Source: Verrucomicrobium sp. BvORR106 (lineage in GTDB: Bacteria > Verrucomicrobiota > Verrucomicrobiia > Verrucomicrobiales > Verrucomicrobiaceae). Taken from it: a DNA stretch of 64,000 nucleotides. The notes beneath the pieces were generated by a model, which saw nothing but the letters and a program-made list of their open reading frames with translations, searched no databases and had not been told where the DNA came from. Below are positions 1 to 64,000 of the stretch, in pieces; position 1 is the stretch's first letter; each line of letters begins with the position of its first letter. A program made the position numbers and the translations under genes. The stretch is from NCBI RefSeq assembly GCF_000739655.1, contig NZ_BATR01000002.1, forward strand, positions 62,001 through 126,000. Reading direction: 5' to 3'.

Positions 1-633
1 GTAGATGATGGAAGCGGTGGAGATGAACCAGAGCGCCTTTGCGCACTCATTGACGAGTTCCGCATCCATTTCCCGTTCCTGCGCCCAACTCTCCAACTTC
101 CTGAGAACATCGGAAAAGGAGGCACAGTATACGCGGGCTGGCAGGCTCACGACAATGAGAACTGGCTTATGTTCGCCGATGCTGACGGCGCAGTGCCGGC
201 CCGGGAGATTGCACGGCTCATTCGATCCGCCCGGGCAGAATCCAGCCTGGGGCTGCACAACCACGCATGGTTTGCCTCTCGCATCAAAATGCTGGGCCGG
301 AACGTGAGGCGGCTTCTTCACCGCCACCTCGTCGGACGGGTGTATGCAACGCTCGTATCGGAGCTTCTCCACGTGCCCGTCTATGACTCTCAATGCGGAT
401 GCAAGCTGGTGCCTCGGTCTGCCTTTGAACAGATCTCCCCCATGCTCACCACCTCTGGATTTGCTTTTGATGTGGACCTCATGATGGCACTGGTGCACAC
501 GCAGGTCCCAATCGTTGAATTCCCGGTGGACTGGACCGAGATCCCTGGAGGCAAGATTCACCTGTTCCGCGATTCCTTCAGAATGTTCCGCGACGTCTGG
601 CGTCTGCGTTCGAAGTGGTCCTCGATTGTCTGA
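1..633 (+). CDS. Glycosyltransferase family 2, 5' end outside window
   Basis: The frame is open from the first base, so the start codon lies upstream and 210 C-terminal residues are visible. The visible part begins at VDDGS, the nucleotide-sugar binding motif of GT-A fold family 2 enzymes, followed by NIGKGG (about residues 36-41) and the metal-binding FADADG (58-63). It resembles the soluble catalytic domain of dolichyl-phosphate-mannose synthase-like transferases and has no membrane segment in the visible part. Its stop overlaps the next start as TGATG at 631-635, which implies translational coupling to the acyltransferase. With the genes up to 7950 it forms a surface polysaccharide cluster; the sugar transferred cannot be told. 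Confidence 0.85.
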   Translation, partial: VDDGSGGDEPERLCALIDEFRIHFPFLRPTLQLPENIGKGGTVYAGWQAHDNENWLMFADADGAVPAREIARLIRSARAESSLGLHNHAWFASRIKMLGRNVRRLLHRHLVGRVYATLVSELLHVPVYDSQCGCKLVPRSAFEQISPMLTTSGFAFDVDLMMALVHTQVPIVEFPVDWTEIPGGKIHLFRDSFRMFRDVWRLRSKWSSIV

Positions 634-1643
634 TGAGCTCCTCTTCCCTCTCTGAGAGCGAGCTGATTTCCAAGGCAGCTCCCCCTAAGGATGACGACGG
701 CATGCAATGGCTGTTTTTGTTGGCCATGGCGCTTGTTTTCAACTCTCATCTAGAAGAGTTTCATCTTCGGCCTTGGCTGGCTGGTGACGGCCTTCTTGGC
801 AATGCCATGTTTTTTGTGCTTTCGGGATACCGGGTATCCCTCAGTCTTTCTCGCCGGGCAACAGGCATCGTTCCCTATTTGCAACGACGTCTGCTTCGCA
901 TCTATCCCACCGTGTGGCTGGTGACGCTCACTCTCGGCCTCACTGCTGGATGGCTGACTTTCAATAGCACGATTCATGATGTCGTGCGCCTTCTGTTCTG
1001 GCCTACGCGTTTCACTTACATCACATGGATCGTTCCTGCCTACATTCTGCTTTTCTTCATTGAGCGCTGCCGCCCCAATCTTGCGACCCGCAGCGCATTC
1101 TGCCTCGGACTCTTCAGCGCCTTCCTGGCCTTAAGTTGGACGGAACCAACACCCCGCATGCTGTCAGATGTCTCAGGAAGCATTTACTTCCTCCTCTTTC
1201 TTTCCTTGGTGCTTGCGGGAACCCTCCTTGCCAATACCTCCATCTGGCGCAAGCCCGGGTGGCTTCTTCCCTGTACGGCTCTTGCAATGATTGTTTTGTA
1301 CTTCGCCGTGAAACTCCAAGCGGCTCTCACTGGAAACTGGTCGTGGTTTGCCGTGATTCTGGGTCTCGGCGGAATAGGAGGTCTCCTGGTAGTGGCCGCT
1401 GGACTTCCGGGGCGGATCTTCGCTCCTCTGAAACACGTTCCAGGACTGTCAGCCTGTGCAGCTTTTGTGGCGCAGCACTCCCTTGAGATCTACACCATCC
1501 ACAGTGTCGTCATCGAGTGGAAGTGGCTACCTCGAAGCTACTTTCCTTCGGGTATCGCCATTGCAGTCGTGGTCACGGCCCTCCTCGCATTGATCTACGG
1601 TCATACGCTAAAACGTCTGTTGCCAGCTGCACGCTTGCCATAG
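633..1643 (+). CDS. Acyltransferase family 3 membrane protein
   Basis: A hydrophobic protein of 336 residues with about nine or ten membrane segments. The N-terminal pattern of a conserved His (NSHLE), then GLLGNAMFFVLSGY, then an Arg-rich YLQRRLLRIYP, is that of acyltransferase 3 (OafA/YrhL-type) enzymes, which O-acylate sugars at the cytoplasmic membrane. The open frame begins at 615, but the ATG at 633 sits in a TGATG overlap with the preceding stop and is the likelier start. It probably decorates the polysaccharide made by its neighbours; the acyl group is unknown. Confidence 0.8.
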   Translation: MSSSSLSESELISKAAPPKDDDGMQWLFLLAMALVFNSHLEEFHLRPWLAGDGLLGNAMFFVLSGYRVSLSLSRRATGIVPYLQRRLLRIYPTVWLVTLTLGLTAGWLTFNSTIHDVVRLLFWPTRFTYITWIVPAYILLFFIERCRPNLATRSAFCLGLFSAFLALSWTEPTPRMLSDVSGSIYFLLFLSLVLAGTLLANTSIWRKPGWLLPCTALAMIVLYFAVKLQAALTGNWSWFAVILGLGGIGGLLVVAAGLPGRIFAPLKHVPGLSACAAFVAQHSLEIYTIHSVVIEWKWLPRSYFPSGIAIAVVVTALLALIYGHTLKRLLPAARLP

Positions 1644-1738
1644 GACGGGATTGAGCCGTGTCTCTTTTGCAATATCTGAACAGCCTTCGATCTGCACCTC
1701 CTTCCCCCCCTTCTCAATCAACTCTCTCTTCTACCTAC

Positions 1739-2728
1739 ATGAGCTCCACATCCCTCATCACTGTCTGCGGCGCCGGCGGATTCATCGGCGGGCACCTGAT
1801 TGCCGATCTTCGCCGTCAGGGGCACACTCAACTTCGTGCAGTGGACCTCAAACCTGTGGACCAGTGGTATCAGCGCTTCGACGACGTCGAGAATCTGCAG
1901 CTTGATCTCGCTGAGAAGGAGGCCTGCCTGAAGTCGGTCGCAGGAGCCCACACGGTTTACAATCTCGCCGCCGATATGGGCGGAATGGGTTTCATTGAGA
2001 ACAACAAGGCTCTCTGCATGCTGAGTGTTTTGATCAACACCCATCTCCTCGTGGCCTGCCGTGAGCACGGAGTGGAGCGCTACTTCTACGCCTCCTCGGC
2101 CTGCGTCTACAATGCCGAAAAGCAGCTTCGGCCCGATATTCCTGCTCTCAAGGAGGCCGATGCCTACCCTGGAATGCCGGAAGACGGATATGGCTGGGAA
2201 AAGCTCTTTAGCGAAAGAATGTGCCGCCATTTCAGGGAAGACTTTGGCATCCACACCCGTGTGGCCCGTTATCACAACGTCTATGGACCACACGGCACCT
2301 TCGCCGGCGGTCGTGAGAAGGCTCCTGCCGCCATTTGCCGCAAGGTGGTTGACGCAAAGCTCAACAACCTCACTGACATCGAAATTTGGGGGGACGGCAA
2401 CCAAACCCGCAGTTTCATGTACATCGATGACTGCCTGTGGGGCACGCAAACGCTTCTGAACAGCGATTTCGTTGAACCCATTAACATCGGCAGCGCCGAG
2501 ATGGTTTCCATCAACCAGCTCGTGGACATCGTAGAGGAGATCGCTGGCATCAAACTCCAGCGAAATTACAACCTCTCCGCCCCCAAGGGTGTGGCAGGCC
2601 GCAGTAGTGACAACACTCTGATCAAGCAGGTGTTCAACTGGGAGCCGTCCACCCGGCTGCGCGACGGCCTGGAAAAAACGTACGCCTGGATCTACGACCA
2701 GATGCGCTCCGGCACCCTTGTTTACTGA
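1739..2728 (+). CDS. GDP-mannose 3,5-epimerase-like SDR enzyme
   Basis: A 330-residue extended short-chain dehydrogenase. It has the NAD-binding GAGGFIG (residues 11-17) and the catalytic YGWEK (Tyr151, Lys155). Two features favour GDP-mannose 3,5-epimerase over an ordinary 4-epimerase: DMGGMGFIENN (79-89) and SSACVY with Cys122, matching the Cys that works with Lys in plant GME. Such enzymes make GDP-L-galactose or GDP-L-gulose from GDP-mannose. The frame is open from 1658, but those 27 extra residues are low-complexity and the ATG at 1739 starts right before the Rossmann strand. Lies between an acyltransferase and a GT4, consistent with supplying a sugar nucleotide to the locus. Confidence 0.8.
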   Translation: MSSTSLITVCGAGGFIGGHLIADLRRQGHTQLRAVDLKPVDQWYQRFDDVENLQLDLAEKEACLKSVAGAHTVYNLAADMGGMGFIENNKALCMLSVLINTHLLVACREHGVERYFYASSACVYNAEKQLRPDIPALKEADAYPGMPEDGYGWEKLFSERMCRHFREDFGIHTRVARYHNVYGPHGTFAGGREKAPAAICRKVVDAKLNNLTDIEIWGDGNQTRSFMYIDDCLWGTQTLLNSDFVEPINIGSAEMVSINQLVDIVEEIAGIKLQRNYNLSAPKGVAGRSSDNTLIKQVFNWEPSTRLRDGLEKTYAWIYDQMRSGTLVY

Positions 2729-2746
2729 ACTGTTCGCAATTGATCC

Positions 2747-3967
2747 ATGGCGAGAATCCTCCTGCTCAATCAGTGCTTCTACCCGGACCACGCATCCACC
2801 GCCCAGCATCTTACAGATCTGGCACTGGGCCTCCGTGAAGCTGGTCATGAAGTGTGGGCGCTCTCTGCCAGGCGCTCCTATGACCGGCCCGAGGTGTTGT
2901 ACCCTGCATCTGAAGTGTGGAAAGACATCCACATCACCCGGATATCGAGTCTGGGATTGGGCAAAAAGAGCATCCTCCGCCGGATCTTGGACTCCCTCAG
3001 TTTCTGGTGCAACGCCGCCTCCAGACTTCTCACCGTTCCGCGGCCAGATCTCATCATCTGCCTCACTTCACCTCCCATGGTGTCCACATTGGGGGGACTG
3101 GCGGGCGTCATCCGGAGGACTCCTCTGGCCCACTGGGTCATGGACCTCAACCCTGATGAAGCTGTCGCCGCGGGAATCCTGCGGAAGGGCTCCGTCCCAG
3201 AACGAGTTCTGGATTACCTGGTGACATGGAGTTTCAAGCGCGCCAGTCTCGTGGTGGCGCTTGATCGGTTCATGGAAAAACGGCTAGTCGGAAAGGGGAT
3301 CGATCCCAGAGCCATCTTCACGGCTCCCCCATGGTCACATGACGATGCCGTTCGCTTTGACCCTGAAGCAAGAATGGCGTTTCGCGAACGACACGGATTG
3401 ACTGGAAAGTTCGTCGTCATGTACTCGGGCAATCACAGTCCCTGCCATCCTCTCCAGACCGTTCTCGAAGCCGCCCGGACCTTGGCAGACGAATCCGACA
3501 TACAGTTCGTCTTCATTGGCGGCGGCGGCGGGTTGCCCGGTGCGAAGAACTTCGTTCAAACTCATCAGCTGAGGAATTTCCAGTTCCTGCCCTACCAGCC
3601 GCTTGAAGCTGTGGCTGGATCGTTGTCCTCGGCCGATCTGCATCTGGTTTCCATGGGAGATCCTTTTGTTGGAATCGTTCATCCCTGCAAGGTTTACAAT
3701 GTCCTGCGCCTGGGCATTCCCTTTCTGTTCTCGGGTCCTTCGGACTCTCACCTTGGTGATCTGGTGGCCAGGATCGGAGATGAATCCCTGGGTCACGGTG
3801 TCAGGCATGGCGATGTGGAAAGCACCGTCCGGGCAATTCGCCATTGCCGCGATGCCCGCATGGCGCTTCCTGTCTCGAAATTGCAGTCGTTGGCTCAAGA
3901 TTTTTCGGCAGAGAAACTGCAGAACGAATTGGTGGCACGCATCAACGTGGCGGCGGGAGCCAACTAG
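2747..3967 (+). CDS. Glycosyltransferase family 4
   Basis: A 406-residue GT-B fold transferase of the WcaI-like group. The N-terminal domain starts ARILLLNQCFYPD and carries the loop that follows the first strand, with HASTAQHL; the C-terminal nucleotide-binding domain begins near VMYSGNHS (about residue 225) and contains FVFIGGGGG and, near 300, the acidic region PFVGIVHPCKVYNVLRLGIP, where the donor phosphates and base are held in this family. No membrane segment. It follows the epimerase by 18 bases and precedes the WecA-like transferase by 33, so it is probably in one transcription unit. Donor and acceptor are unknown. Confidence 0.85.
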   Translation: MARILLLNQCFYPDHASTAQHLTDLALGLREAGHEVWALSARRSYDRPEVLYPASEVWKDIHITRISSLGLGKKSILRRILDSLSFWCNAASRLLTVPRPDLIICLTSPPMVSTLGGLAGVIRRTPLAHWVMDLNPDEAVAAGILRKGSVPERVLDYLVTWSFKRASLVVALDRFMEKRLVGKGIDPRAIFTAPPWSHDDAVRFDPEARMAFRERHGLTGKFVVMYSGNHSPCHPLQTVLEAARTLADESDIQFVFIGGGGGLPGAKNFVQTHQLRNFQFLPYQPLEAVAGSLSSADLHLVSMGDPFVGIVHPCKVYNVLRLGIPFLFSGPSDSHLGDLVARIGDESLGHGVRHGDVESTVRAIRHCRDARMALPVSKLQSLAQDFSAEKLQNELVARINVAAGAN

Positions 3968-4000
3968 GTCTGCTTAATCCTGATTTTTGATTCTTCTTCA

Positions 4001-5488
4001 ATGACCTCCCCCAGTTTGAGCATTGTTGACATTGGAGTGCCTTTACCACGGGTGCCTTCGCTGATGATGTGGCTTGTCTTTTCAGGCGCCATCTTGGTCA
4101 GTGCCATCGGCACCTGGCTCATCATCCGCCAGAAGTCTGGCATTGGCATGGATCATCCGGATCAACATCGGAAGCTGCATGCAACCCCGGTGCCCCGCTT
4201 GGGTGGCCTTCCCGTCTTCGTAGCGCTCTGCCTGGGTTTCGCGTTTGCAACATGGTGGCTTCCTGACTTCTTCGCTCAATGGTGGCCGATCATTCTCACC
4301 AATCTGCTCATTTTTTCGGTGGGATTCGCCGATGATCTGCGCCCCCTGGGAGCGCGAGTCAAGCTGGTCGGTCAGATCGGAGCCGCATGCATCCTGTACG
4401 CTCTTGGGATTTCGATCGACAACTTGTCCAACCCGTTCGGTGATGGTCAAATTGTTCTGGGATGGTGGGGCCTGCCAATCACCCTGCTCTGGCTCATTTC
4501 CATCCCCAACATCATCAATCTCATCGATGGGATGGACGGCCTGGCCACAGGCTTTGGTCTGTTCCTCAGTTTGACACTCGCGTTTATTGGGCACTTTGCC
4601 AGGATGCCAGACGTCGTGCTCATCTCCGTGGTCATGAGTGGGGCCCTCATGGGCTTTTTGGTCTTCAATCTGCCGCCAGCCCGCATCTTCCTCGGGGATG
4701 GAGGAGCCTACCTCATTGGCTTCTTCGTGGCCTCGGTCTCCCTCCTTTCCTCCAACAAGGGGACGATCATCGCTTCCCTACTGGTGGTGATTATCGCTCT
4801 TGGTGTGCCAATCCTTGACACGCTGTTTGCCATTATCCGCCGGCTCCTCCGTGGTGTGCCCATCTTTCGCGCCGACGCACAGCACATTCACCACCGGCTC
4901 ATGTTGCTTGGCTTCAGCAAGGCCAAGGCTCTCATTGCGCTTTACACGGTTTGCCTGGTGCTCAGCCTTTTTGGCATCAGTCTGTTCTGGAACCGTGGGC
5001 TTTCTCTTCCGATCGCTACGGCGGCCTTGTTCCTCCTTGGGTTGGGAGCAGCCCGCTACCTCGGCTACGTTCGCAGCTGGCGGGAAGTACGGGCCCAGTT
5101 TAGAGAGGCCCTCAATCGACGCCGGGACATGCTCTACACTGCGGCCTATGGCAAGGTTTTGGAGTGGGAGGCCGAAAGGTCGATGGAAGCGGATGAGTTC
5201 CTCATGCTCTTCCGTCTGGGCACAGAGCGCATCGGTGTAAAGCTCGCGCCCGAAACAGGATTTCGATCCGTGGAATTCTCCCTCATCACCGACCTGACGT
5301 GCCGCCTCTATGTGCCGGATGACACCGACATGGCCGACCGCTGGGTAGCCAAGGCGGATCAGCTCATTCCTGCACTCAATCTCGCCACCGAGAGATGGGG
5401 CCGCCTTGCCGGTATTGAGTTTGCGCCAAGAGCAGATTCGATAGAGGCCCTGCCCCCTGCTTCGACAAAAGTGAACTCCACCCCCTAG
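4001..5488 (+). CDS. WecA/MraY-type polyprenyl-phosphate sugar-1-P transferase with C-terminal extension
   Basis: A multi-pass protein of 495 residues. The core (about 25-345) has the family motifs: DHPDQHRKLHATPVPRLGG near residue 50, FADDL for Mg2+ binding, NLIDGMDGLA near 170, FLGDGGAYLIG near 230, and HIHHRL near 300, a loop diagnostic of WecA/MraY enzymes. These transfer N-acetylhexosamine-1-phosphate to undecaprenyl phosphate and so start glycan assembly. Beyond the last membrane segment there is a cytoplasmic tail of about 140 residues, longer than in WecA, which I do not recognise. Its stop is 8 bases before the GTG start of the ligase-like gene. Confidence 0.88.
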   Translation: MTSPSLSIVDIGVPLPRVPSLMMWLVFSGAILVSAIGTWLIIRQKSGIGMDHPDQHRKLHATPVPRLGGLPVFVALCLGFAFATWWLPDFFAQWWPIILTNLLIFSVGFADDLRPLGARVKLVGQIGAACILYALGISIDNLSNPFGDGQIVLGWWGLPITLLWLISIPNIINLIDGMDGLATGFGLFLSLTLAFIGHFARMPDVVLISVVMSGALMGFLVFNLPPARIFLGDGGAYLIGFFVASVSLLSSNKGTIIASLLVVIIALGVPILDTLFAIIRRLLRGVPIFRADAQHIHHRLMLLGFSKAKALIALYTVCLVLSLFGISLFWNRGLSLPIATAALFLLGLGAARYLGYVRSWREVRAQFREALNRRRDMLYTAAYGKVLEWEAERSMEADEFLMLFRLGTERIGVKLAPETGFRSVEFSLITDLTCRLYVPDDTDMADRWVAKADQLIPALNLATERWGRLAGIEFAPRADSIEALPPASTKVNSTP

Positions 5489-5496
5489 TACAGCCG

Positions 5497-7950
5497 GTGC
5501 TTAAAAGACAACGCATTCCGCAGGCTAAGCGTCGCCCTATTGAGGAAGACGAGGAGGAGAATTCACAGGCGGCCAAAGCCATCCCGCCTGTCGCCCCAAC
5601 TCCTTGGTGGGCGTTGCTGCTGCTGATCTCAGTCCCACTCCTGGCCATCTCCATCTGCGGCAATCGTTCCCCAGAAGCCATCGGACTCTCCGCGGTGGTC
5701 GCAGGCGCAGCTGTCTTTGCCGCTCCCCCTCGCTTTAGATTGCCGCTTTCCGTCGGCGCACCGCTGCTCCTGATGCTGTTTTTTGCCGTGTGTGGTCTCT
5801 TCCCCATCGGCGACTCGAGTCTTCCGGAATGGCGAGGGACCTTGCGGGACGCCTTTGGCATCGTCATGCCTGCCACCAGATCAGCTCAACCGTGGATCAC
5901 ACTTCAAGGTGTACTGCTTCTTGCTGTCGGCACGCTATGGCTCAGTGTCTGCATTACCAGAGGATTCGATGAACCCGAAAGGCGGACGTTGTTGCAATTG
6001 CTGGTTCTGGGCATAGCAGGCATCGCCATCGCGAGCCTTGTCGTGCATTACGGTGACTATGAAGTGATTTTCTGGCAGGGCGCGGAGCGCATCGAGTACT
6101 ACGGCCCGTTTACCAACCGGAACAACTTCTCTGGACTGCTTGCCGCCGGCGCAGTGCTGGCCTTTGCCTGCACTCACGATGCTTATCACCGCAAACGCTG
6201 GTCGTGGCCAGTCTTCGCGCTTGCCATTCTTCCCATGTTCGGGGCCATCCTCGCCAATACTTCCCGTACCGGGGTGGTGTTGTTTTTTGCCGGCCTGGGT
6301 TTGTGGATGATGTCGGGTACGCACGCAGCACGCTCTGCAAAACGTTTCGCCGTATCAATCTCCCTGCTTCTGATTCTCGCCACGGTGTTCCTCATCTACG
6401 GTCAGCGCATACTTGAGCGATTCACCGGTTCCGAAGGCATTGTCTCCACCCTGAGCAATGACGGCAGGATCAAGATCTTTCAACAGTCCATGGCGCTCAT
6501 TCCCCAAGCCCCTCTTTTGGGAGTCGGCCTGGGAAATTTTGAACCAGTGTACGCTCTCCACAGGGAGGCTGCTGAGGATTACATCATCACCCGCACCGCC
6601 CACCCGGAAAGTGACTGGCTCTGGCTGGGCATTGAAGGGGGGCTTCTGACTCTCGTCGCGGCGCTTGCCGCAGGTTATTTCATCTGGCGGGGTTTTGGTA
6701 GATGGAAGAAATCGGATGGCAGCGGACGTCGGGACCGGCGCCTGCGGGCTGCTGCCGGCATCGGGGTCGCCTTGCTCTTTCTTCAAGGGTTTGTGGATAC
6801 GCCGCTTCATACGATTGGGCTTGCCACCTTCGGCGCGCTGCTCGCTGGGCTGGCCTGGCACCCAGGGAAGCGTCTGGCCGCCAATGTCTCTGTCCCCATC
6901 TTACGCTACACCGCCAGTGGGATCTGTCTGTTTTGCGGCTTTGCCTGGCTCACCGTCGCGGGCGGTGAAACGCTGCTTCCTGGCACCTTCAGTGCAAAGA
7001 AACAGTTGGAAACGGCGAAGGCACTCACCCGGACCGGAAATGACGCGGATGCCCTCGCGGCATTGAACAAAGTCATCTCCATCCAGCCCATGCGATGGGA
7101 CGCCTACTATTTGCGGGCAGCAGTTTCACTTCGGATCGGCCGTCCTCACCAAATGGTGATGGACGATTTCTCGCGGGCGCGGGCGTTGGAACCAAACTCC
7201 CCCAATTTCTGCATGGATGAGGCGCAGCTCTGGCTTGAGCATGCCCCACTCCAGGCCATTCCCGCCCTGCGCGAGGCGATCCGCCGGGACCCTCGCAATG
7301 CCGCGGAATACTATAAACAAATCGCCAACAACGTTCATCGCTATCCAGATCTGCGTGAACCACTACGAGCGATGGCGGAGGACCCCAAACTCCGACTGAT
7401 CTATCTGGAACGAGCCTCAGGGAGTGACTTCCAAGTTGCACTGCGGGAGCTGCTCGACCGTCACCCAAGCCTCGACAACTTCACCCCAGCCCAAAAGCTG
7501 TCCCTCTTTGAACTGTGGTACAGTGGTGGTGACAAGTCCCAGCTCATTCGCGAACTCCAGCACAATCCCAGCTGGAGCACCAGTGGCTGGATTGTGCTTG
7601 GTCGACACTGGGCAGGCGAAGGCAAGTTTCGTGAAGCTTGTGAACTGGGCTTTAAGCACATGAGACAACCCTCTCTTCCCACCACAAGTGAGGGGCGGGA
7701 TCTCGGGCAACTCACCCGGGGATTCCTGCAAAACCCCAATGACTCTTTGCGGGGGCTCGCTCTCTACCAAGTCCAGCGACAGCAGGGCCTCGAAGCAGAG
7801 GCTTTCACAACCCTCCGGGACGTGACACGTATCCCTAATGCACCTGTCAGTGCCGCGTACGAATATGCCGTACGGTTGGCTGAGAAGGGAGACTACTCCC
7901 GAGCTTGGGATTCCCTTTTATCCTATCGAACGCGCTCGACGGAGCCTTGA
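5497..7950 (+). CDS. O-antigen ligase-like membrane protein with TPR tail
   Basis: An 817-residue protein beginning at a GTG codon, 8 bases after the WecA-like gene. Residues about 30-480 hold ten or more membrane segments with a Wzy_C/WaaL-type core: a NRNNFSGLLAAG stretch near 205, LANTSRTGVVLFFAG near 250, and a periplasmic loop with TAHPESDWLWLGIEGG near 370, in which the conserved His is usual for O-antigen ligases. Residues from about 500 to the end are TPR-like helices (ADALAALNKVISIQP, AYYLRAAVSLRIG). It would polymerise or ligate lipid-linked glycan on the periplasmic face, with the TPR part outside. Ligase and polymerase cannot be separated by sequence. Confidence 0.82.
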   Translation: MLKRQRIPQAKRRPIEEDEEENSQAAKAIPPVAPTPWWALLLLISVPLLAISICGNRSPEAIGLSAVVAGAAVFAAPPRFRLPLSVGAPLLLMLFFAVCGLFPIGDSSLPEWRGTLRDAFGIVMPATRSAQPWITLQGVLLLAVGTLWLSVCITRGFDEPERRTLLQLLVLGIAGIAIASLVVHYGDYEVIFWQGAERIEYYGPFTNRNNFSGLLAAGAVLAFACTHDAYHRKRWSWPVFALAILPMFGAILANTSRTGVVLFFAGLGLWMMSGTHAARSAKRFAVSISLLLILATVFLIYGQRILERFTGSEGIVSTLSNDGRIKIFQQSMALIPQAPLLGVGLGNFEPVYALHREAAEDYIITRTAHPESDWLWLGIEGGLLTLVAALAAGYFIWRGFGRWKKSDGSGRRDRRLRAAAGIGVALLFLQGFVDTPLHTIGLATFGALLAGLAWHPGKRLAANVSVPILRYTASGICLFCGFAWLTVAGGETLLPGTFSAKKQLETAKALTRTGNDADALAALNKVISIQPMRWDAYYLRAAVSLRIGRPHQMVMDDFSRARALEPNSPNFCMDEAQLWLEHAPLQAIPALREAIRRDPRNAAEYYKQIANNVHRYPDLREPLRAMAEDPKLRLIYLERASGSDFQVALRELLDRHPSLDNFTPAQKLSLFELWYSGGDKSQLIRELQHNPSWSTSGWIVLGRHWAGEGKFREACELGFKHMRQPSLPTTSEGRDLGQLTRGFLQNPNDSLRGLALYQVQRQQGLEAEAFTTLRDVTRIPNAPVSAAYEYAVRLAEKGDYSRAWDSLLSYRTRSTEP

Positions 7951-8061
7951 ATACCACTTAATATTCTCATTTTCGAGAAGTAAACGATTGACCTAAAGGA
8001 GTACTCTGATTAACCTCAGTTAAATTTCTGTAAACTCTCCTTCCCAATCTTTCTTCCTAAC

Positions 8062-9426
8062 ATGGCAAAAGTGGTAATCATTGACGACGAGGCGTCCATA
8101 CTAGAGCTGATGGCCAAGTTTTGCCGCGGCTTGGGACATGAGGTGATCCAATGCCAGACCGGAATGGCTGGCTTGACCAGCATCAGAGACAGTCGGCCTG
8201 ATCTGGTGATTGTGGATCTTCGTATCGGCGATATCGACGGGCTGGAAATCATCAAGCACACCCGCGCAGAATCCGCCAGCACTGCCATCATCATGGTGAC
8301 TGGCCACGGCAGCGTCGAAACGGCTGTCGAAGCCATGCGATTGGGTGCTTATGATTATCTCACAAAACCCTTCGACCTCGCCGACCTCAAGCGCACCATA
8401 GAGCAGGCCTTGGGGCAGAAGAGCGCAGCGGCAGCCACCACCTACCAAGCCGCCCCGCCCTCCGCAGCCAATGGGTCTCGATTGGTTGGCGGCAGCGCCC
8501 CCATTCAGAAGATTCTCAGCATTGTCCAGCGGGTCGCCGACAACGACAGCCCGGTACTGCTTGAGGGTGAGTTTGGTGTGGGCAAGCAGTTGATTGCCCG
8601 TGCTCTGCACGAAAGCAGCCGGCGCAGCTCAGGTCCGTTCAAGGCGATCCAGTGCAGCGCATTGCCGCCGGACCTCCTGGAATCAGAACTTTTCGGCCAC
8701 GGTTCTCCGCAAAACAGCATCTTTGCCCGCACCCGTGGTGGCACCATCCATATCGCCGAAATTCACCAGATGCCCATGCGCATCCAGGCGCAGCTCAATG
8801 GCTTTTTGGAGCAGGCCCAAGTCTCCTCCCAGACCATGTACAATGGTTCAGGATTTAACTTCCGCCTCATCACTTCCACCACGGCCCACTTGGAAGATTC
8901 CATTCGCGATGGAAAGTTCCGTGAGGATCTCTATTACAAGCTCTCCGTGGTGCCGATCATCGTGCCGCCACTCCGTGAGCGCCGTGAAGACATCGCTCTG
9001 CTCGTGGAGCATTTCCTGAGAGAACAGGCACTGCGCTCTGGTCGGGGGATGAAAAGGATGGAGGCATTTGCCGAGGAATTCCTCGAGAAATACCCCTGGC
9101 CAGGAAACATCAGCGAACTGCGCAACGCCGTCGAGCGCGCCTGCGCCTTGGCTGAGGGTGACGCCATCAAACCCAGCGACCTGCCTGCCAAGGTCACTCA
9201 GAAAGTCGAAGCCCCTCTCGACCCCGCCAGTGGCGAGGGCAAACAGCGCCTGCCCATCGGCAGTACGCTGGATGAGTTCATCCGCGGCCAGGAAAAGCTG
9301 TTCATTGCCGAGACCCTGAAATTCAACAACGGCAGCCGGGAAAAAACAGCCAGCATGCTCGGCGTCAGCATCGCCACCCTTTATCGGAAAATGGAACTCA
9401 ACGTGGAACGCAAAACCACGTCTTAG
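8062..9426 (+). CDS. NtrC-family response regulator with degenerate AAA+ domain
   Basis: A 454-residue protein with three domains. The receiver (1-120) is intact: acidic pocket Asp8/Asp9, phosphoacceptor Asp52, Thr80, Lys102. The AAA+ domain (about 140-375) keeps a Walker A GEFGVGKQ (169-176) and the arginine-finger region FREDLYYKLSVVPI, but where NtrC proteins have the GAFTGA sigma-54 contact loop this one has FGHGSPQNSIFARTRGGT, and the Walker B reads TIHIAEI instead of TLFLDEI. A Fis-type helix-turn-helix closes the protein (about 410-450). So it should be phosphorylated and bind DNA, but probably cannot drive sigma-54 open-complex formation. A weak promoter candidate, TTGACC-17-TAACCT, is at 7988-8016. 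No partner kinase adjoins. Confidence 0.9.
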   Translation: MAKVVIIDDEASILELMAKFCRGLGHEVIQCQTGMAGLTSIRDSRPDLVIVDLRIGDIDGLEIIKHTRAESASTAIIMVTGHGSVETAVEAMRLGAYDYLTKPFDLADLKRTIEQALGQKSAAAATTYQAAPPSAANGSRLVGGSAPIQKILSIVQRVADNDSPVLLEGEFGVGKQLIARALHESSRRSSGPFKAIQCSALPPDLLESELFGHGSPQNSIFARTRGGTIHIAEIHQMPMRIQAQLNGFLEQAQVSSQTMYNGSGFNFRLITSTTAHLEDSIRDGKFREDLYYKLSVVPIIVPPLRERREDIALLVEHFLREQALRSGRGMKRMEAFAEEFLEKYPWPGNISELRNAVERACALAEGDAIKPSDLPAKVTQKVEAPLDPASGEGKQRLPIGSTLDEFIRGQEKLFIAETLKFNNGSREKTASMLGVSIATLYRKMELNVERKTTS

Positions 9427-9438
9427 TCTCTTCTCCCC

Positions 9439-9501
9439 GTCAGCTTCAAGACACAAAAAAGCGCCTCTGAAAAGAGGCGTTTTTTGTGTCTTGAAGCTGA
9501 C
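9439..9501. terminator. Bidirectional intrinsic terminator
   Basis: A near-perfect inverted repeat with 29-bp arms: 22 bp (9439-9460 with 9480-9501), a single bulged G at 9461, then a 7-bp GC-rich core (9462-9468 with 9473-9479) closed by a GAAA loop. The core is flanked by A6 and T6, so the structure works as a hairpin plus U-tract on either strand. It lies between the convergent response regulator gene and rnd. Confidence 0.9.
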
Positions 9502-9524
9502 ACCTGCATTGCAGCGTCGAGTCT

Positions 9525-10670
9525 TTAGAACGTTAATTCTTCTACAGCCAGCACATCTTGGAGAACCTCGCGCTGCCAGACCATGAGCTTGTTTCTAGCT
9601 TCTCCATCTGGATTCAGCACCAGATCTTCCATTAGACCTCGTGAGCCCAGGAGAGAGGTCTCAAGACCGAGGCCTTCCGCCTTGCGATCCCGCGCCTGAC
9701 AGAGCCGGTCGATCTTGGCCCGGTCCTGGTCCGTCATTCGGCGGGCATGCTTCTTGGGCCGCTCCGGCCAGTTCGCCGGATCAGAATTCTTCACGCGCGA
9801 CACCGCCGCCTCGAAAGTCTCCTTCCACCGTCCGCGCCATCTCGGTGGATGGTGAGCTGTACCCGAAGATTCGAATTCCGTCGCCATGGCCAGCATCTGC
9901 TGGTTGTTCAGCACCCGGAAAGGAGGCACGTCCTTTTCACGAGCGATGCCGTCACGCCAGTTCCAGACCTCTCTCAGGATGGCCAGCCCAGCGGGTCGCA
10001 GTCGCCCGGAGCCGCTAATGCGCCAAGCTTCATCGCGGTCCTTTTCCTGACGCGAAAGCACCTCGCGACGCAGGGACTCACAGCTCTGCTCAAACCAGTC
10101 TACCCGGTTCTTCGTCACCAAGTCAGACATGAAAATATCCACGAGACGTCCCAGATAACGGACATCATCGACCGCGTACGCCTGCATTTTCGCAGGCAGT
10201 GGGCGGAGGCTCCAGTCCTCCTTTTGAGAGCTCTTGCAGAGCGTCACACCGCAGTGCTGCTCCACCAGGGCCGCCAGCCCAAAGGTGCGATGCCCGGTCA
10301 GCCTGGCGGCCACCTGGGTGTCCTTGAGGCGGGACGGGGTCCAGTTGCAAGTGCGCTTCAGCAGCGTCAAATCATAGTCTGCGCTGTGAAACCACACCTC
10401 CGCATTGTCCACCACTTCCAGCAAAGGGCTCAGGTCGGAAAGAACCAGCGGATCAATCAGGGCATAAATGCCATTGGCAGCAAGCTGGATGAGACACAGC
10501 TTCTCCTGAAAGTGGTGCAGGCTGTCTGCCTCCGTATCAAGGTAGACGCGAGTCACCTCACCTCGGGTGATCAGGGCATTGAGATCCGCAGCAAGCCCCC
10601 TCAACTGCTCTTCGGTGTCGATCCAATAGTAGTCCCGACCAATAGTTGGCTCAGCGGATGAGGAAATCAT
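9525..10670 (-). CDS. rnd: Ribonuclease D
   Basis: A 381-residue 3'-5' exoribonuclease of the DEDD-y group, acting in tRNA 3' maturation and RNA turnover. Catalytic residues are visible: DTE (Asp45, Glu47) in ExoI, Asp100 in FHSADYDLTLL (ExoII), Tyr165 and Asp169 in YAVDDVRYL (ExoIII). An HRDC domain follows at about 215-300 (ILREVWNWRDGIAREKDVPPF), then a C-terminal tail typical of RNase D length. Last gene of coaE-rho-rnd, 2 bases after rho, ending at the bidirectional terminator. Confidence 0.93.
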   Translation of the reverse strand: MISSSAEPTIGRDYYWIDTEEQLRGLAADLNALITRGEVTRVYLDTEADSLHHFQEKLCLIQLAANGIYALIDPLVLSDLSPLLEVVDNAEVWFHSADYDLTLLKRTCNWTPSRLKDTQVAARLTGHRTFGLAALVEQHCGVTLCKSSQKEDWSLRPLPAKMQAYAVDDVRYLGRLVDIFMSDLVTKNRVDWFEQSCESLRREVLSRQEKDRDEAWRISGSGRLRPAGLAILREVWNWRDGIAREKDVPPFRVLNNQQMLAMATEFESSGTAHHPPRWRGRWKETFEAAVSRVKNSDPANWPERPKKHARRMTDQDRAKIDRLCQARDRKAEGLGLETSLLGSRGLMEDLVLNPDGEARNKLMVWQREVLQDVLAVEELTF

Positions 10671-10672
10671 GT

Positions 10673-12112
10673 TCAGCGCAGTCCGGACAACAACAGCTCT
10701 GCATTGCTTTTGCTTCGCTCGATGTTTTTGAGGAGAAATTCAACGGCCTCGTAGGCAGGAACGCTGGCGAGCTGTTTGCGGATCACGGAGATCCGTTTGA
10801 ACTCGTCAGGGTGATACAGCAGCTCATCACGGCGCGTGCCTGACTTGAGCACGTGGATCGCCGGGAAAATGCGACGTTCGGCAATCTCGCGATCAAGATT
10901 CACCTCCATGTTCCCTGTGCCCTTGAACTCTTCAAAGATCACCTCGTCCATCCGGCTCTCGGTCTCGACGAGGGCCGTCGCCACAATGGTAAGGCTGCCG
11001 CCTTCCTCCACCTTTCTCGCCGCACCGAAGAACTTCTTGGGCTTCATCAAGGCTTTGGCATCGATCCCACCAGACATGGTCCGGCCTTTACCACCCTGAA
11101 GGGCATTGTAGCCTCGCGCCAGGCGAGTGATGCTATCCAGCAGGATCACCACATCCTTGCCGAGCTCTACCAGACGTTTGGCACGTTCAAGCACCAGTTC
11201 CGCGACCTGTGAATGCCTCTTGGGGCTCTCATCAAAAGTGGAACTGTAGATCTCTGTCTGCACACTCTCCTCGAAATCAGTGACCTCCTCAGGCCGCTCA
11301 TCCAGCAGGAGGATGATGAGGGTCACCTCCGGATGATTCACGGTGATGGACCGGGCGATGTCTTTGAGCAGCATCGTCTTGCCCGAGCGTGGCGAGGCAC
11401 AAATCAATGCGCGCTGGCCTTTGCCAAGGGGAGCGATGATGTCCACCATGCGAGCACTCACCGCCGGGTTCTTGGGCGTCTCCAGAATGATTCGCTGGGA
11501 CGGGAAGGTCGCCGTCAGCTTGTCGAAATCAGCAGGTTGCTGCCAGTCATCCACCGGTTTGCCCTCCACTTCCAGGATCCGGTCCATAGCGAGATACTTC
11601 TCCTTCTCCCGCGGCACCTTGATGGTAGCCTTGATCTTCTGACCGGGCCGGAGATTGAACTTCCGGATCACAAAAATAGGGACAAAGATGTCCTCCGGCA
11701 GCGGAGCGAAATTGTACAGGGGAAAGCGGATGAGGCCGAAGCTCTCCTGCTGCATTTCCAGGAAACCTTCCACTTCCGCGCGGGTGCCGTGCTGCAGCAT
11801 CCAGCTGAGCAACTCAACCACCAGCTGATGCTTGGTGCGGCTCCCAATGACTCTCCAGCCAAGCGTTGCAGCCTGTGCCTGGAGCGCCCCAAGCGTGCTT
11901 GCCTGCAGCTCGTTGATGGTCACAACCTCTGGGAAAGGAATCGGCGTCTTTTCCTCAACGGGTGCCCCTGCATTCTCGGGGGCAGAACTTGCTCCGGTTG
12001 CCGGAGAGATTGCCGTTTCGGGTGCGCTGGCTTCAGCGATCAGCGTCTCATTCACGAGGGCGCCCTCTGGGGCGTCTGCGGAGACAGCGACCGGGTTTTC
12101 TTCACTATGCAT
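10673..12112 (-). CDS. rho: Transcription termination factor Rho
   Basis: A 479-residue hexameric RNA-dependent ATPase that ends transcripts. Residues 1-65 are an Ala/Pro/Glu-rich extension. The RNA-binding N-terminal part follows ([34 protein letters not shown], the cold-shock-like fold), then the motor with Walker [11 protein letters not shown] (APPKAGKT in most bacteria), Walker [18 protein letters not shown]-loop [12 protein letters not shown] and the R-loop/Arg-finger region [21 protein letters not shown]. Four bases after coaE and 2 before rnd, so clearly one operon. The altered P-loop flank (Ser-Pro-Arg-Ser for Pro-Pro-Lys-Ala) keeps the key Gly-Lys-Thr. Confidence 0.95.
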
Positions 12113-12116
12113 CTGG

Positions 12117-12713
12117 CTATACGAGTTGTTGCAAGAGGAGCTGGGCCTGAGAACGCAGGAGTTCAGATGAACCCTCGTTCCAGACGACTTTGTCCGCGAG
12201 CTCCAGTTTGCGCCGAAGCGGCCACTGGATGTCGAGAATGCGTTGAGCGGTGTCAGCGTTCAGTCCACGTTCTCCCGTCATTCGATCGTGCTGCACTCTG
12301 GCTTCAGAAGCGACGACGATGACCGCATCAGCAGGAAAGTCTGAGGCAGATTCGTAGAACAAAGGCACTTCCGCAATCAAAACTTGCGCCTTTCCGGCTT
12401 CACGCGATTGCTGAACGAGGTCCGAAAGCTTCTTATATACTTGAGGGTGAAGGAATTTCTCAAGTTTCTCCCGCACATCCGGGTCCCTAAACGCCAGGTC
12501 GCGCAGCGCTGCTCGCGAGATCAACCCGTCCGCGCCAACGACAGATGGATCGAGCACGCCCGCTAGGGCAGCCGCCAAGTCAGGTGTCTGATAGATCTGA
12601 TGTACGGCCTCATCACTCGAGAAGAGCACCACTCGGGGAGACAGCTCCGCAAGGAGACGACAAAACGTTGATTTCCCCGAGGCGGCACCGCCCGTTACGA
12701 TCCAGATCTGCAT
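12117..12713 (-). CDS. coaE: Dephospho-CoA kinase
   Basis: A 198-residue P-loop kinase that phosphorylates the 3'-OH of dephospho-CoA, the last step of coenzyme A synthesis. GGAASGKS (8-15) is the Walker A; a conserved SSDEAVHQIY follows near residue 32 (substrate-binding Asp), FLHPQVY is the HP motif of the family, and VPLFYES matches the PLL(F)E lid-region motif. Length is typical. First gene of the coaE-rho-rnd unit; a hairpin at 12728-12755 just upstream separates it from the secretin operon. Confidence 0.93.
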   Translation of the reverse strand: MQIWIVTGGAASGKSTFCRLLAELSPRVVLFSSDEAVHQIYQTPDLAAALAGVLDPSVVGADGLISRAALRDLAFRDPDVREKLEKFLHPQVYKKLSDLVQQSREAGKAQVLIAEVPLFYESASDFPADAVIVVASEARVQHDRMTGERGLNADTAQRILDIQWPLRRKLELADKVVWNEGSSELLRSQAQLLLQQLV

Positions 12714-12727
12714 TCTATAAAATAGCG

Positions 12728-12755
12728 AGGGCGGACTGGTTTCCCAGTCCGCCCT
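12728..12755 (-). terminator. Hairpin after the secretin operon
   Basis: A perfect 12-bp inverted repeat (12728-12739 with 12744-12755) with a 4-base loop, GC-rich. On the minus strand it lies 36 bases after the secretin stop and is followed by CGCTATTTTA, a short and imperfect T-run. It fits a terminator for the pil-type operon just before coaE begins at 12713. Confidence 0.55.
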
Positions 12756-12790
12756 GCGAAGATATTGCGGTCTAGACGACCCTCACCCGA

Positions 12791-15268
12791 TTAGGGGTTG
12801 ATGGCTGGCACCAATCCCGGGCCACCGTCGATGCTCACAGTCGGCGGAGCCGTGGGAGCAACAGGGGTGGGAGCGGGTTTACGGATCGGCTCGCCCGAAG
12901 GATCGATCAGCTTGGCCGTCACGAAGATCATGAGGTTGCGCTTGAAGTGATCTTCAGCCTTGCTCTGGAAGAGGCGACCGATGATCGGGATGTCACCAAG
13001 GATCGGCACTTTGTCCTCAACGTCCTGGACGTCTTCGCGGATCAAACCACCCATGGCAACGGTCTGACCATCCCACACCGTCACGGCAGTCGTGACTTTG
13101 CGGGTGGAGAACACCGGCTGCTCAATACGGTTTTCCGTCAGCGTCACCGTGGTCGGGTTACCAAGGGCATCCGTGGAAGCCGTGTTGATCGGGCTGCCGT
13201 AGTTGATGAAGCCTTCAAACTCGGTCACTTCAGGAGCCAGGTTGAGGTCGATGGTGTAGCCATCCGGACCGATGACCGGGTCAACTTCCATGCGAACACC
13301 CACCGGACGCATTTCAAACGCGGTCGGAGTCGTCGGAGTTACCGGGAAAGCTGCCGTGGAACCCACGCCAACTCCGCCACCCAACGTGGCGCTAGCACCG
13401 AAGTTCTGCGGAATCTGCGGCGGATCGAACTCCGTCGGGTAGATGAATTCACGAATCACTTCCACCGTAGCACGTTGACCCGAACGGGTCGTCACGCTGG
13501 GAGCGCTCATGAGGTCCACACCCTTTTTCTGGCTGAGAGCCCGGATGACCACCTGGAATTGAGGGTCGGTGAAGACGCCAGCAAGGGCGAAGACACCAGG
13601 AGCAGCGCTGGAGACCAAGCTCTGGCCGGAGATCAGGCCGTCAATCGAGTCAGCAGCGATAGCGGAGGTGCCGGAACGGAGACCGGATGTGATCGGGTTC
13701 TGACCGATCGGAACGCCACTCTGGCTGAACGGATAGTTCGTTGAACTCACCGGGCCGTTGGAGGAGTTGCCTGTCGTACCACCGGAACCAAAAGCGCGGC
13801 CGCCGATGTCGAAGCCCCCAACAAGCCAGTCAAAGCCCAATTCGTCGGTGTTCTTCTGGCTGACTTCCACGAACTTCGTGGTGATGTAGATCTGCTGAGG
13901 AACCTGCTTCGTCATGCTTTCCACGAAAGCTTCAACCTGGTCGAGGTTGGGCTGCGTGTTGCGAACGATAAGCTGGGACGTGGCAGCCACGAACACCGCG
14001 GAAGACCCTTCCGGGAACTGAATACCCTGGGCCTTGAGGATTTCAAGGGCCGTCGGCTTGCGGCTGAGCGCCGGAGCAGCTCCACCACCACCTGCAGCGA
14101 ACGGATCAGCAGGAGCCGCCGCAGCGGCACCGCCACCACCTTCCTGGCCGAGGCTCAGGAACGACGGGGGAACTTTGTAGTTGCGGGTGTACTGCTCAGT
14201 ACCCACGTCCGAAAGCGGAACGACCACCACGGCGAAGGGCTCGATCTTGTACTTCATCCCAGCCAGTTCGGTGATGTAGCGGAGGGCTTCCACCATCGGC
14301 ACATCCTTGAGGTCAAGGCTGATCTGAGCTGTGGAGGGGACTGAGCCCGCCTTCAAGATCAGGTTCACACCTTTGCGGCTTGGGTCGCGCTCCACCGTGT
14401 CAAAGTCACGGCTCTTGATGCGCATGAACTCAATGGCTTCCTCAATGCTGGCACCCTGGAACTGCACTGCAGGGAAAATGATGCGCTGCATCTTTTCCGT
14501 GTAGTAGCGGGAACCATCGGCACCACCAATGAAGGGGTCGGCAGCGGTCTGCGTGAGCACGACAGGCACCTGGTCTTCCCAGCCTGCGTTCACCGCGTTG
14601 AGCATCTTGGCGCGCTGGTGATCGCGAGCGGTATCAAAGTACTCGGAACGCTTCTGCTCAGCGCGCTCCATGCCACGACGGGCGGCGCTGTTATACTTGT
14701 CGATGCGAAGCGCATCCTGGAAAGTACGGATGGCAGCATCGTAGTCGCCGATGTTGTAGTAGCTGTAGCCCATCTGCAGATGACGCTCCACCTCACCCAC
14801 GTTCTTGACGTGTTCGGGGGTCAGAGCGGGCTCATAGCGAACCGGATCATCCAGTTGCACGAGCAGCTTCTTGGCTTTGGCGTGGTCAGGGTTGCGGGCC
14901 AGAGCGTCGTTCAGGAGAGCCTTGGCTTCAGCATAGCGGCCGTTTTCAGCCCGCTCCCGGGCCAGTTCGACAGCAGCATCGCAATAGCGAGCCGTTGCGG
15001 CATCCCGGAGGGAGGCGGTCATCGGTGCGTCGGGCAGCAAGTCCAGAGCGGCCTTGTACTCGTTGAGCGCGCCTTCGTAGTCGCCTTCAGCGAAAAGCTT
15101 GTCTCCGCGCTCCATGGCCGCCTGCGCCTCTTGGACCCGGGCCTCACGACGGGCCAGCTCACGCTGGGCAATGCCAGACGCGGAGCCACTGGGGCCACCC
15201 TGGCTGCCGGCAAATCCCGCGCCGGAGCAGAGTGCAAGGGTCATACATACATACGCGGTTTGCTTCAT
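12791..15268 (-). CDS. TPR-containing secretin (PilQ/Amuc_1098-like)
   Basis: An 825-residue outer-membrane secretin. A signal peptide (about 1-20) is followed by TPR-like helices (about 35-235; FAEGDYEGALNEYKAALDLLP, cut short here), an N0/STN-type domain near 260-375 (FPAVQFQGASIEEAIEFM), an Ala/Gly-rich linker near 395-420, an N1-type domain (TSQLIVRNTQPNLDQVEAFV) and the secretin core to about 790, with VTVWDGQTVAMGGLI and VPILGDIPIIGRLFQS, both hallmark motifs. The frame opens at 15343; I chose ATG 15268 because it starts the signal peptide (ATG 15295 is possible). Last gene of the Amuc_1102-1098-like operon. Ordinary PilQ lacks the N-terminal TPR block. Confidence 0.9.
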   Translation of the reverse strand: MKQTAYVCMTLALCSGAGFAGSQGGPSGSASGIAQRELARREARVQEAQAAMERGDKLFAEGDYEGALNEYKAALDLLPDAPMTASLRDAATARYCDAAVELARERAENGRYAEAKALLNDALARNPDHAKAKKLLVQLDDPVRYEPALTPEHVKNVGEVERHLQMGYSYYNIGDYDAAIRTFQDALRIDKYNSAARRGMERAEQKRSEYFDTARDHQRAKMLNAVNAGWEDQVPVVLTQTAADPFIGGADGSRYYTEKMQRIIFPAVQFQGASIEEAIEFMRIKSRDFDTVERDPSRKGVNLILKAGSVPSTAQISLDLKDVPMVEALRYITELAGMKYKIEPFAVVVVPLSDVGTEQYTRNYKVPPSFLSLGQEGGGGAAAAAPADPFAAGGGGAAPALSRKPTALEILKAQGIQFPEGSSAVFVAATSQLIVRNTQPNLDQVEAFVESMTKQVPQQIYITTKFVEVSQKNTDELGFDWLVGGFDIGGRAFGSGGTTGNSSNGPVSSTNYPFSQSGVPIGQNPITSGLRSGTSAIAADSIDGLISGQSLVSSAAPGVFALAGVFTDPQFQVVIRALSQKKGVDLMSAPSVTTRSGQRATVEVIREFIYPTEFDPPQIPQNFGASATLGGGVGVGSTAAFPVTPTTPTAFEMRPVGVRMEVDPVIGPDGYTIDLNLAPEVTEFEGFINYGSPINTASTDALGNPTTVTLTENRIEQPVFSTRKVTTAVTVWDGQTVAMGGLIREDVQDVEDKVPILGDIPIIGRLFQSKAEDHFKRNLMIFVTAKLIDPSGEPIRKPAPTPVAPTAPPTVSIDGGPGLVPAINP

Positions 15269-15404
15269 AGGCTGTGATCGGTTGATGCGTGTCATTAGGG
15301 AGTGTTGAGAGCCGTATAATTGTGTTCGGCGGAGTTTATTCAAATCGGGCGTTCGTTGGCGAGTTCAATTTTTAAAAAATCGTTGAAAGAGAACCCCTGT
15401 TGCA

Positions 15405-16412
15405 TCAGCCCTTTTTGACCACCAACTCGCCATCGGGGGTGCCGTCGGCTTTGAGAGGTGAGATCACAGCGCTGTCTTCCAGGATGTCGATAACTTTATA
15501 GGTGGTGCTCTCGTGTCCGGGAATCCGGAACGTGCCCCCCTTCTTTACCGGCGGAATCTCCGCCACTACTTTGAGTCGGAACTGGAACTTCACTTCGTAG
15601 TCCGCCAGATTCTGTTCCTTGCCCATCACCAGCACCAAAGTGTTGCCACGTACAATATCTTCGACCGTCAATTCAGACACGTCACGCTCACCCACGGTCG
15701 GGTCCGGGATGGCCTTGCGCTCGAACTTCACGGCCTTGAACCGGCTGCCATCTTTACCGAAGCTCCGGGACTTCAAGTCAGGCTGACCGCTGGGGTCCAT
15801 CGCGTTAGGATCCACGAACCAGTTTTTGCGCTTGTCGTCTGGAGTCGCCACCTGGTGGGGTGTGGAGGGAGAACGAAGCGTAATCCGGTAGTCGTTGGAG
15901 ATCCGCTGCACCATGAACAGTTTGTCGGTGATGGGCGGGTGGGACTGGGGGTCCTTGGGGTTGGTGGACGCTGGCTTCGCGGAGAATTCCTCCACATTGG
16001 AGAAACCGTCGTTGTCAGGATCCAGATCCCCCACATTCGGCGAGAGAAACTCCAGTTCGTTGTTCCGGATGAAGACGTTCGACATCGGCGGACGAAGCTG
16101 AGGGTCGTCCAGAAAGAGGTCGTAAGTCTGTTCGTCCTTCAGAACCAGCAGCACTGACTTGTTCAATGGCACTGGCTTGTTGGCACGGACCGGAGCGACC
16201 CAAGGTTTCGGGTCGGTGATGGCACGAGTGATGGCATCTTCAACACTCTTGATGGGGGCCGCCCCCAGTTCCGCGCCCTTTTTGGGCGTGGACGTTTCCA
16301 CAGAGGAGGAGAAGCTGAGGCTCATGAAGATGAGCCAGGCACTCAATCCCACGGCAACCAGGGCCGCGAGGATCAGGATGATGCGTTCGTAGTTGCTTTT
16401 TCCCTTTTGCAT
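15405..16412 (-). CDS. Bitopic pilus-assembly protein (Amuc_1099-like; PilP position)
   Basis: A 335-residue protein with a short cytoplasmic start, one membrane segment at about 10-32 (IILILAALVAVGLSAWLIFM), and a periplasmic part. Near residue 125-150 is DLDPDNDGFSNVEEF, a DxDNDGxSNxxE calcium-binding-like motif also seen in thrombospondin type 3-like repeats. The C-terminal 60 residues (KKGGTFRIPGHESTTYKVID) look like a small beta domain, as in PilP or GspC homology regions. It stands between the Amuc_1100-like gene and the secretin, the slot held by pilP in pilMNOPQ. The PilP equivalence is inferred from order and topology, not from sequence identity. Confidence 0.75.
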   Translation of the reverse strand: MQKGKSNYERIILILAALVAVGLSAWLIFMSLSFSSSVETSTPKKGAELGAAPIKSVEDAITRAITDPKPWVAPVRANKPVPLNKSVLLVLKDEQTYDLFLDDPQLRPPMSNVFIRNNELEFLSPNVGDLDPDNDGFSNVEEFSAKPASTNPKDPQSHPPITDKLFMVQRISNDYRITLRSPSTPHQVATPDDKRKNWFVDPNAMDPSGQPDLKSRSFGKDGSRFKAVKFERKAIPDPTVGERDVSELTVEDIVRGNTLVLVMGKEQNLADYEVKFQFRLKVVAEIPPVKKGGTFRIPGHESTTYKVIDILEDSAVISPLKADGTPDGELVVKKG

Positions 16413-16460
16413 GATGTCGGAAAATTGGCAGGTGATTCAATGACAGCCGGAAATCTCCGA

Positions 16461-17522
16461 TCAGTTGGCGACGGCGGCGGTTGTAGCTGGGGCGGCAGTC
16501 TCTTCGACTTCAGCAGCCGGACGGAAGCGGATGTAGTCAACTTCCAGGTACAGCTTCAGCTTTTCCTCACCCATGATCGTGATGGCATCCTTGGGGGAAG
16601 CCTTGGGAGGAACGATCACTTGGGTGCCAGCAGGAGCCCCGCTAGGAGCCGCGGCGGGCGCAGCGGTCGTTTCCGTGGAAACCGTGTCACGAGAAATCCG
16701 GATCTCTGACTTCAGGGGGCCGTCCAGTTTTTCGTTCTCCACCCGCAGTTGGCGCACCACGAGGAAGTGTGGCAGTTTGCTGGGATTGGCCAGGGCATTG
16801 ATCAGGTTCTGGAAAGGCCCCTGATCCGTGGTCACCATCAGCTTGATCGGATAGCGGTCCAGCACCGGTTCAGCAGCAGCGGCAGCTGTGATAATGGTCT
16901 TGTTCTTGTTCTTCGTGTTGGCGTTCTTGGCCTTGGTAGACTTTGGAGCGACCACTGGAGCTGCCACAACGGCCTTCTCATTGGGCAGTTTGGTACGCTC
17001 CAGCAAATCCACTGACTTCACGCCTGACTGGATCAATGCAGTGATGAGCTTTTCCATCACATCCAGATGGACGTTCAGATCAGCAGCCACTTCCGGCGTG
17101 CGAGGAAGAGAACCGGTGTACTCATCGAATCCCAGTGCGAAGTCCGCAGGCAACAGAACCTGTGAACCTTCGGCCAAGCGCTTTACGGTGTTGGCGCGCT
17201 CTTTGAGCTTTGCCTGAAACTCCGTTTCAGAGATCGGCTTCACCGCTTGCTGGACTTTGGAATCCAACAACGTGGCACGCAGCAAGTTCACCTTGTCAGC
17301 GTACTCAGAAACCATCTTCTCCTTGGCCGCCACATTGGTGGTGTCCGGATAGAGTTTGGCTGACTTGAGGCGTTTGACGTTCTCGCTGGTGGTCTTCCAC
17401 TTTTCAACGGATTCGTTGTAGGCCGTGTAGGACATGAAGAGCAGCGCTGCCAAGGCAATAGCCCCGGTAATCATCACACCCAGAATGGCCGCCAGTGATT
17501 TGTTTTCTTTGATCCAATTCAT
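16461..17522 (-). CDS. Amuc_1100-like membrane protein (PilO position)
   Basis: A 353-residue bitopic protein: MNWIKENKSLAAI, a membrane segment at about 10-32, a coiled-coil region (about 35-125), then two small alpha/beta domains. The match to Akkermansia Amuc_1100 is visible along the chain: the NWI.NK start, the ETEFQAKLKE block, then LGFDEYTGSLP, a conserved stretch before LLERTKLP, an Ala/Pro-rich linker near 300, and the closing LKLYLEVDYIRF. Topology and gene place match PilO of type IV pilus systems, which sits in the inner membrane and links PilN to the secretin. Its start abuts the stop of the pilMN-like gene (17523), so the two are translationally coupled. Confidence 0.82.
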   Translation of the reverse strand: MNWIKENKSLAAILGVMITGAIALAALLFMSYTAYNESVEKWKTTSENVKRLKSAKLYPDTTNVAAKEKMVSEYADKVNLLRATLLDSKVQQAVKPISETEFQAKLKERANTVKRLAEGSQVLLPADFALGFDEYTGSLPRTPEVAADLNVHLDVMEKLITALIQSGVKSVDLLERTKLPNEKAVVAAPVVAPKSTKAKNANTKNKNKTIITAAAAAEPVLDRYPIKLMVTTDQGPFQNLINALANPSKLPHFLVVRQLRVENEKLDGPLKSEIRISRDTVSTETTAAPAAAPSGAPAGTQVIVPPKASPKDAITIMGEEKLKLYLEVDYIRFRPAAEVEETAAPATTAAVAN

Positions 17523-19280
17523 TTACTTGTCGAATTTCATTCCTTTTACGAGAGGCAGGCGAAACTTGAAGGTGTAGGCATAGCGGTCTTCTTCGAGACC
17601 AGCCTCAACTTCGGGTTTCTCTTCCGCGGGGGGTGCTGAAAACAGATCCGTGACGGTTTTCAGGTCGTTGTAGTACTTGTAAACCACTTCCTGACCACTG
17701 TCGTTTTTCCGGTAGAGACCCTGGAGACGAAGCTGGTACTGAGGCTCCGCAGCTGCAGCTTGTAGGGCCGAAGCATTGTTGGCGGCGAGCCCCGGTGGAG
17801 GCGTTGCGGCAGCAGCCGTTGCACCACCCAATGAAGGGGTCATGGCACCACCGTTTTTCAACACCTCAATCTGGGTCAACCAAATGAAGTCATTCTCGAA
17901 CTTGCTGTTCAGCATGTTGAGCAGATGAGACCAGTAGCTGCGGTCATTGACGGCCTGCTCAAGCTGACCACTCTGCCCTTGAAGGAGCGTAAGCTGCTTG
18001 TCGTAGTCTTTGATCAGTTTGTCATCCCGGTCCAGTTCACCGTACTCCTTGTCTGCGGAGGAGAGATGATTGTCGACTGCCAGCTTGGCGCGATTGAAGT
18101 AGAACACCCCAACGCCGAGAGCGGCAAACAAACAGGCAGTGGCCATCAGGAGGAACGGCGCACGTCTCGCGGAGTCGCGAGCGCTGGAGACCGAGTCTGG
18201 CAGAAGCTCCACTTCGACAGGGCAGGCACCGGATTGACGCAGCCCCAAGCCGACCAGTTCCGCCATGCTTGAAGCGTTGTCATCGGCCAGCGCCCGGTTC
18301 ACCCGGGAGTCCACCTGAACGCCACGCAGAGGGTTGAAAATCTCTACTGGCAGATTGAATTTCTCATGGAAGAACTCGACGGCCAGAGCCGCCTGCGCAC
18401 CGCCACCACTGAGGAAGAAGCGCCGGGGAGGAGCCCCGCCCTGCTGGCCGCGGTAGTAGTTGATGGTACGCACGATCTCGCCATGAAGGCGGGTCATGGT
18501 GTTGCGCATGATCTTCGCCATCGCGTCCACCACCTCGTCCTCATTGGGTTCATAGGCACCACCGGGAGCAACGTACCCGCGGGAGCGCTTCTGCTCCTCT
18601 GCGTCACCGAAGTTCATTCCCAGTTCCTTGCCAATATTGCCCGTCAGGGTGCTGCCACCCACGAGAATGTTGCGAGTGAACACGCGGGAGCCTTCGACGA
18701 ACACCAAGTTGGTGGAGCGGGCTCCCAGGTCGATGATCAGGGCGGATTCCTCAACATCGGGATAGGCGTAGCGGAAGGCGTTGTAGGCAGCCAGAGGGGC
18801 GAGATCCACACCAGCCACCTTGATGCCAGCGGATTCGACCTGGTCGTTCACGTCGTTCAGGGCGTCGGCCTTGATCGCCACCAGTGCCACTTCACGCTCG
18901 GACCCTCCTTCATCACCGATGAACTCGTAGTCCCAGATCACTTCATTGATCGGGAAAGGCACGTTTTGACGGGCTTCGAACTCGACGATCTGATCGGCCT
19001 TGTCCGTGTCGAACGGAGGAAGCTTCACGAACCGGGTGAAAACGGAATGCCCAGGGATGGCATACCACACCGTTTTGCCCTTCAACTTCAGTTTATCAGC
19101 AAGCTCCAGAACGGCGATTCGCAGCTGTGGAAGGCGGGTTGCCTCGACGCTGGGGTCACCGTGCATTTCCGCGAAATCGAAGGCCTTGAGAATCAAGTCA
19201 CCGTTTCGTGCCTTGCTAAAAACTGCGCCTCCAACGCGTTGAGAGCCCAGATTGAGAACTGCAAAACTGCTATCCGCCAT
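17523..19280 (-). CDS. pilM: PilM-PilN fusion (Amuc_1101-like)
   Basis: A 585-residue protein with two parts. Residues 1-360 are an actin-like PilM ATPase: FAVLNLGSQRVGGAV at the start, FEARQNVPFPINEVIWDYE near 100 (family signature), LIIDLGARSTNLVFVEG near 181 and the nucleotide-binding FFLSGGGAQ near 288. A membrane segment follows at about 374-395, then a periplasmic coiled coil (about 400-445) and a PilN-like domain with YWSHLLNMLNSKF and FIWLTQIEVL. In most bacteria PilM (about 350) and PilN (about 200) are separate; here they are one chain, so the actin fold is tied directly to the inner-membrane segment. Second gene of the operon. Confidence 0.88.
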   Translation of the reverse strand: MADSSFAVLNLGSQRVGGAVFSKARNGDLILKAFDFAEMHGDPSVEATRLPQLRIAVLELADKLKLKGKTVWYAIPGHSVFTRFVKLPPFDTDKADQIVEFEARQNVPFPINEVIWDYEFIGDEGGSEREVALVAIKADALNDVNDQVESAGIKVAGVDLAPLAAYNAFRYAYPDVEESALIIDLGARSTNLVFVEGSRVFTRNILVGGSTLTGNIGKELGMNFGDAEEQKRSRGYVAPGGAYEPNEDEVVDAMAKIMRNTMTRLHGEIVRTINYYRGQQGGAPPRRFFLSGGGAQAALAVEFFHEKFNLPVEIFNPLRGVQVDSRVNRALADDNASSMAELVGLGLRQSGACPVEVELLPDSVSSARDSARRAPFLLMATACLFAALGVGVFYFNRAKLAVDNHLSSADKEYGELDRDDKLIKDYDKQLTLLQGQSGQLEQAVNDRSYWSHLLNMLNSKFENDFIWLTQIEVLKNGGAMTPSLGGATAAAATPPPGLAANNASALQAAAAEPQYQLRLQGLYRKNDSGQEVVYKYYNDLKTVTDLFSAPPAEEKPEVEAGLEEDRYAYTFKFRLPLVKGMKFDK

Positions 19281-19371
19281 TGCTTTGTATTTAGACCGGG
19301 TTGAGCCGCTTGAGATTGCCCGGCACCAAGTTTGGCCCAGGGCAATCGATCACTGCACCTTGTGAAAAAGA

Positions 19372-19992
19372 TTACTGCTTGCTTTCGAGGTCGTAGTCAC
19401 CCCACAGAACCGCGAAAGGGGTCTTTGCCTTGGGAAGAAGCACACCATCGGTCACGGCAAATTTTTCCGCACCAGCCTCCCAGAACTTGCCCCCTTGAGA
19501 GGAGAAGCCGCCGACAAGCTGGCCATTGTGATTGATTTCCACACCCCAAGCTTTGGCATCTGCGGTGGCGAACTCTGTTTTTTCGAGGAGGCGGCTCAGC
19601 GCCTGCGGCGGGGCGAACACCATGGCATGGCTGACTTCTTTGGACATCACGTTCAGGAACGTTGTGCTGGAGGTCAGAAGGATGTATTTGCCAGTAGCAT
19701 CCTGTTTGTTGAGCGCCACGTAGAACTTCACTTCCAGGCTCTCAATGAAGGGGCTGCGATCCCCCGGGAGATTGTTCTTCTTGGCTTCGAAGGCCAGATC
19801 CACTTCCAACCAGTTTTTGGGGCGCCAACGCTTGTCGGTCACGTTGCTGGCAGAAATCTGGGGAGACTGCTGCTGCTGCACCTTCATATCCTTCACATCC
19901 ACCTTCACCGTGGGAGCATCTTGCGCCTGTGCGCCAGTCACCTGAATTGCCAAAATGGCAGCGAGAGCCAGAAGTCCGGTAGATATTCTCAT
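19372..19992 (-). CDS. Secreted protein, Amuc_1102-like, first gene of the pil-type operon
   Basis: A 206-residue protein with a clear signal peptide (MRISTGLLALAAILAIQVTG, cleavage near AQA-QD). The mature part is beta-rich and has no recognised catalytic motif; a central ISASNVTDKRWRPKNWLEVD and a closing FAVLWGDYDLE are notable. Position and size match Akkermansia Amuc_1102. The frame opens at 20040, but the ATG at 19992 begins the signal peptide. It heads the run 1102-1101-1100-1099-1098, which keeps the Akkermansia order. Role in the pilus-like machine is unknown. Confidence 0.75.
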   Translation of the reverse strand: MRISTGLLALAAILAIQVTGAQAQDAPTVKVDVKDMKVQQQQSPQISASNVTDKRWRPKNWLEVDLAFEAKKNNLPGDRSPFIESLEVKFYVALNKQDATGKYILLTSSTTFLNVMSKEVSHAMVFAPPQALSRLLEKTEFATADAKAWGVEINHNGQLVGGFSSQGGKFWEAGAEKFAVTDGVLLPKAKTPFAVLWGDYDLESKQ

Positions 19993-20115
19993 GAAGGATC
20001 GGGAAGGTTTGAAATGAGTCCGCGGAATCTCCCTCCACATGCCGGTTAAACACCGGTCAGGGAGGGCTGATTAATCGCAGAATTACTCATTTCTAGCAGG
20101 TTCCCGCTGAGGACA

Positions 20116-21069
20116 TCAAGCGTTGAGTGCAAGAAAGTCCTTAAAATAGGCGACGGTATTTACGATGCCTTCTTCGAAGCTCACTTTGGGCTCCCAACCA
20201 AGGATTTTCCGGGCGAGCGTGATGTCTGGCTGACGCACTTTCGGGTCGTCAACAGGCAGCGGACGGAAGTCAATTTTCGAGTCGCTGCCGGTGATGCGGA
20301 GGATCTTTTCAGCGAACTCAATCACGGTCATTTCGGCAGGGTTGCCGATGTTGACAGGCTCATGGTAGTCGCTCTGGGACAGGCGGAAAATGCCGTCAAT
20401 CAGATCGCTGACATAACAGAAACTGCGGGTCTGGGAGCCGTCACCGAACACGGTCAGTGGCTGCCCCTGCAGCGCCTGACCAATGAAAGCAGGCACCACA
20501 CGACCGTCTTCCAGGCGCATGCGCGGCCCGTAGGTGTTGAAGATGCGGACGATCTTCGTATCCAGGCCATGGGCACGATGGTAGCCCATCGTCATGGCTT
20601 CTGCGAAGCGCTTGGCTTCGTCATAGACTCCACGGGGCCCGACCGGGTTGACATTGCCCCAGTAGGTTTCCTTTTGCGGATGCACCAGCGGATCACCGTA
20701 GGTCTCCGAAGTGGAGGCCATGAGCAAGGTTGCCTGCTTCGCCTTTGCTAGTCCCAAGGCATTGTGCGTCCCAAGGGAGCCCACCTTGAGCGTCTGGATG
20801 GGGAGTTGCAGGTAATCAATCGGGCTGGCCGGGGAGGCAAAATGGAAAATCAGATTCACCGGGCCGGGCAGATCGATGAATTTCGTCACGTCGTGCTGGA
20901 CGAAGTCGAAATCGGGATTGTTGCCCAGATGGGCAATGTTCCGCAGGTTGCCCGTCAGCAGATTGTCCAGCCCCACCACCTTGTACCCTTCACCAAGGAG
21001 ACGATCCGAAAGATGGGAGCCCAAAAAGCCTGCGGCTCCGGTGACGACGGCGGTTTTCTTAATGCTCAT
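20116..21069 (-). CDS. UDP-glucuronate decarboxylase (UDP-xylose synthase)
   Basis: A 317-residue extended SDR that converts UDP-glucuronate to UDP-xylose. NAD-binding GAAGFLGSH is near residue 9; [20 protein letters not shown] and [15 protein letters not shown] are signatures of this decarboxylase; the catalytic Tyr-Lys pair is in [24 protein letters not shown] and PVNIGNP follow as usual. The frame opens at 21144; ATG 21069 starts right before the Rossmann strand. It lies about 170 bases after the priming glycosyl-phosphotransferase on the same strand and probably serves the polysaccharide pathway together with the genes at 1-7950. Confidence 0.9.
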
Positions 21070-21240
21070 AGAAGGTCTGGCTACGCGGAAATTGGGCGCG
21101 AGTAAGGGGACAAATCCCCTCGCTTGCAAGTGATATGTGGGCAAAACGCATGGCGTCTGCCGTTTGGGCAGCCGCCCGTTCCCAAATCGATGGGATAAAC
21201 CCTGTCCATCGACAGGTTGCCCGACATTTTCACCCGCGCC

Positions 21241-22638
21241 TCAATGGGCGCCCGACCCGCGCAGCACGGCCGGAATGGTCTTGAACATGATCTTCAAGTC
21301 CAGCCAGAGCGACCAATTGTCGATGTATTTCAGGTCAAGATCCACCCAGTCCTCAAAGCTCGTGATGCGATTTCTGCCCATCACCTGCCACAGGCAGGTC
21401 AAGCCTGGCTTGACGCTCAACCGGCGGCGTTGGGCGTGCTTTTCGATCTTTTGGATCTCGTACACCGGCAAGGGCCGGGGACCAACCAGACTCATCTCCC
21501 CTCTCAGAATGTTGATGAGCTGGGGCAGTTCATCGATGCTCATCCGGCGAAGCCAGCGGCCAAAGGGAAAGACCCGGGGATCATCCTTGAGCTTGAAGAC
21601 CGGTCCAGACATCTCATTCTGCCTGGCCAGCTCGGCTTGAGCAGCTTCTGCATTCGAGGTCATGGTGCGGAACTTAATCATGCTGAAGGGCTGCCCGTGC
21701 CTGCCAGCCCGGTCTTGCGTGAAAAAGATCGGGCCGCGCGAAGACAGCCTGATGCCCACCATGGCGATCAACCACAGGGGCGAAGTGGCCACCAACAGCA
21801 GGAACGCACACACCCGGTCAATCACATCCTTCATCCACAGTGACCAGGAGATCTTGGGCGTGGTGTGAAAGACGAGCATAAGCTTGCCTCCCAGAATATC
21901 GAAGGTCGGACGGGCGATCGTGGTTTGGAGGAAGTCAGCACTGAGCCACGCCTCCACCCCCTCCGTCTCGCAGGCCTGCACCGCCTCCTCCAACTGGCTG
22001 AAATACACGTGATCCACGCTGAAGATCACCCGTGAGACGGACTTGGCATGCAGCAGTTCCACCAGTTTCGAAATAGGCTCCGACGCCACTTCATAGTGCC
22101 CCACCACCTCCAGTTCAGCCCGCTGGTCGTCGGTCAGGCTCTTCAAGATCCCCTCCACCTGGGCTGGCGACCCCGCCAACAGCACCCGCTCCTTGTCCGC
22201 ATGACCGGCAGCGAGCTTCTTCCGCAGCGCGCGGCGCACCATCGCCTCCCGGATCAGCAAAGCCGCCACTCCCAGCAAGGCACCCAGCACCACCACTGCG
22301 CGGCTGCGCACTTCCCACTTCAGGAAGATTTCGCAGAATCCCACCATGACCCCAATCCTCACCCCCGCCCCCAGCAGCTGACGGAGACTTGCGCCCAGCG
22401 TTTTGTTGAGGACATAGTCATAGAAGCCTCGTGACTCCAAAATGAGCGGCGTAAACGGAGCGATCACCGCCATCAGCCAGAAAAACTCCGAGAACGGCGG
22501 AATCTTGTCCAAGGTCGGCCAGATCTGGAGTGCCACAGTGCCCCGCAGCCAGTGCCCCAGCCAGAGACAGACTGCTAGCAGGACGCAGTCCAGAACTTCA
22601 TGGAGCTGAAGATTGATTTCCTGACGGCGACCAAGCAT
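21241..22638 (-). CDS. Exopolysaccharide priming sugar transferase (WcaJ/WbaP type)
   Basis: A 465-residue polyprenyl-phosphate hexose-1-phosphate transferase. N-terminal membrane segments (about 15-130) and a central Rossmann-like domain (near 150-245) precede the catalytic Bac_transf domain: a membrane re-entrant helix (VCAFLLLVATSPLWLIAMVG), then GPIFFTQDRAGRHGQPFSMI, KFRTM, DELPQLINILRGEMSLVGPR and the closing KPGLTCLWQVMGR. It loads the first sugar phosphate on undecaprenyl phosphate. This is a second initiating enzyme in the window beside the WecA-like one at 4001, so two glycans or two alternative primers are implied. Divergent from aroD over 60 AT-rich bases. Confidence 0.9.
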   Translation of the reverse strand: MLGRRQEINLQLHEVLDCVLLAVCLWLGHWLRGTVALQIWPTLDKIPPFSEFFWLMAVIAPFTPLILESRGFYDYVLNKTLGASLRQLLGAGVRIGVMVGFCEIFLKWEVRSRAVVVLGALLGVAALLIREAMVRRALRKKLAAGHADKERVLLAGSPAQVEGILKSLTDDQRAELEVVGHYEVASEPISKLVELLHAKSVSRVIFSVDHVYFSQLEEAVQACETEGVEAWLSADFLQTTIARPTFDILGGKLMLVFHTTPKISWSLWMKDVIDRVCAFLLLVATSPLWLIAMVGIRLSSRGPIFFTQDRAGRHGQPFSMIKFRTMTSNAEAAQAELARQNEMSGPVFKLKDDPRVFPFGRWLRRMSIDELPQLINILRGEMSLVGPRPLPVYEIQKIEKHAQRRRLSVKPGLTCLWQVMGRNRITSFEDWVDLDLKYIDNWSLWLDLKIMFKTIPAVLRGSGAH

Positions 22639-22698
22639 AGGTTTAAGGCGGCACTCTCGCTTAGATTCTATTTAAGAGCAATTTAAATAAATTCCATA

Positions 22699-23403
22699 AT
22701 GGCACAACTGGCATCCAGCAAAAATCTGTTCACCAGCTCCCGCCCACTCGTCGTGGGGGCTGTCAGCTCTGCCAGCACGCTGGAAGGGATTTCGCAGATC
22801 AGTCTCATTTCTGAAGAATGTGATGTCTTGGAGCTCCGCCTGGATTCCATCCGGCTTCCGCTGGAGGAGCTTCACGGTCACGCGGCGCACCTTACACTAC
22901 CTATCCTCATCACGGCGAGACATCCAATTGAGGGGGGAGAGCAAGATTTGAGTGTGGATGCCAGAAGTGCGCTGCTCGAGGCCCATTTGGATGTGACGAC
23001 GTTGATGGATGTGGAACTTCGCAGCGCCATGGAGCTACAGCCGCTCATCCGCAAGGCCCAGGCCAAGGGAGTCGGCGTCATTGGCTCCTTCCATGATTTC
23101 AACTCCACACCGATGGATGAGGTGCTGCGCGGCGCCGTTGATCTGGCTCTGCAGTTCCGTTTCGACGCCGTGAAAATCGCCACCATGCTGCAGAGCCCGG
23201 CGGATCTGGGGAGGCTGGTCACCCTGGCAGCCACAGAGAAACGTCTGCCGGTCAGCATCATGGGAATGGGGCCGCTTGGCCGGACGTCACGGCTTGTGCT
23301 TGCGAAATGTGGCAGCGTGCTCAATTACGGTTACCTCGGCAGTTCGAATGCCCCCGGTCAGTGGCCTGCCCGGAGGTTGAAAGAACTGTTGCAGGAACTC
23401 TAA
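22699..23403 (+). CDS. aroD: Type I 3-dehydroquinate dehydratase
   Basis: A 234-residue TIM-barrel enzyme that dehydrates 3-dehydroquinate to 3-dehydroshikimate by a Schiff base. Active-site residues are visible: ELRLD (Glu45, Arg47), the catalytic pair His132 in SFHDF and Lys159 in FDAVKIA, and Arg195 in MGPLGRTSR. Length fits the family. It stands alone between the priming transferase and the carboxypeptidase gene, 21 bases ahead of the latter, with no other shikimate gene nearby. Confidence 0.92.
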   Translation: MAQLASSKNLFTSSRPLVVGAVSSASTLEGISQISLISEECDVLELRLDSIRLPLEELHGHAAHLTLPILITARHPIEGGEQDLSVDARSALLEAHLDVTTLMDVELRSAMELQPLIRKAQAKGVGVIGSFHDFNSTPMDEVLRGAVDLALQFRFDAVKIATMLQSPADLGRLVTLAATEKRLPVSIMGMGPLGRTSRLVLAKCGSVLNYGYLGSSNAPGQWPARRLKELLQEL

Positions 23404-23424
23404 AAATTCCCTCCTCTGTTATTG

Positions 23425-24546
23425 ATGACCCGCACAGCCTCCGCGAGCCAGCTCCCCTCACCCTCTGACCACCCGCATGCCACTGGTGCACCACACCGTT
23501 CCTGGACGGTCTGGCGGGCGACCCAGCTTACTGCCCTCCTGCTGGCGCTTTCCCTGCCTGCCTGCAACGACGCCGGGCATCTGGACACCGCCGTTGACGC
23601 GCTCAAATCCCGGGAGAAGCAGATCCAGGCCCGGGAAGAAGCCAGTCTCGCCCATGATCGGGCCTTGGCAGACAAGGAACGCCAGCTCGCCGATACCGCA
23701 GCGGATCTGGCCAAGCAGCGCGAGGAGCTCCATCAACTCCGGCTGAGCCTGGACGCCGAGATCGTAAAGGCCCGGCAGCAGCAAGACGCCGCGCTGCGCA
23801 AGGAACGCCGCGGCCCAGCTCCGAAGGTGCAGGCTGAACGTGTCATCGTCGTGGATGCCGGCACGGGTGAAGTGCTCTTTGAAAAGAACGCTGATCGCAA
23901 AGCCCCAGTGGCCAGCACGCAGAAGCTCCTCACCGCACTGCTGCTGACGGAAGACGGTAATCTGGACCAGATTCTCACGGTGGAGCCGGACGACACCAAG
24001 TGCGCCCCCGTCCGGCTCGGCATCAAGGCGGGAGAACAGTATCCGCGCCGCCAGTTGCTGACCGCCCTGATGGTGAAAAGCTCCAACGACATTGCCCAAG
24101 CCCTGGCGCGGGACAATGCGGGCACCATGGACGAGTTCGTCAAAAAGATGAACGTCCGCGCTGCAGAGCTGGGAATGAAAGACAGTCGTTTCCTCAATCC
24201 CCACGGCCTGCCTGCCGACGGACAGTACTCCACCGCCAGGGACATGGCCCGCGTGGCCTTGACTGTGGATGCCGTGCCGGACATCCGGCGGATGGTCAGC
24301 ACCAAGTCCTTCGTCTTCAAAAAGAACGACGGGAGCTGGGTCAATCTGGAAAACACCAACCGGGTGCTGCGGAACTACGCCTATTGCGATGGCATGAAGA
24401 CGGGCTACGCGCAGGCTGCCGGCTATTGCCTCATCTCCAGCGGGGAGAAGGACAACCACCGCCGCATTGTGGTCGTGCTTTCCGACACCTCCCAGTCCGT
24501 CTGGAAGGATTCCCAGTCGCTCCTTGAGTGGTCGCTCAAGGGGTAG
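23425..24546 (+). CDS. D-alanyl-D-alanine carboxypeptidase, S11 family, putative lipoprotein
   Basis: A 373-residue low-molecular-weight penicillin-binding protein. The catalytic triad of motifs is complete: STQK (Ser164-Lys167), SSN (219-221) and KTG (325-327). Residues 30-47 form a hydrophobic signal ending LSLPAC, a plausible though imperfect lipobox (Pro at -2), so Cys47 may be lipidated. Between them, residues 55-125 are a charged coiled coil (REKQIQAREEASLAHDRAL), which is unusual for this family. The C-terminal PBP5 beta domain is absent. It would trim D-Ala from peptidoglycan stem peptides. An upstream in-frame TTG (23422) is possible but the ATG is preferred. Confidence 0.87.
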   Translation: MTRTASASQLPSPSDHPHATGAPHRSWTVWRATQLTALLLALSLPACNDAGHLDTAVDALKSREKQIQAREEASLAHDRALADKERQLADTAADLAKQREELHQLRLSLDAEIVKARQQQDAALRKERRGPAPKVQAERVIVVDAGTGEVLFEKNADRKAPVASTQKLLTALLLTEDGNLDQILTVEPDDTKCAPVRLGIKAGEQYPRRQLLTALMVKSSNDIAQALARDNAGTMDEFVKKMNVRAAELGMKDSRFLNPHGLPADGQYSTARDMARVALTVDAVPDIRRMVSTKSFVFKKNDGSWVNLENTNRVLRNYAYCDGMKTGYAQAAGYCLISSGEKDNHRRIVVVLSDTSQSVWKDSQSLLEWSLKG

Positions 24547-24557
24547 TCATTCGAGGT

Positions 24558-25430
24558 CTAGAATCCGAAGCTGAGTCCGACGGCGAAGAAGGCACCGCCT
24601 TCCACGTCGGATTCGAGAAGCAGCCGGCCGCTGTCCTCTTCCTCCAGACGCAGTTCCCTGCCAAACGCCCAGCCACCTCCCACATAGGCCCAGCCATCGT
24701 CCGCAATCTTGCGCTCGATCCGCACCCCAGCACGCCAGGCTTTGCGCTCCAGGCTGGATTGTTTGCCGTTGGCGGCCTCGACACTCCATCCACCGCCATC
24801 GGGATACCCTTCGAGGGCGAAACGCCAGGATTCATTGGGCGCATAGGAAAGCCGGGCGCGAGGCGGCAGCAGCGACAGGGTCCAGCGCTCGGAGATGTCC
24901 CAGATGAAACCGACGCCCGGAAAGATCTGCGCATCACCAAAGTCCTGGGAATAGTAGCCTCCCGCCAGCAGCGTGAAGGAGTCCGAAAACTTGTAGCCCA
25001 CAGCCGCCAGCAAGGAGAAGATAACATCCTCGCTGTCCACCTTCGTGAAATCCGTGGCCAGCCCAACGCCTCCGAACGCGAAGGCACGCCAGGGTGAGCC
25101 CTCTGGCAGATAAACCAGGGCAGGACCAACATCCATGCGGTGGAAGGCGCTCTCCGCCAGCACATCATTGGAAAGATCCAGCGAGGTGAATTCATAGCTG
25201 GCCCGGATGCCCCAGATGTACTCGCCTGAGCGATGGGCATAGAGCGGTGAGCCCAGCCGGATCTGCAAGAACTCCACCTCGCCGCCACGCTCCACATCTG
25301 CCGAGGGCTCATACCACGTGTCAAACCTTGCCATGCGTGCGCCATCGGGATTCAGCTCCAAGGATTGCGCGTGAACGCCAGCCCCGATTACGAGGCTGAA
25401 CATGGCGGCTAGGAAAGCGGCAGACTTCAT
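24558..25430 (-). CDS. Outer-membrane beta-barrel protein, DUF6268-like
   Basis: A 290-residue protein with a signal peptide (MKSAAFLAAMFSLVIGAGVHAQ). The mature chain alternates polar and aromatic residues in strand-like stretches (EYIWGIRASYEF, FTLLAGGYYSQDFGDA, WTLSLLPPRARLSYAPNESW) and ends in Phe (FFAVGLSFGF), as barrel proteins read by the BAM complex do. Best fit is the DUF6268 group of uncharacterised barrels; this name is from memory of the family. Frame opens at 25502, ATG 25430 begins the signal peptide. Its 3' end is 11 bases from that of the convergent carboxypeptidase gene. Confidence 0.7.
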   Translation of the reverse strand: MKSAAFLAAMFSLVIGAGVHAQSLELNPDGARMARFDTWYEPSADVERGGEVEFLQIRLGSPLYAHRSGEYIWGIRASYEFTSLDLSNDVLAESAFHRMDVGPALVYLPEGSPWRAFAFGGVGLATDFTKVDSEDVIFSLLAAVGYKFSDSFTLLAGGYYSQDFGDAQIFPGVGFIWDISERWTLSLLPPRARLSYAPNESWRFALEGYPDGGGWSVEAANGKQSSLERKAWRAGVRIERKIADDGWAYVGGGWAFGRELRLEEEDSGRLLLESDVEGGAFFAVGLSFGF

Positions 25431-25475
25431 GGGGGGAGGAAGAAAGGAATGATGCAGGTACTCAAAAAGCAAGGA

Positions 25476-25496
25476 GCCCGGAATCATCTTCCGGGC
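25476..25496 (-). terminator. Hairpin after the PQQ-propeller gene
   Basis: GC-rich 7-bp inverted repeat (25476-25482 with 25490-25496), 7-base loop, read on the minus strand 56 bases after the stop of the propeller gene and followed by TCCTTGCTTTTT. It fits an intrinsic terminator with a slightly distant T-run, placed before the barrel gene. Confidence 0.5.
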
Positions 25497-25551
25497 CCCC
25501 AAAGTTCAAAGCAAAGTTGAGTGAACTCGTTCACTCACTCGTGCAGGCGGA

Positions 25552-26874
25552 CTACTTGATCTCCCAGCAGCCCCCTTCGACCGTGCTACGGGCGAAAAGA
25601 TGGTTGTAGGCGAGAACCGGGTAGCTCCACACTTTGCCTTCGACAATGGATTCACGTTTCAATTCGCTGTACTTGGCCGGATCGGCCTTAATGAAAACGA
25701 CTTCTCCCTTGTCGCTCAGGGCAATGATGGTATCGCCGCTCAGGATGACCTGCCCGGGGCCAAAGCCAGGCTGGGTCCAGACGTCCTTGCCAGTGCGGAT
25801 GTCCACGCATGCGACAGGGCCGTCGCCGTATTGCTTGAAGCTGAACATGCCATAGAGGTAACCATCCTTCACCACGGGGGTGCTCCAGTGGTTGAAGCAC
25901 TCATTCTCACGACGCCAGAGGGGAGCGGCTTCGAGGCCGGACCCGGACTTGGAGATCTTGAAGGCGCCCGCGCCCACGCCATAGCCGGCGGAGCAGTACA
26001 CCACGTCTTCATAAACCACCGGGGAGGCGGCCGTGCTGACCTTGAAGGGGAAGTCCCCTCTCCAGATCACATTGCCCTTCTGTGGATCCACTGCCACGAG
26101 CCCTTTTTGCGTGAAGAAGATGCACTGGTGCACGCCGAGAATATCGGCGATCACCGGGGTGGCGTGGGTCATGCGATCGTCCTCGCCCTTCCACACAATG
26201 TCACCGGTCTTCTTGTTCAGACCCAGGAGGGCTTGGCCAGGACCACCGCCGCACATCAGCAGGATTTCGCCATCGATCACCGGGGAAGCGGCGTTCTGCC
26301 ACTTGATCTGGACCCCCGAGTTGTCCTTCATCACGTCGCGCTTCCAGGCTTCCTTGCCCGAGGTGGCGTCAAAGGCATACACTCCCAGGTTGGCATCGAT
26401 GACGTACACCTTGCCGTCATTCACGATCGGCGTGGAGCGCGGGCCATCGCCCCCTTTGTTGGCGGGTGTCCCCGAGTCACCGCCACCGTCATATTTCACG
26501 ATGGTAAGAGGCTGGGCCCAGAGTTCCTTGCCCGACTTCACATCCAGGGCGATCAGCACCTCGCTGTTGTTGCCTTCCACATCACGGGTGATGATGGTGT
26601 AGGCCTTCGCACCGGCCACGGCAAAGGAGCCGAAGCCCTTGGGTGTCTCCACCTTCCAGCGCTTGTTCAGCTTCACCTTGCTGGCATCAGCCACCGGCAG
26701 CACCGGAGCGGTACCATCCGTCTTGGGCCCCCGGAAGCTGGGCCATTCCGTCGGACCGGAGGCGGCAGCCGTTGAGGTGGCGCGGGCGGGCAGCAGAGGC
26801 GGTGCAGCTTGGGAAACGACGGCTGAAACGGCCAGGCCGCCAAGCACCACGGGGGCAATAAATCGGGTCATCAT
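25552..26874 (-). CDS. Exported PQQ-like beta-propeller protein
   Basis: A 440-residue protein with a signal peptide (FIAPVVLGGLAVSAVVSQA) and then about seven or eight propeller blades. Blade repeats of the PQQ type are plain: KSGKELWAQPLTIV, TSGKEAWKRDVM, KTGDIVWKGEDD, QKGNVIWRGDFPF, RTGKDVWTQPGFG. The start of the mature chain, EWPSFRGPKTDG, is the W-P-x-F-R-G-P opening common in planctomycete and verrucomicrobial propellers. No dehydrogenase catalytic residues or heme site were seen, so a binding or scaffold role is more likely than an enzyme. ATG 26874 or 26871; the frame opens upstream only with TTG. Confidence 0.85.
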   Translation of the reverse strand: MMTRFIAPVVLGGLAVSAVVSQAAPPLLPARATSTAAASGPTEWPSFRGPKTDGTAPVLPVADASKVKLNKRWKVETPKGFGSFAVAGAKAYTIITRDVEGNNSEVLIALDVKSGKELWAQPLTIVKYDGGGDSGTPANKGGDGPRSTPIVNDGKVYVIDANLGVYAFDATSGKEAWKRDVMKDNSGVQIKWQNAASPVIDGEILLMCGGGPGQALLGLNKKTGDIVWKGEDDRMTHATPVIADILGVHQCIFFTQKGLVAVDPQKGNVIWRGDFPFKVSTAASPVVYEDVVYCSAGYGVGAGAFKISKSGSGLEAAPLWRRENECFNHWSTPVVKDGYLYGMFSFKQYGDGPVACVDIRTGKDVWTQPGFGPGQVILSGDTIIALSDKGEVVFIKADPAKYSELKRESIVEGKVWSYPVLAYNHLFARSTVEGGCWEIK

Positions 26875-27035
26875 ACAAGTTAACAACGGAAGATGAGCAT
26901 GAAGGCATAGTTGGAAACTTCTCCAACTGCCCTGGAGGAGACAGCAAAACGCATTTGCCCCGGTTTGTCTATCTCAGAGAAATCCCTTCCGCCCAGTAAA
27001 AAGACTGGGGCGCTTTGTGGCAAAATCCTCACATT

Positions 27036-27056
27036 CAGACGGGCGACACCCGTCTG
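27036..27056 (-). terminator. Hairpin after nuoC
   Basis: Perfect 8-bp inverted repeat (27036-27043 with 27049-27056), 5-base loop, 42 bases after the nuoC stop on the minus strand. The following bases (AATGTGAGGATTTT) hold only a short T-run, so termination activity is uncertain. A second small hairpin (ACTGGG/CCCAGT) lies at 26992-27009. Confidence 0.35.
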
Positions 27057-27097
27057 GCGGTCTAGTTGGCTCCACTAACCGCGCCCGATCCCGGTGA

Positions 27098-27673
27098 TCA
27101 GGCGTCTTCGAAAGTCTTGGCGCGAGGCTCGCGCTCAATGGTGTCGGCGTCGCTCGGGGCGGTGACGAAAGGGCCGCCTTCCAGAGGCGCAATGCCGGTG
27201 AAGGCAATCTCCGGCATCTCGCTGGGCTTGCCTGCCAGCGGGAACTCCTTGCGGAGCGGGTAGAAGGGATAACCCTCCCACATGAGGATGCGGCGCAGGT
27301 CCGGATGGCCGTCGAAACGGATTCCCATCATGTCGAACACTTCACGCTCATGCCATTCCGCCGTGGCCCAGAGGTCGCTCACCGTGGGAGCTTCCTGCTC
27401 TTCGGTCAGCAAGGATTTCACCCGCAGATGCTGGTGGTGGGACAGGCTGTAGAGCTCATACACCATCTCAAAACGGGGGGCCGTCTCGAAGTGGTCCACA
27501 CTGGAGACGTCGATCAGATAGTCGAAACCCATCTCATCCCGGCAGTACCGCAGGAAGGGTTTGAGCGACTCCAAGGTGACCGTGAGGGAGGTCTCTCCAC
27601 GAAACTCGGTGTTTCCGGTGACTTGGGAGCCAAACTTCTCCACAAGGGCTTTGACGATCTGGGACACATCCAT
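27098..27673 (-). CDS. nuoC: NADH-quinone oxidoreductase subunit C
   Basis: A 191-residue 30-kDa subunit of complex I, in the peripheral arm. The family signature is clear in the second half: WATAEWHEREVFDMMGIRFDGHPDLRRILM is present as a continuous block near residues 105-135, followed by YPLRKEFPLAGK. Length is at the usual size for unfused NuoC. It follows nuoB by 33 bases; nuoD, which normally comes next, is absent, and a propeller gene follows instead. Confidence 0.93.
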   Translation of the reverse strand: MDVSQIVKALVEKFGSQVTGNTEFRGETSLTVTLESLKPFLRYCRDEMGFDYLIDVSSVDHFETAPRFEMVYELYSLSHHQHLRVKSLLTEEQEAPTVSDLWATAEWHEREVFDMMGIRFDGHPDLRRILMWEGYPFYPLRKEFPLAGKPSEMPEIAFTGIAPLEGGPFVTAPSDADTIEREPRAKTFEDA

Positions 27674-27706
27674 GGCAGGAAGGCGGCGGGAAAAGGCGGA
27701 GACGGC

Positions 27707-28240
27707 TTAGGAGAGCTGTTCGACAAGCTCTTTCTTCTGATCCAGGAGCGAATGCTCCTTCTCGATCTTCTGCTGGAGGCGGAAGAATCCTTCCAGAAGC
27801 GCCTCAGGCCGGGGCGGGCAGCCGGAAATGTAAACATCCACCGGAATGAGGCGGTCAATCCCCTGGAGCACCGCATAGCTGCGATACATGCCGCCGCTGC
27901 TGGCGCAGGCCCCCATGGCGATGCACCACTTGGGCTCAGGCATCTGGTCCCAGATGCGCTTCACCGCGAGAGCCATCTTGTAGGTGACCGTCCCGGCCAC
28001 CACCATCACATCGCTCTGGCGGGGAGAGAAACGGAACACCTCTGCTCCGAAGCGGGAAATGTCATACCGGGAGGAAGCGGTCGCCATGAGCTCGATCGCG
28101 CAGCAGGCGAGACCCATGGGCATGGGCCAGAGGGAGTTTTTCCGCATCCAGTTGATCGCGGCGTCGAGCCGGGTGATGACCACATTGCTCTCGATCTTGG
28201 AGTCGTAGGCAAAGGGAGTGGTGCTGGTGGCTTCAGTCAT
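27707..28240 (-). CDS. nuoB: NADH-quinone oxidoreductase subunit B
   Basis: A 177-residue PSST subunit carrying the N2 [4Fe-4S] cluster that passes electrons to quinone. The four ligands are present: the tandem Cys46-Cys47 in [11 protein letters not shown], Cys112 in MGACASSGG and Cys141 in ISGCPPRPE. The frame opens at 28357 but ATG 28240 gives the normal length. It heads a two-gene unit with nuoC; nuoA is not upstream, where the divergent transaldolase gene stands. Confidence 0.93.
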
Positions 28241-28442
28241 GGCAAGGCCGGGTGGAACAATGGCCAACCTAAACGCCCGGTTCAACCGGGCAACCGCTTT
28301 GTGAAAATTTTCACAAGCCCGTATCCCGCCTTTCCGGCGGCCATCCCCCCGTGTCATTCATCCCAATCATGAATTCTTTGCCCCAGACTCCCCCCTTGCA
28401 TCCCCCGCCATTCCCCTTATTCTAGCACCCCTCTAAATCATC

Positions 28443-29396
28443 ATGAACCAACTTGACCAACTGAAGAAACACACCGTGGTCGTGGCCGACACGGGCGACT
28501 TTGAGGCGATGCGCGCCTATCAGCCCCAGGATGCCACCACGAATCCTTCCTTGATTCTCGCCGCCTCTCAGAAGGCCGAGTACAAGCCTCTGGTGGACAA
28601 GGCGGTCACGGATCACAAAGGATCGACCCTGAGCGGCGGCGCCCTGGTGGAGTCCGTCATCGACAGCATCCTCGTGAATTTCGGCCAGGAAATCCTGAAG
28701 ATCGTGCCGGGTCGCGTCTCCACAGAAGTGGACGCCCGCCTCTCCTTCGACACCCAGGGCACCATCGACAAGGCCCGCCACATCATCGACCTCTACGAGA
28801 AGTCCGGTGCCTCCCGTGAGCGCATCCTGATCAAGATCGCCTCCACTTGGGAAGGCATCAAGGCCGCCGAAGTGCTCCAGAAGGAAGGCATCAACTGCAA
28901 CCTGACGCTCCTTTTCAGCCTCGCCCAGGCCGTCGCCTGCGCTGAAGGCGGCATTAAGCTGATCTCCCCCTTCGTCGGTCGTATCCTCGACTGGCACAAG
29001 AAGAGCACCGGCAAGGACTACGGCCCCACGGAAGATCCGGGCGTCGTGTCCGTGACCCAGATCTACAACTACTACAAACACTTCGACTACAAGACCGAAG
29101 TGATGGGCGCCAGCTTCCGCAACAAGGGCGAAATCACCGAACTGTGCGGTTGTGACCTTCTCACCATCAGCCCCTCGCTGCTGGGTGAGCTGCAGGCCGC
29201 CAGCGAGCCGATCTCGCCCAAGTTGAACACCGAGCACGCCAAGTCCCTCTCCATTGAGCGTCTGAACCTCGATGAAAAGAACTTCCGCTGGCTCTTCAAC
29301 GAAGATGCGATGGCCACGGAGAAGACCGCCGAAGGCATCCGCAAGTTCGCTGAGGACATCGTGAAGCTTGAGAAGCTGGTGCAGGCTGCCCTGTAA
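28443..29396 (+). CDS. tal: Transaldolase
   Basis: A 317-residue TalB-type transaldolase of the pentose phosphate pathway, moving a dihydroxyacetone unit from sedoheptulose-7-phosphate to glyceraldehyde-3-phosphate. Signatures: DATTNPSLI near residue 30 and the active-site region [20 protein letters not shown] with the Schiff-base Lys (about 131), then [14 protein letters not shown] and [11 protein letters not shown]. Single gene with its own strong terminator at 29433-29469. Confidence 0.95.
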
Positions 29397-29432
29397 GGCC
29401 CGCTCACGCCCCTCCCCTCATTTGATATGCTC

Positions 29433-29469
29433 AAGGCCGCGTCCTCACCCGGACGCGGCCTTGTTTTTT
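29433..29469 (+). terminator. Intrinsic terminator of tal
   Basis: Perfect 12-bp GC-rich stem (29433-29444 with 29451-29462), 6-base loop, followed by GTTTTTT, 36 bases after the transaldolase stop. Textbook Rho-independent form. Confidence 0.92.
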
Positions 29470-29588
29470 CATCATCATAGGGAAGATCACAACAAGCCCG
29501 GCATGCGATGAAGGACAAGCCGTGCACAATCCCATTGCCATCGTCACTTAAACAGTCACAATGGACGTCCTTCACGCTTCCGCTCCCA

Positions 29589-31598
29589 ATGTCTGATTCA
29601 CAAGAGACAACGCCGCCGCTCGATCTTTCCAGTCTTCGCCTCGCGCCCAGCTGGGTGGCTGACTTCGGCAAATCCAAGCCTTCTACCGGCGCCGACTTCC
29701 CCGAGGAAGACACCCGCCAACGTCGTGACTTCAAAGATCGCGGACGCGACGGAGGTCGTGGCGGCATGAGCCGCGGTGGCTTTGGTGATCGCCGTGGTCC
29801 TGGCGGTCCCGGAGGCTGTGGCGGCGGCGGAGACAGACGCTCCTTTGACAAACCACGCAGCGGCCCTGGCGGTGATCGTCGTGATGACCGTCGCGGCGGC
29901 GGCGGCGGCTTCCGTGGAGATCGTGATCGCGGTGGACGGTATCAAGGGCAAGATGACCGTGGTGGACGCCCCAATTTTGACCAGGCCCCACGGCCTGTGC
30001 CCGGCCTGACCGTGGGTGTGGAGCCTGAAGCTCGCGCCACGGAAGCCATGGCTGCCATGATCCGCACCGCAGGCAAGGCCTACAGCGTCTTTGACGCCGC
30101 CCGACTCGTCCTCGCCAATGGTGAACGTTTCCACGTGAAGTTCAGCCTCGCAGCAGACGCTCCCGGCAAGCTCTACACCGTTCCTCAGGACGGCTCACTC
30201 TGGCTGGGCCGCGAAGATGCGCTGGCGCACTTCCTCCACAGTGAGGCGCTCAAGGAATTCTACGTGTCAGAGCAGATCGAGCTGGAAGAGCCCAAGGGCA
30301 ACTTCGCCAGCGTGGCGGTGTGCGGCATGAGTGGCGAGCCCCTGGGCCCGCCCAGCCATCACAGCTACCAGACCAATCTCCACCGCCTGCATCGCGAGCG
30401 GTTCAATCATCTCCCGTTCGAAGAGTACAAGCGCCGCGTTCGCACCGACAGCACTCCTGAAGCGGTCGAGAAGTGGAAGGAATCCCAGAAGCACGGCACC
30501 CAGTGGGTGTGGCAGAAGGGCGAGGTCGCAGAGGGTGCCGAGCCGCTGCGATTCAAGTCCCGCGCCGACATGGAGACCCATTTCCGCAAAGCGCATGCTG
30601 ACACCCTGGTGGGCGAGGTGAGCGAAGCGACGGTGTCCGGCAACATTCCCAAGCGCCTGCTGGCTCCCGCCCTCTACAACCACCTGCGCCGCGCCGTGGA
30701 CGAAGCCCGGAAGCATCTTCTGGCAACCGCCCAGCAGCTCTGTAGCGGCTTTGAGCATCATGGCCTGAAGCTCTTCAAACGCCGCGGTGGCAAGCTCTGG
30801 GTGAGCCGCGTGCGCCCCCGTTCTCTCGATTCCAGCGTGGTGCTTTCCGATCGCATTGCGAAGCTGGTGGAACTGATCAAGACCAAGCCGGGCGTCTCCA
30901 CCAAGGAACTGCTCGATCTCGTGGCCCCCGCCGCTGCGGCAGCTCCGGCCCCGGCAGAAGCAGTGGCCGACCCCGCCCCTGTCGCGGAGGCACCCGCAGA
31001 AGCTCCAGTGGTCGAGGAAACTCCGTCCGAGGAAACCGTCGAAGCCACCAGCGAGGCCGCACCCGCGTCCGCTGAAGAAGGCACCGTTGAAGCAGTTGCC
31101 GAAACGACCGAAGCCCCGGCTGAAGAGCCCGCTCACCAGCCCTCTCCTGAGCATGTGCAGTTGCTGAAAGACCTTCATTGGCTCAACAGCGAAGGCTACG
31201 TGATCGAGTACGCAGACGGAGTGGTCTTCCCCGGTGTGACGGAACCGCCGCCCGCCAAGCCCAAGCCTGTGAAAGCGCAGCCCGCCCAAGCCGCTGTTGC
31301 TGCTGGCGATGCGACGGCTGAGGAAGCAGCACCCGCTGCTGAAGAGCCGACCGTAGAGGTGGCCGCAGAAACCGAAGTGCCCGTAGAGGTGACTGACGTG
31401 GTGGAAACGGAGCCTGCGCCTCACGTCGAAGTGGATGCCGTGGAAGGCACTTCTGATCCCGTGGTGGAAGCGGCGGCCGAAGTGGCCGCAGTGGAGACCG
31501 CGGAAGAAGCCCCTGCCGAAGTCGCAGCCACACAGGAAGAGACTCAAGAAGCGGCTGCGGCTGCACCTGAGGAAGAACAGGACAAGGCCAAAGCCTAA
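29589..31598 (+). CDS. RGG-rich protein with conserved core and acidic low-complexity tail
   Basis: A 669-residue protein of unknown function with three zones. Residues about 30-140 are full of Arg-Gly-Gly and Gly-Asp-Arg repeats (GGRGGMSRGGFGDRRGPGGP), the kind that bind RNA without fixed structure. Residues about 145-430 are an ordered core with CGMSGEPLGPPSHHSYQ, LHRERFNHLPFEEYKRRV and a winged-helix-like end (KLVELIKTKPGVSTKELLDL); similar cores occur in planctomycete and verrucomicrobial hypothetical proteins. The rest is Ala/Pro/Glu/Val-rich and acidic, broken once by a folded stretch (VQLLKDLHWLNSEGYVIEY). Probably an RNA-binding protein; that is inference. The frame opens at 29508, but ATG 29589 starts the conserved part. 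Confidence 0.75.
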   Translation: MSDSQETTPPLDLSSLRLAPSWVADFGKSKPSTGADFPEEDTRQRRDFKDRGRDGGRGGMSRGGFGDRRGPGGPGGCGGGGDRRSFDKPRSGPGGDRRDDRRGGGGGFRGDRDRGGRYQGQDDRGGRPNFDQAPRPVPGLTVGVEPEARATEAMAAMIRTAGKAYSVFDAARLVLANGERFHVKFSLAADAPGKLYTVPQDGSLWLGREDALAHFLHSEALKEFYVSEQIELEEPKGNFASVAVCGMSGEPLGPPSHHSYQTNLHRLHRERFNHLPFEEYKRRVRTDSTPEAVEKWKESQKHGTQWVWQKGEVAEGAEPLRFKSRADMETHFRKAHADTLVGEVSEATVSGNIPKRLLAPALYNHLRRAVDEARKHLLATAQQLCSGFEHHGLKLFKRRGGKLWVSRVRPRSLDSSVVLSDRIAKLVELIKTKPGVSTKELLDLVAPAAAAAPAPAEAVADPAPVAEAPAEAPVVEETPSEETVEATSEAAPASAEEGTVEAVAETTEAPAEEPAHQPSPEHVQLLKDLHWLNSEGYVIEYADGVVFPGVTEPPPAKPKPVKAQPAQAAVAAGDATAEEAAPAAEEPTVEVAAETEVPVEVTDVVETEPAPHVEVDAVEGTSDPVVEAAAEVAAVETAEEAPAEVAATQEETQEAAAAAPEEEQDKAKA

Positions 31599-31624
31599 GG
31601 TCGCCCCAGATTTAGTTATCGCAC

Positions 31625-31664
31625 TCACCCATGTCTGGGCCAACGCCTGGACATGGGTGATTTG
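31625..31664 (+). terminator. Hairpin after the RGG-rich gene
   Basis: Perfect 11-bp inverted repeat (31625-31635 with 31650-31660), 14-base loop, followed by TTTGTATT, 26 bases after the stop. Good candidate intrinsic terminator; the T-run is interrupted. Confidence 0.65.
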
Positions 31665-31759
31665 TATTGGCAGGTGACGAAATCGCCACGCCGCACGGTT
31701 TGCAGCCGGAATGACCGGAGTGCCATAGTTGGCGCAACTCCAACCCTCCTGCCCATCTC

Positions 31760-32230
31760 ATGCGCAAGAAAAAGGTCCTCTTCGTCTGCACTCACAACAG
31801 CGCCCGCAGCCAGATGGCTGAGGCCTGGCTCAACTATCTTTGCGGTGATTTTGCCGTGGCCGAGAGCGCTGGCATCGAAGCCGGAAACCTCAACCCGCTG
31901 GCGGTCCGAGCCATGCAGGAAGTGGGGATCGACATCTCCCACAAGCACTCCAAGCATGTGCTGGATCTGTTCAGTTCCGGTCATCGCTATGATGTGGTCG
32001 TCACCGTCTGCGACGATGAGACGGCTGAGAAGTGCCCGCTTTTCCCCGGCCTCCTCACCCGTCTGCACTGGAGCTTCCATGACCCAGCCCTCTTCACCGG
32101 CACGGATGAAGAGAAGCTCGCTGAAGTGCGCAAGGTGCGCGACCAGATCAAAGCCGAGGTCGAGGCCTGGAAAGCCCAGGAACTGGCCGAGATGCTGGAG
32201 CACGGCTACGCGACGCCCTCACAGGCGTAG
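31760..32230 (+). CDS. arsC: Arsenate reductase, thioredoxin-coupled LMW-phosphatase type
   Basis: A 156-residue protein of the low-molecular-weight tyrosine phosphatase fold. The P-loop CTHNSARS (Cys10 to Arg16) is at the N terminus, and the two further redox cysteines, Cys84 and Cys92 in [11 protein letters not shown], are in the place used by thioredoxin-coupled arsenate reductases to pass the disulfide to the surface. It would reduce arsenate to arsenite. No arsenite exporter or ArsR regulator is near, so the resistance role is incomplete here. An 8-bp inverted repeat overlaps its stop codon (32204-32232) without a T-run. Confidence 0.85.
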
Positions 32231-32251
32231 CCAGCTGGGTCTCACCTCTGA

Positions 32252-34048
32252 TCACATCCCCAACTTCCGCTCCAGCGCAGCCTCCATGGCCCGCTCCACC
32301 AGGAGCACTGCCAGGGTCTGCGTGGCATCATCCAGAGCCTGATTGGCCGCCTTCAGGGCCCGCGCATCGTGAGGCTCCACGCCCAGCAGGCGCCTCACCT
32401 CCGCATTGCACTCGCGTATCCTCACCGTTTCCGCCGGTTCAAGCAGGCCTTCACACTGGATCAGCGCCTCGTCCACCGCAGCAGTTAGCTCCTCGCTCTT
32501 GAGTCGGGCTTCGGTCCAGATGCGCTCGTTCATGTCTTCAAAGGCGAAGTCCACGCTCTCCGCGATCATCTGCTCCACGCGCGCATCTTCTACATCCACG
32601 GCAGAATTCTGGATCTCGAGCACCGTGTCCACCTGCGTGGCGGTGTCGCGGGCCAGCACCTGAAGGATGCCGTTGGCGTCGATCGCAAACTGCACCCCTA
32701 CCCGGGCACTGCCCTTGGGTCCGGCCGGGAAAGGCACCGCCACCCGCCCGAGTTCCCAGTTATCCTTGGCCAGCTCCCGCTCCCCCTGCAGCACGCGGAT
32801 GAGCATCTCGGACTGGTTGGCCACCGCATTGGTGAACATCTCCCCGGCCTTGCAGGGGATGGTCGAGTTGCGAGGGATGATCACGTTCATGAGACCGCCA
32901 AAAGTCTCAATGCCGAGCGAGAGCGGCGTGACATCTAGCAGCACTACCTGACGCAGCGATCCCGCCAAAATACCGGCCTGAATGACGGCCCCCATCGCAA
33001 TGGCTTCGTCAGGGTTCTGGGAAACATCCGGCTCCCGCTGGAAGATGGATCGCACGGTCTCGCGCACCAGCGGCATGCGAGTGCTGCCCCCCACCAGGAT
33101 CACGTCATGCAGATCGGACACCTCGCACCGGGCATCTGCCAGGGCTCTCAGGCAATGTTTGCGCGTGCGTTCCATCAGGGGCTGGGTGAGCCCCTCCAGA
33201 TCGCCGCGGGTCACCGTGACCTGCACGCTTTGTTGTTCGAGGAAAAACGGCAGCAGTACCTCTGTCGAAGAGGCTGAGGAGAGATGCTTCTTGGCCTCCT
33301 CTGCGGCGGTGATCAATCGCATGCGCGGCAGGGCTGCCAGGACATCAAATCCCCGACCATCTCCATCCAGACCGGACTGCTCCCAGATCCACTCGGCCAG
33401 GGTGCGGTCGATGTCATCACCGCCCAACTGGGTATCACCTGCGGTGGAAAGCACCTGGAAAACGCCATCCCGCATCTCCAGCACAGAGATATCGAAGGTG
33501 CCTCCGCCCAAGTCATACACGGCAATGCGCCGATGCTCCTCCAGCTTGTCCAACCCATAGGCCAGCGCCGCCGCAGTGGGCTCGGCAAGAATCCGCTCCA
33601 CCGTCAGCCCGGCCTGCTCGCCCGCCAGCTTGGTGGCATTGCGCTGGGCATCATTGAAAAACGCTGGCACCGTGATGACCGCCCGCGTGACCGGCACTTC
33701 CAGGGCACGTTCCACCACCGCTTTGAGGTGCCTGAGGATGTCTGCACTCACCTGCACGGCAGTTTTGCCCAGGCCCGCGAGATCATAGGGCGGTTGCCAG
33801 GCCGACTCCCCTGCCCGGCGCCCCACAAGGCGCTTCACCGAGGTGACCGTATGCTGCACATCCACCGCCCGCTGACGCACGGCTGCACTGCCCACCACCA
33901 CCTCACCGTCTGGCCCATAGTGAACCGCAGACGGCGTCATCCGGGAGCCCTCGCCATCCGCCAGGAGGATGGGAAACCCGCTGTCCACCACCCCCACAAG
34001 GGAATTGGTGGTGCCGAGATCGATGCCGAGGATGTAGTCTGAGGCCAT
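32252..34048 (-). CDS. hscA: Hsp70 chaperone, HscA-like
   Basis: A 598-residue Hsp70. The ATPase domain (1-380) has GIDLGTTNSLVGVV, VITVPAFFNDAQRNATKLAG, AEPTAAALAYG, VYDLGGGTFDISVLE and VGGSTRMPLVRE; the substrate-binding domain begins near LLDVTPLSLGIETFGGLMN and a short helical lid closes it. The acidic EEVD-like tail of DnaK is missing and length fits HscA (about 610-620) rather than DnaK (about 640). With the J-protein next to it, it probably serves iron-sulfur cluster transfer. The substrate scaffold IscU is not in the window, so the HscA call rests on length and on its partner. Confidence 0.8.
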   Translation of the reverse strand: MASDYILGIDLGTTNSLVGVVDSGFPILLADGEGSRMTPSAVHYGPDGEVVVGSAAVRQRAVDVQHTVTSVKRLVGRRAGESAWQPPYDLAGLGKTAVQVSADILRHLKAVVERALEVPVTRAVITVPAFFNDAQRNATKLAGEQAGLTVERILAEPTAAALAYGLDKLEEHRRIAVYDLGGGTFDISVLEMRDGVFQVLSTAGDTQLGGDDIDRTLAEWIWEQSGLDGDGRGFDVLAALPRMRLITAAEEAKKHLSSASSTEVLLPFFLEQQSVQVTVTRGDLEGLTQPLMERTRKHCLRALADARCEVSDLHDVILVGGSTRMPLVRETVRSIFQREPDVSQNPDEAIAMGAVIQAGILAGSLRQVVLLDVTPLSLGIETFGGLMNVIIPRNSTIPCKAGEMFTNAVANQSEMLIRVLQGERELAKDNWELGRVAVPFPAGPKGSARVGVQFAIDANGILQVLARDTATQVDTVLEIQNSAVDVEDARVEQMIAESVDFAFEDMNERIWTEARLKSEELTAAVDEALIQCEGLLEPAETVRIRECNAEVRRLLGVEPHDARALKAANQALDDATQTLAVLLVERAMEAALERKLGM

Positions 34049-34106
34049 AGCACGGGCACGTTAGCGCGGGGCGCAGTCGCATCCAGCACCAATGCACTGA
34101 ATGCCT

Positions 34107-34685
34107 CTACATCATCAGTTGCAGCAGCCGTTCGCGGATCTGCGCCTGCCACTTGGTCAGGTAGGCCATGCGGGCCTGCAGGGAGGCGATTTCCTTCCAG
34201 GTCTCCAGACTGGCGGGATCCGACTCCAGCCGGGTGTCCAGCTCAGGCAGCACGGTCTCCATCTCCTCCAGGCGGGAAGCGATGGAGGAGCCCAGTTCCT
34301 CCAGCCGCTCGCGCTGTTGCATTTCCTCGTTGGCCAGAAGGGCCTTGGCGAGCGCACTCTGGGCGCGGCTCTTCCTCTCCACAATCTTGGCCGAGGCATC
34401 CAGCGTCTGCCCGATGCTGGAGAACAGGCTCATCATCCGCTCGTCAAGCGGCACAGTGCGCCAACTCCTAGCGGCCTCCGGGGCGGCGACTTCCATGAGA
34501 TGCTTCACCCGCTTGTCCGGGGCCTTCAGCACTTCATAAGCCGCATTGACTTCTGAGGCTTCGCGATCACTGCCCCCGTGATCCGGATGCGCCTGTCTGC
34601 TTCGGCTCAGATAAGCCTGTTGCAAGGTTCCCTCGTCCAGGGACAGACGGGCAGGAAGAGCGAGGATATCAAAGGCGTTGGTCAC
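34107..34685 (-). CDS. hscB: HscB-like J-domain co-chaperone
   Basis: A 192-residue protein with an N-terminal J domain (1-70) that holds the HPD motif at residues 33-35 in a context (RQAHPDHGGSDREASEVNAAYEVL, split as AHPDHGG and NAAYEVL) typical of HscB, then a long helical C-terminal region, as in HscB. It would stimulate the ATPase of the Hsp70 encoded 58 bases downstream. Same strand, no terminator between them, so a two-gene unit. Confidence 0.85.
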   Translation of the reverse strand: MTNAFDILALPARLSLDEGTLQQAYLSRSRQAHPDHGGSDREASEVNAAYEVLKAPDKRVKHLMEVAAPEAARSWRTVPLDERMMSLFSSIGQTLDASAKIVERKSRAQSALAKALLANEEMQQRERLEELGSSIASRLEEMETVLPELDTRLESDPASLETWKEIASLQARMAYLTKWQAQIRERLLQLMM

Positions 34686-34929
34686 AGGGCAGCGATTTTC
34701 CGGTTCACTCAGGATGAACTACCTGGCACCAGCAGTTGCTACAAGCATTAGCAAACCAGTGGATTGCAACATGAGCCAACTTGCAGAGGATTGCACGTCG
34801 CAGCGGGGTTTTTCGCCAAATTTGTGTTGGGCGGCATGACGCGTTGTATGATTTCGGCGCAAATGGCTGTAGCCGATCCTTCGAAAACGAGCGTGTTTCC
34901 GCAGCTTGGCAAACTCACCCCCCATCACC

Positions 34930-35592
34930 ATGAAAGCCGCCAAGGTCTCTCTTGCGATCGCTGCCGCCTCTGCATTGGTCGGGATGGCTTTCCTGATAAG
35001 GGATCGGCAGAGGGCGTCTGACCATCTGGCTGGTTCCAGCACTCCTTCCAAGCCACGGTCCTCGACCGGGTTCGCCCCTGTGGCGTCACAGAAATCAGAT
35101 GCTCCTTCTTTGGAGCAGGGCGAAGCGAAGCGTTACCGTCCCGAACCTGTTTCTGAAGACGTGCGCCTCAAGGTGGATGCGCTGGTCCATCGTCTCAAGG
35201 ATTTGCCTGACGAAGGGAAAATGCGTGATCCGGAGCTGATCGCACTCATGGATCGATTTTCCGAATTGCTGGATGCCGTGGCTGAAAACCCCCGCCTTGA
35301 GAAGGCAATGACAAGCCTGATGGGCACGAAGGGCATCGACCTCTCGAACCCTGGTTCGAAGCCCCAAGAGCGCCCTGGAGTGCAAATACCCTTTAGCCGG
35401 TTTGATGATCCCGTGGGGCGGTCATGGCTCGAAGCAGTGGTGTCCGATGATGAAAAGCGGGTTGAAGACTGGATTGTGAATCAGTTTGATGGCGCCTCAT
35501 TCGAGTTTGCCCTGGATCCGGACCTGAAAAAAACGAGCAAGGGCATTACCGTGACAGCTCCTTCCGCTGGCTCGAAGGAAGCCGAAGATTAG
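34930..35592 (+). CDS. Hypothetical membrane-anchored protein
   Basis: A 220-residue protein I do not recognise. It has an N-terminal hydrophobic segment (MKAAKVSLAIAAASALVGMA) that is either an anchor or a signal, a polar linker to about residue 60, a helical region (VSEDVRLKVDALVHRLKDLP), and a C-terminal part with PVGRSWLEAVVSDDEKRVEDW. The frame is open from a TTG at 34906; ATG 34930 starts the hydrophobic segment. Divergent from hscB with 244 bases between, where no other gene is seen. Confidence 0.55.
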   Translation: MKAAKVSLAIAAASALVGMAFLIRDRQRASDHLAGSSTPSKPRSSTGFAPVASQKSDAPSLEQGEAKRYRPEPVSEDVRLKVDALVHRLKDLPDEGKMRDPELIALMDRFSELLDAVAENPRLEKAMTSLMGTKGIDLSNPGSKPQERPGVQIPFSRFDDPVGRSWLEAVVSDDEKRVEDWIVNQFDGASFEFALDPDLKKTSKGITVTAPSAGSKEAED

Positions 35593-35729
35593 GTTCCCCC
35601 GCCTGGGTTCAAGCGGCCGCTCGCGCCACGCTGACGGAGCGATCGCCATCATCAGAAACAAAGCGGAATCACGGATGACCTCCGCGCTGATCTCGCACTT
35701 ACCTGGCTCGTCGAGGACCGATCGGGATC

Positions 35730-36209
35730 TTATTCATTGCCGGAAGCTATCCGCTTGCTGAGGATATTTCTGTGATCGTCCTGAAAACCCCAATTCAGGT
35801 AGATGGAACGCGCCTTTTCATTGTGGTGATTCACTTCAAGTCGAAGGATGGGAATGTCACGTAATGCAACCCACGCCTCGGCAGCGACGAGTGCGCTCTT
35901 GCCTGCCCCCAGTCCACGTGCTGAAGGCTGTACGAAAAGTTCATCCAACAATGCATAGCGCCCCCCGAACTCCAGGCTGAATCCTATCGTCAGGACGAAA
36001 TAGCCGTGTGAGCTTCCACTGGGATCCTGGAGCAAGAAAATGGCTCCAAGGTTGGGACTAGCAAGAAGCAAGTCGAGTGCCGTGGAGGCGGTCACGCCGT
36101 CGTAGGGCAATTTTTCTTCGGCGTAGAAACCCTGCATGAGTGATTGCACCGCGTTGATATCCTCCTGCGAAGCGAGGATCCAAACGAACTTGGGATCGGC
36201 CACATTCAT
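35730..36209 (-). CDS. GNAT family N-acetyltransferase
   Basis: A 159-residue single-domain acetyltransferase. Motif A with the acetyl-CoA pyrophosphate loop is ARGLGAGKSALVAAEAW, preceded by the strand ALLDELFVQPS, and motif B is LEVNHHNEKARSIYLNWGF. The frame is open from 36440, but the first 77 codons do not match the family and the ATG at 36209 gives the normal GNAT size. Substrate unknown. Confidence 0.78.
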   Translation of the reverse strand: MNVADPKFVWILASQEDINAVQSLMQGFYAEEKLPYDGVTASTALDLLLASPNLGAIFLLQDPSGSSHGYFVLTIGFSLEFGGRYALLDELFVQPSARGLGAGKSALVAAEAWVALRDIPILRLEVNHHNEKARSIYLNWGFQDDHRNILSKRIASGNE

Positions 36210-36513
36210 AAGAGAACTATCGTTGATTGTCGGAATTCGGAGGTCAAGCTCCGTCTGAGACGGATCAACAAGTGCGCTAAAAAGTAGCACAGCCCTGTTT
36301 CGGGAGACGCACAAGGCAACGATTGGGAAGAGCGACTTATCGGATTGCACCGGAGCAGACCGATCCGACAACAACTCGCAATGACCTGAACTCACTCCTG
36401 TCAGGTGGAAGGTCAGGCCCATCCCGAAATGCGCAATCAATCATGCGTTTTTACGCAATTGGCACTTCCTGCAAGCGCCCTCAGTGCCTTCTTTTGCCAA
36501 CCGGCCAGCATCC
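36210..36513. other. Intergenic region between divergent genes
   Basis: 304 bases between the GNAT gene (minus) and the SnoaL-like gene (plus). It must hold both promoters. An open frame continuous with the GNAT gene runs through it but its residues have no family resemblance, so I treat it as noncoding. No strong hairpin or clear promoter stands out. Confidence 0.4.
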
Positions 36514-36999
36514 ATGAAATCCAAGCGTCTAATCCACCTCTGCGCATCTCTACTCATCCTGATTTGTGCACCAAGCACAGCGCCAGCGGAAACCCCAGAA
36601 GAGCAAGTACAGGAATCGGGAAAGCAACCTACCCAAGCGGCTGCGGACGAAACCGTGAAGATATATTGCGCGGCCTGGAGGGAATCCGATATCGAGCAAA
36701 GGCGGAAACTACTTGAAACCGTATGGGCCCCCGAAGGCACTTATACCGATCCTTTCTCGCACGTCGAGGGTCGCGAGGCACTTGTTGAACTCATTGGAGT
36801 CTTCTTAAAGAAGTTTCCAGGGGGCCAGATCGTGCCTTCAAGCCATGCGGACTTCCATCATGGCATGCTTCGCTTCACCTGGAAGTTCATCGACAGGGAT
36901 GGGAAGACTGTAGATGAAGGGATGGATTTCGGCGTCATAGGGAATGATGGGAGGTTGAAGAAGATCATCGGCTTCTTTGGCGCCCTCAAGCCTCTATAG
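36514..36999 (+). CDS. Exported SnoaL-like (NTF2 fold) protein
   Basis: A 161-residue protein with a signal peptide (MKSKRLIHLCASLLILICAP, cut near APA-ET). After a polar linker the mature domain shows the SnoaL/NTF2 order: a first helix IYCAAWRESDIEQRRKLLET, the strand pair WAPEGTYTDPFSHVEG with the REALVELI helix, and closing strands LRFTWKFIDRDGKTVDEGMD. The fold binds small molecules or acts as an isomerase; no activity can be assigned. The frame opens at 36484; ATG 36514 is chosen for the signal peptide. Confidence 0.72.
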   Translation: MKSKRLIHLCASLLILICAPSTAPAETPEEQVQESGKQPTQAAADETVKIYCAAWRESDIEQRRKLLETVWAPEGTYTDPFSHVEGREALVELIGVFLKKFPGGQIVPSSHADFHHGMLRFTWKFIDRDGKTVDEGMDFGVIGNDGRLKKIIGFFGALKPL

Positions 37000-37083
37000 G
37001 CAACGGGGGCACTGCGAATTCCTTCCAGCCACCATTTGTCAGGCGGGCTTGGCTGTCTAAGCTGACGCCAACGCCCTCTTTCC

Positions 37084-37803
37084 ATGCCCGATACCGAGTC
37101 AGAAAGCCCCTTCATTGTCTTCTTCAGCAAACAAAACGAAAAGTGCTCCCGCTGCAGCCGCCCCATCATGCAGGGCGCCTTGCTCTGCGTGTACCGGAAT
37201 CACAAACTGACTTGCACGGGTTGCGAGGGATTGGGAGATCACCTGCTGCTGCCCGCGGGTGATGTGGCCCTGACCCGCCGGGCCACCAAACACTCCAACG
37301 TCGCGCATCCAGTCTATTCACCCGAGAAGCGACGCAATCGGTATGAGCGGCGCGGCACGCTCGTGGAAGCCTATGCTCTCCAGCTCGCCGAGGCGGAATG
37401 CGAAGCCGATGCGGCGGACCGTGAGGTGAAACGCGCCAAGGATGCCGTGCGACGGGAGAAGATGGACCAGGAGTACATCGCGGTGTTCGCCATGCGCATC
37501 CGTCAGCTCTACCCCTCCTGCCCCGAGGGGTTGGAATCGGAGATCGCGATGCATGCGTGTGAGAAACACTCTGGCCGTGTGGGTCGGCGCGAAGCCGCCC
37601 GTGAGGAGCTGGACGATGAGTCCCTGAAGCTCGCGGTTCGAGCCCATATCCGCCACACCGAGACGCCGTACGACAAGCTCTTCGAGAGAGGCTACAAGAA
37701 AGAACAGGCCCGCGACGCGGTGATTGACATCGTGAACCGGGTGGAGCGCAAGTGGGCGGCGGAGTGCCTGGATAACGCCCCACCGCCCAGAATGCCAGCC
37801 TAG
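37084..37803 (+). CDS. DUF2293 domain protein with N-terminal zinc-ribbon-like cysteines
   Basis: A 239-residue cytosolic protein. The N-terminal 60 residues hold CSRC (about 21-24) and CTGC (about 44-47), a Cys4 arrangement like a zinc ribbon, with GLGDHLLLPAGDVALTRRA after it. The C-terminal half has the DUF2293 hallmark IAMHACEKHSGRVGR and EELDDESLKLAVRAHIRH. The domain is widespread but has no known function; the cysteine cluster suggests metal or nucleic-acid binding. It ends 15 bases from the convergent DUF1501 gene. Confidence 0.8.
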   Translation: MPDTESESPFIVFFSKQNEKCSRCSRPIMQGALLCVYRNHKLTCTGCEGLGDHLLLPAGDVALTRRATKHSNVAHPVYSPEKRRNRYERRGTLVEAYALQLAEAECEADAADREVKRAKDAVRREKMDQEYIAVFAMRIRQLYPSCPEGLESEIAMHACEKHSGRVGRREAAREELDDESLKLAVRAHIRHTETPYDKLFERGYKKEQARDAVIDIVNRVERKWAAECLDNAPPPRMPA

Positions 37804-37818
37804 ATGACAGAACAAGCG

Positions 37819-39099
37819 TCAAACAAAGATATCGGCCACGACCTTACCCCGATCGCCGACGGTAAACGGACGGCCAGATGGTGACATGACCACTTCGCTC
37901 ACGGGCAATCCCATGGCTGCACCTACGGTCGCAATGAAGTCCTGCACGGTGACGGGATTCTCTGTGGCCCCGCGGCCTCCCTCGTCAGTGGCTCCATGTA
38001 CATATCCCCCCTTCACCCCGCCCCCTGCGAACACCGTGGAGAACACCCTTGGGTGGTGGTCACGTCCGGCATTCTGATTAATATCCGGCGTGCGACCGAA
38101 CTCCGTTCCCAGCACCACCAAGGTGGAATCAAGCAGTCCCGAGCTCTTCAGATCTTCCAGTAGGGCCGCCATCCCCTGATCAAGCTCTCCACCACGTGTG
38201 GTCATGCGACTGTCCAGTCCCTCATGCATGTCCCAGCCGCCGGAGTAAACTTCCACAAACCTCACGCCAGATTGCACGAGGCGGCGGGCGAGGAGACAAC
38301 CCTGTCCGAAGTAGCCCCTGCCATAGCGATCACGGACCTGCTGCGATTCCTTTTTGAGGTCAAAGGCATCGAGATCGCTGCTGGCTAGTAATTGCACGGT
38401 CTGATCATAGAGCTCGGTGTACCCCTTCACTGCGGCACTTTGATACTTTTCGCGGAAAGCGGCATCGAACCGGTTGCTCAAGTTCATGCGCCGCTTTGAT
38501 CGATCCTCCGGCACAGTAGCGCGCGCGTTCTGAAGTCCCTCCTCCGGATTGCTGATTGGGACAGGGGTATACGCAAAGGGAAAGAACCCGGCATTGGCCG
38601 TCCCCTGACCAATCGCGACACTGGAAGGAAGACTGTGGTGAGACTTTCCTTTGAAGTGTTGGGCCCAAACACCCAGCGTGGGATGCACAATGGTGCCGCG
38701 CTCAGCATAAGCAGTGTGCATCAAGTAGCTGGCTGGTCCATGCACACCATTGGTGGTGGTCATGGAGCGGACGATGCTCAGCTTGTCTGCTTGTTTGGCG
38801 AGACGTGTCATGTAGCCTCCAAGCTGAATGCCAGGCACATTTGTGCTGATGGGGTCGCGGGCACCTTTGGTGCTCCCGGTCTTGGGATCGAAGGTGTCCA
38901 CGTGACTAAGTCCCCCTCCCAAGAAAAGGTAGATGCAGGCACGTGCGCGGCCTCCCACGCCTTTGGGGGCGGCTTCGGCCGCACCAAACGCGGCATCCAC
39001 GCCGCTGGACAGCACGCTCACTCCCAGGGTGGCGCGGGCCGCTTGGAGGACGAACTGGCGGCGGCTGACTGGGTCTGACTGGAAACCGGATCGGTTCAT
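37819..39099 (-). CDS. DUF1501 protein with Tat-type signal
   Basis: A 426-residue exported protein of the DUF1501 family, related to sulfatase/alkaline-phosphatase folds and common in Planctomycetes and Verrucomicrobia. The N terminus carries a twin-arginine signal (SRRQFVLQAARATLGVSVL). The domain starts at ACIYLFLGGGLSHVDTFDPK, the metal-site-like opening of the family, with later VRFVEVYSGGWDMHEGLD, VVLGTEFGRTPDINQNAG and RDHHPRVFSTVFAGGGVKGG. It is 31 bases after the DUF1549/DUF1553 gene; such pairs usually occur together. The frame opens at 39240; ATG 39099 is preferred. Function of the pair is unproven. Confidence 0.88.
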   Translation of the reverse strand: MNRSGFQSDPVSRRQFVLQAARATLGVSVLSSGVDAAFGAAEAAPKGVGGRARACIYLFLGGGLSHVDTFDPKTGSTKGARDPISTNVPGIQLGGYMTRLAKQADKLSIVRSMTTTNGVHGPASYLMHTAYAERGTIVHPTLGVWAQHFKGKSHHSLPSSVAIGQGTANAGFFPFAYTPVPISNPEEGLQNARATVPEDRSKRRMNLSNRFDAAFREKYQSAAVKGYTELYDQTVQLLASSDLDAFDLKKESQQVRDRYGRGYFGQGCLLARRLVQSGVRFVEVYSGGWDMHEGLDSRMTTRGGELDQGMAALLEDLKSSGLLDSTLVVLGTEFGRTPDINQNAGRDHHPRVFSTVFAGGGVKGGYVHGATDEGGRGATENPVTVQDFIATVGAAMGLPVSEVVMSPSGRPFTVGDRGKVVADIFV

Positions 39100-39130
39100 G
39101 GTAATATGATTTTGATGAAGCTTTTGAATG

Positions 39131-40384
39131 CTATTGAACAAAGTAAAACTCCCGGGTGTTGATGAGAGACCAGATGATGTCGGCATAGGCCTCCTCACCG
39201 TGAGCGGCGAGCTCCTGGCGGACGATGTTTTTCTCCTCAAGGGAGGGCCTGCGGTTCAAGATGCTGAGGAAGACGGCCTCCACCTTGTCAGGAGGAGATG
39301 CCACCCTCGCCATGGTGCGGAAGATGAGAGAGTCCGGATTGGTGATCATTTCCTGAACCCGTCCATTCATCATCATGAGCACCTGCGGCACTGTGCCGTC
39401 TGCGCAGCCCCCGTCCACCACCGTCCGGGGCGACTGTCCGAACTGGAGCAGGAAGTGCCCCGCCGGAGCGGGTTGAGGCAGTTCGGCGGCCCTCAGCAGC
39501 ATCATGCCTCCATGCGTGAGGTATCCAGTCTCGTCCATGGAAGTCGAGGTCGTGGCCATTTCCACACCGGCCTTTGTCTGAGAAACCATCTCCGCCTTGT
39601 CCAGTCCGCCTGCCACCTTCTTCCGCTCAAGCGCGCCAATGTTGTTAATTGCAGCGAGCTTGCTCAAGACGGTCATGGAATCCAGCCTGGGGTTGAGCAA
39701 ATTCATCTCAATGGAGCGGCCATAGAGGTCTGTTTCGGTATTCTTGAACTTGTCCGGTTCCCCCAGCACGAGTGTCATGAAGGAGTCCCATGCCTGCTCC
39801 GCACTCATGCGGCGAAGAATCGGGCCCTGGAAGAAGTACGGTTCCCCCATAGCCAGCTCCGTCGTGGTGGCCTGGCTCTGGTAGGCGCGGGTGTTGTACA
39901 AGATACGAAGGAATTCCCGAAGGTTGAACTTCACACGCACCATCTCCGTCGCGAGATGCCGGAGGAGTTCCGGATTGTAGGAATCCTCCGGATGATCCAG
40001 ATTGTGCACGGTCGGGGTGAGAGACACCCCGAAAGCAAGCTGCCACATCCGGTTGGCGATCGTCATCGCGAACCTGGGGTTCTGAGCATGCGTCATCCAA
40101 GCTCCAAAACGCTTGCGCAGGCCCTCTGGATCATGCTTCCCATCCTTCTCCATCTGGAGGTAGGCGGCATTGCGCCGGTCCGACGGAGACCAGACGATGA
40201 GCTTGGGGTCCACTGGTTCATTGGGCGAGCCGTCCTTGTACTTGTAGTCACGTGGCAGCCGCATGCGGTTCTCGCTCAGATTACTGATCGAGTAGGTGTT
40301 GGATCCAACGATGTTGTTGAGCTGACCGGCTAACGACTTCCCGTCGCGTCCGCGGTCGTTCAAGATCTTTACAGCCCCCTCCAC
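39131..40384 (-). CDS. DUF1553 part of a frameshifted DUF1549/DUF1553 gene
   Basis: About 417 residues that normally form the C-terminal half of one DUF1549-DUF1553 protein. Visible hallmarks: LIVWSPSDRRNAAYLQM, the FAMTIANRMWQLAFGVSLTP block of DUF1553, DSYNPELLRHLATEMVRV, LREFLRILYNTRAYQSQ, then RMSAEQAWDSFMTLVLG and the closing AYADIIWSLINTREFYFVQ. Its frame is open upstream past the nominal GTG start and reads DDFPGERRRELVEGAVKI straight out of the upstream half if one base is re-read in the G7 run at 40417-40423. So this is probably not an independent gene but the rest of the one above, broken by a -1 frameshift, real or from sequencing. Confidence 0.85.
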   Translation of the reverse strand: MEGAVKILNDRGRDGKSLAGQLNNIVGSNTYSISNLSENRMRLPRDYKYKDGSPNEPVDPKLIVWSPSDRRNAAYLQMEKDGKHDPEGLRKRFGAWMTHAQNPRFAMTIANRMWQLAFGVSLTPTVHNLDHPEDSYNPELLRHLATEMVRVKFNLREFLRILYNTRAYQSQATTTELAMGEPYFFQGPILRRMSAEQAWDSFMTLVLGEPDKFKNTETDLYGRSIEMNLLNPRLDSMTVLSKLAAINNIGALERKKVAGGLDKAEMVSQTKAGVEMATTSTSMDETGYLTHGGMMLLRAAELPQPAPAGHFLLQFGQSPRTVVDGGCADGTVPQVLMMMNGRVQEMITNPDSLIFRTMARVASPPDKVEAVFLSILNRRPSLEEKNIVRQELAAHGEEAYADIIWSLINTREFYFVQ

Positions 40385-41316
40385 CAGCTCGCGTCTGCGT
40401 TCCCCGGGGAAGTCATCCCCCCCAGCATGGTGGACGTGGCACCAAAAAAGGCGGCCATTTCATAGAACTGCCGCTGGGTCCAGTCAGCAAAAGGGTGGTC
40501 GTGGCACTGGGCACATGACACATCCGTGCCAAGGAACACCTGGAGAGTGTTTGCGAGATTGTCGAGTTGCATGCTGGAGTCTCGGAGGAGGTAGCCCGCC
40601 GCGCCGTTGTTCCAGACCTTTCCTTCGGCGGTGATCATGTCATTTACCATCTGGTCCCACGGCCGATTGGTGCGGACCTGTTCCTTCACCCACTCGATGT
40701 AGGCCAGACCGCGCATGTAGTATCCGAAGCCGTCCACAATACGCAGCATCTCCGCGAAGTAGTTGTACATGTGGCTGACATGCCCTTCAGACTCCAGCAA
40801 CCGGTCAATGAGCCGCATCCTCCTGTCCGCGCCTCCCGCGCCCAGAAATTGGGTAGTTTCCTCATGATTTGGAATCCGGCCGGCGATGTCCAGATAAACG
40901 CGGCGCACGAACTGCTCGTCGGTCAGCGGAGGGTTGAAGGTGGGCTTCGACGGGGCTCCGGCGTTGCGCCGCGCGACAGCTTTCTGAAGGCCTCGCAACA
41001 CCAGATCATCAATGAGGGCCGCCGCCTGGGCGGCACTGGCGTTCGTGGGCACCGAAATGAGCGCTTCTGCGTGCGGTGAGGGAGGCAGGCTGCGGGCCAT
41101 CAACTGGTCCGCCCCGGAGAGCCGCTCCAGAGACAAACCGTGAACGGAACCGTTGCCCAGTTGCAGGTAGACGACGTTCCCGTCCAGCTTCAAAAACAAC
41201 GCCTCCACTTTCCGGCCTTGAACATCTGTCCACACACGGGGTGAGTCGGCGGCGGAAGCTGGCACTGCAGACACGAGCAATCCAGCGGCAAAGAGGCATA
41301 ACAATTTTGGCATCAT
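40369..41316 (-). CDS. DUF1549 part of a frameshifted DUF1549/DUF1553 gene
   Basis: 315 residues: signal peptide (MPKLLCLFAAGLLVSAVPASA), an SHD1-like beta domain (VWTDVQGRKVEALFLKLDG), then DUF1549 (TDEQFVRRVYLDIAGRIPN, WDQMVNDMITAEG) ending in SCAQCHDHPFADWTQ, a CxxCH site as in heme proteins, and FFGATSTMLGG. Directly after the G7 run (40417-40423, C7 on the plus strand) the frame goes wrong and stops within 17 codons, while the DUF1553 half continues in the -1 frame. A palindromic operator lies 62 bases upstream of the ATG. ATG 41313 is an equal alternative; a TTG at 41340 extends the frame. Confidence 0.85.
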   Translation of the reverse strand: MMPKLLCLFAAGLLVSAVPASAADSPRVWTDVQGRKVEALFLKLDGNVVYLQLGNGSVHGLSLERLSGADQLMARSLPPSPHAEALISVPTNASAAQAAALIDDLVLRGLQKAVARRNAGAPSKPTFNPPLTDEQFVRRVYLDIAGRIPNHEETTQFLGAGGADRRMRLIDRLLESEGHVSHMYNYFAEMLRIVDGFGYYMRGLAYIEWVKEQVRTNRPWDQMVNDMITAEGKVWNNGAAGYLLRDSSMQLDNLANTLQVFLGTDVSCAQCHDHPFADWTQRQFYEMAAFFGATSTMLGGMTSPGNADASWWRGL

Positions 41317-41378
41317 GGGAGATCTCGTTTTCACAACCAAGCAACGATCCCCGCCCCCACGTCATTAGTCACCTACCC

Positions 41379-41396
41379 ATAGAACAAATGTTCTAT
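41379..41396. promoter_or_regulatory. Palindromic operator, copy 1 (before the DUF1549 gene)
   Basis: ATAGAAC-AAAT-GTTCTAT: perfect 7-bp arms around a 4-base centre. It lies in the 202-base gap between the Verru_Chthon D gene and the DUF1549 gene, 62 bases before the latter. Two other copies of AGAACNNATGTTCT are at 55288 and 56465. Confidence 0.75.
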
Positions 41397-41518
41397 TAAA
41401 ACCTCAAGCTCATCCGACGCGGAAGCCGAAATGCCGACGCATGAGTCCACACCTGCCGGGCACGACAGCCAGCAACTTCCTATCCAGGTTATTGAAAACA
41501 ACTTTCGCCTCTCCGATC

Positions 41519-42145
41519 TCAATAGAGCACCACCGCCCCGGTACTGGCGTTCAGCACGAGGGTGCGATAGTTCGCGGGCAGTGCATCCGGGGCACGTTCC
41601 CAATCCGTGGCGAGGGCGAGGGTAACACACCACCTGGGATCGGACGCACCACGAGGCAGGGTCGTGCCGCCCTCGGGCTTGAAGGCAAACACGGGCGGGG
41701 TGGTATCCACATCGTCCACGGCGGAAGCCTTGACCAGCGGAGTGCGGGCCAGGAGGTTGGACCAGGATTCCTGCTCGATCATGATGGTGGACTTTTCCAG
41801 CAGATTCACCTCCCCAAAGGGCCGCCACTTTCCGGTGGCACGGTCCGGCACCATGAGCTGCCAGCCTTGGAAATAACTCTGCCCCTCGCCTCCGCCCTCC
41901 TGCTCCCGGCGGAGAAAGCGGACACCGACCATGCGATTCTCACGTGCCGCCAGTTGTGCGGCATAAGCGAGCTCGTTGGTGAACCTCGCGGAAGACGACG
42001 TGAGCTGTTGGGCAGAGAGCGCAGAACCGATGGAAAAAGATGAGAGAGCCACCAGCATCGCCACCATGGCGATGACGACCATCATCTCGATCAAGGTGAA
42101 AGCCTCGCCGCGCGAGGCCGGGAAGGAGGGATGTTTAGTTCTCAC
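41519..42145 (-). CDS. Verru_Chthon cassette protein D (GspH/FimT-like pseudopilin)
   Basis: A 208-residue prepilin-like protein. A short leader ends EA-FTLIEMMVVIAM, the type IV prepilin cleavage site with Phe+1 and Glu+5 (Ala rather than Gly at -1). The helix is followed by a region (SSARFTNELAYAAQLAARENRMVG) that corresponds to the GspH/FimT helix-strand pattern, then a beta domain. It overlaps the C gene by 11 bases. This is the last of the four cassette genes; the family name is the TIGRFAM one and no function has been shown. The GspH comparison is my inference. Confidence 0.88.
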   Translation of the reverse strand: MRTKHPSFPASRGEAFTLIEMMVVIAMVAMLVALSSFSIGSALSAQQLTSSSARFTNELAYAAQLAARENRMVGVRFLRREQEGGGEGQSYFQGWQLMVPDRATGKWRPFGEVNLLEKSTIMIEQESWSNLLARTPLVKASAVDDVDTTPPVFAFKPEGGTTLPRGASDPRWCVTLALATDWERAPDALPANYRTLVLNASTGAVVLY

Positions 42146-43253
42146 GGGATGACATCAGTTTTGCGGCCGGGATCTGCACCGCAGTGGAGAAGACGCGGAA
42201 ACCAAGCTTGAGATTGACCAGTTCGGTCTCCAGCTTCTTCACGTCATTCTCGTACTCCGAAGCAGTGGTGAAGACCTTGGTATTGGCCACGTTGCGCAAC
42301 TGGGTGGCCAGCGCATCAGTCCCCGCACTGTCGAGCTTGGACCAGTCACGCTCATCCAGGGCCACCAAAGTGAGTCGGATCATGGGAGGGAGTTGATGAC
42401 GACTGCGCTCGGCCATGGTGGTGGTGTCCGGCCACTGATGGCGGCGGGTGTCATAGATGTAGTTGGGTGCGGCCGAGGTATCCGCCCCGGTATCCTTGCC
42501 CGGCATGGGCCAGACGGGCTGAACAAAGATGGCCAGGATGTTCTCCGCCACCGGCTGGGAGTCCGCTGCAAGATCAGAGCGGAACCAGTCATACAACCCA
42601 TTCTGTGTGTTCTGCGCCTCAACCCACGGGATCTTTGTAGAGGTGGCATCGCCATTGGGCGGAATGACCAGACGGTAGAGGGAGAGCTTCTCTGTCGGCT
42701 GCCGGAATTCCATGAGGCGAAATCGCTTGCGCTCTGGATGCGCCGGGGTGTCTCCCAGGAAGGCAGGTCGCCGCGGCAGGTCACTGTCATAGGTCACATA
42801 CCAGCCCCACCCATTGAGCATGGACTCCAGCCCATAGGGCTCCGTGGAAGGTGGGTTGGGATTGCCCGCATCCAGGTTCTCCCCCAGTGGAGCCTGGAAG
42901 AAGACGGCGTGGCCAGCCGCTGGCACGGCATTGCCCAGCAGCGTCGTGACCGGTCCGTTCACATAGTGCAGCTCTGACTGGCGCTGGTAGAGCAGCGGGT
43001 TGCCGTTTGCATCCAGTTTGTAGCCCCAGTACGAGTTCAGCGTGGCCTGGGACAGCCGGGCGGCGATGGCTTCAAAGGCGGCCCGCGCCTCCCGGAACTC
43101 TTCCGTCCGGGCCTTGGCACGGCCCCAGGTGATCTGGGTGTCTGACAGCACCTGGGACAACACCATCATGAGCACGGAGAGCACCGCCACGGATACCAGA
43201 AGCTCAATCAAGGTGAATGCCGTCGTCTTGCGGGGGTGGCAGGGGCCGGACAT
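42135..43253 (-). CDS. Verru_Chthon cassette protein C (GspJ/PilW-like pseudopilin)
   Basis: A 372-residue prepilin-like protein with leader HPRKTTA-FTLIELLVSVAVL (Phe+1, Glu+5), a membrane helix and a large beta-rich periplasmic domain. RTEEFREARAAFEAIAARLSQATL after the helix matches the GspJ/PilW amphipathic helix that reads ...RA.RALERL.RDL. Third cassette gene, 9 bases after B and overlapping D by 11. Length is well above GspJ (about 200), which is normal for cassette C. Confidence 0.88.
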   Translation of the reverse strand: MSGPCHPRKTTAFTLIELLVSVAVLSVLMMVLSQVLSDTQITWGRAKARTEEFREARAAFEAIAARLSQATLNSYWGYKLDANGNPLLYQRQSELHYVNGPVTTLLGNAVPAAGHAVFFQAPLGENLDAGNPNPPSTEPYGLESMLNGWGWYVTYDSDLPRRPAFLGDTPAHPERKRFRLMEFRQPTEKLSLYRLVIPPNGDATSTKIPWVEAQNTQNGLYDWFRSDLAADSQPVAENILAIFVQPVWPMPGKDTGADTSAAPNYIYDTRRHQWPDTTTMAERSRHQLPPMIRLTLVALDERDWSKLDSAGTDALATQLRNVANTKVFTTASEYENDVKKLETELVNLKLGFRVFSTAVQIPAAKLMSSREN

Positions 43254-43262
43254 AGGGCGGGA

Positions 43263-43781
43263 TTAGTTGGAGGCCACGGCCGTCGTGCTGGCCGTCTTGT
43301 CCGTCTGGGCCAGGAGGGTCTGCGCACACTTGCAGGTGGCCGGCTGTTGAAACGCGAGGTCAGGATTGGGGCTGCTGGTGACCAGGATCTGCACCGCCTT
43401 CAGTCTTGGGTTCGAGGAAGACATCCCTGGAAGAGGCTTGGCATCTGTCACCGAGACGCGTGCCGTGAAGATGGCGCTGATGTCACCTGTCTTCACCCGC
43501 GTGCCCTGCCCATCGAAGCTGTAGTCCTGCTGACTCCCCTGCTGCTGCTGCTGGAGCACATCACTCCAGTCCCGCATGCGGTAGTCCGAGGAGATCGACT
43601 GAACGATCCTGGCAGAGGCAGTGGTGTTGGAAGCCTCACGCAGCGTGTCCAGGGACACGGGGATCAGTCCCACCAGGGCGACAAGCACGGTGGCGGCGAT
43701 GCCTACAGCGATGGTGGTCTCCACCAGGGAGAAGCCGCGACGATGTAGTTTTTTCTTGGAGGGTGGCAGGATCAGTTTCAT
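43263..43781 (-). CDS. Verru_Chthon cassette protein B (GspI/PilV-like pseudopilin)
   Basis: A 172-residue prepilin-like protein. Leader ...HRRG-FSLVETTIAVGIAATVL has Gly-1, Phe+1 and Glu+5, a canonical type IV prepilin peptidase site, and the helix ends LVGLIPVSLDTLREA, close to GspI/PilV proteins. Its ATG overlaps the stop of A by 4 bases (43778-43781), so translation is coupled. The periplasmic part is short, with a Gln-rich loop (QQQQQGSQQ). Confidence 0.9.
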   Translation of the reverse strand: MKLILPPSKKKLHRRGFSLVETTIAVGIAATVLVALVGLIPVSLDTLREASNTTASARIVQSISSDYRMRDWSDVLQQQQQGSQQDYSFDGQGTRVKTGDISAIFTARVSVTDAKPLPGMSSSNPRLKAVQILVTSSPNPDLAFQQPATCKCAQTLLAQTDKTASTTAVASN

Positions 43782-46700
43782 GGCATGAACGTTTTGCGGG
43801 TGATGACGCGGAAGCGATAGTAGTCGTCCAAAGCTCCGCTCTGGGAGGGGTTGGCGAAGTAGTTGGGAAGTTCCGGATCGTTGGGATCGATGTAGCGCTC
43901 AATGATGGAGGAGCCACGCTGTTCTGCGGTGACGGCATCCTTGCTCTCATTCCACTCGTCCGCAGCGGAGGAGCGCGCCTTCTTGAGCACCTGCACCCGA
44001 TAGTGCACGGTGAAGATGTTCGACTTGGTGGTGAGGCGGGGATAGAGCTGGTTGTAGGGGGACTCGCGCACGTTGTCGCCAGTCAGTTCAAACCCGTCTT
44101 TCTGGCTGGAAAGGCTGCCGTTCCACCAGGTGACCATGGTCTCATAGGTCGGTGAGGAGCTCGGCAGGCCATCAGCCCGGGGGTAGTAGGTGCGGCCCGA
44201 CATCGGCTTGGGTACGAGGAAAATATCGCAGATCTCCGAGGCGCTGCGGAAGATGTCCCCCTGGTCGAACCGTTGTCGGAAGCCCTTCATGGTCTCTTCA
44301 GCATTGACCTCGTAAACCGTCTCAAATTTGAGCCAGTTCTGCCAGGTCTTGTAGCTTTCCTCCATCTGAGCGGCGTTGGCCCCGCTGGTCAGGGCGTCCT
44401 TGGCCCACGCCAGCTCTGATGGCATGGCATTGATGCGAACGCTGCGTAAGGCGGCGTAAAGACTCGTGTCCCGCCTGATGTAGCTGAACGGCACGATCTG
44501 CGAGTTCAGGTTGATCTTGCCTCCGGTGGAGAAGGGTTCGCTGATGGCGTAGGGCTCCACCACCGGCATCCAGAAGAAATCCAGGAGAAGATGGTCACGA
44601 GGGGGGCGAAATCCCCAATGATCCGTCTGTATGGGCTCCAAGTTGGCGGGGCGTACTCTGGAAGGAGGGTTTGGACAAAAGAGAAGCGTTTGCCACGGAC
44701 CAGTCCGGTCACTGTTTGCAGGCACGGGGTGCACCGCGCTGGGCAGGGAGCCAAAAGCGATCGCAGAGCAGATCTGCCGGTTGGGCGAATAAGTTCTGGC
44801 AGTCGATTCATCAGTGAACCCGTCCCGGGCAAAATAACCGTCCCTGGGACCTGTGGTACCCTTGATACCGGTGTCGTCTGGCTTGTTGATGTAGGGCCCA
44901 TCTTCAATCCGCCCCATCCCGGTATCCCAGTCCCCAGGGCGATTGGAAGAGTTGTAAGCTCCGTCAAGTCTGTATGGGGTGGAAGGCTGACAGTCCTGCC
45001 AGTAAGCCACATCCCGAAGCAACCCATAAGGCTTGCTAACCTTGCTGTCGGCACCAATGACGTAGCCGGCCATCTGCCACGTATGCTGCTTGCCGACGGT
45101 GTTGTTCAGGTAGGACTGAGCATGCGTTCGGCCGTAGTGTCCTGTGTAGGCACTTCCAGCATGCCTGAGCGACTGCGCCTCCTCCTTGGTAGGGCTGCTA
45201 TAGTCGGCGTGGGGGGTGTAGCAGTCCTGAGGAATGCTCCTCATTGCGCACATGATCCTGAAATCTCCCTTTGCAATCGCATTGGTCGAACTGGTCACCA
45301 CGGAACGGACCGTGTCGCCAAGGACAATCAAAAAGTTCTGGGGGTCGTTCTTGTTGAAACGCATCTGCAGGTCCATGCACTCTTTGGCCACGGTCCAGTT
45401 GGCATTGGAAGGCATGCTGCCGTTGACCCGTACGGTGGGAACGGGCCATGGACCAGTAGGGCTGATGAAATTGAGAGTCGCCGTCTGGATCAGCGTGGAA
45501 TCATCGAGCTGTCCGGCAGCCCCCTCTCCGAGGTGAGTTTCGATGGTGACGGGTCCGCCCGTGAACTGGAAGGTACTCTGGGCTGAGACGTCAACATCCA
45601 GGCTCACAAAGGGGAATGAATTGGTTTCATCCGCGCCCACTCCGCCGGGCACCACGGTCTTGAGGGCACCACTCCGGGCCCGGTAAAACTGGGAGTGGAG
45701 GGAGGTGTAGGCCGTCGAGTGCCCGCCGTCTTTCGCTGCCCCGGCCGGCACCCAGCAGCGGTTGACCCCCGCTGCGGCAAAGCCCAGCGGCTGGCTGTTC
45801 ACCTTCCAGTTCTCCATGCCCTTGATCCGGTACCGCACATTGGGGGTGTAGGGAGGCATGCCTACCACGGGCGTGAACGGCTGGACCACAAGAAAGGCGC
45901 GCATCCGCTTTGTCTTGTCCGCCTTGCTGTCGGCTGGCGCGGTGTCCTTGGGACTGCCATCGGGATTGGTTTCGACCTCGGTCGCCATGAAGATCAAAGA
46001 CGCCTCGATAACGGTAGGGTAACGCCCGAGGGCCTTGAGCTTGGTGGGAAAGGACTCGGCGGCAGTCCCGTCCGCCACTATTGGCACGGCTGAGGCCTCC
46101 GCCAGATACTCCCCATTCAGACCTGTGTAGGCCCGGGGCGGGATGTAGTGATATTTGGGAGTGTCATAGGGATTGTTTGCATTCACCCCCCAGCGAACAA
46201 AGTCGAACATGTTGAGCAGGATCTGGTTCCGGTTCGAGGAACCATATTTGTCGTCGAACGTCTGGGTTCCAAAGCCGGGCACTGCCGCCTTGGTGAGTTT
46301 TTGCAGGTAGCTGAAAATCATCTGATTCCCCGACAGTTGAAAGTCCGCGGTGGGGCTCTGCGATGACCCCTGCTTGGTCGAGGCGTTTTCCCAAGTTGAT
46401 GCCCTCTGGAACGCGCCCAACTGCCCAGCAGAGGTCGCACAAAAGGCAAGCAGTTTGTCTTTGGCTGTGCGCTTGGACGCCTCCGCCTGGACCGGCCACA
46501 ATGAAATTCGCGGGCGGTTGTAAAGGTTCACCTCAGGTGCCCGGCTGTGCGCCGTGAGAAAGAACCGGCCCATCTCGAGATCTGCGGCATTTACCGTTCC
46601 GTCGGAGGAGTTGGCCAGACGCTGATTCTTTCCCGCATCAAAACCTGATCCATAAAAGAACTCGTCCACGGAAGTAAAGAGTCGTTCCCGCTTCAATGGG

Positions 46701-47806
46701 ACACCGGTGGCGAGGGATGCCACTTCCGACCCGCCCATCGAACTTTCGCCAGAAGCGCCGAGTTGCACCCGGGGCAAGAGATCATAGATGCCTCGCAGCC
46801 AGGTCTGGTACGCAGATTTGTTGCCAACCGTCCCATCGCTCTGAATGGCGGGAAACTGGTAGTTGTATTTGGCGTCGAAGGCCTGAAGCACCGTGCTCAT
46901 GCTCGTCATCGCCGGATGCCCGGGAAAGCGCTGAAACTCGTTTTGCGCCGGTATGAAATAGGCGAAATTGCGATCCGACCATCCGGCCGCGCGTGGCACA
47001 TCCCAGCCGGTTCCCTCCCCCGCCGTGTTGACGTTCACCTTGCAGCTCTCGTCATCGGTCCAAAAGGCAATCCGACCCACGATAGGGTTTTTTTCCGTAA
47101 CCTCAGCGCTTTTGAAGGTGGCCCGGCCACCTTCACCGCCATCCGGTGCAACAATCCTTCCGTCCTGCAGCACATAGAGCCAGCGCACGGGCATGGGTAG
47201 AGGCTGGTCTGAAGTGGAACTGGGCACGGCGACGGTGGAGGAGAGCCCAAATCCAGCAACCTTACCCGTGGTGGTGCCGCCTGAAGTCTGCAACACACTG
47301 GCATCCAGCACAGGGTAGACCCGGTGGACGTTGCCGTCCGCATCCAGACGCGCCACGGGTTCATTGAGATCCGTGAACTGGGCCGGCAGCTCTTTCCACT
47401 TTGCCAAAGATGTCGCCTCATTCAGCGCGTTGAAACTGTCGCCTCCCTCCGTCATCTTGTCTGAGGAGTAGAGCCTCCAGGCAGTCTCCAGCTTGGCGCG
47501 GCCCGCCACGGCTCCTGGAGCGGTGCCAAATACACGGATCATGCCCGGCTGGGAGGCCCAGGTCTTGCTCATCCCCAAGCCGGAAGTGGCCTCGCGGATC
47601 TGACCCATGACAATGCTCACCGGCATGTCGGTGAGGCCGCGCACTTGCGAGGTCTGGCTGAATGCGGAAGAGGAGCGGGCTTCTGACGAACCCATGGAGA
47701 GCAGCGCCAGCACCAGACCCATGAGAAGAGCCACAATGGCGAGCACCATCACCAGAGCCATCCCGGCCTGCTGACTCCCCTTGTTCATGTTACGTCTTTT
47801 GTTCAT
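43778..47806 (-). CDS. Verru_Chthon cassette protein A (GspK/PilX-like, giant)
   Basis: A 1342-residue protein. The leader QQAG-MALVMVLAIVALLMG is a prepilin-like site with Gly-1 but Met at +5, lacking the Glu found in major pilins; GspK, the tip pseudopilin of type II secretion, lacks it too. A huge periplasmic domain of about 1280 residues follows, beta-rich, with VNVNTAGEGTGWDV and other loops, no recognised enzyme. First of the four cassette genes, 28 bases after the PEP-CTERM repeat protein and overlapping B by 4. Start choice: ATG 47806 (47788 also possible); the frame is open to 47869. Confidence 0.88.
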   Translation of the reverse strand: MNKRRNMNKGSQQAGMALVMVLAIVALLMGLVLALLSMGSSEARSSSAFSQTSQVRGLTDMPVSIVMGQIREATSGLGMSKTWASQPGMIRVFGTAPGAVAGRAKLETAWRLYSSDKMTEGGDSFNALNEATSLAKWKELPAQFTDLNEPVARLDADGNVHRVYPVLDASVLQTSGGTTTGKVAGFGLSSTVAVPSSTSDQPLPMPVRWLYVLQDGRIVAPDGGEGGRATFKSAEVTEKNPIVGRIAFWTDDESCKVNVNTAGEGTGWDVPRAAGWSDRNFAYFIPAQNEFQRFPGHPAMTSMSTVLQAFDAKYNYQFPAIQSDGTVGNKSAYQTWLRGIYDLLPRVQLGASGESSMGGSEVASLATGVPLKRERLFTSVDEFFYGSGFDAGKNQRLANSSDGTVNAADLEMGRFFLTAHSRAPEVNLYNRPRISLWPVQAEASKRTAKDKLLAFCATSAGQLGAFQRASTWENASTKQGSSQSPTADFQLSGNQMIFSYLQKLTKAAVPGFGTQTFDDKYGSSNRNQILLNMFDFVRWGVNANNPYDTPKYHYIPPRAYTGLNGEYLAEASAVPIVADGTAAESFPTKLKALGRYPTVIEASLIFMATEVETNPDGSPKDTAPADSKADKTKRMRAFLVVQPFTPVVGMPPYTPNVRYRIKGMENWKVNSQPLGFAAAGVNRCWVPAGAAKDGGHSTAYTSLHSQFYRARSGALKTVVPGGVGADETNSFPFVSLDVDVSAQSTFQFTGGPVTIETHLGEGAAGQLDDSTLIQTATLNFISPTGPWPVPTVRVNGSMPSNANWTVAKECMDLQMRFNKNDPQNFLIVLGDTVRSVVTSSTNAIAKGDFRIMCAMRSIPQDCYTPHADYSSPTKEEAQSLRHAGSAYTGHYGRTHAQSYLNNTVGKQHTWQMAGYVIGADSKVSKPYGLLRDVAYWQDCQPSTPYRLDGAYNSSNRPGDWDTGMGRIEDGPYINKPDDTGIKGTTGPRDGYFARDGFTDESTARTYSPNRQICSAIAFGSLPSAVHPVPANSDRTGPWQTLLFCPNPPSRVRPANLEPIQTDHWGFRPPRDHLLLDFFWMPVVEPYAISEPFSTGGKINLNSQIVPFSYIRRDTSLYAALRSVRINAMPSELAWAKDALTSGANAAQMEESYKTWQNWLKFETVYEVNAEETMKGFRQRFDQGDIFRSASEICDIFLVPKPMSGRTYYPRADGLPSSSPTYETMVTWWNGSLSSQKDGFELTGDNVRESPYNQLYPRLTTKSNIFTVHYRVQVLKKARSSAADEWNESKDAVTAEQRGSSIIERYIDPNDPELPNYFANPSQSGALDDYYRFRVITRKTFMP

Positions 47807-47834
47807 GAGTTTGACCTGTTTCGGTGAATTTTGA

Positions 47835-50800
47835 TCAACGGCGGCGACGGAGGGAGAGGCATGCCACACCCAGGAAAAGCAGCATCAAACGGCCCGGCTC
47901 AGGCACCACCACCACCTGGATGTAGAGGCCGTTGAGATCGGTGGAGAGCTGCCACTTCAAGTCCTCACCGAGATCCGGCATGTCCAGTAGGCCGAGGGAG
48001 CCGGTGAACTTGGCATTGTTCGGGTTCCCACCTACAACCACGTTGCTCCAGTCGATGAGCTGCCACTTGTCCAGCTCCATCCAGAACTCGGAAGTTTCGT
48101 TGATATCCGTCACTTTCAGCGTGCCTCCCAGGACGATGGCGTTGTCACTCTTCAGGACCAGCACGTCATTGGTAGCCAGCGGGGATGCCAGGTTGGAGTC
48201 TCCGCCAAAGTTCTCCACAATGTCGAACTCCAGCGTTCCCTGAAGAGTGATGATCCCCGTGCCGCTGTTCTGAAGGGTGAAGGATTGCCCAGCGCTGTCC
48301 CCGAACTCACCCAGCTTGCCCACCTGCAGGTTGGCACCGCTGTTGATGGAGATGTTGCGGTCCGCAGCGGTCACGACGGAACCGGCGCCTCCGAATCGGG
48401 CCCCTGACTGGACTGTGACATGCCCGGTGCCGGTACCACTGCCAGCGGTGTTCTGCACTAGGTAAGTACCAGCCGTGACGGTCGTACCACCGGTGTAGGT
48501 GTTGGCGGCAGATGCCGTCACCGTTCCTGAGCTGCTCTTGGTGACGGCAGCGCTTCCATCCATGATGGCCGTGACCGTGCCGTTGCGTAAATCATAGGCG
48601 CTCGCGGTCAGCACCCCGGTGGAGCCTTCGATGCGGCCATTCGTCAACGTCACTGCCGCCACGGTTTCATTGTTCGCCCCCAGACTGAAGATCGCGCTGC
48701 CTCCGTTCACTGTCACGGCCCCGGTATCGGCGAGCACTCCGGCCGCCCCCAGCGCCAGCGTACCGTCCAGAATGGTGGTGCCGCCCGTATAGGTATTCCC
48801 TCCTGAAAGCGTCAGCACACCCGCACCGCTCTTGGTCAGCCCGCCACTGGTGTTGCTGCTGAGAGCCACCGTGCCCGCGCTGGCGGCCGTGGCAGCCCCG
48901 CCCCCGTGCAGTGTGACCGTGAGCACATCCCCATCCACATAGCCGGTACCGGGATTGGTGATGGTGAAGCCAGTGACCACTCCGTTCACCACCGTGGCCA
49001 CCGCCGTGGCTCCCGTACCGGAACCTCCGCTGATGACCACCACCGGAGTGTCCACATAACCAGCACCGCCACCGGAGACGGCAATGCTGCTGACACCGCT
49101 GCCGTTGGGTGCGAGCAGCGCCTGGCCAATCGTGATGTCAAAACCTGCGGTGTCGATTTTCGCCCCACCCGAATAGACAAAGGCGTTCGTGAGCCCGGTC
49201 ATGAAGGTGGTGTTGGTCGCGTTGGCCTTCAGGGTGCCGCCATTGAAGTTGAAGAGGCCGGTGCCGGCGCCTCTGGTCACCCGGTTGGTAGTGAGAGTGC
49301 CGCCGAGGAGGTTGACCGTGCCGTTGGATGCCGCCCCGACCTGGCCGAGCGCAAGGCCGTTGGTCGCCAGATTGACGGCGGCAGATCCGGATATGTTCAA
49401 GATGCCAACGCCGTTCTCACCCACGAACATCCCGCCCGTGCCGCTCAGCGCGGAGAAGGTGGCGGAGCCGCTGATGTTGTATACCCCGATGGAGCCCGTG
49501 CCCCCTGCTCCGACCGTCATGCGGTTTGAATTCACAAAGATATCACCACCGGTCTGGTTGATGACGGCGCGGTCGTTGTTGAACCCCACCACAAACCAGC
49601 TGCCCGAGGTGACCGTTCCACCGCTCATGGACATGGCGGCAAAGGCTCCGGCACCACGCCCCAGGTGGAACTCACTCGTGGTGGTGATGCTGCCCGAGGA
49701 CATCTTCACGAAGCCGCGGCTGTTGGCCAGCGAGCCCACCGCGAGGCTTGGGCTGGTGTTCTTCGTGGCGTTCAGCGTGCCGCCATCAATGGTCAGAATC
49801 GCATTCAGGTTCGCGGTATCACCAATAGTAACCTGGCCGATGTTGGCTGTATTGAGGGCATTGACCGCCCCCAGCAGGCGGAGCGTGCCGTCGCTGACAT
49901 TGAGGGTCCCGGTGAAGGTGCTCTGCCCAGTGAGGCTGAGGGTGCCCGTCCCGTTCTTCACCAGGCCGAAGCCCGCGCCGCTGATCGCCCCGCCCACGGT
50001 CAGGGTGCCGGAGCCGTTGGTGGTGACCGTACGGGTGGCGGACAGGGTGACCCCGCCCGTGCCCAGATTCAGGTCATTGGTGCCGCCATAGACGAAGTTG
50101 GCGTTCCACACCATGCCGTTGTTCGTGCCCACCGTCACCGCGCCACCGCTGGTGTTGTTGATCGTGCCGCCGTTAATCGTGAAAGTGCCGGTACCCAGAG
50201 CAGAGTTGCCTGCGCCCGTGCCCCCCTGGTTGATGTTCAAGGTGGTGCCGGAAGACAGGTTGAGACCACCGGAGAAGGTGCTGTTTCCAGAAAGGGTGAA
50301 GGTGCCCGTGCCGGCCAGGGTGAGGGTGCGGGCCCCGCTGATGATCGAGGAAATCACCGCCGCATTGGCCGAGTTGCTGGTCCAGGTCTGGTTGGCCCCC
50401 AGCGCGACACCCTGGGCGGAGAGGGTGAGAGCGCCCGCCCCCGAGTTGATCGTGATCCCCGCAGGGTCAACAATCGTGAGCACGTTCGCCCCGCCAATGC
50501 CCACAGCGCTCGCGGAGTTGATGGTGAGCGATTTGATGAAGATGTCTGCCCCGAGCGTGGTGCTGCTTTCATTCGCCGCTCCAGTCGCGGAGAAGATCAC
50601 TGCAGAGGTGCCGTCAAGCGCCTGGCCCGGATCCGCGGTCCCGGCCGCGTCGCTGGTGAAGTTGGAGTTGCCACCGCTAAGGGCACTCCAGACGCCGCTC
50701 ACATCCCCCTTCCAGTAGGCCACCGCCGGAGAGGTGCTGGTGAAGACATTCAGCGTCAGCGCATTCCCGCCTGTAACACTGAGGGAGAGGTTAAAGCCCG

Positions 50801-53800
50801 CCAGGGAGGCGGCTGCGAGTTCGAAGTTGGACGCACTGATGCCCGTGGCCCCGGTGATGAGCTGGTAGGAGCCCGCCCCATAGCCAGCGATGTTCACCAG
50901 GTTGATGGTGGCCACGCCGCTGGTGAAGGTGTAGGTCCCGCCGGTAAGCGCGATCTGGTCGCCTGTGGTGCCGAGGTCAAAGGAAAGCACGTTCCCACCG
51001 TTGAGCGTCAGCCCTGCGGAAAGGGTGAGCGTTCCCGACTGGCCGTCCTGGAGATTGATGGCCGATCCGGCACCCGACAGGGAAACCAGGCCCCCAATCG
51101 TTCCATTCCCCCCCAGCGCCCCGGTGGTGGTTACGGTGACGGCCGTATTGCCGAGACGGCCGGTGATGCGCAGCATCCCCCCGTTGACCTGGGTGGCTCC
51201 GGTGTACGTGTTGTTTCCTGAGAAGGTCTGGGTGCCCGTGCCTGCCTTAATGATGCCAAGAGAGGTCGCCAACCCGTTACTGATCACCCCGCCAAAGTTC
51301 TCAGCACCCGTGCCGGAGAGCGTCATTACCGGGTTGCCCCCAGCGGCGTTGGAGGTAATGGTAATCGCCGAGGCGTCGTCGTAGGTCTTCAGCAGGCCGG
51401 TGGTCTGGCTGTTGCCGTTGAGGTCCAGAGTCGTGCCAGCCCCCATGGTCACCGTCCCGGTTCCCAGCACCCCTGAGTTCGCGTTGTTTACCAGCAGTGT
51501 GCCGCCGGTGATGGCCAGGCCGCCGCTGTAGGTATTGGCTGCGCCACTGAGGGTGAGCGTGCCTGCACCGGTCTTGGTGAAGAGCCCTGCACCGGTGATG
51601 CTTCCGGAGAGTGTGGAGGCATTGCCATTCGTGTCAAAGGTGCCCGCCCCGGTGAGGGTGATGGCCTTGGCGGTGGTGATACCGCCCACGGCGGCCTGCA
51701 GCGTGCCGCCGTTGAAGACGATGCCGTTGGTGGTGTTGCTCCCGTTGATCCCCGCCGTGGCGGCGCGCAGGATGCCGCCGTTGAGATTGATGACGCCCGT
51801 GAAGGTGTTGGTGTTGCTGAGATGCATCGTGCCCGCCCCGGCCTTGGTGATGCCGGTCCCGCTCAGCACGCCGGAGATCAGCAGGTCGACGCCGGAGGCG
51901 GTCGCCCCCTGGGCGGTGGTGAAAGTCATGGGTCCGGCGTCACGCGAAACCACGTTCCCGCTCACCGTAGAAGTGACGGTGCTGGCCAGGGTGGTGATGC
52001 CGAAGCCCGTGGTGAAGTTGTAGGAGCCACCACCTGTGGAGGACATCGTGGCCCCGGTGAGGTTGAAGTTCGTCCGGTATCCTTGGTTGCCGGAGACCGT
52101 ATTGTTCACCGTTCCGCCCACCACGTTGACCGTGGCAACCCGGGTCGAATCATTATTGAAACCCAGTGAATCCGTGGCTGAGAGGTTGAGTTGGGCACCG
52201 GAGTTCACCGTGACGGTTCCTCGAACCGCACCCGCTCCGCCGCCGGCCGACAGCACCAACGTGCCAGAGTTCACCACCGTGTTGCCGGTGTAGGTGTTGA
52301 TCTGGTTGAAGGTGGCCACACCGCTAAAGACGTCGCCGCCGACCACGCCAAAAGTCACGCTGCCCGCACCGCTGATGACCCCGGTCTGGGCGAGGTTTCC
52401 ATTACCCGTGAAGGTCACCCCGAACCCTCCATTGGTCACCGCCCCGAGAGTCAGCAACGTGGTGCCGCCAGTGGTGGGGTTCACGACATGGAAGATGGGG
52501 GCCGCCGTGAAGGTGGTGGCTCCAAAGGTAATGCCTGCCGTGCCGCTGCTGACATTTGCACCACCCGCCACCACGAGGCGCTGCGCCCCAATGGAAAGGG
52601 TGCCGAGCGTGTGGGTCACTCCGGCTCCGGCATTCAGGCGGTCCGAGGTGATCCTGGCATCGCCGGTCACCGTGGTGTTGCGCCCGAAGTTCAAGGCGGT
52701 GTCATTGGCGAGTTGCAGCTCCCCGCCAGCCAACGTCAGAGCCCCTGCGCCCAGTGCAGAAGCGTTGGTGGTCGCGCGCAGCACCCCGGCATTCACCGTG
52801 GTCGCTCCGGAGTAGGTGTTGACTCCTGAAAGCGTCACCGTACCCAGCCCGCTCTTCGTCAGCGAGCTGGCCCCGTTGGCCAGAATGTTTGTGGTGATGG
52901 CGAGACTGTCATTGAGCTGGTCCGCGCGAATCACCAGCTCTGCACCGCTGGCGGCCTGGATGCCCGTGCCGCCGGAGAGGGTGGCTCCACCGGCGACGTT
53001 GCCCGATTTCAGGATGCCATTGACCGTCAGGGTGGCGCCGGTGTTGAGGGCGAAGTTGGAGTTCCCGCTGAGATTCAAGGTGGTGAACGTGGCTGTATCC
53101 TGGGCGGTTACGGCCGCAGTCGTCTGCACGTGCGTTCCGGTCAGAGTGGTGCCACCGGCAAACGTGAAGGCACCGCCATCCGTGCCGTACTGGAGATCGC
53201 GTACATAGCCGGTGGCGTCGTAAAAGGCGTAGGTGTTTCCGCCGAAGAAAGTGCCCTGGTCGATGAACGCCCCGGCGGTGACGCCACTGGTAAGGACGAT
53301 CTTGTTGGTCGTGCCATTGGAGCCCCCGGAGACGACGAAGTTGGCCGTGGCTCCCGCAGTGCGGGCGAAGGAGGCAAACGTGAGCGTGGTGTTGCCGCTG
53401 CCACCATAGGTGGAAGTGACCGTCCCCTCACCGACTGAGAAGATCAACGCACCCATGCCCTGACTGCTGCCGGCCGCTTCATTGAACTCGATGCCGCCGG
53501 TTCCTGCAAAAGTCAGCGCTGTGCCCGTGGTGCCGTTCAGGGAACCGGTGGTGCCATTCCCCACCTTCAAAAGGCCACCGCGGACGGTCGTGAGGCCCGT
53601 GTAGGTATTAGCACCGGTGATCAGCATAGTGCCAGCCCCTGCCTTGGTCAGAGCACCGGTGGTGAGGTTGGCCGCATTGGACAGTTTCACGGAGACGGTC
53701 AGGTCCACGTTTGAGTTTCCTGTGGCATCGGCCACGTCAAACACGACTGTGCCTCCACCCTGTCTGCCCAGCATGATGCCGTTGGCGACGGTGTTGGTGG

Positions 53801-55172
53801 CGTCCGAGTTGATCACGGAGGCGACAGTTCCTCCCACGGTCACATTGCCCATGAGGATGACGGACTCATAGTTGACACTGAATCCGTTGCCCGTGGTCAG
53901 AGTGCCGCCGTTCAACACGATGTTGCCGAAGATGTTCGCATCGCCATTGCCAGCACCACCGCCGGAGGGCACCGCCGTTTTCAGCACGCCGCCCTGATTC
54001 ACGATGAAGGTGAGAAGTGGCATCGTGGTGGACCCGCCGCTGCCCAGGGCGTTGCCAACCGAGATTGCAACCGTGCCGCCGTTGTTGATGGTGACGGTCT
54101 TTCCTGCCGTGCCGGGATTACCAAACGAGCCGGAGGTACGGTTGTTCGTATTGGAGGAGTTGGAGGCGATCAACGTTCCGCCGTTAACGACGATGTTTCC
54201 GGTGAAGGTGTTCGCGCCGGAAAGCGTGAGGCTGCCCGTGCCCGTCTTGGTGAGGGTGCCGGCTCCGCTGAGCACGCCGCTGTAGGTGGTGGAAGCGTTG
54301 TTGGCCCCGACGATCAGATTCACGTTCGAGGCATTCACATCCGTCAGCGCGAATGCCGCATTGCCTGCCAGGCCGCCCACATTGAAGTTCAACACGCCGC
54401 CACTGAACGCCACACCGTTAGCCACGTTGTTGGTCAGGGTGCTGTTCTGCACCGCATTGGCATTGGCAAGCCGGAGCACGCCAGCCGTGATGGTGGTGGC
54501 ACCTGTGTAGGTATTGGTCCCGGAAAGCACCCAAGTGCCTGCGCCGGTCTTGGTCACCGCCACGGAGGTCGCGCCGCCATTGGAAATAACTCCGCTCAGA
54601 GTGCCGCCACCCGCCCCGGTCAATGTGAGGGTCTTCACCCCGGCCGTGCCGCCAGTACCGCCGCTGATGGCACCTGCAAAATTGAGCAGGTTCGTCGTGC
54701 TGTTGTTGGTGAAGGTGTAGCTCTGGGTGGTGGCATCTGCACCCAGCAGGAGGGCGGCATTGATGAGCTGGTTGTTGATGAGGGCGGCATTCATCGTGAT
54801 GCTGCCGCCGTTGCCCAGCGTGAGGATTTGACTGCCCGCCGCGCCCGACCCCAGCACATAGGCGGAAGCCTGATTGGTGTCGAAGAGCACCGACTGGATC
54901 GTCACGCCCGCACCGAGATTGATGACGGTGTTGCCACTGCCTGCACCATTGAAGGTGGCAGTATCTCCTGCTCCGGGAACGGCATTGATATCCCAGTTCG
55001 CCGCACCTGCCCAGGTGTTGTCCTGGCTGCCGTCCCACACACCCGTCGCCGCCTGAGCGGGCTCTGCGGCACCCAACGCCGCCGCGAGGAGAATCGCCAA
55101 CGCTGTGCGCAGAGGACGCCGCGTGGTATCATTTCGCCAATCGCGATTCCCGACCGTTGTCAGGCTCGTCAT
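47835..55172 (-). CDS. Giant autotransporter-type repeat protein with PEP-CTERM tail
   Basis: A 2445-residue secreted protein. After a signal peptide (LRTALAILLAAALGAAEPAQA) the mature chain begins GVWDGSQDNTWAGAANWD and runs through at least twelve autotransporter-associated beta-strand repeats of the form LSGxNTYTGxTTVxxGxL, separated by Gly/Thr/Asn-rich strands predicted to make a beta helix. There is no autotransporter barrel; the last 25 residues (PEPGRLMLLFLGVACLSLRRRR) are a PEP-CTERM tripartite sorting signal, cut and anchored by an exosortase. No exosortase gene is in the window. First gene of the operon with cassette A-D. Frame opens at 55262; ATG 55172 begins the signal peptide. 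Long plus-strand open frames in this region are antisense to it and not genes. Confidence 0.92.
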   Translation of the reverse strand: MTSLTTVGNRDWRNDTTRRPLRTALAILLAAALGAAEPAQAATGVWDGSQDNTWAGAANWDINAVPGAGDTATFNGAGSGNTVINLGAGVTIQSVLFDTNQASAYVLGSGAAGSQILTLGNGGSITMNAALINNQLINAALLLGADATTQSYTFTNNSTTNLLNFAGAISGGTGGTAGVKTLTLTGAGGGTLSGVISNGGATSVAVTKTGAGTWVLSGTNTYTGATTITAGVLRLANANAVQNSTLTNNVANGVAFSGGVLNFNVGGLAGNAAFALTDVNASNVNLIVGANNASTTYSGVLSGAGTLTKTGTGSLTLSGANTFTGNIVVNGGTLIASNSSNTNNRTSGSFGNPGTAGKTVTINNGGTVAISVGNALGSGGSTTMPLLTFIVNQGGVLKTAVPSGGGAGNGDANIFGNIVLNGGTLTTGNGFSVNYESVILMGNVTVGGTVASVINSDATNTVANGIMLGRQGGGTVVFDVADATGNSNVDLTVSVKLSNAANLTTGALTKAGAGTMLITGANTYTGLTTVRGGLLKVGNGTTGSLNGTTGTALTFAGTGGIEFNEAAGSSQGMGALIFSVGEGTVTSTYGGSGNTTLTFASFARTAGATANFVVSGGSNGTTNKIVLTSGVTAGAFIDQGTFFGGNTYAFYDATGYVRDLQYGTDGGAFTFAGGTTLTGTHVQTTAAVTAQDTATFTTLNLSGNSNFALNTGATLTVNGILKSGNVAGGATLSGGTGIQAASGAELVIRADQLNDSLAITTNILANGASSLTKSGLGTVTLSGVNTYSGATTVNAGVLRATTNASALGAGALTLAGGELQLANDTALNFGRNTTVTGDARITSDRLNAGAGVTHTLGTLSIGAQRLVVAGGANVSSGTAGITFGATTFTAAPIFHVVNPTTGGTTLLTLGAVTNGGFGVTFTGNGNLAQTGVISGAGSVTFGVVGGDVFSGVATFNQINTYTGNTVVNSGTLVLSAGGGAGAVRGTVTVNSGAQLNLSATDSLGFNNDSTRVATVNVVGGTVNNTVSGNQGYRTNFNLTGATMSSTGGGSYNFTTGFGITTLASTVTSTVSGNVVSRDAGPMTFTTAQGATASGVDLLISGVLSGTGITKAGAGTMHLSNTNTFTGVINLNGGILRAATAGINGSNTTNGIVFNGGTLQAAVGGITTAKAITLTGAGTFDTNGNASTLSGSITGAGLFTKTGAGTLTLSGAANTYSGGLAITGGTLLVNNANSGVLGTGTVTMGAGTTLDLNGNSQTTGLLKTYDDASAITITSNAAGGNPVMTLSGTGAENFGGVISNGLATSLGIIKAGTGTQTFSGNNTYTGATQVNGGMLRITGRLGNTAVTVTTTGALGGNGTIGGLVSLSGAGSAINLQDGQSGTLTLSAGLTLNGGNVLSFDLGTTGDQIALTGGTYTFTSGVATINLVNIAGYGAGSYQLITGATGISASNFELAAASLAGFNLSLSVTGGNALTLNVFTSTSPAVAYWKGDVSGVWSALSGGNSNFTSDAAGTADPGQALDGTSAVIFSATGAANESSTTLGADIFIKSLTINSASAVGIGGANVLTIVDPAGITINSGAGALTLSAQGVALGANQTWTSNSANAAVISSIISGARTLTLAGTGTFTLSGNSTFSGGLNLSSGTTLNINQGGTGAGNSALGTGTFTINGGTINNTSGGAVTVGTNNGMVWNANFVYGGTNDLNLGTGGVTLSATRTVTTNGSGTLTVGGAISGAGFGLVKNGTGTLSLTGQSTFTGTLNVSDGTLRLLGAVNALNTANIGQVTIGDTANLNAILTIDGGTLNATKNTSPSLAVGSLANSRGFVKMSSGSITTTSEFHLGRGAGAFAAMSMSGGTVTSGSWFVVGFNNDRAVINQTGGDIFVNSNRMTVGAGGTGSIGVYNISGSATFSALSGTGGMFVGENGVGILNISGSAAVNLATNGLALGQVGAASNGTVNLLGGTLTTNRVTRGAGTGLFNFNGGTLKANATNTTFMTGLTNAFVYSGGAKIDTAGFDITIGQALLAPNGSGVSSIAVSGGGAGYVDTPVVVISGGSGTGATAVATVVNGVVTGFTITNPGTGYVDGDVLTVTLHGGGAATAASAGTVALSSNTSGGLTKSGAGVLTLSGGNTYTGGTTILDGTLALGAAGVLADTGAVTVNGGSAIFSLGANNETVAAVTLTNGRIEGSTGVLTASAYDLRNGTVTAIMDGSAAVTKSSSGTVTASAANTYTGGTTVTAGTYLVQNTAGSGTGTGHVTVQSGARFGGAGSVVTAADRNISINSGANLQVGKLGEFGDSAGQSFTLQNSGTGIITLQGTLEFDIVENFGGDSNLASPLATNDVLVLKSDNAIVLGGTLKVTDINETSEFWMELDKWQLIDWSNVVVGGNPNNAKFTGSLGLLDMPDLGEDLKWQLSTDLNGLYIQVVVVPEPGRLMLLFLGVACLSLRRRR

Positions 55173-55537
55173 GGCATCATCATTACATTGGCAACTGCGG
55201 AAGAGCATTGAAGGGCAGGTTGGAGTCGTTCCTTGAGGATTCAGTGAAGTGACCTGGATCATAGGGAACCCAGGCCCGGTCCGTCTCTAGAACATATGTT
55301 CTACCGGGCTCGGGAGCGGCAGGCGCCACACCGCAGAGAGTTGGCGAACGCCCTGTAAAGATGTGAATGCTTGCATGACACGATCATCGCGGCCCCGTGT
55401 CGAAATGGCTTGGACCCGTCAGTCCACTTTTGGTATGGATCCGCCTTCCCCGCCCCGCTCATCCATCCGCCACCATTCATTACTCATTTCCTAGAACCCA
55501 CACACCCGCCTATCCCAACCCCATCTCCCTCCAAGCT
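55173..55537. other. Intergenic region before the giant-protein operon
   Basis: 365 bases holding operator copy 2 (55288-55303) and, on the minus strand, TATGAT at 55263-55258, a good -10 candidate 115-90 bases before the ATG. No gene is seen. The rest (55304-55537), between operator and the AraC stop, shows nothing further. Confidence 0.5.
55288..55303. promoter_or_regulatory. Palindromic operator, copy 2 (before the giant-protein operon)
   Basis: TAGAAC-ATAT-GTTCTA, a perfect 16-bp palindrome 115 bases before the start of the giant repeat protein. A minus-strand TATGAT (-10 candidate) lies 24 bases downstream of it at 55263-55258, so the site is in an upstream activator-like position. Confidence 0.78.
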
Positions 55538-56359
55538 CTAGGACGCCTGGCGTCGCCGCTTGCGGAAGGCCAGTGGCGTCTCCCCCGTATGGATGCGGAA
55601 CTGCCGTGTGAAGGCGCTCTGGTCATAGAACCCATTGTCCTGGGCGATCTCCGCCACGGACTTGTCAGAACCCAGCAGTTCGTCACTGGCCGCCTGAATG
55701 CGGGTGCGGATGATGAACTCCTGGACGCTCATGCGGAAGATCTCCTGGAACCTCCGGTTCAACTGCCGCTCAGAGATGCTTGCGAGGCGGGCCATGTCCT
55801 CCACCGGGATGCGCTCCTGGTAGTGGGAGTGCACATGCGCCACCACCCGCTGCACCTGCAGGTCATATGCTGCGCTACCCGGAGCGCCAAAGTAGGGGCG
55901 CACGATCCCCATCACCCCCACTGCCGCCCCGGATGTATCGTAGATCGGTAGCTTCGTGGTCAGGAACCAGTCCTTGGCCCGGGTGCGAGCGTAGAGGGCC
56001 TCCACCTTGTTGATGATGGGCTGCCCGGTGCTCATCACCCGGAGATCATCCTCACGAATGGCGCGCGCCACGGTGACGGGATGGATGCTCTCATCACTGG
56101 CCCCCAGGAGCTCCTCCTCATCCCTGACCCCGATCCGTTCCAGCGTGCCCCGGCTTACGGCAATGAAACGGCTCTCGCGGTCTTTGGCAAAGAAATCCGT
56201 GTCCGGCAGGTATTCGAACAGGGTGCCCAGCTGCCGGGCCACCCCGGGCTGAGCCAGGAATCGCATCTGAAAATCGCGGGGCGAGACCCTGGCTGCCCTG
56301 CCGGAGGCAGAGTGGGATTCATGGCTGCGGAAGGGTGGAAAAGGCAGGCTGATGCTCAT
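55538..56359 (-). CDS. PAS-AraC family transcriptional regulator, first paralogue
   Basis: A 273-residue regulator. A PAS-like sensor domain (about 40-150) has FEYLPDTDFFAKDRESRFIA and RTRAKDWFLTTKLPIYD; a C-terminal AraC/XylS double helix-turn-helix (about 170-270) has MARLASISERQLNRRFQEIF, SVQEFIIRTRIQAASD and GFYDQSAFTRQFRIHTGETP. The domain order is reversed from AraC itself in that the sensor is a PAS rather than a cupin. Divergent from the sensor kinase over 177 bases with operator copy 3. It is the gene nearest upstream of the giant-protein operon. ATG 56359 is chosen; the frame opens at 56557. Confidence 0.9.
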   Translation of the reverse strand: MSISLPFPPFRSHESHSASGRAARVSPRDFQMRFLAQPGVARQLGTLFEYLPDTDFFAKDRESRFIAVSRGTLERIGVRDEEELLGASDESIHPVTVARAIREDDLRVMSTGQPIINKVEALYARTRAKDWFLTTKLPIYDTSGAAVGVMGIVRPYFGAPGSAAYDLQVQRVVAHVHSHYQERIPVEDMARLASISERQLNRRFQEIFRMSVQEFIIRTRIQAASDELLGSDKSVAEIAQDNGFYDQSAFTRQFRIHTGETPLAFRKRRRQAS

Positions 56360-56464
56360 GAGACTGCTGGGTGAGGGACGGCGAGTGGATGCGTTCGGGC
56401 CCTTCCTCCAGCCCGCGCCCGACAGGTTCTGCCACCAGCGTAAGCCGCCCCCCTGCCGGGCTCT

Positions 56465-56482
56465 ACAGAACGAATGTTCTGT
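56465..56482. promoter_or_regulatory. Palindromic operator, copy 3 (kinase/AraC divergent promoter)
   Basis: ACAGAAC-GAAT-GTTCTGT, perfect 7-bp arms. It lies 54 bases before the kinase ATG (56537) and 105 before the AraC ATG (56359). TATGAT at 56498-56503 follows the half-site TGTTCT (56475-56480) by 17 bases, so the operator overlaps the likely -35 region of the kinase promoter, as expected for a class II activator. Confidence 0.78.
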
Positions 56483-56536
56483 TTTTTCGAAGTCTGGTAT
56501 GATGCAGAATCGACGTTCCTTATTTGCCCTCCCGCC

Positions 56537-59536
56537 ATGCCGGATCACCTCCCCCACCGTCCCTCCCTGTTGATGATACTGGGAGCAGCATGGGCGCTGG
56601 CAGGGCTACCCGGCACCACGCAGGCGCAGCTCCCCATGGCCGGGGACTCGCCGTGGCTTTCCCGCGTCTGGAAGGTGGACGACGGCCTGCCGAACAATGA
56701 TGTGACGGCCGTGGCCCAGGCGGCGGATGGAGCCATGCTCTTTGCCACGCCCAACGGCCTAGCCCGCTACGATGGCTGGCGCATGCAGGACAAGACGAGC
56801 CTGCTGGAGGGCATTCCCAGATCCGGAATCAAGGGCCTGCTCTCGACCCGGGACGGGGCCTTGTGGGTCATCCGTAAGGAATTGAGCCGTCACAAGGATG
56901 GGATCACCACCGTCATCGACAAGCAGGACGTTGGCTCCGTCCGGGGGCCAAACGCCTTCTTCGAGGCCGCGGACGGCACGATCTGGATCAGCTATGAGAA
57001 CGGCTGGATCTTCCGGGTGAAAGAGGGGCAACTGCACGTGGCCGCGGTCGCGATCGGCTACAGCCAGCCACAACCGCAGCCGCCCGTTTACATGGTGGCC
57101 GAGGCGACGGACGGCACCATCTGGGCCACCGGGCCACAAACGCTGGCGAAGTGGGCCGGGGACCGGTTCGTGGAAGTGGTGCCCCTCCCCTCGGGGCCCA
57201 ATGCCCTAGCAGGGGCGAGAGAGGGCGGCGCGTGGATCATCAACCGGGGAGATCTGCTGCGGTTCACGGAAAAACAGGGTGTCACTCCGGTGACCCGGCT
57301 GACGCCCCAGCCTCCGGGTTACCGTCCGTTTGCCCTGCTGGAAGACGCCCGGCACCGCGTGTGGATTGGCAGCTATGTCGGCGGCCTCTACTGCTGGGAG
57401 GACGGCAAACTTCAGACGGTCCCCATCTCCAACTCGGACGTGTGGTCGCTGAAGGAGGACCATGAAGGGAACATCTGGGTGGGCACGGGCGGAGGGGGCG
57501 TGTGCCTGGTGCACAGGCGTTTGCTGGAGCTGTTGAATGAACCGGAGTCCCCCATCTCACAAACTGCGCGCAGCATGTGCCGGGACCGCCAGGGCAACAT
57601 CTGGATGGCGATGCAGACGGGCGAGCTCTATACCCGGCAGGCAGGCACGTGGAAGCATCTGACCGCCCCCCAGGACTGGCCCGGCCCCCTGGCCACCTGT
57701 GTCACGGCGGATGCCTCAGGCAATGTCTGGATCGCCTCCAGCCAGGACAGGCTGGTTCGATGGAATGACGGCCAGTATCACGTGGAGCCCCTGCCCGCCG
57801 CATCGCCGGGGAAGTCGCGCATTCGCGCCATTCATGCCTCGTCCTCCAGACGCCTCTGGATCATCCGCAGTGATGTCGTGATCACGGGCACGCCCGGAAG
57901 CTGGGAGCAACTGCCCACCCCCGGCGGATGTGGGGACGTCACCTCCCTGGTCGAGGCGGGAGGAGAGGCCCTCTGGGGCGGCACGAACAAGGGCCGCCTG
58001 CTCAAACTCACGCCCACCAGTGTGACAGATCTCACCCCTCCCGGGCTGGCGAGCAACTCCCTGCGCACCCTGCTGCAGGCGCAAGATGGCGCGCTATGGA
58101 TGGGAACGGACGGTACGGGCATCTGTCGGTGGAAGAACGGCAGGCTCTCCGTGATCGGCCCCGCCCAGGGGCTGCGCCACGAAGTCGTCTCCCAGATGGT
58201 GCTGGATGGCAGGGACCGGCTCTGGGCGGCGGGGGACCGGGGCATTTTCCTCCTCTCCATGGAGGACCTCAACGCTGTCGCCGACGGCGCGAAACCCACC
58301 GTGCGCTGCCTCGCGTTTGGCACGGACGATGGCATCCCCAGCATGCAGGCCAACAGTGGCTACCATCCCAACACGCTGACGGACGCCGATGGGCGCATCT
58401 GGTTCGCCTCCCGCAGCGGCGTGGTCATTGCCGATCCTTCCATCCCGGGTGGCAACACGGCTCCGCCACCGGTCGGCATCGAGGAAATAGAGGCCAACGG
58501 CACCCTGGCGTGGGAGAACACGCCCACCGCCAGCCAGGACGTGCACATCGGTCCTAACATCCAGAGCCTGCGGGTGCAGGTGAGTGCGAAGAGCTTCACC
58601 GCGCCGGACAACGTGCTGCTCCAGCACCGACTCTCCGGGGTGGACACGGACTGGGTCGGCACCCCACGCGACCGGGTCGCGGCATATCAACGGCTGGGTC
58701 CTGGAAACTACACTTTCGAAGCGCGGGCCATGAACAACGATGGCGTCTGGAGCCGGCAGAGTGCCGTCATGAGCGTCATCATCGTGCCCGCGCTGTGGGA
58801 GCGGACATGGGTCCAGATTCTAGCCGGGATCGTGGCGGCAGCGATGCTGGCGCTCGTGGTCAACGCAATCACCACCTGGCGCATCCGTCGGCAGAACGAG
58901 CTCCTCAGGCACGAAGTTGGCCTGCGGGAGGAACGAGCCCGCATCGCGCGCGACATGCATGATCAGGTGGGGGCCAGCCTCACGGAGCTCTGCATGCTGT
59001 CTGACCTGGCCCAGGAGGAGCGCAACAATCCCGCCCACCTAGATCGACTGGCCCGCACGGCTCGCAAAGCGGTGGCGGACATGGATGAGATCGTCTGGGC
59101 GGTGAATCCGGAGCACGATGATCTGGCCAGCTTGCTGGACTACATCGCCCAACAGGCGCTGGACCAGACGGGGCCCGCCGGGCTGCGCTGTCGGCTGGAC
59201 ATTCCCGAAGCCGATCCCAACCGCCCCCTCACCGCGGACTTCCGCCATCACACCCTGCTCATCGTGCGGGAGGCCGTGAACAATGCCATCAAGCATGCCC
59301 AGGCCACGGAGATCCGCATTCAGGCCGCGCTGGGCGGGCAATCACTCTCCCTTGCCATCACGGATGACGGGCGGGGCATGTCAGATCAACCCTCTTCCGC
59401 ACCGGGCAACGGGCTCAAGAACATGACCGCCCGCGCCACAGCCCTGGGCGGCACATTGGAGGTCGCCAGCGGCACGGAAGGCGGCACATCCATCCATCTC
59501 GAACTTCCCTGGCCCCAACGACCACCCCTCACATGA
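56537..59536 (+). CDS. Propeller-type sensor histidine kinase (HisKA_3)
   Basis: A 999-residue kinase. After a signal/anchor (about 1-30) come two seven-bladed two-component-regulator propellers (about 30-640; WKVDDGLPNNDVTAVAQAADG, WIGSYVGGLYCWEDGK, GNIWVGTGGGGVC), a Y_Y_Y domain (about 665-740, YQRLGPGNYTFEARAMNNDGVW), a membrane segment (about 755-780), a HisKA_3 box with His808 in RIARDMHDQVGASL and an HATPase_c (REAVNNAIKHAQATEIRI, ITDDGRGM, GNGLKNM). The phosphoryl group would go to the LuxR-type regulator, whose ATG overlaps this stop (ATGA, 59533). The long periplasmic sensor suggests a polymer or wall fragment as signal; this is inference. An ATG at 56474 lies inside the operator and is rejected. 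Confidence 0.92.
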   Translation: MPDHLPHRPSLLMILGAAWALAGLPGTTQAQLPMAGDSPWLSRVWKVDDGLPNNDVTAVAQAADGAMLFATPNGLARYDGWRMQDKTSLLEGIPRSGIKGLLSTRDGALWVIRKELSRHKDGITTVIDKQDVGSVRGPNAFFEAADGTIWISYENGWIFRVKEGQLHVAAVAIGYSQPQPQPPVYMVAEATDGTIWATGPQTLAKWAGDRFVEVVPLPSGPNALAGAREGGAWIINRGDLLRFTEKQGVTPVTRLTPQPPGYRPFALLEDARHRVWIGSYVGGLYCWEDGKLQTVPISNSDVWSLKEDHEGNIWVGTGGGGVCLVHRRLLELLNEPESPISQTARSMCRDRQGNIWMAMQTGELYTRQAGTWKHLTAPQDWPGPLATCVTADASGNVWIASSQDRLVRWNDGQYHVEPLPAASPGKSRIRAIHASSSRRLWIIRSDVVITGTPGSWEQLPTPGGCGDVTSLVEAGGEALWGGTNKGRLLKLTPTSVTDLTPPGLASNSLRTLLQAQDGALWMGTDGTGICRWKNGRLSVIGPAQGLRHEVVSQMVLDGRDRLWAAGDRGIFLLSMEDLNAVADGAKPTVRCLAFGTDDGIPSMQANSGYHPNTLTDADGRIWFASRSGVVIADPSIPGGNTAPPPVGIEEIEANGTLAWENTPTASQDVHIGPNIQSLRVQVSAKSFTAPDNVLLQHRLSGVDTDWVGTPRDRVAAYQRLGPGNYTFEARAMNNDGVWSRQSAVMSVIIVPALWERTWVQILAGIVAAAMLALVVNAITTWRIRRQNELLRHEVGLREERARIARDMHDQVGASLTELCMLSDLAQEERNNPAHLDRLARTARKAVADMDEIVWAVNPEHDDLASLLDYIAQQALDQTGPAGLRCRLDIPEADPNRPLTADFRHHTLLIVREAVNNAIKHAQATEIRIQAALGGQSLSLAITDDGRGMSDQPSSAPGNGLKNMTARATALGGTLEVASGTEGGTSIHLELPWPQRPPLT

Positions 59537-60201
59537 GCCACCCCCAACCTGTCACTGTCATGCCCATCCAAGTATCCATCGTTGAGGACGACAAGACCAC
59601 CCGGGAGCACTTGATGTCCATCATCAATCGCGGCGAAGGGCTCGTGTGCACACGCGCTTACAGCTCTGCAGAGGAAGCCATCCGCGAGGTGCCGGGCGCC
59701 CCGCCGGATGTGCTGCTGGTGGACATCAATCTGGGCGGACGCTCCGGCATTGAGTGCACCGCCGTGCTCAAGTCCACGCTGCCCAAGCTCCAGGTCCTGA
59801 TGGTGACCACCTACGATGACACGAAGATGATCTTCGAAGCCCTGCGCGCCGGGGCCAGCGGCTACATCCTAAAGCGCACCCCAGCCGCCGGCATCGTCGA
59901 GGCCGTGGTGGAGATTCACAACGGCGGCGCACCGATGTCAGTCCCGATTGCCCGCAAGGTGGTCTCCCACTTTCACAGCGAGAGCCGTCGCGACGTGCGG
60001 GACCGCCCCGAGTTCTCCGGGCTCACGCCGCGGGAGTTTGAGATCCTCACCCAGCTGGCCAAGGGGCTCCAGTACAAGGAAATAGCCGACCAGCTCGGCA
60101 TCAGCACCAGCACGGTGCGCGGGCACCTGCACGTCATCTACGGGAAGCTGCATGTGCAGACCCGCACGGAGGCCGTCATCAAGTATCTGGGCCACCGGTA
60201 G
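59533..60201 (+). CDS. LuxR/NarL-type response regulator
   Basis: A 222-residue regulator. Receiver: VEDDKTTREH at the acidic pocket, phosphoacceptor Asp64 in LLVDINLGG, then MVTTYDD and a conserved Lys (ILKRTPAAG). LuxR helix-turn-helix near 160-220: LTPREFEILTQLAKGLQYKEIADQLGIS, STVRGHLHVIYGKLHV. Its start overlaps the kinase stop by 4 bases (translationally coupled); its 3' end overlaps that of the opposite AraC gene by 23 bases (60179-60201). Cognate partner of the propeller kinase. Confidence 0.92.
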   Translation: MSHPQPVTVMPIQVSIVEDDKTTREHLMSIINRGEGLVCTRAYSSAEEAIREVPGAPPDVLLVDINLGGRSGIECTAVLKSTLPKLQVLMVTTYDDTKMIFEALRAGASGYILKRTPAAGIVEAVVEIHNGGAPMSVPIARKVVSHFHSESRRDVRDRPEFSGLTPREFEILTQLAKGLQYKEIADQLGISTSTVRGHLHVIYGKLHVQTRTEAVIKYLGHR

Positions 60202-61048
60202 CAGCCCCAGCCACCTCCGCGATCCGCCCGGGCTTCAGGTCCCGGGAGAGCCGACGGTACTGGCGGAAGGCCAGCGGCGTCTCCCCCGTGTGGTTGCGAA
60301 AGTGTTTGGTGAAAGAGCTCTGGTCGTAGAAGCCGTGCTCATGTGCGATCTCCGCCACCGGCTTGTCCGTCACCAGGAGGTCGTCACTGGCCGCCTGGAT
60401 CCGAGTGCGCATGATGAACTCCTGCAGGCTCATGCGGAAGGTTTCCTGAAACCTCCGGTTGAGCTGCCGCTCCGACAGGTGGGCGATGCGGGCATACTCG
60501 GAGACGGGGATGCGCTCGCGGTAGTGCTCATGAATGTGGGCCACCACGCGCTGCACCTGCACATCCTGCACGCCGCTGCTGGCTCCGGGCCGGTACGGCC
60601 GCACGAATCCCATCACGCCGATGACCTCCCCCGCAGCATCATAGACGGGGAGCTTGGTGGTGAGGAACCAGTCCTTGGCCCGCGTCCGGGCAAAGAGCGC
60701 CTCCACCCGGTCCACAATAGGTTTGCCGGTGCGCATGACGTGAAGGTCATCCTCCCGAATGCTCCGGGCCACCGAGGGCGGATGAATGACGGAGTCGGCA
60801 ATCCCCAAATACTCCTCCTCCTCCGAGGCCCCGATACGCCGCAGCATGCCCCGGCTGATGGCGACAAAGCGGCCCTCCAGGTCCTTTGCAAAGTACTCCA
60901 CATCAGGCAGGTACTCCATGAGGTCAAGAAGCTGCCGGGAGTTGCCCAGCCGCTTGAAAAAGCGGGACTGGAACGCCAGCCCGTCCTCCTCCGTAGAAGC
61001 GCGGCGCGGGTTCCTTCCTACAACTATTTCATCAGGCAGTCTCTTCAT
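60179..61048 (-). CDS. PAS-AraC family transcriptional regulator, second paralogue
   Basis: A 289-residue protein with the same build as the regulator at 55538: PAS (about 35-150, LPDVEYFAKDLEGRFVAISR, RTRAKDWFLTTKLPVYD) and AraC double HTH (about 170-270, YARIAHLSERQLNRRFQETF, GFYDQSSFTKHFRNHTGETP). It is closest to the third paralogue: a stretch from RTGKPIVDRVEALFARTRAK through the PAS is identical. ATG 61048 chosen (frame opens at 61102). Its 3' end overlaps the response regulator gene by 23 bases. Confidence 0.9.
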   Translation of the reverse strand: MKRLPDEIVVGRNPRRASTEEDGLAFQSRFFKRLGNSRQLLDLMEYLPDVEYFAKDLEGRFVAISRGMLRRIGASEEEEYLGIADSVIHPPSVARSIREDDLHVMRTGKPIVDRVEALFARTRAKDWFLTTKLPVYDAAGEVIGVMGFVRPYRPGASSGVQDVQVQRVVAHIHEHYRERIPVSEYARIAHLSERQLNRRFQETFRMSLQEFIMRTRIQAASDDLLVTDKPVAEIAHEHGFYDQSSFTKHFRNHTGETPLAFRQYRRLSRDLKPGRIAEVAGAATGGPDT

Positions 61049-61449
61049 CGGGGGCACTTCTGCCCCGGACCGGCTGGACACGCAGTCCGGGCATGCCACC
61101 ACCTTGATGGGAAAACAGCCTCGTTTCTTGGTGAATTCCGACGAGCCGTTGGCAAAGTCAGACAGATTGTGGTTGGGGGGAGAACGTCTCTCCTGCGTCG
61201 CCTCTGGCGTAGTCCGATGGTCCCCATCGGCTCAGTCGCTACGCGGACACGCGTTCAAGATCCCTGAATGCATTCGCTGCAAGATGGAGGCAGAATCGCA
61301 GACGCCTCAGACCGCCACAACTCCTTCGGAGTAAAGATCGATCACTCTCCCACCCAACGTAGACTCGCTGGAAGCTCGCCAACGTTGGGCTTGTAGCCCC
61401 ATCCTCTTCGAGGAAGAGCTTCGACTCAGTCACCGCCCAACCCAGCCCC
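61049..61449. other. Intergenic region with small inverted repeats
   Basis: 401 bases between two AraC paralogues, both on the minus strand. It should hold the promoter of the second. I see short inverted repeats: ACTCC-TTC-GGAGT at 61319-61331, 8-bp arms CCCAACGT/ACGTTGGG at 61353-61360 and 61382-61389, and CTCTTC-GAG-GAAGAG at 61404-61418. A minus-strand open frame across it (61239-61640) is in a frame other than the gene's and is not credible. No AGAACNNATGTTCT copy is present. Confidence 0.4.
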
Positions 61450-62259
61450 CTACCCCGTGATCCGCCTCCGACGACGGAAGGCCAGGGGCGTCTCCCCGGT
61501 GTGCTGGCGGAACTGGCGGGTGAAGGCGCTCTGGTCGCAGAACCCGTATTCCCCGGCGATCTGGGCCACGGACTTGTCAGACACCACCAGTTCATCACTG
61601 GCCGCCTGGATGCGGGTGCGCATGACAAACTCCTGCACACTCATCCGGAATGTTTCCTGAAACCTCCGGTTGAGTTGGCGGTCGGAGAGGTGGGCGATCC
61701 TCGCCAGGGTGGAGACGGGCAGACGCTCGCGGTAGTTCTCGTGAATATGCTCCACGACGCGCTGGAGTTGCTGATCCTCCACACCACGGCGGGCGCCACC
61801 GCGATACGGACGCACAAAGCCCATCACGCCGATGATATGCCCATGCTCGTCATACACCGGGAGCTTGGTGGTGAGAAACCAGTCCTTGGCCCGTGTCCGT
61901 GCAAAGAGCGCCTCCACCCGGTCCACGATAGGCTTGCCAGTACGCATCACCTCCAGGTCATCCTCGCGGATTGCCTGGGCGATGTAGGGCGGGTGAATGG
62001 TGGAGTCCAGCACCCCGAGATAGTCCTCCTCCCGCTCCCCGCCGAACCGTTTCAGCATCCCGGCGCTGATGGCTACAAAACGGCCGTCTGCGTCCTTGGC
62101 GAAATACTCGACTTCAGGCAGAAATTCCAGCATGGCACGGAACTGCTGGTTGGTGCCCATGCGCTTGAAGAAGCGCGCTTGAAAGGAGCGGGGCGAGAGA
62201 TTGTTTCCCGGATGGCTGGGCTTCTTGGCAGGTTCTGCGGCACTTGGATTGGCTTTCAT
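61450..62259 (-). CDS. PAS-AraC family transcriptional regulator, third paralogue
   Basis: A 269-residue protein, PAS (about 30-140, FLPEVEYFAKDADGRFVAIS, RTRAKDWFLTTKLPVYD) plus AraC double HTH (about 160-260, LARIAHLSDRQLNRRFQETF, GFCDQSAFTRQFRQHTGETP). Third of the set at 55538, 60179 and here; ends ...RRRRRITG. ATG 62259 chosen; the frame opens at 62361. What small molecule or redox signal the PAS reads is not visible. Confidence 0.9.
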   Translation of the reverse strand: MKANPSAAEPAKKPSHPGNNLSPRSFQARFFKRMGTNQQFRAMLEFLPEVEYFAKDADGRFVAISAGMLKRFGGEREEDYLGVLDSTIHPPYIAQAIREDDLEVMRTGKPIVDRVEALFARTRAKDWFLTTKLPVYDEHGHIIGVMGFVRPYRGGARRGVEDQQLQRVVEHIHENYRERLPVSTLARIAHLSDRQLNRRFQETFRMSVQEFVMRTRIQAASDELVVSDKSVAQIAGEYGFCDQSAFTRQFRQHTGETPLAFRRRRRITG

Positions 62260-62435
62260 GACAATGAGCGGACGGCATCCGGCACGACAACGGCATCCGT
62301 TGCCCCACCGGGAGCCACCCCTTCCGCAATTAAATGGTATGCCGGAACAAATTGCCAGCAAATCCCAGTTGGGACGCCATTTTCCCCAACTCCTTCCGGC
62401 TCATTGTGAGTACCCGCCCCAGCCCCAGCAAGCGC

Positions 62436-64000
62436 TTACTTCTGGCGCAGATCCAGGCAGACCACGCGGTCCTTCCGCCGCAGGATGAGCCTGCCTTCTG
62501 CAATCAAGGGCGTGGGACACCAGAGCGCTTCCACCTTGGTGCGTCCAGAGAGGCTGTAGGCAGCAGGGTCCGCCGCGAGACCGCGTAGGAACATCCCGTT
62601 CTGCTCCAGACTCCAGAGCCGACCATCGGCAAGCACGGGAGAGGAGATGGTGCTTTCCACCTTCTCGTCCCACCGCAGCGATCCGTCTGCCAGACTGGCG
62701 CAGAGGTGGCGGCCGCCTTCCATGAGATAGACGTTTCCGCCATGAATCACCGGAGATGAGGAATAGCGCGAAGCGAGCCAGAACTGGCTCCACTGCCGCT
62801 GTGGCGGACCTTCAGCCTGGGCACGGAAGGCCTGCAGCCCGGCCTCTTTGTCATCACTCAAAAACACCAGCCACTCCCCCTGAACCACTGGCGTGGATGG
62901 ACCGCCTCCGGACAATTCCCAGCGCACAGCTCCCGTGGTGGGATCCACTCCGGTCAGCTTGTCTCCCGAGGCGCAGAGCAACACCTCCCCTTGAGCTCCC
63001 GCCTTCCACAGCACCGGGCTGGAGTGCCCGCCCTTGAGCTTGGGCTTCTGCCAGAGCACAGCTCCATCCCGCGTGGAGAGACAGTGCAGCCCCTCCGCCA
63101 CGTACCAGAGCCGGGCCCCCACCACCAGAGGCGAGCTGCCCTGGCTCTTCCCGACCTCGCGCCTCCAGCGCAGCGCCCCGCTTTGCGCATCCACCGCATG
63201 GAGATGCGTACTGCCCAACGCGTACACAGTGCCATCAATCACCGTGCAGGTGGAGGACGCGGCACGATCCACTGGCTTGCCCGGGGCTTCATACTTCCAC
63301 AGGGTCCTGCCGGTGGCCAGATCCAGACAGAGGATCACATCCTGCGCCTCCTTGACGGTGGCCGGAACGAGCTTCAAGAGTTTTTCCTGAACCTCCGGCG
63401 TGATCCCGGCATCCGTCAGCCACTTCACCATCTCTTCGTGAGAGGCAAAGGGTTGATCCACCTTGGGCCGGATCCTGCCCAGGACTTCCAGATCCACTGC
63501 TGCGGACTTTTGCCCGAGCCGCCACTCCGCCCAGGAGCCGAGGATGAGTCGCTGTTCGTCATTGAAGTGCTCCTGCACCCACTGCCGGACCTTCGTGTTC
63601 AAGGCCTCTCCCCGGAGACCGGCTGGCAGCGTCTTGCGCACTTGCTCGAGCTCTGCCGTAATCGTCGGCCCCAGGAGCTTGGTATCGCGATAGCCCAGTG
63701 AAACCAGGTGCTCGTCCTCTATCACGCGCTGGGTGGATGGCACATGCACATGCCACACCAGGCTCAGATAGATGCGGCCGTCCGCCACCACGGGACTGCC
63801 GTGACCGCCATCATGATCACTGGGGATGGCATCGCTCTGCCAGAGCACAGGCAGCCCTGCATCCGGTATGGATCGCACCAGCGGAGTCCGGTCGTCGCTG
63901 ATGCCATTGCGCGCCGCTCCTCGCCACTGGTTCCACTCCGCGGCAACCAGCGACGTGGAAAACAGAAGCGAAAGCAAAGATCCGCAGGAGGAGATGAAGG
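62436..64000 (-). CDS. PQQ-like beta-propeller protein, 5' end outside window
   Basis: A partial gene: the frame is open through the end of the window, reading FISSCGSLLSLLFSTSLVAA before the mature chain EWNQWRGAARNGISDD, so the signal peptide's start is beyond 64000. About 510 residues of mature protein are present, with propeller blades such as ATGRTLWKYEAPG, QSGALRWRREVG, RDGAVLWQKPK, TTGAVRWELSGG and DGSLRWDEKV. A helical insertion (about 90-190, LEQVRKTLPAGLRGEALNTK) interrupts the blades early on. Role unknown; second propeller protein of this type in the window. Confidence 0.85.
   Translation of the reverse strand, partial: FISSCGSLLSLLFSTSLVAAEWNQWRGAARNGISDDRTPLVRSIPDAGLPVLWQSDAIPSDHDGGHGSPVVADGRIYLSLVWHVHVPSTQRVIEDEHLVSLGYRDTKLLGPTITAELEQVRKTLPAGLRGEALNTKVRQWVQEHFNDEQRLILGSWAEWRLGQKSAAVDLEVLGRIRPKVDQPFASHEEMVKWLTDAGITPEVQEKLLKLVPATVKEAQDVILCLDLATGRTLWKYEAPGKPVDRAASSTCTVIDGTVYALGSTHLHAVDAQSGALRWRREVGKSQGSSPLVVGARLWYVAEGLHCLSTRDGAVLWQKPKLKGGHSSPVLWKAGAQGEVLLCASGDKLTGVDPTTGAVRWELSGGGPSTPVVQGEWLVFLSDDKEAGLQAFRAQAEGPPQRQWSQFWLASRYSSSPVIHGGNVYLMEGGRHLCASLADGSLRWDEKVESTISSPVLADGRLWSLEQNGMFLRGLAADPAAYSLSGRTKVEALWCPTPLIAEGRLILRRKDRVVCLDLRQK

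Follow-up and report, generated by a model that had tools for sequence, protein, structure and literature searches.

In a Verru_Chthon cassette of Verrucomicrobium sp. BvORR106, proteins A to D are best read as a variant, extra and swappable pseudopilus tip with an enlarged GspK. We give about even odds to the reading that A to D form an additional, variant version of the minor pseudopilin set GspK, GspI, GspJ and GspH of the type II secretion system (T2SS), that such sets act as interchangeable tips, and that the neighbouring PATR/PEP-CTERM protein is the likely cargo. Throughout, the window denotes the whole stretch of 64,000 nucleotides that was analysed.

Results

Organization of the cassette locus

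The five reading frames encoding the PATR protein and A to D all lie where an earlier note on this DNA had placed them (Table 1). The gap of 28 bases that it described between the PATR gene and A was confirmed, with A starting at ATG 47806, 28 bases past the TGA. Its claim of coupling within the cassette likewise agrees with the spacing, as A and B overlap by 4 bases, B and C are 9 apart, and C and D overlap by 11. The giant open reading frame extends over 47835-55262(-), and the start at 55172 used previously yields 2445 residues. From this start a signal peptide is evident by eye, 12 TIGR02601 repeat stretches follow, and the C-terminus matches PEP_CTERM (E 0.001; 19.7 bits against a cut-off of 16), in keeping with the original description of a secreted repeat protein with a PEP-CTERM end. 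The features of a PEP-CTERM/exosortase substrate are present: the signal peptide, a C-terminal PEP-TM-Arg motif, and an exosortase in the genome.

Table 1. Genes of the cassette locus in the window
Feature	Coordinates	Strand	Remarks
AraC-type regulator with PAS domain	55538..56557	-	Pfam HTH_18, PAS_4; open reading frame limits, true start uncertain
Secreted PATR repeat protein	47835..55172	-	2445 aa; signal peptide; C-terminal PEP-CTERM (VPEPGRLMLLFLGVACLSLRRRR)
Cassette protein A (TIGR02600)	43778..47806	-	Giant GspK-like minor pseudopilin; 1342 aa; leader G|MALVM; without Glu+5
Cassette protein B (TIGR02598)	43263..43781	-	PilV/GspI-like minor pseudopilin, weak evidence
Cassette protein C (TIGR02599)	42135..43253	-	GspJ/PilW-like minor pseudopilin
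Cassette protein D (TIGR02596)	41519..42145	-	GspH/FimT-like minor pseudopilin

A Prosthecobacter locus (L082) keeps the order regulator, PATR protein, A, B, C, D, and the genes beyond differ from those of the window. The regulator at L082 is 66% identical to the one in Table 1 and 72% identical to the frame at 60179-61102. It is possible that the AraC-type protein is a local regulator of the unit formed by the PATR protein and A to D. A promoter and terminator scan found nothing exceeding shuffled sequences.

Cassette proteins resemble the minor pseudopilins of type II secretion

The four adjacent genes pass the curated NCBIfam cut-offs for all four Verru_Chthon cassette proteins, and by scores far above these cut-offs (A, 1588 bits; B, 173; C, 450; D, 256) the window proteins belong to the same families. 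These families are named without a function, and within the collection of papers that we searched, the cassette names and accessions queried did not occur. All four window proteins carry a prepilin leader, with Glu+5 present in the H-, I- and J-like members and absent from the K-like one. Across all copies read, a scripted site search that gave no bonus for Glu found Glu+5 in 96 of the 99 B proteins, 94 of the 100 C proteins and 96 of the 98 D proteins and in 0 of 124 A proteins, in 9 of which no leader site was found.

The structure model of A, which is that of a family member of 1181 residues sharing 38% identity with window A, aligns with 256 of the 280 residues of solved GspK (3ci0_K; Z 11.4, rmsd 3.7), the next match having a Z of 3.9. 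Likewise, the model of window C itself matches EpsJ (Z 10.7), GspJ (10.6) and XcpW (10.6), and the best unrelated chain reaches Z 4.6. These GspK and GspJ matches come from a second look with VIA-align; Foldseek alone gave no significant match for either model. Weighing against a tip, beside this Foldseek result, are the sequence profiles of the four cassette proteins, which found only pilin helices or nothing in the PDB and no convincing solved minor pseudopilin, and the score of window A with the canonical GspK model NF037980 (21.7 bits against a cut-off of 130, covering only the first ~75 residues). The GspK copies in operons of the same genome also fall under this cut-off, at 76.6 and 53 bits. 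Window A has about 1340 residues, compared with 280 in the solved GspK chain, and it is predicted to keep the GspK fold and add hundreds of residues. Thus the earlier portrayal of A as a huge GspK-like protein with a prepilin leader and no Glu+5 stands.

Among D members, 46 of 49 match a GspH profile; of 52 B members, 14 match PilV, 5 XpsI and 4 GspI. On the evidence of fold or profile, the assignments of A as GspK-like, C as GspJ-like and D as GspH-like largely hold, and B is more weakly PilV/GspI-like. The proposed match in kind to the four minor pseudopilins stands for A and C by fold, is probable for D by profile and is weaker for B. The proposed match in order does not: the A-B-C-D order of the window corresponds to K-I-J-H, and it is the variant D-B-C-A, seen in 13 of 103 cassettes, that reproduces gspH-I-J-K.

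Taken with the T2SS tip (PDB 3ci0, 5vtm), the cassette thus has in common the folds of A and C, the profile of D, more weakly that of B, a Glu+5 missing only from the K-like member, and in the D-B-C-A variant the gene order. Cassettes differ from it in being present in many copies per genome, apart from gsp operons and with cargo-like genes or sugar genes as neighbours. For B, C and D, matches further include PilV, ComGE, ComGF or ComGD models, a likeness to the FimU-PilV-PilW-PilX set of type IV pili and to ComGD-E-F. In contrast to the type IV pilus minor pilins, A is GspK-like in its conserved core, and no pil gene was seen beside the window cassette.

Association of cassettes with PATR/PEP-CTERM proteins

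The window genome contains about 22 A genes, and 15 of its 22 cassettes adjoin a PATR/PEP-CTERM gene, with two A copies (L068) having one partner in common. Among the seven lacking a same-strand partner, two (L073 and L074) are cut by a contig end and five are not. Such genes account for 14 of 26 adjacent same-strand genes in this genome versus 1 of 108 distant genes, and for 7 of 9 versus 0 of 44 in its near relative BvORR034. In further regions of G066 and G078, drawn from a phylum sample, and of G116, which is the genome of L082 and no random draw, the counts are 8 of 19 versus 3 of 66, where the 8 include one doubtful PEP-CTERM end (L179) and leave out the fused L169. Outside the window genome and BvORR034, only 8 of 70 cassettes have such a neighbour, a count in which L093 and L095 overlap and one region appears in both. 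Gene calls came from a codon-usage script rather than an annotation pipeline; PATR was identified with a profile from 30 repeats of the window genome, and PEP-CTERM with our own pattern rather than curated models, so partners elsewhere may be missed.

The partner stays adjacent while its position (before or after A, before or after D) and the gene order vary. In G066, partner and A form one continuous frame of 2074 residues. On the tree of A, the partner label needs 16 changes (a quick search, with a warning of long branch joining for L079/L080). An exosortase above cut-off occurs in 31 of 36 cassette genomes versus 46 of 112 others, in sets drawn differently and uncorrected for kinship, genome size and completeness. 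Across the phylum, TIGR02600 gives some match in 63 of 115 genomes, mostly to the leader only, and 3 genomes pass the cut-off.

The repeated adjacency, the L082 unit, the single frame in G066 and the exosortase counts weigh for a tip that serves its neighbour. Weighing against it are the 8 of 70 cassettes elsewhere and the PATR frames of the window genome that lie away from cassettes (about 29 of at least 40, by eye among the matches listed). The co-occurrence that the earlier note anticipated is therefore far above background in the window genome and related genera, but sparse elsewhere. Cassettes occurring as often without a giant neighbour, which that note took as contrary to its proposal, is nearly the situation at phylum scale. 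An exclusive tie to a giant repeat protein did not survive, since partner lengths go down to 282-298 residues and PATR repeats can be absent; we rejected the idea that a partner must be giant or bear these repeats.

Type II secretion operons in the same genome

Two T2SS operons with their own H-I-J-K genes lie elsewhere in the genome, and the cassettes are scattered rather than placed within them. Because both operons are complete for these four genes, the cassettes represent extra sets. We had considered that the second operon (C200) lacks GspK and borrows one from the cassettes, but this was rejected on finding GspK at C200:80467.

Discussion

The folds of GspK and GspJ are known to occur in secretion tips rather than in adhesins. 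This counts against an unlikely but serious alternative, in which the cassette supplies the tip of a surface pilus whose role is to bind polysaccharide or draw it in, enlarged A is its glycan-binding head, the neighbours belong to the same glycan-use programme, PEP-CTERM proteins form a surface scaffold, and the tip exports nothing. Such a role would fit the 69 same-strand neighbours outside the closest relatives, which include four GH130, three GH5, two GH38, two GH2 and two FGGY kinases, whereas none of these families exceeds one member in 69 control genes. Against it, the same comparison gives 2 sugar-linked LacI regulators beside cassettes and 3 among the control genes, and 3 versus 2 MFS transporters, so that neither is much commoner beside cassettes. 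This tally left out the BvORR034 loci, L082, cut frames, frames with unknown bases and those under 120 residues; the control was obtained by shuffling 195 genes and taking the first 69; and the families compared are the best 25 of 62 and 25 of 88, the others having one member each. By curated Pfam models, the same neighbours include only 4 PATR and 3 PEP-CTERM proteins. In the window genome, GH16-like and sulfatase-like genes, named by eye from sequence, stand beside L065 and L080. The added region of A (~505-760 of the model) matches mostly beta-sandwich folds, weakly (Z <4), but a Pfam scan of window A had no match, and hence A has no known carbohydrate-binding domain. Passages of published reports add that Akkermansia glycan accumulation depends on mul/pilus genes (PMC13174399, PMC12418764) and that a pseudopilin is over-expressed in Verruconatronum on alginate (PMC13274419). 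By itself, glycan uptake leaves the kept PEP-CTERM partners without explanation.

It is improbable that the cassette serves as the tip for a different secreted cargo, with its PATR/PEP-CTERM neighbour only co-regulated or co-inherited and reaching the surface through a separate exosortase route. The diversity of cassette neighbours would agree with this, as would the majority of listed PATR frames without a cassette and of cassettes elsewhere without PATR, but adjacency recurs with different partners, orders and positions, with the 16 changes on the A tree and the continuous frame of G066. Far less credible still is priming by the cassette of the pil-type machine in the window (12791-19992), which the earlier note had suggested it may drive. 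This region (12791-20040), ~21 kb from the cassette, is the MUL2 locus (Amuc_1098-1102), lying beside coaE and rho as described in PMC13174399, which also proposes that MUL2 makes a type IV-like pilus. Both loci do occur in the window, and a 97% identical secretin is also present in BvORR034, whose cassette region is syntenic. However, the cassette genes are different from those of MUL2 and do not seem to belong to it, no ATPase was found on the window's contig and no PilC among nine proteins scanned, and in two related genera the MUL2 secretin and nearest cassette lie on different contigs (draft assemblies of Prosthecobacter G116 and of G066). Moreover, cassettes L094, L098 and L109 are from Methylacidiphilales, in which passages of the same paper report MUL2 as undetected (PMC13174399). 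Neither a cassette that drives or belongs to this machine nor this machine as the motor of the cassette is thus supported.

We favor the reading of cassettes as swappable pseudopilus tips. The analysis shows gene content, homology, predicted fold and repeated adjacency; we infer a complex of A to D, its use of a gsp machine and export of a cargo. Prepilin peptidase would cleave A to D, and the mature proteins would assemble into a K-I-J(-H) tip. The pseudopilus bearing this tip would be driven by a general machine of the T2SS type whose genes lie elsewhere, most likely in one of the two gsp operons. Each cassette would be expressed together with cargo or substrate genes particular to its locus, and, with some 22 A genes in the genome, the sets would therefore act as interchangeable tips. 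The presence of ~20 spare four-gene sets, many beside a secreted surface protein, suggests that tips are swapped for different cargo. At the window locus, the cargo would most likely be the PATR/PEP-CTERM neighbour; the tip may help this protein across the outer membrane or present it there, and its export by the tip is plausible. More tentatively, a library in Verrucomicrobia of ~20 interchangeable tips, each a variant gspH-I-J-K set with a giant GspK and its own cargo, might retarget one secretion machine through exchange of its tip and thereby supply the outer-membrane step that PEP-CTERM proteins lack; in one genus, cargo and tip protein are perhaps made as a single chain, which could be split by exosortase and prepilin peptidase.

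To our knowledge, neither cargo recognition by T2SS nor the passage of PEP-CTERM proteins through the outer membrane is settled. With ~22 tip sets and two machines in one genome, both could be tested by simple deletions and swaps. If true, our reading would assign a role to four annotated families now lacking one.

Results

Composition and conservation of the cassette unit

The layout described in the earlier note, a secreted repeat protein of 2445 residues followed on the same strand by the coupled Verru_Chthon cassette genes A to D, is present in the window. The unit is retained in Prosthecobacter, where the genes beyond it differ; identities to the window proteins are 71% for A, 62% for B, 69% for C and 61% for D, and 53% over 245 residues for the repeat protein.

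Genes of the cassette unit, in their order on the minus strand
Feature	Position	Strand	Remarks
AraC/PAS regulator	55538-56557	minus	first gene of unit
Secreted repeat protein, 2445 residues	47835-55172	minus	12 TIGR02601/PATR repeats and PEP-CTERM end
Cassette A	43778-47806	minus	NCBIfam Verru_Chthon cassette protein A; coupled to B, C, D
Cassette B	43263-43781	minus	NCBIfam Verru_Chthon cassette protein B
Cassette C	42135-43253	minus	NCBIfam Verru_Chthon cassette protein C
Cassette D	41519-42145	minus	NCBIfam Verru_Chthon cassette protein D

Three related regulator-type frames lie on the minus strand in or close to the unit (55538-56557, 60179-61102 and 61450-62361). The Prosthecobacter regulator resembles all three and matches the second best (72% identity, versus 66% to the unit regulator). 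A DUF1549-type gene and two more frames (37819-41340) separate D from the next conserved gene and are unmatched in the otherwise syntenic region of the near relative BvORR034, in which the gene after D corresponds to window 37084-37803. The DUF1549 frame (40369-41340) overlaps the next one (39131-40384), and so may be broken.

In one genome of the phylum sample, G066, a PEP-CTERM repeat protein and the one of this genome's A proteins closest to that of the window (59% identity) share a single reading frame of 2074 residues (L169:4958-11182). This frame comprises, in order, a signal peptide, a repeat region, VPEPGRVLLLLTGGLCLVLRRRR, ten residues and the leader of A; a single PATR repeat is significant in the repeat region, which is 35% identical to window-protein residues 1910-2475. 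Such an arrangement would fit a protein that exosortase and prepilin peptidase both cleave. An ATG preceded directly by a G-rich stretch permits separate translation of A, however, and the fusion, seen in this single genome, is therefore possibly just a lost stop.

Relationship to minor pseudopilins

When compared with other families, each cassette protein goes to a different minor pseudopilin. The GspH profile is matched by 46 of 49 D proteins, while C matches ComGE (36 of 48 members) and GspJ (18 of 48), and the matches among 52 B proteins are divided over PilV (14), ComGE (10), XpsI (5) and GspI (4). The GspK match of A is weak and confined to the vicinity of the leader. Glu+5 is absent from all 124 A proteins and present in nearly all B, C and D proteins.

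Two structure models settle the identities of A and C at the level of predicted fold. The model of window C has a pLDDT of 88 and is structurally matched by Thermus TTHA1219 (Z 11.0), EpsJ (10.7), GspJ (10.6) and XcpW (10.6), versus 4.6 for the best unrelated chain. A was modelled on a Methylacidiphilum member of 1181 aa, 38% identical to window A and short enough for whole-chain folding (pLDDT 82.8); 256 of 280 residues of E. coli GspK align to it with Z 11.4, and every other chain among the matches listed scores at most 3.9. Because the GspK match covers model residues 46 to 1181, A retains a GspK core with several hundred extra residues. Within the family, conservation is lowest at about 481-840. 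Many Verrucomicrobiota genomes of the phylum sample, partly from the window's own order, have frames of mostly 700-1400 aa that start like the first 60 positions of A, and these perhaps belong to a broader set of large GspK-like proteins.

The proposed match to minor pseudopilins in kind thus has strong support for A, C and D but less for B. The proposed match in order fails, since the window order A-B-C-D corresponds to K-I-J-H. Among 103 cassettes, which are not mutually independent, we read A-B-C-D in 27, B-C-A-D in 17, B-C-D-A in 13 and D-B-C-A in 13; as judged by the profiles, the others are incomplete or consist of A only. The D-B-C-A variant equals H-I-J-K, the order in the window genome's own gsp operon, and is better evidence of kinship with gspH-K than the window order.

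Neighbouring genes

Spread over 209 contigs, the 8.69 Mb window genome carries about 22 copies of A and two exosortases above cut-off. Scoring of 150 among 514 candidate segments gave, in a count by eye, at least 40 different PATR frames. Fifteen of the 22 cassettes are adjoined on the same strand by a gene whose product bears PATR repeats or a PEP-CTERM end. Such features occur in 14 of 26 adjacent same-strand genes versus 1 of 108 genes at least four places away (Fisher 4e-11), and in BvORR034 in 7 of 9 versus 0 of 44. In all other scanned genomes the corresponding values are 10 of 78 and 11 of 278 (p 0.011), and 8 of 70 cassettes have such a neighbour (8 of 52 where both neighbours are visible); 17 further regions of G066, G078 and the Prosthecobacter genome gave 8 of 19 versus 3 of 66 (p 2e-4). 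A tree of 102 A proteins requires 16 changes of the partner label, versus 26.7 under shuffling, and none of 500 shuffles came out as low; the pairing is therefore clustered, yet has been gained or lost many times. The tie to PATR/PEP-CTERM genes is real but lineage-bound. A giant repeat partner is no requirement: partners have 282 to 2673 residues, sometimes lack PATR repeats, and lie on either side of A or of D.

Three partners of C-A-D or B-C-A-D cassettes (L063:679-5958, L102:13772-19012 and L171:14540-16759) share the C-terminus W-x-Y-x-PTPVWG-x-PAKEA and end in GKLR rather than PEP-CTERM, possibly another sorting signal. One A copy of the window genome is divided over two frames (L071:5091-9823) and adjoins a PATR gene likewise scattered over more than two; this cassette may be in decay.

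Some cassettes of more distant Verrucomicrobia are located in sugar operons. Among 69 same-strand adjacent genes were GH130 (4), GH5 (3), GH38 (2), GH2 (2), FGGY kinases (2), PATR (4), PEP-CTERM (3) and LamG (2), each of which occurs at most once among 69 distant control genes. LacI regulators (2 versus 3) and MFS transporters (3 versus 2) were near-equal, and two sulfatases fell in the control set.

Discussion

The cassette had been suggested possibly to drive the pil-type machine at 12791-19992, a link that the genome does not favor. The region 10673-20040 encodes rho, coaE, a secretin with TPR, an unknown protein, an Amuc_1100-like protein (E 5e-5), PilM and an Amuc_1102-like protein (E 3e-17), a layout that matches the Akkermansia MUL2 locus as presented in passages of PMC13174399, which also describe MUL2 as often kept in Verrucomicrobiales. 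No ATPase gene was found on the window's contig, and the MUL2 secretin lies on a different contig from the nearest cassette in the draft assemblies of both Prosthecobacter and G066. The window genome has two more long relatives of this secretin (80% and 47% identity). Excerpts of PMC4960237 treat Akkermansia PilQ and PEP-CTERM proteins.

Two type II secretion operons are present in the window genome, both away from the unit. With gene order, leader and length as the basis of role assignment, and separate confirmation of the ATPases, secretins and K, one (contig C73) reads E, F, G, H, I, J, K, probable L and M, and D in one direction, with a small frame after E and a 218-residue frame before D; the other (C200) has K, L, M, D, F, G, H, I and J one way and E opposite. 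As these operons have their own H-I-J-K, the cassettes would be extra tip sets.

Searches of the literature library by cassette names and accessions found no paper, and its sole match for exosortase with pseudopilin, as listed, concerns archaeal proteases. Sections of PMC13174399 and PMC12418764 link glycan accumulation to a pilus, and portions of PMC13274419 report an alginate-induced pseudopilin, count 67 homologues for a pulG-like pseudopilin and propose that type II secretion exports alginate lyase. Export of the neighboring protein by the cassette is the leading, though unproven, reading. Cassettes pair with different partners in different lineages, which fits a swappable tip and likewise a glycan-binding pilus tip.
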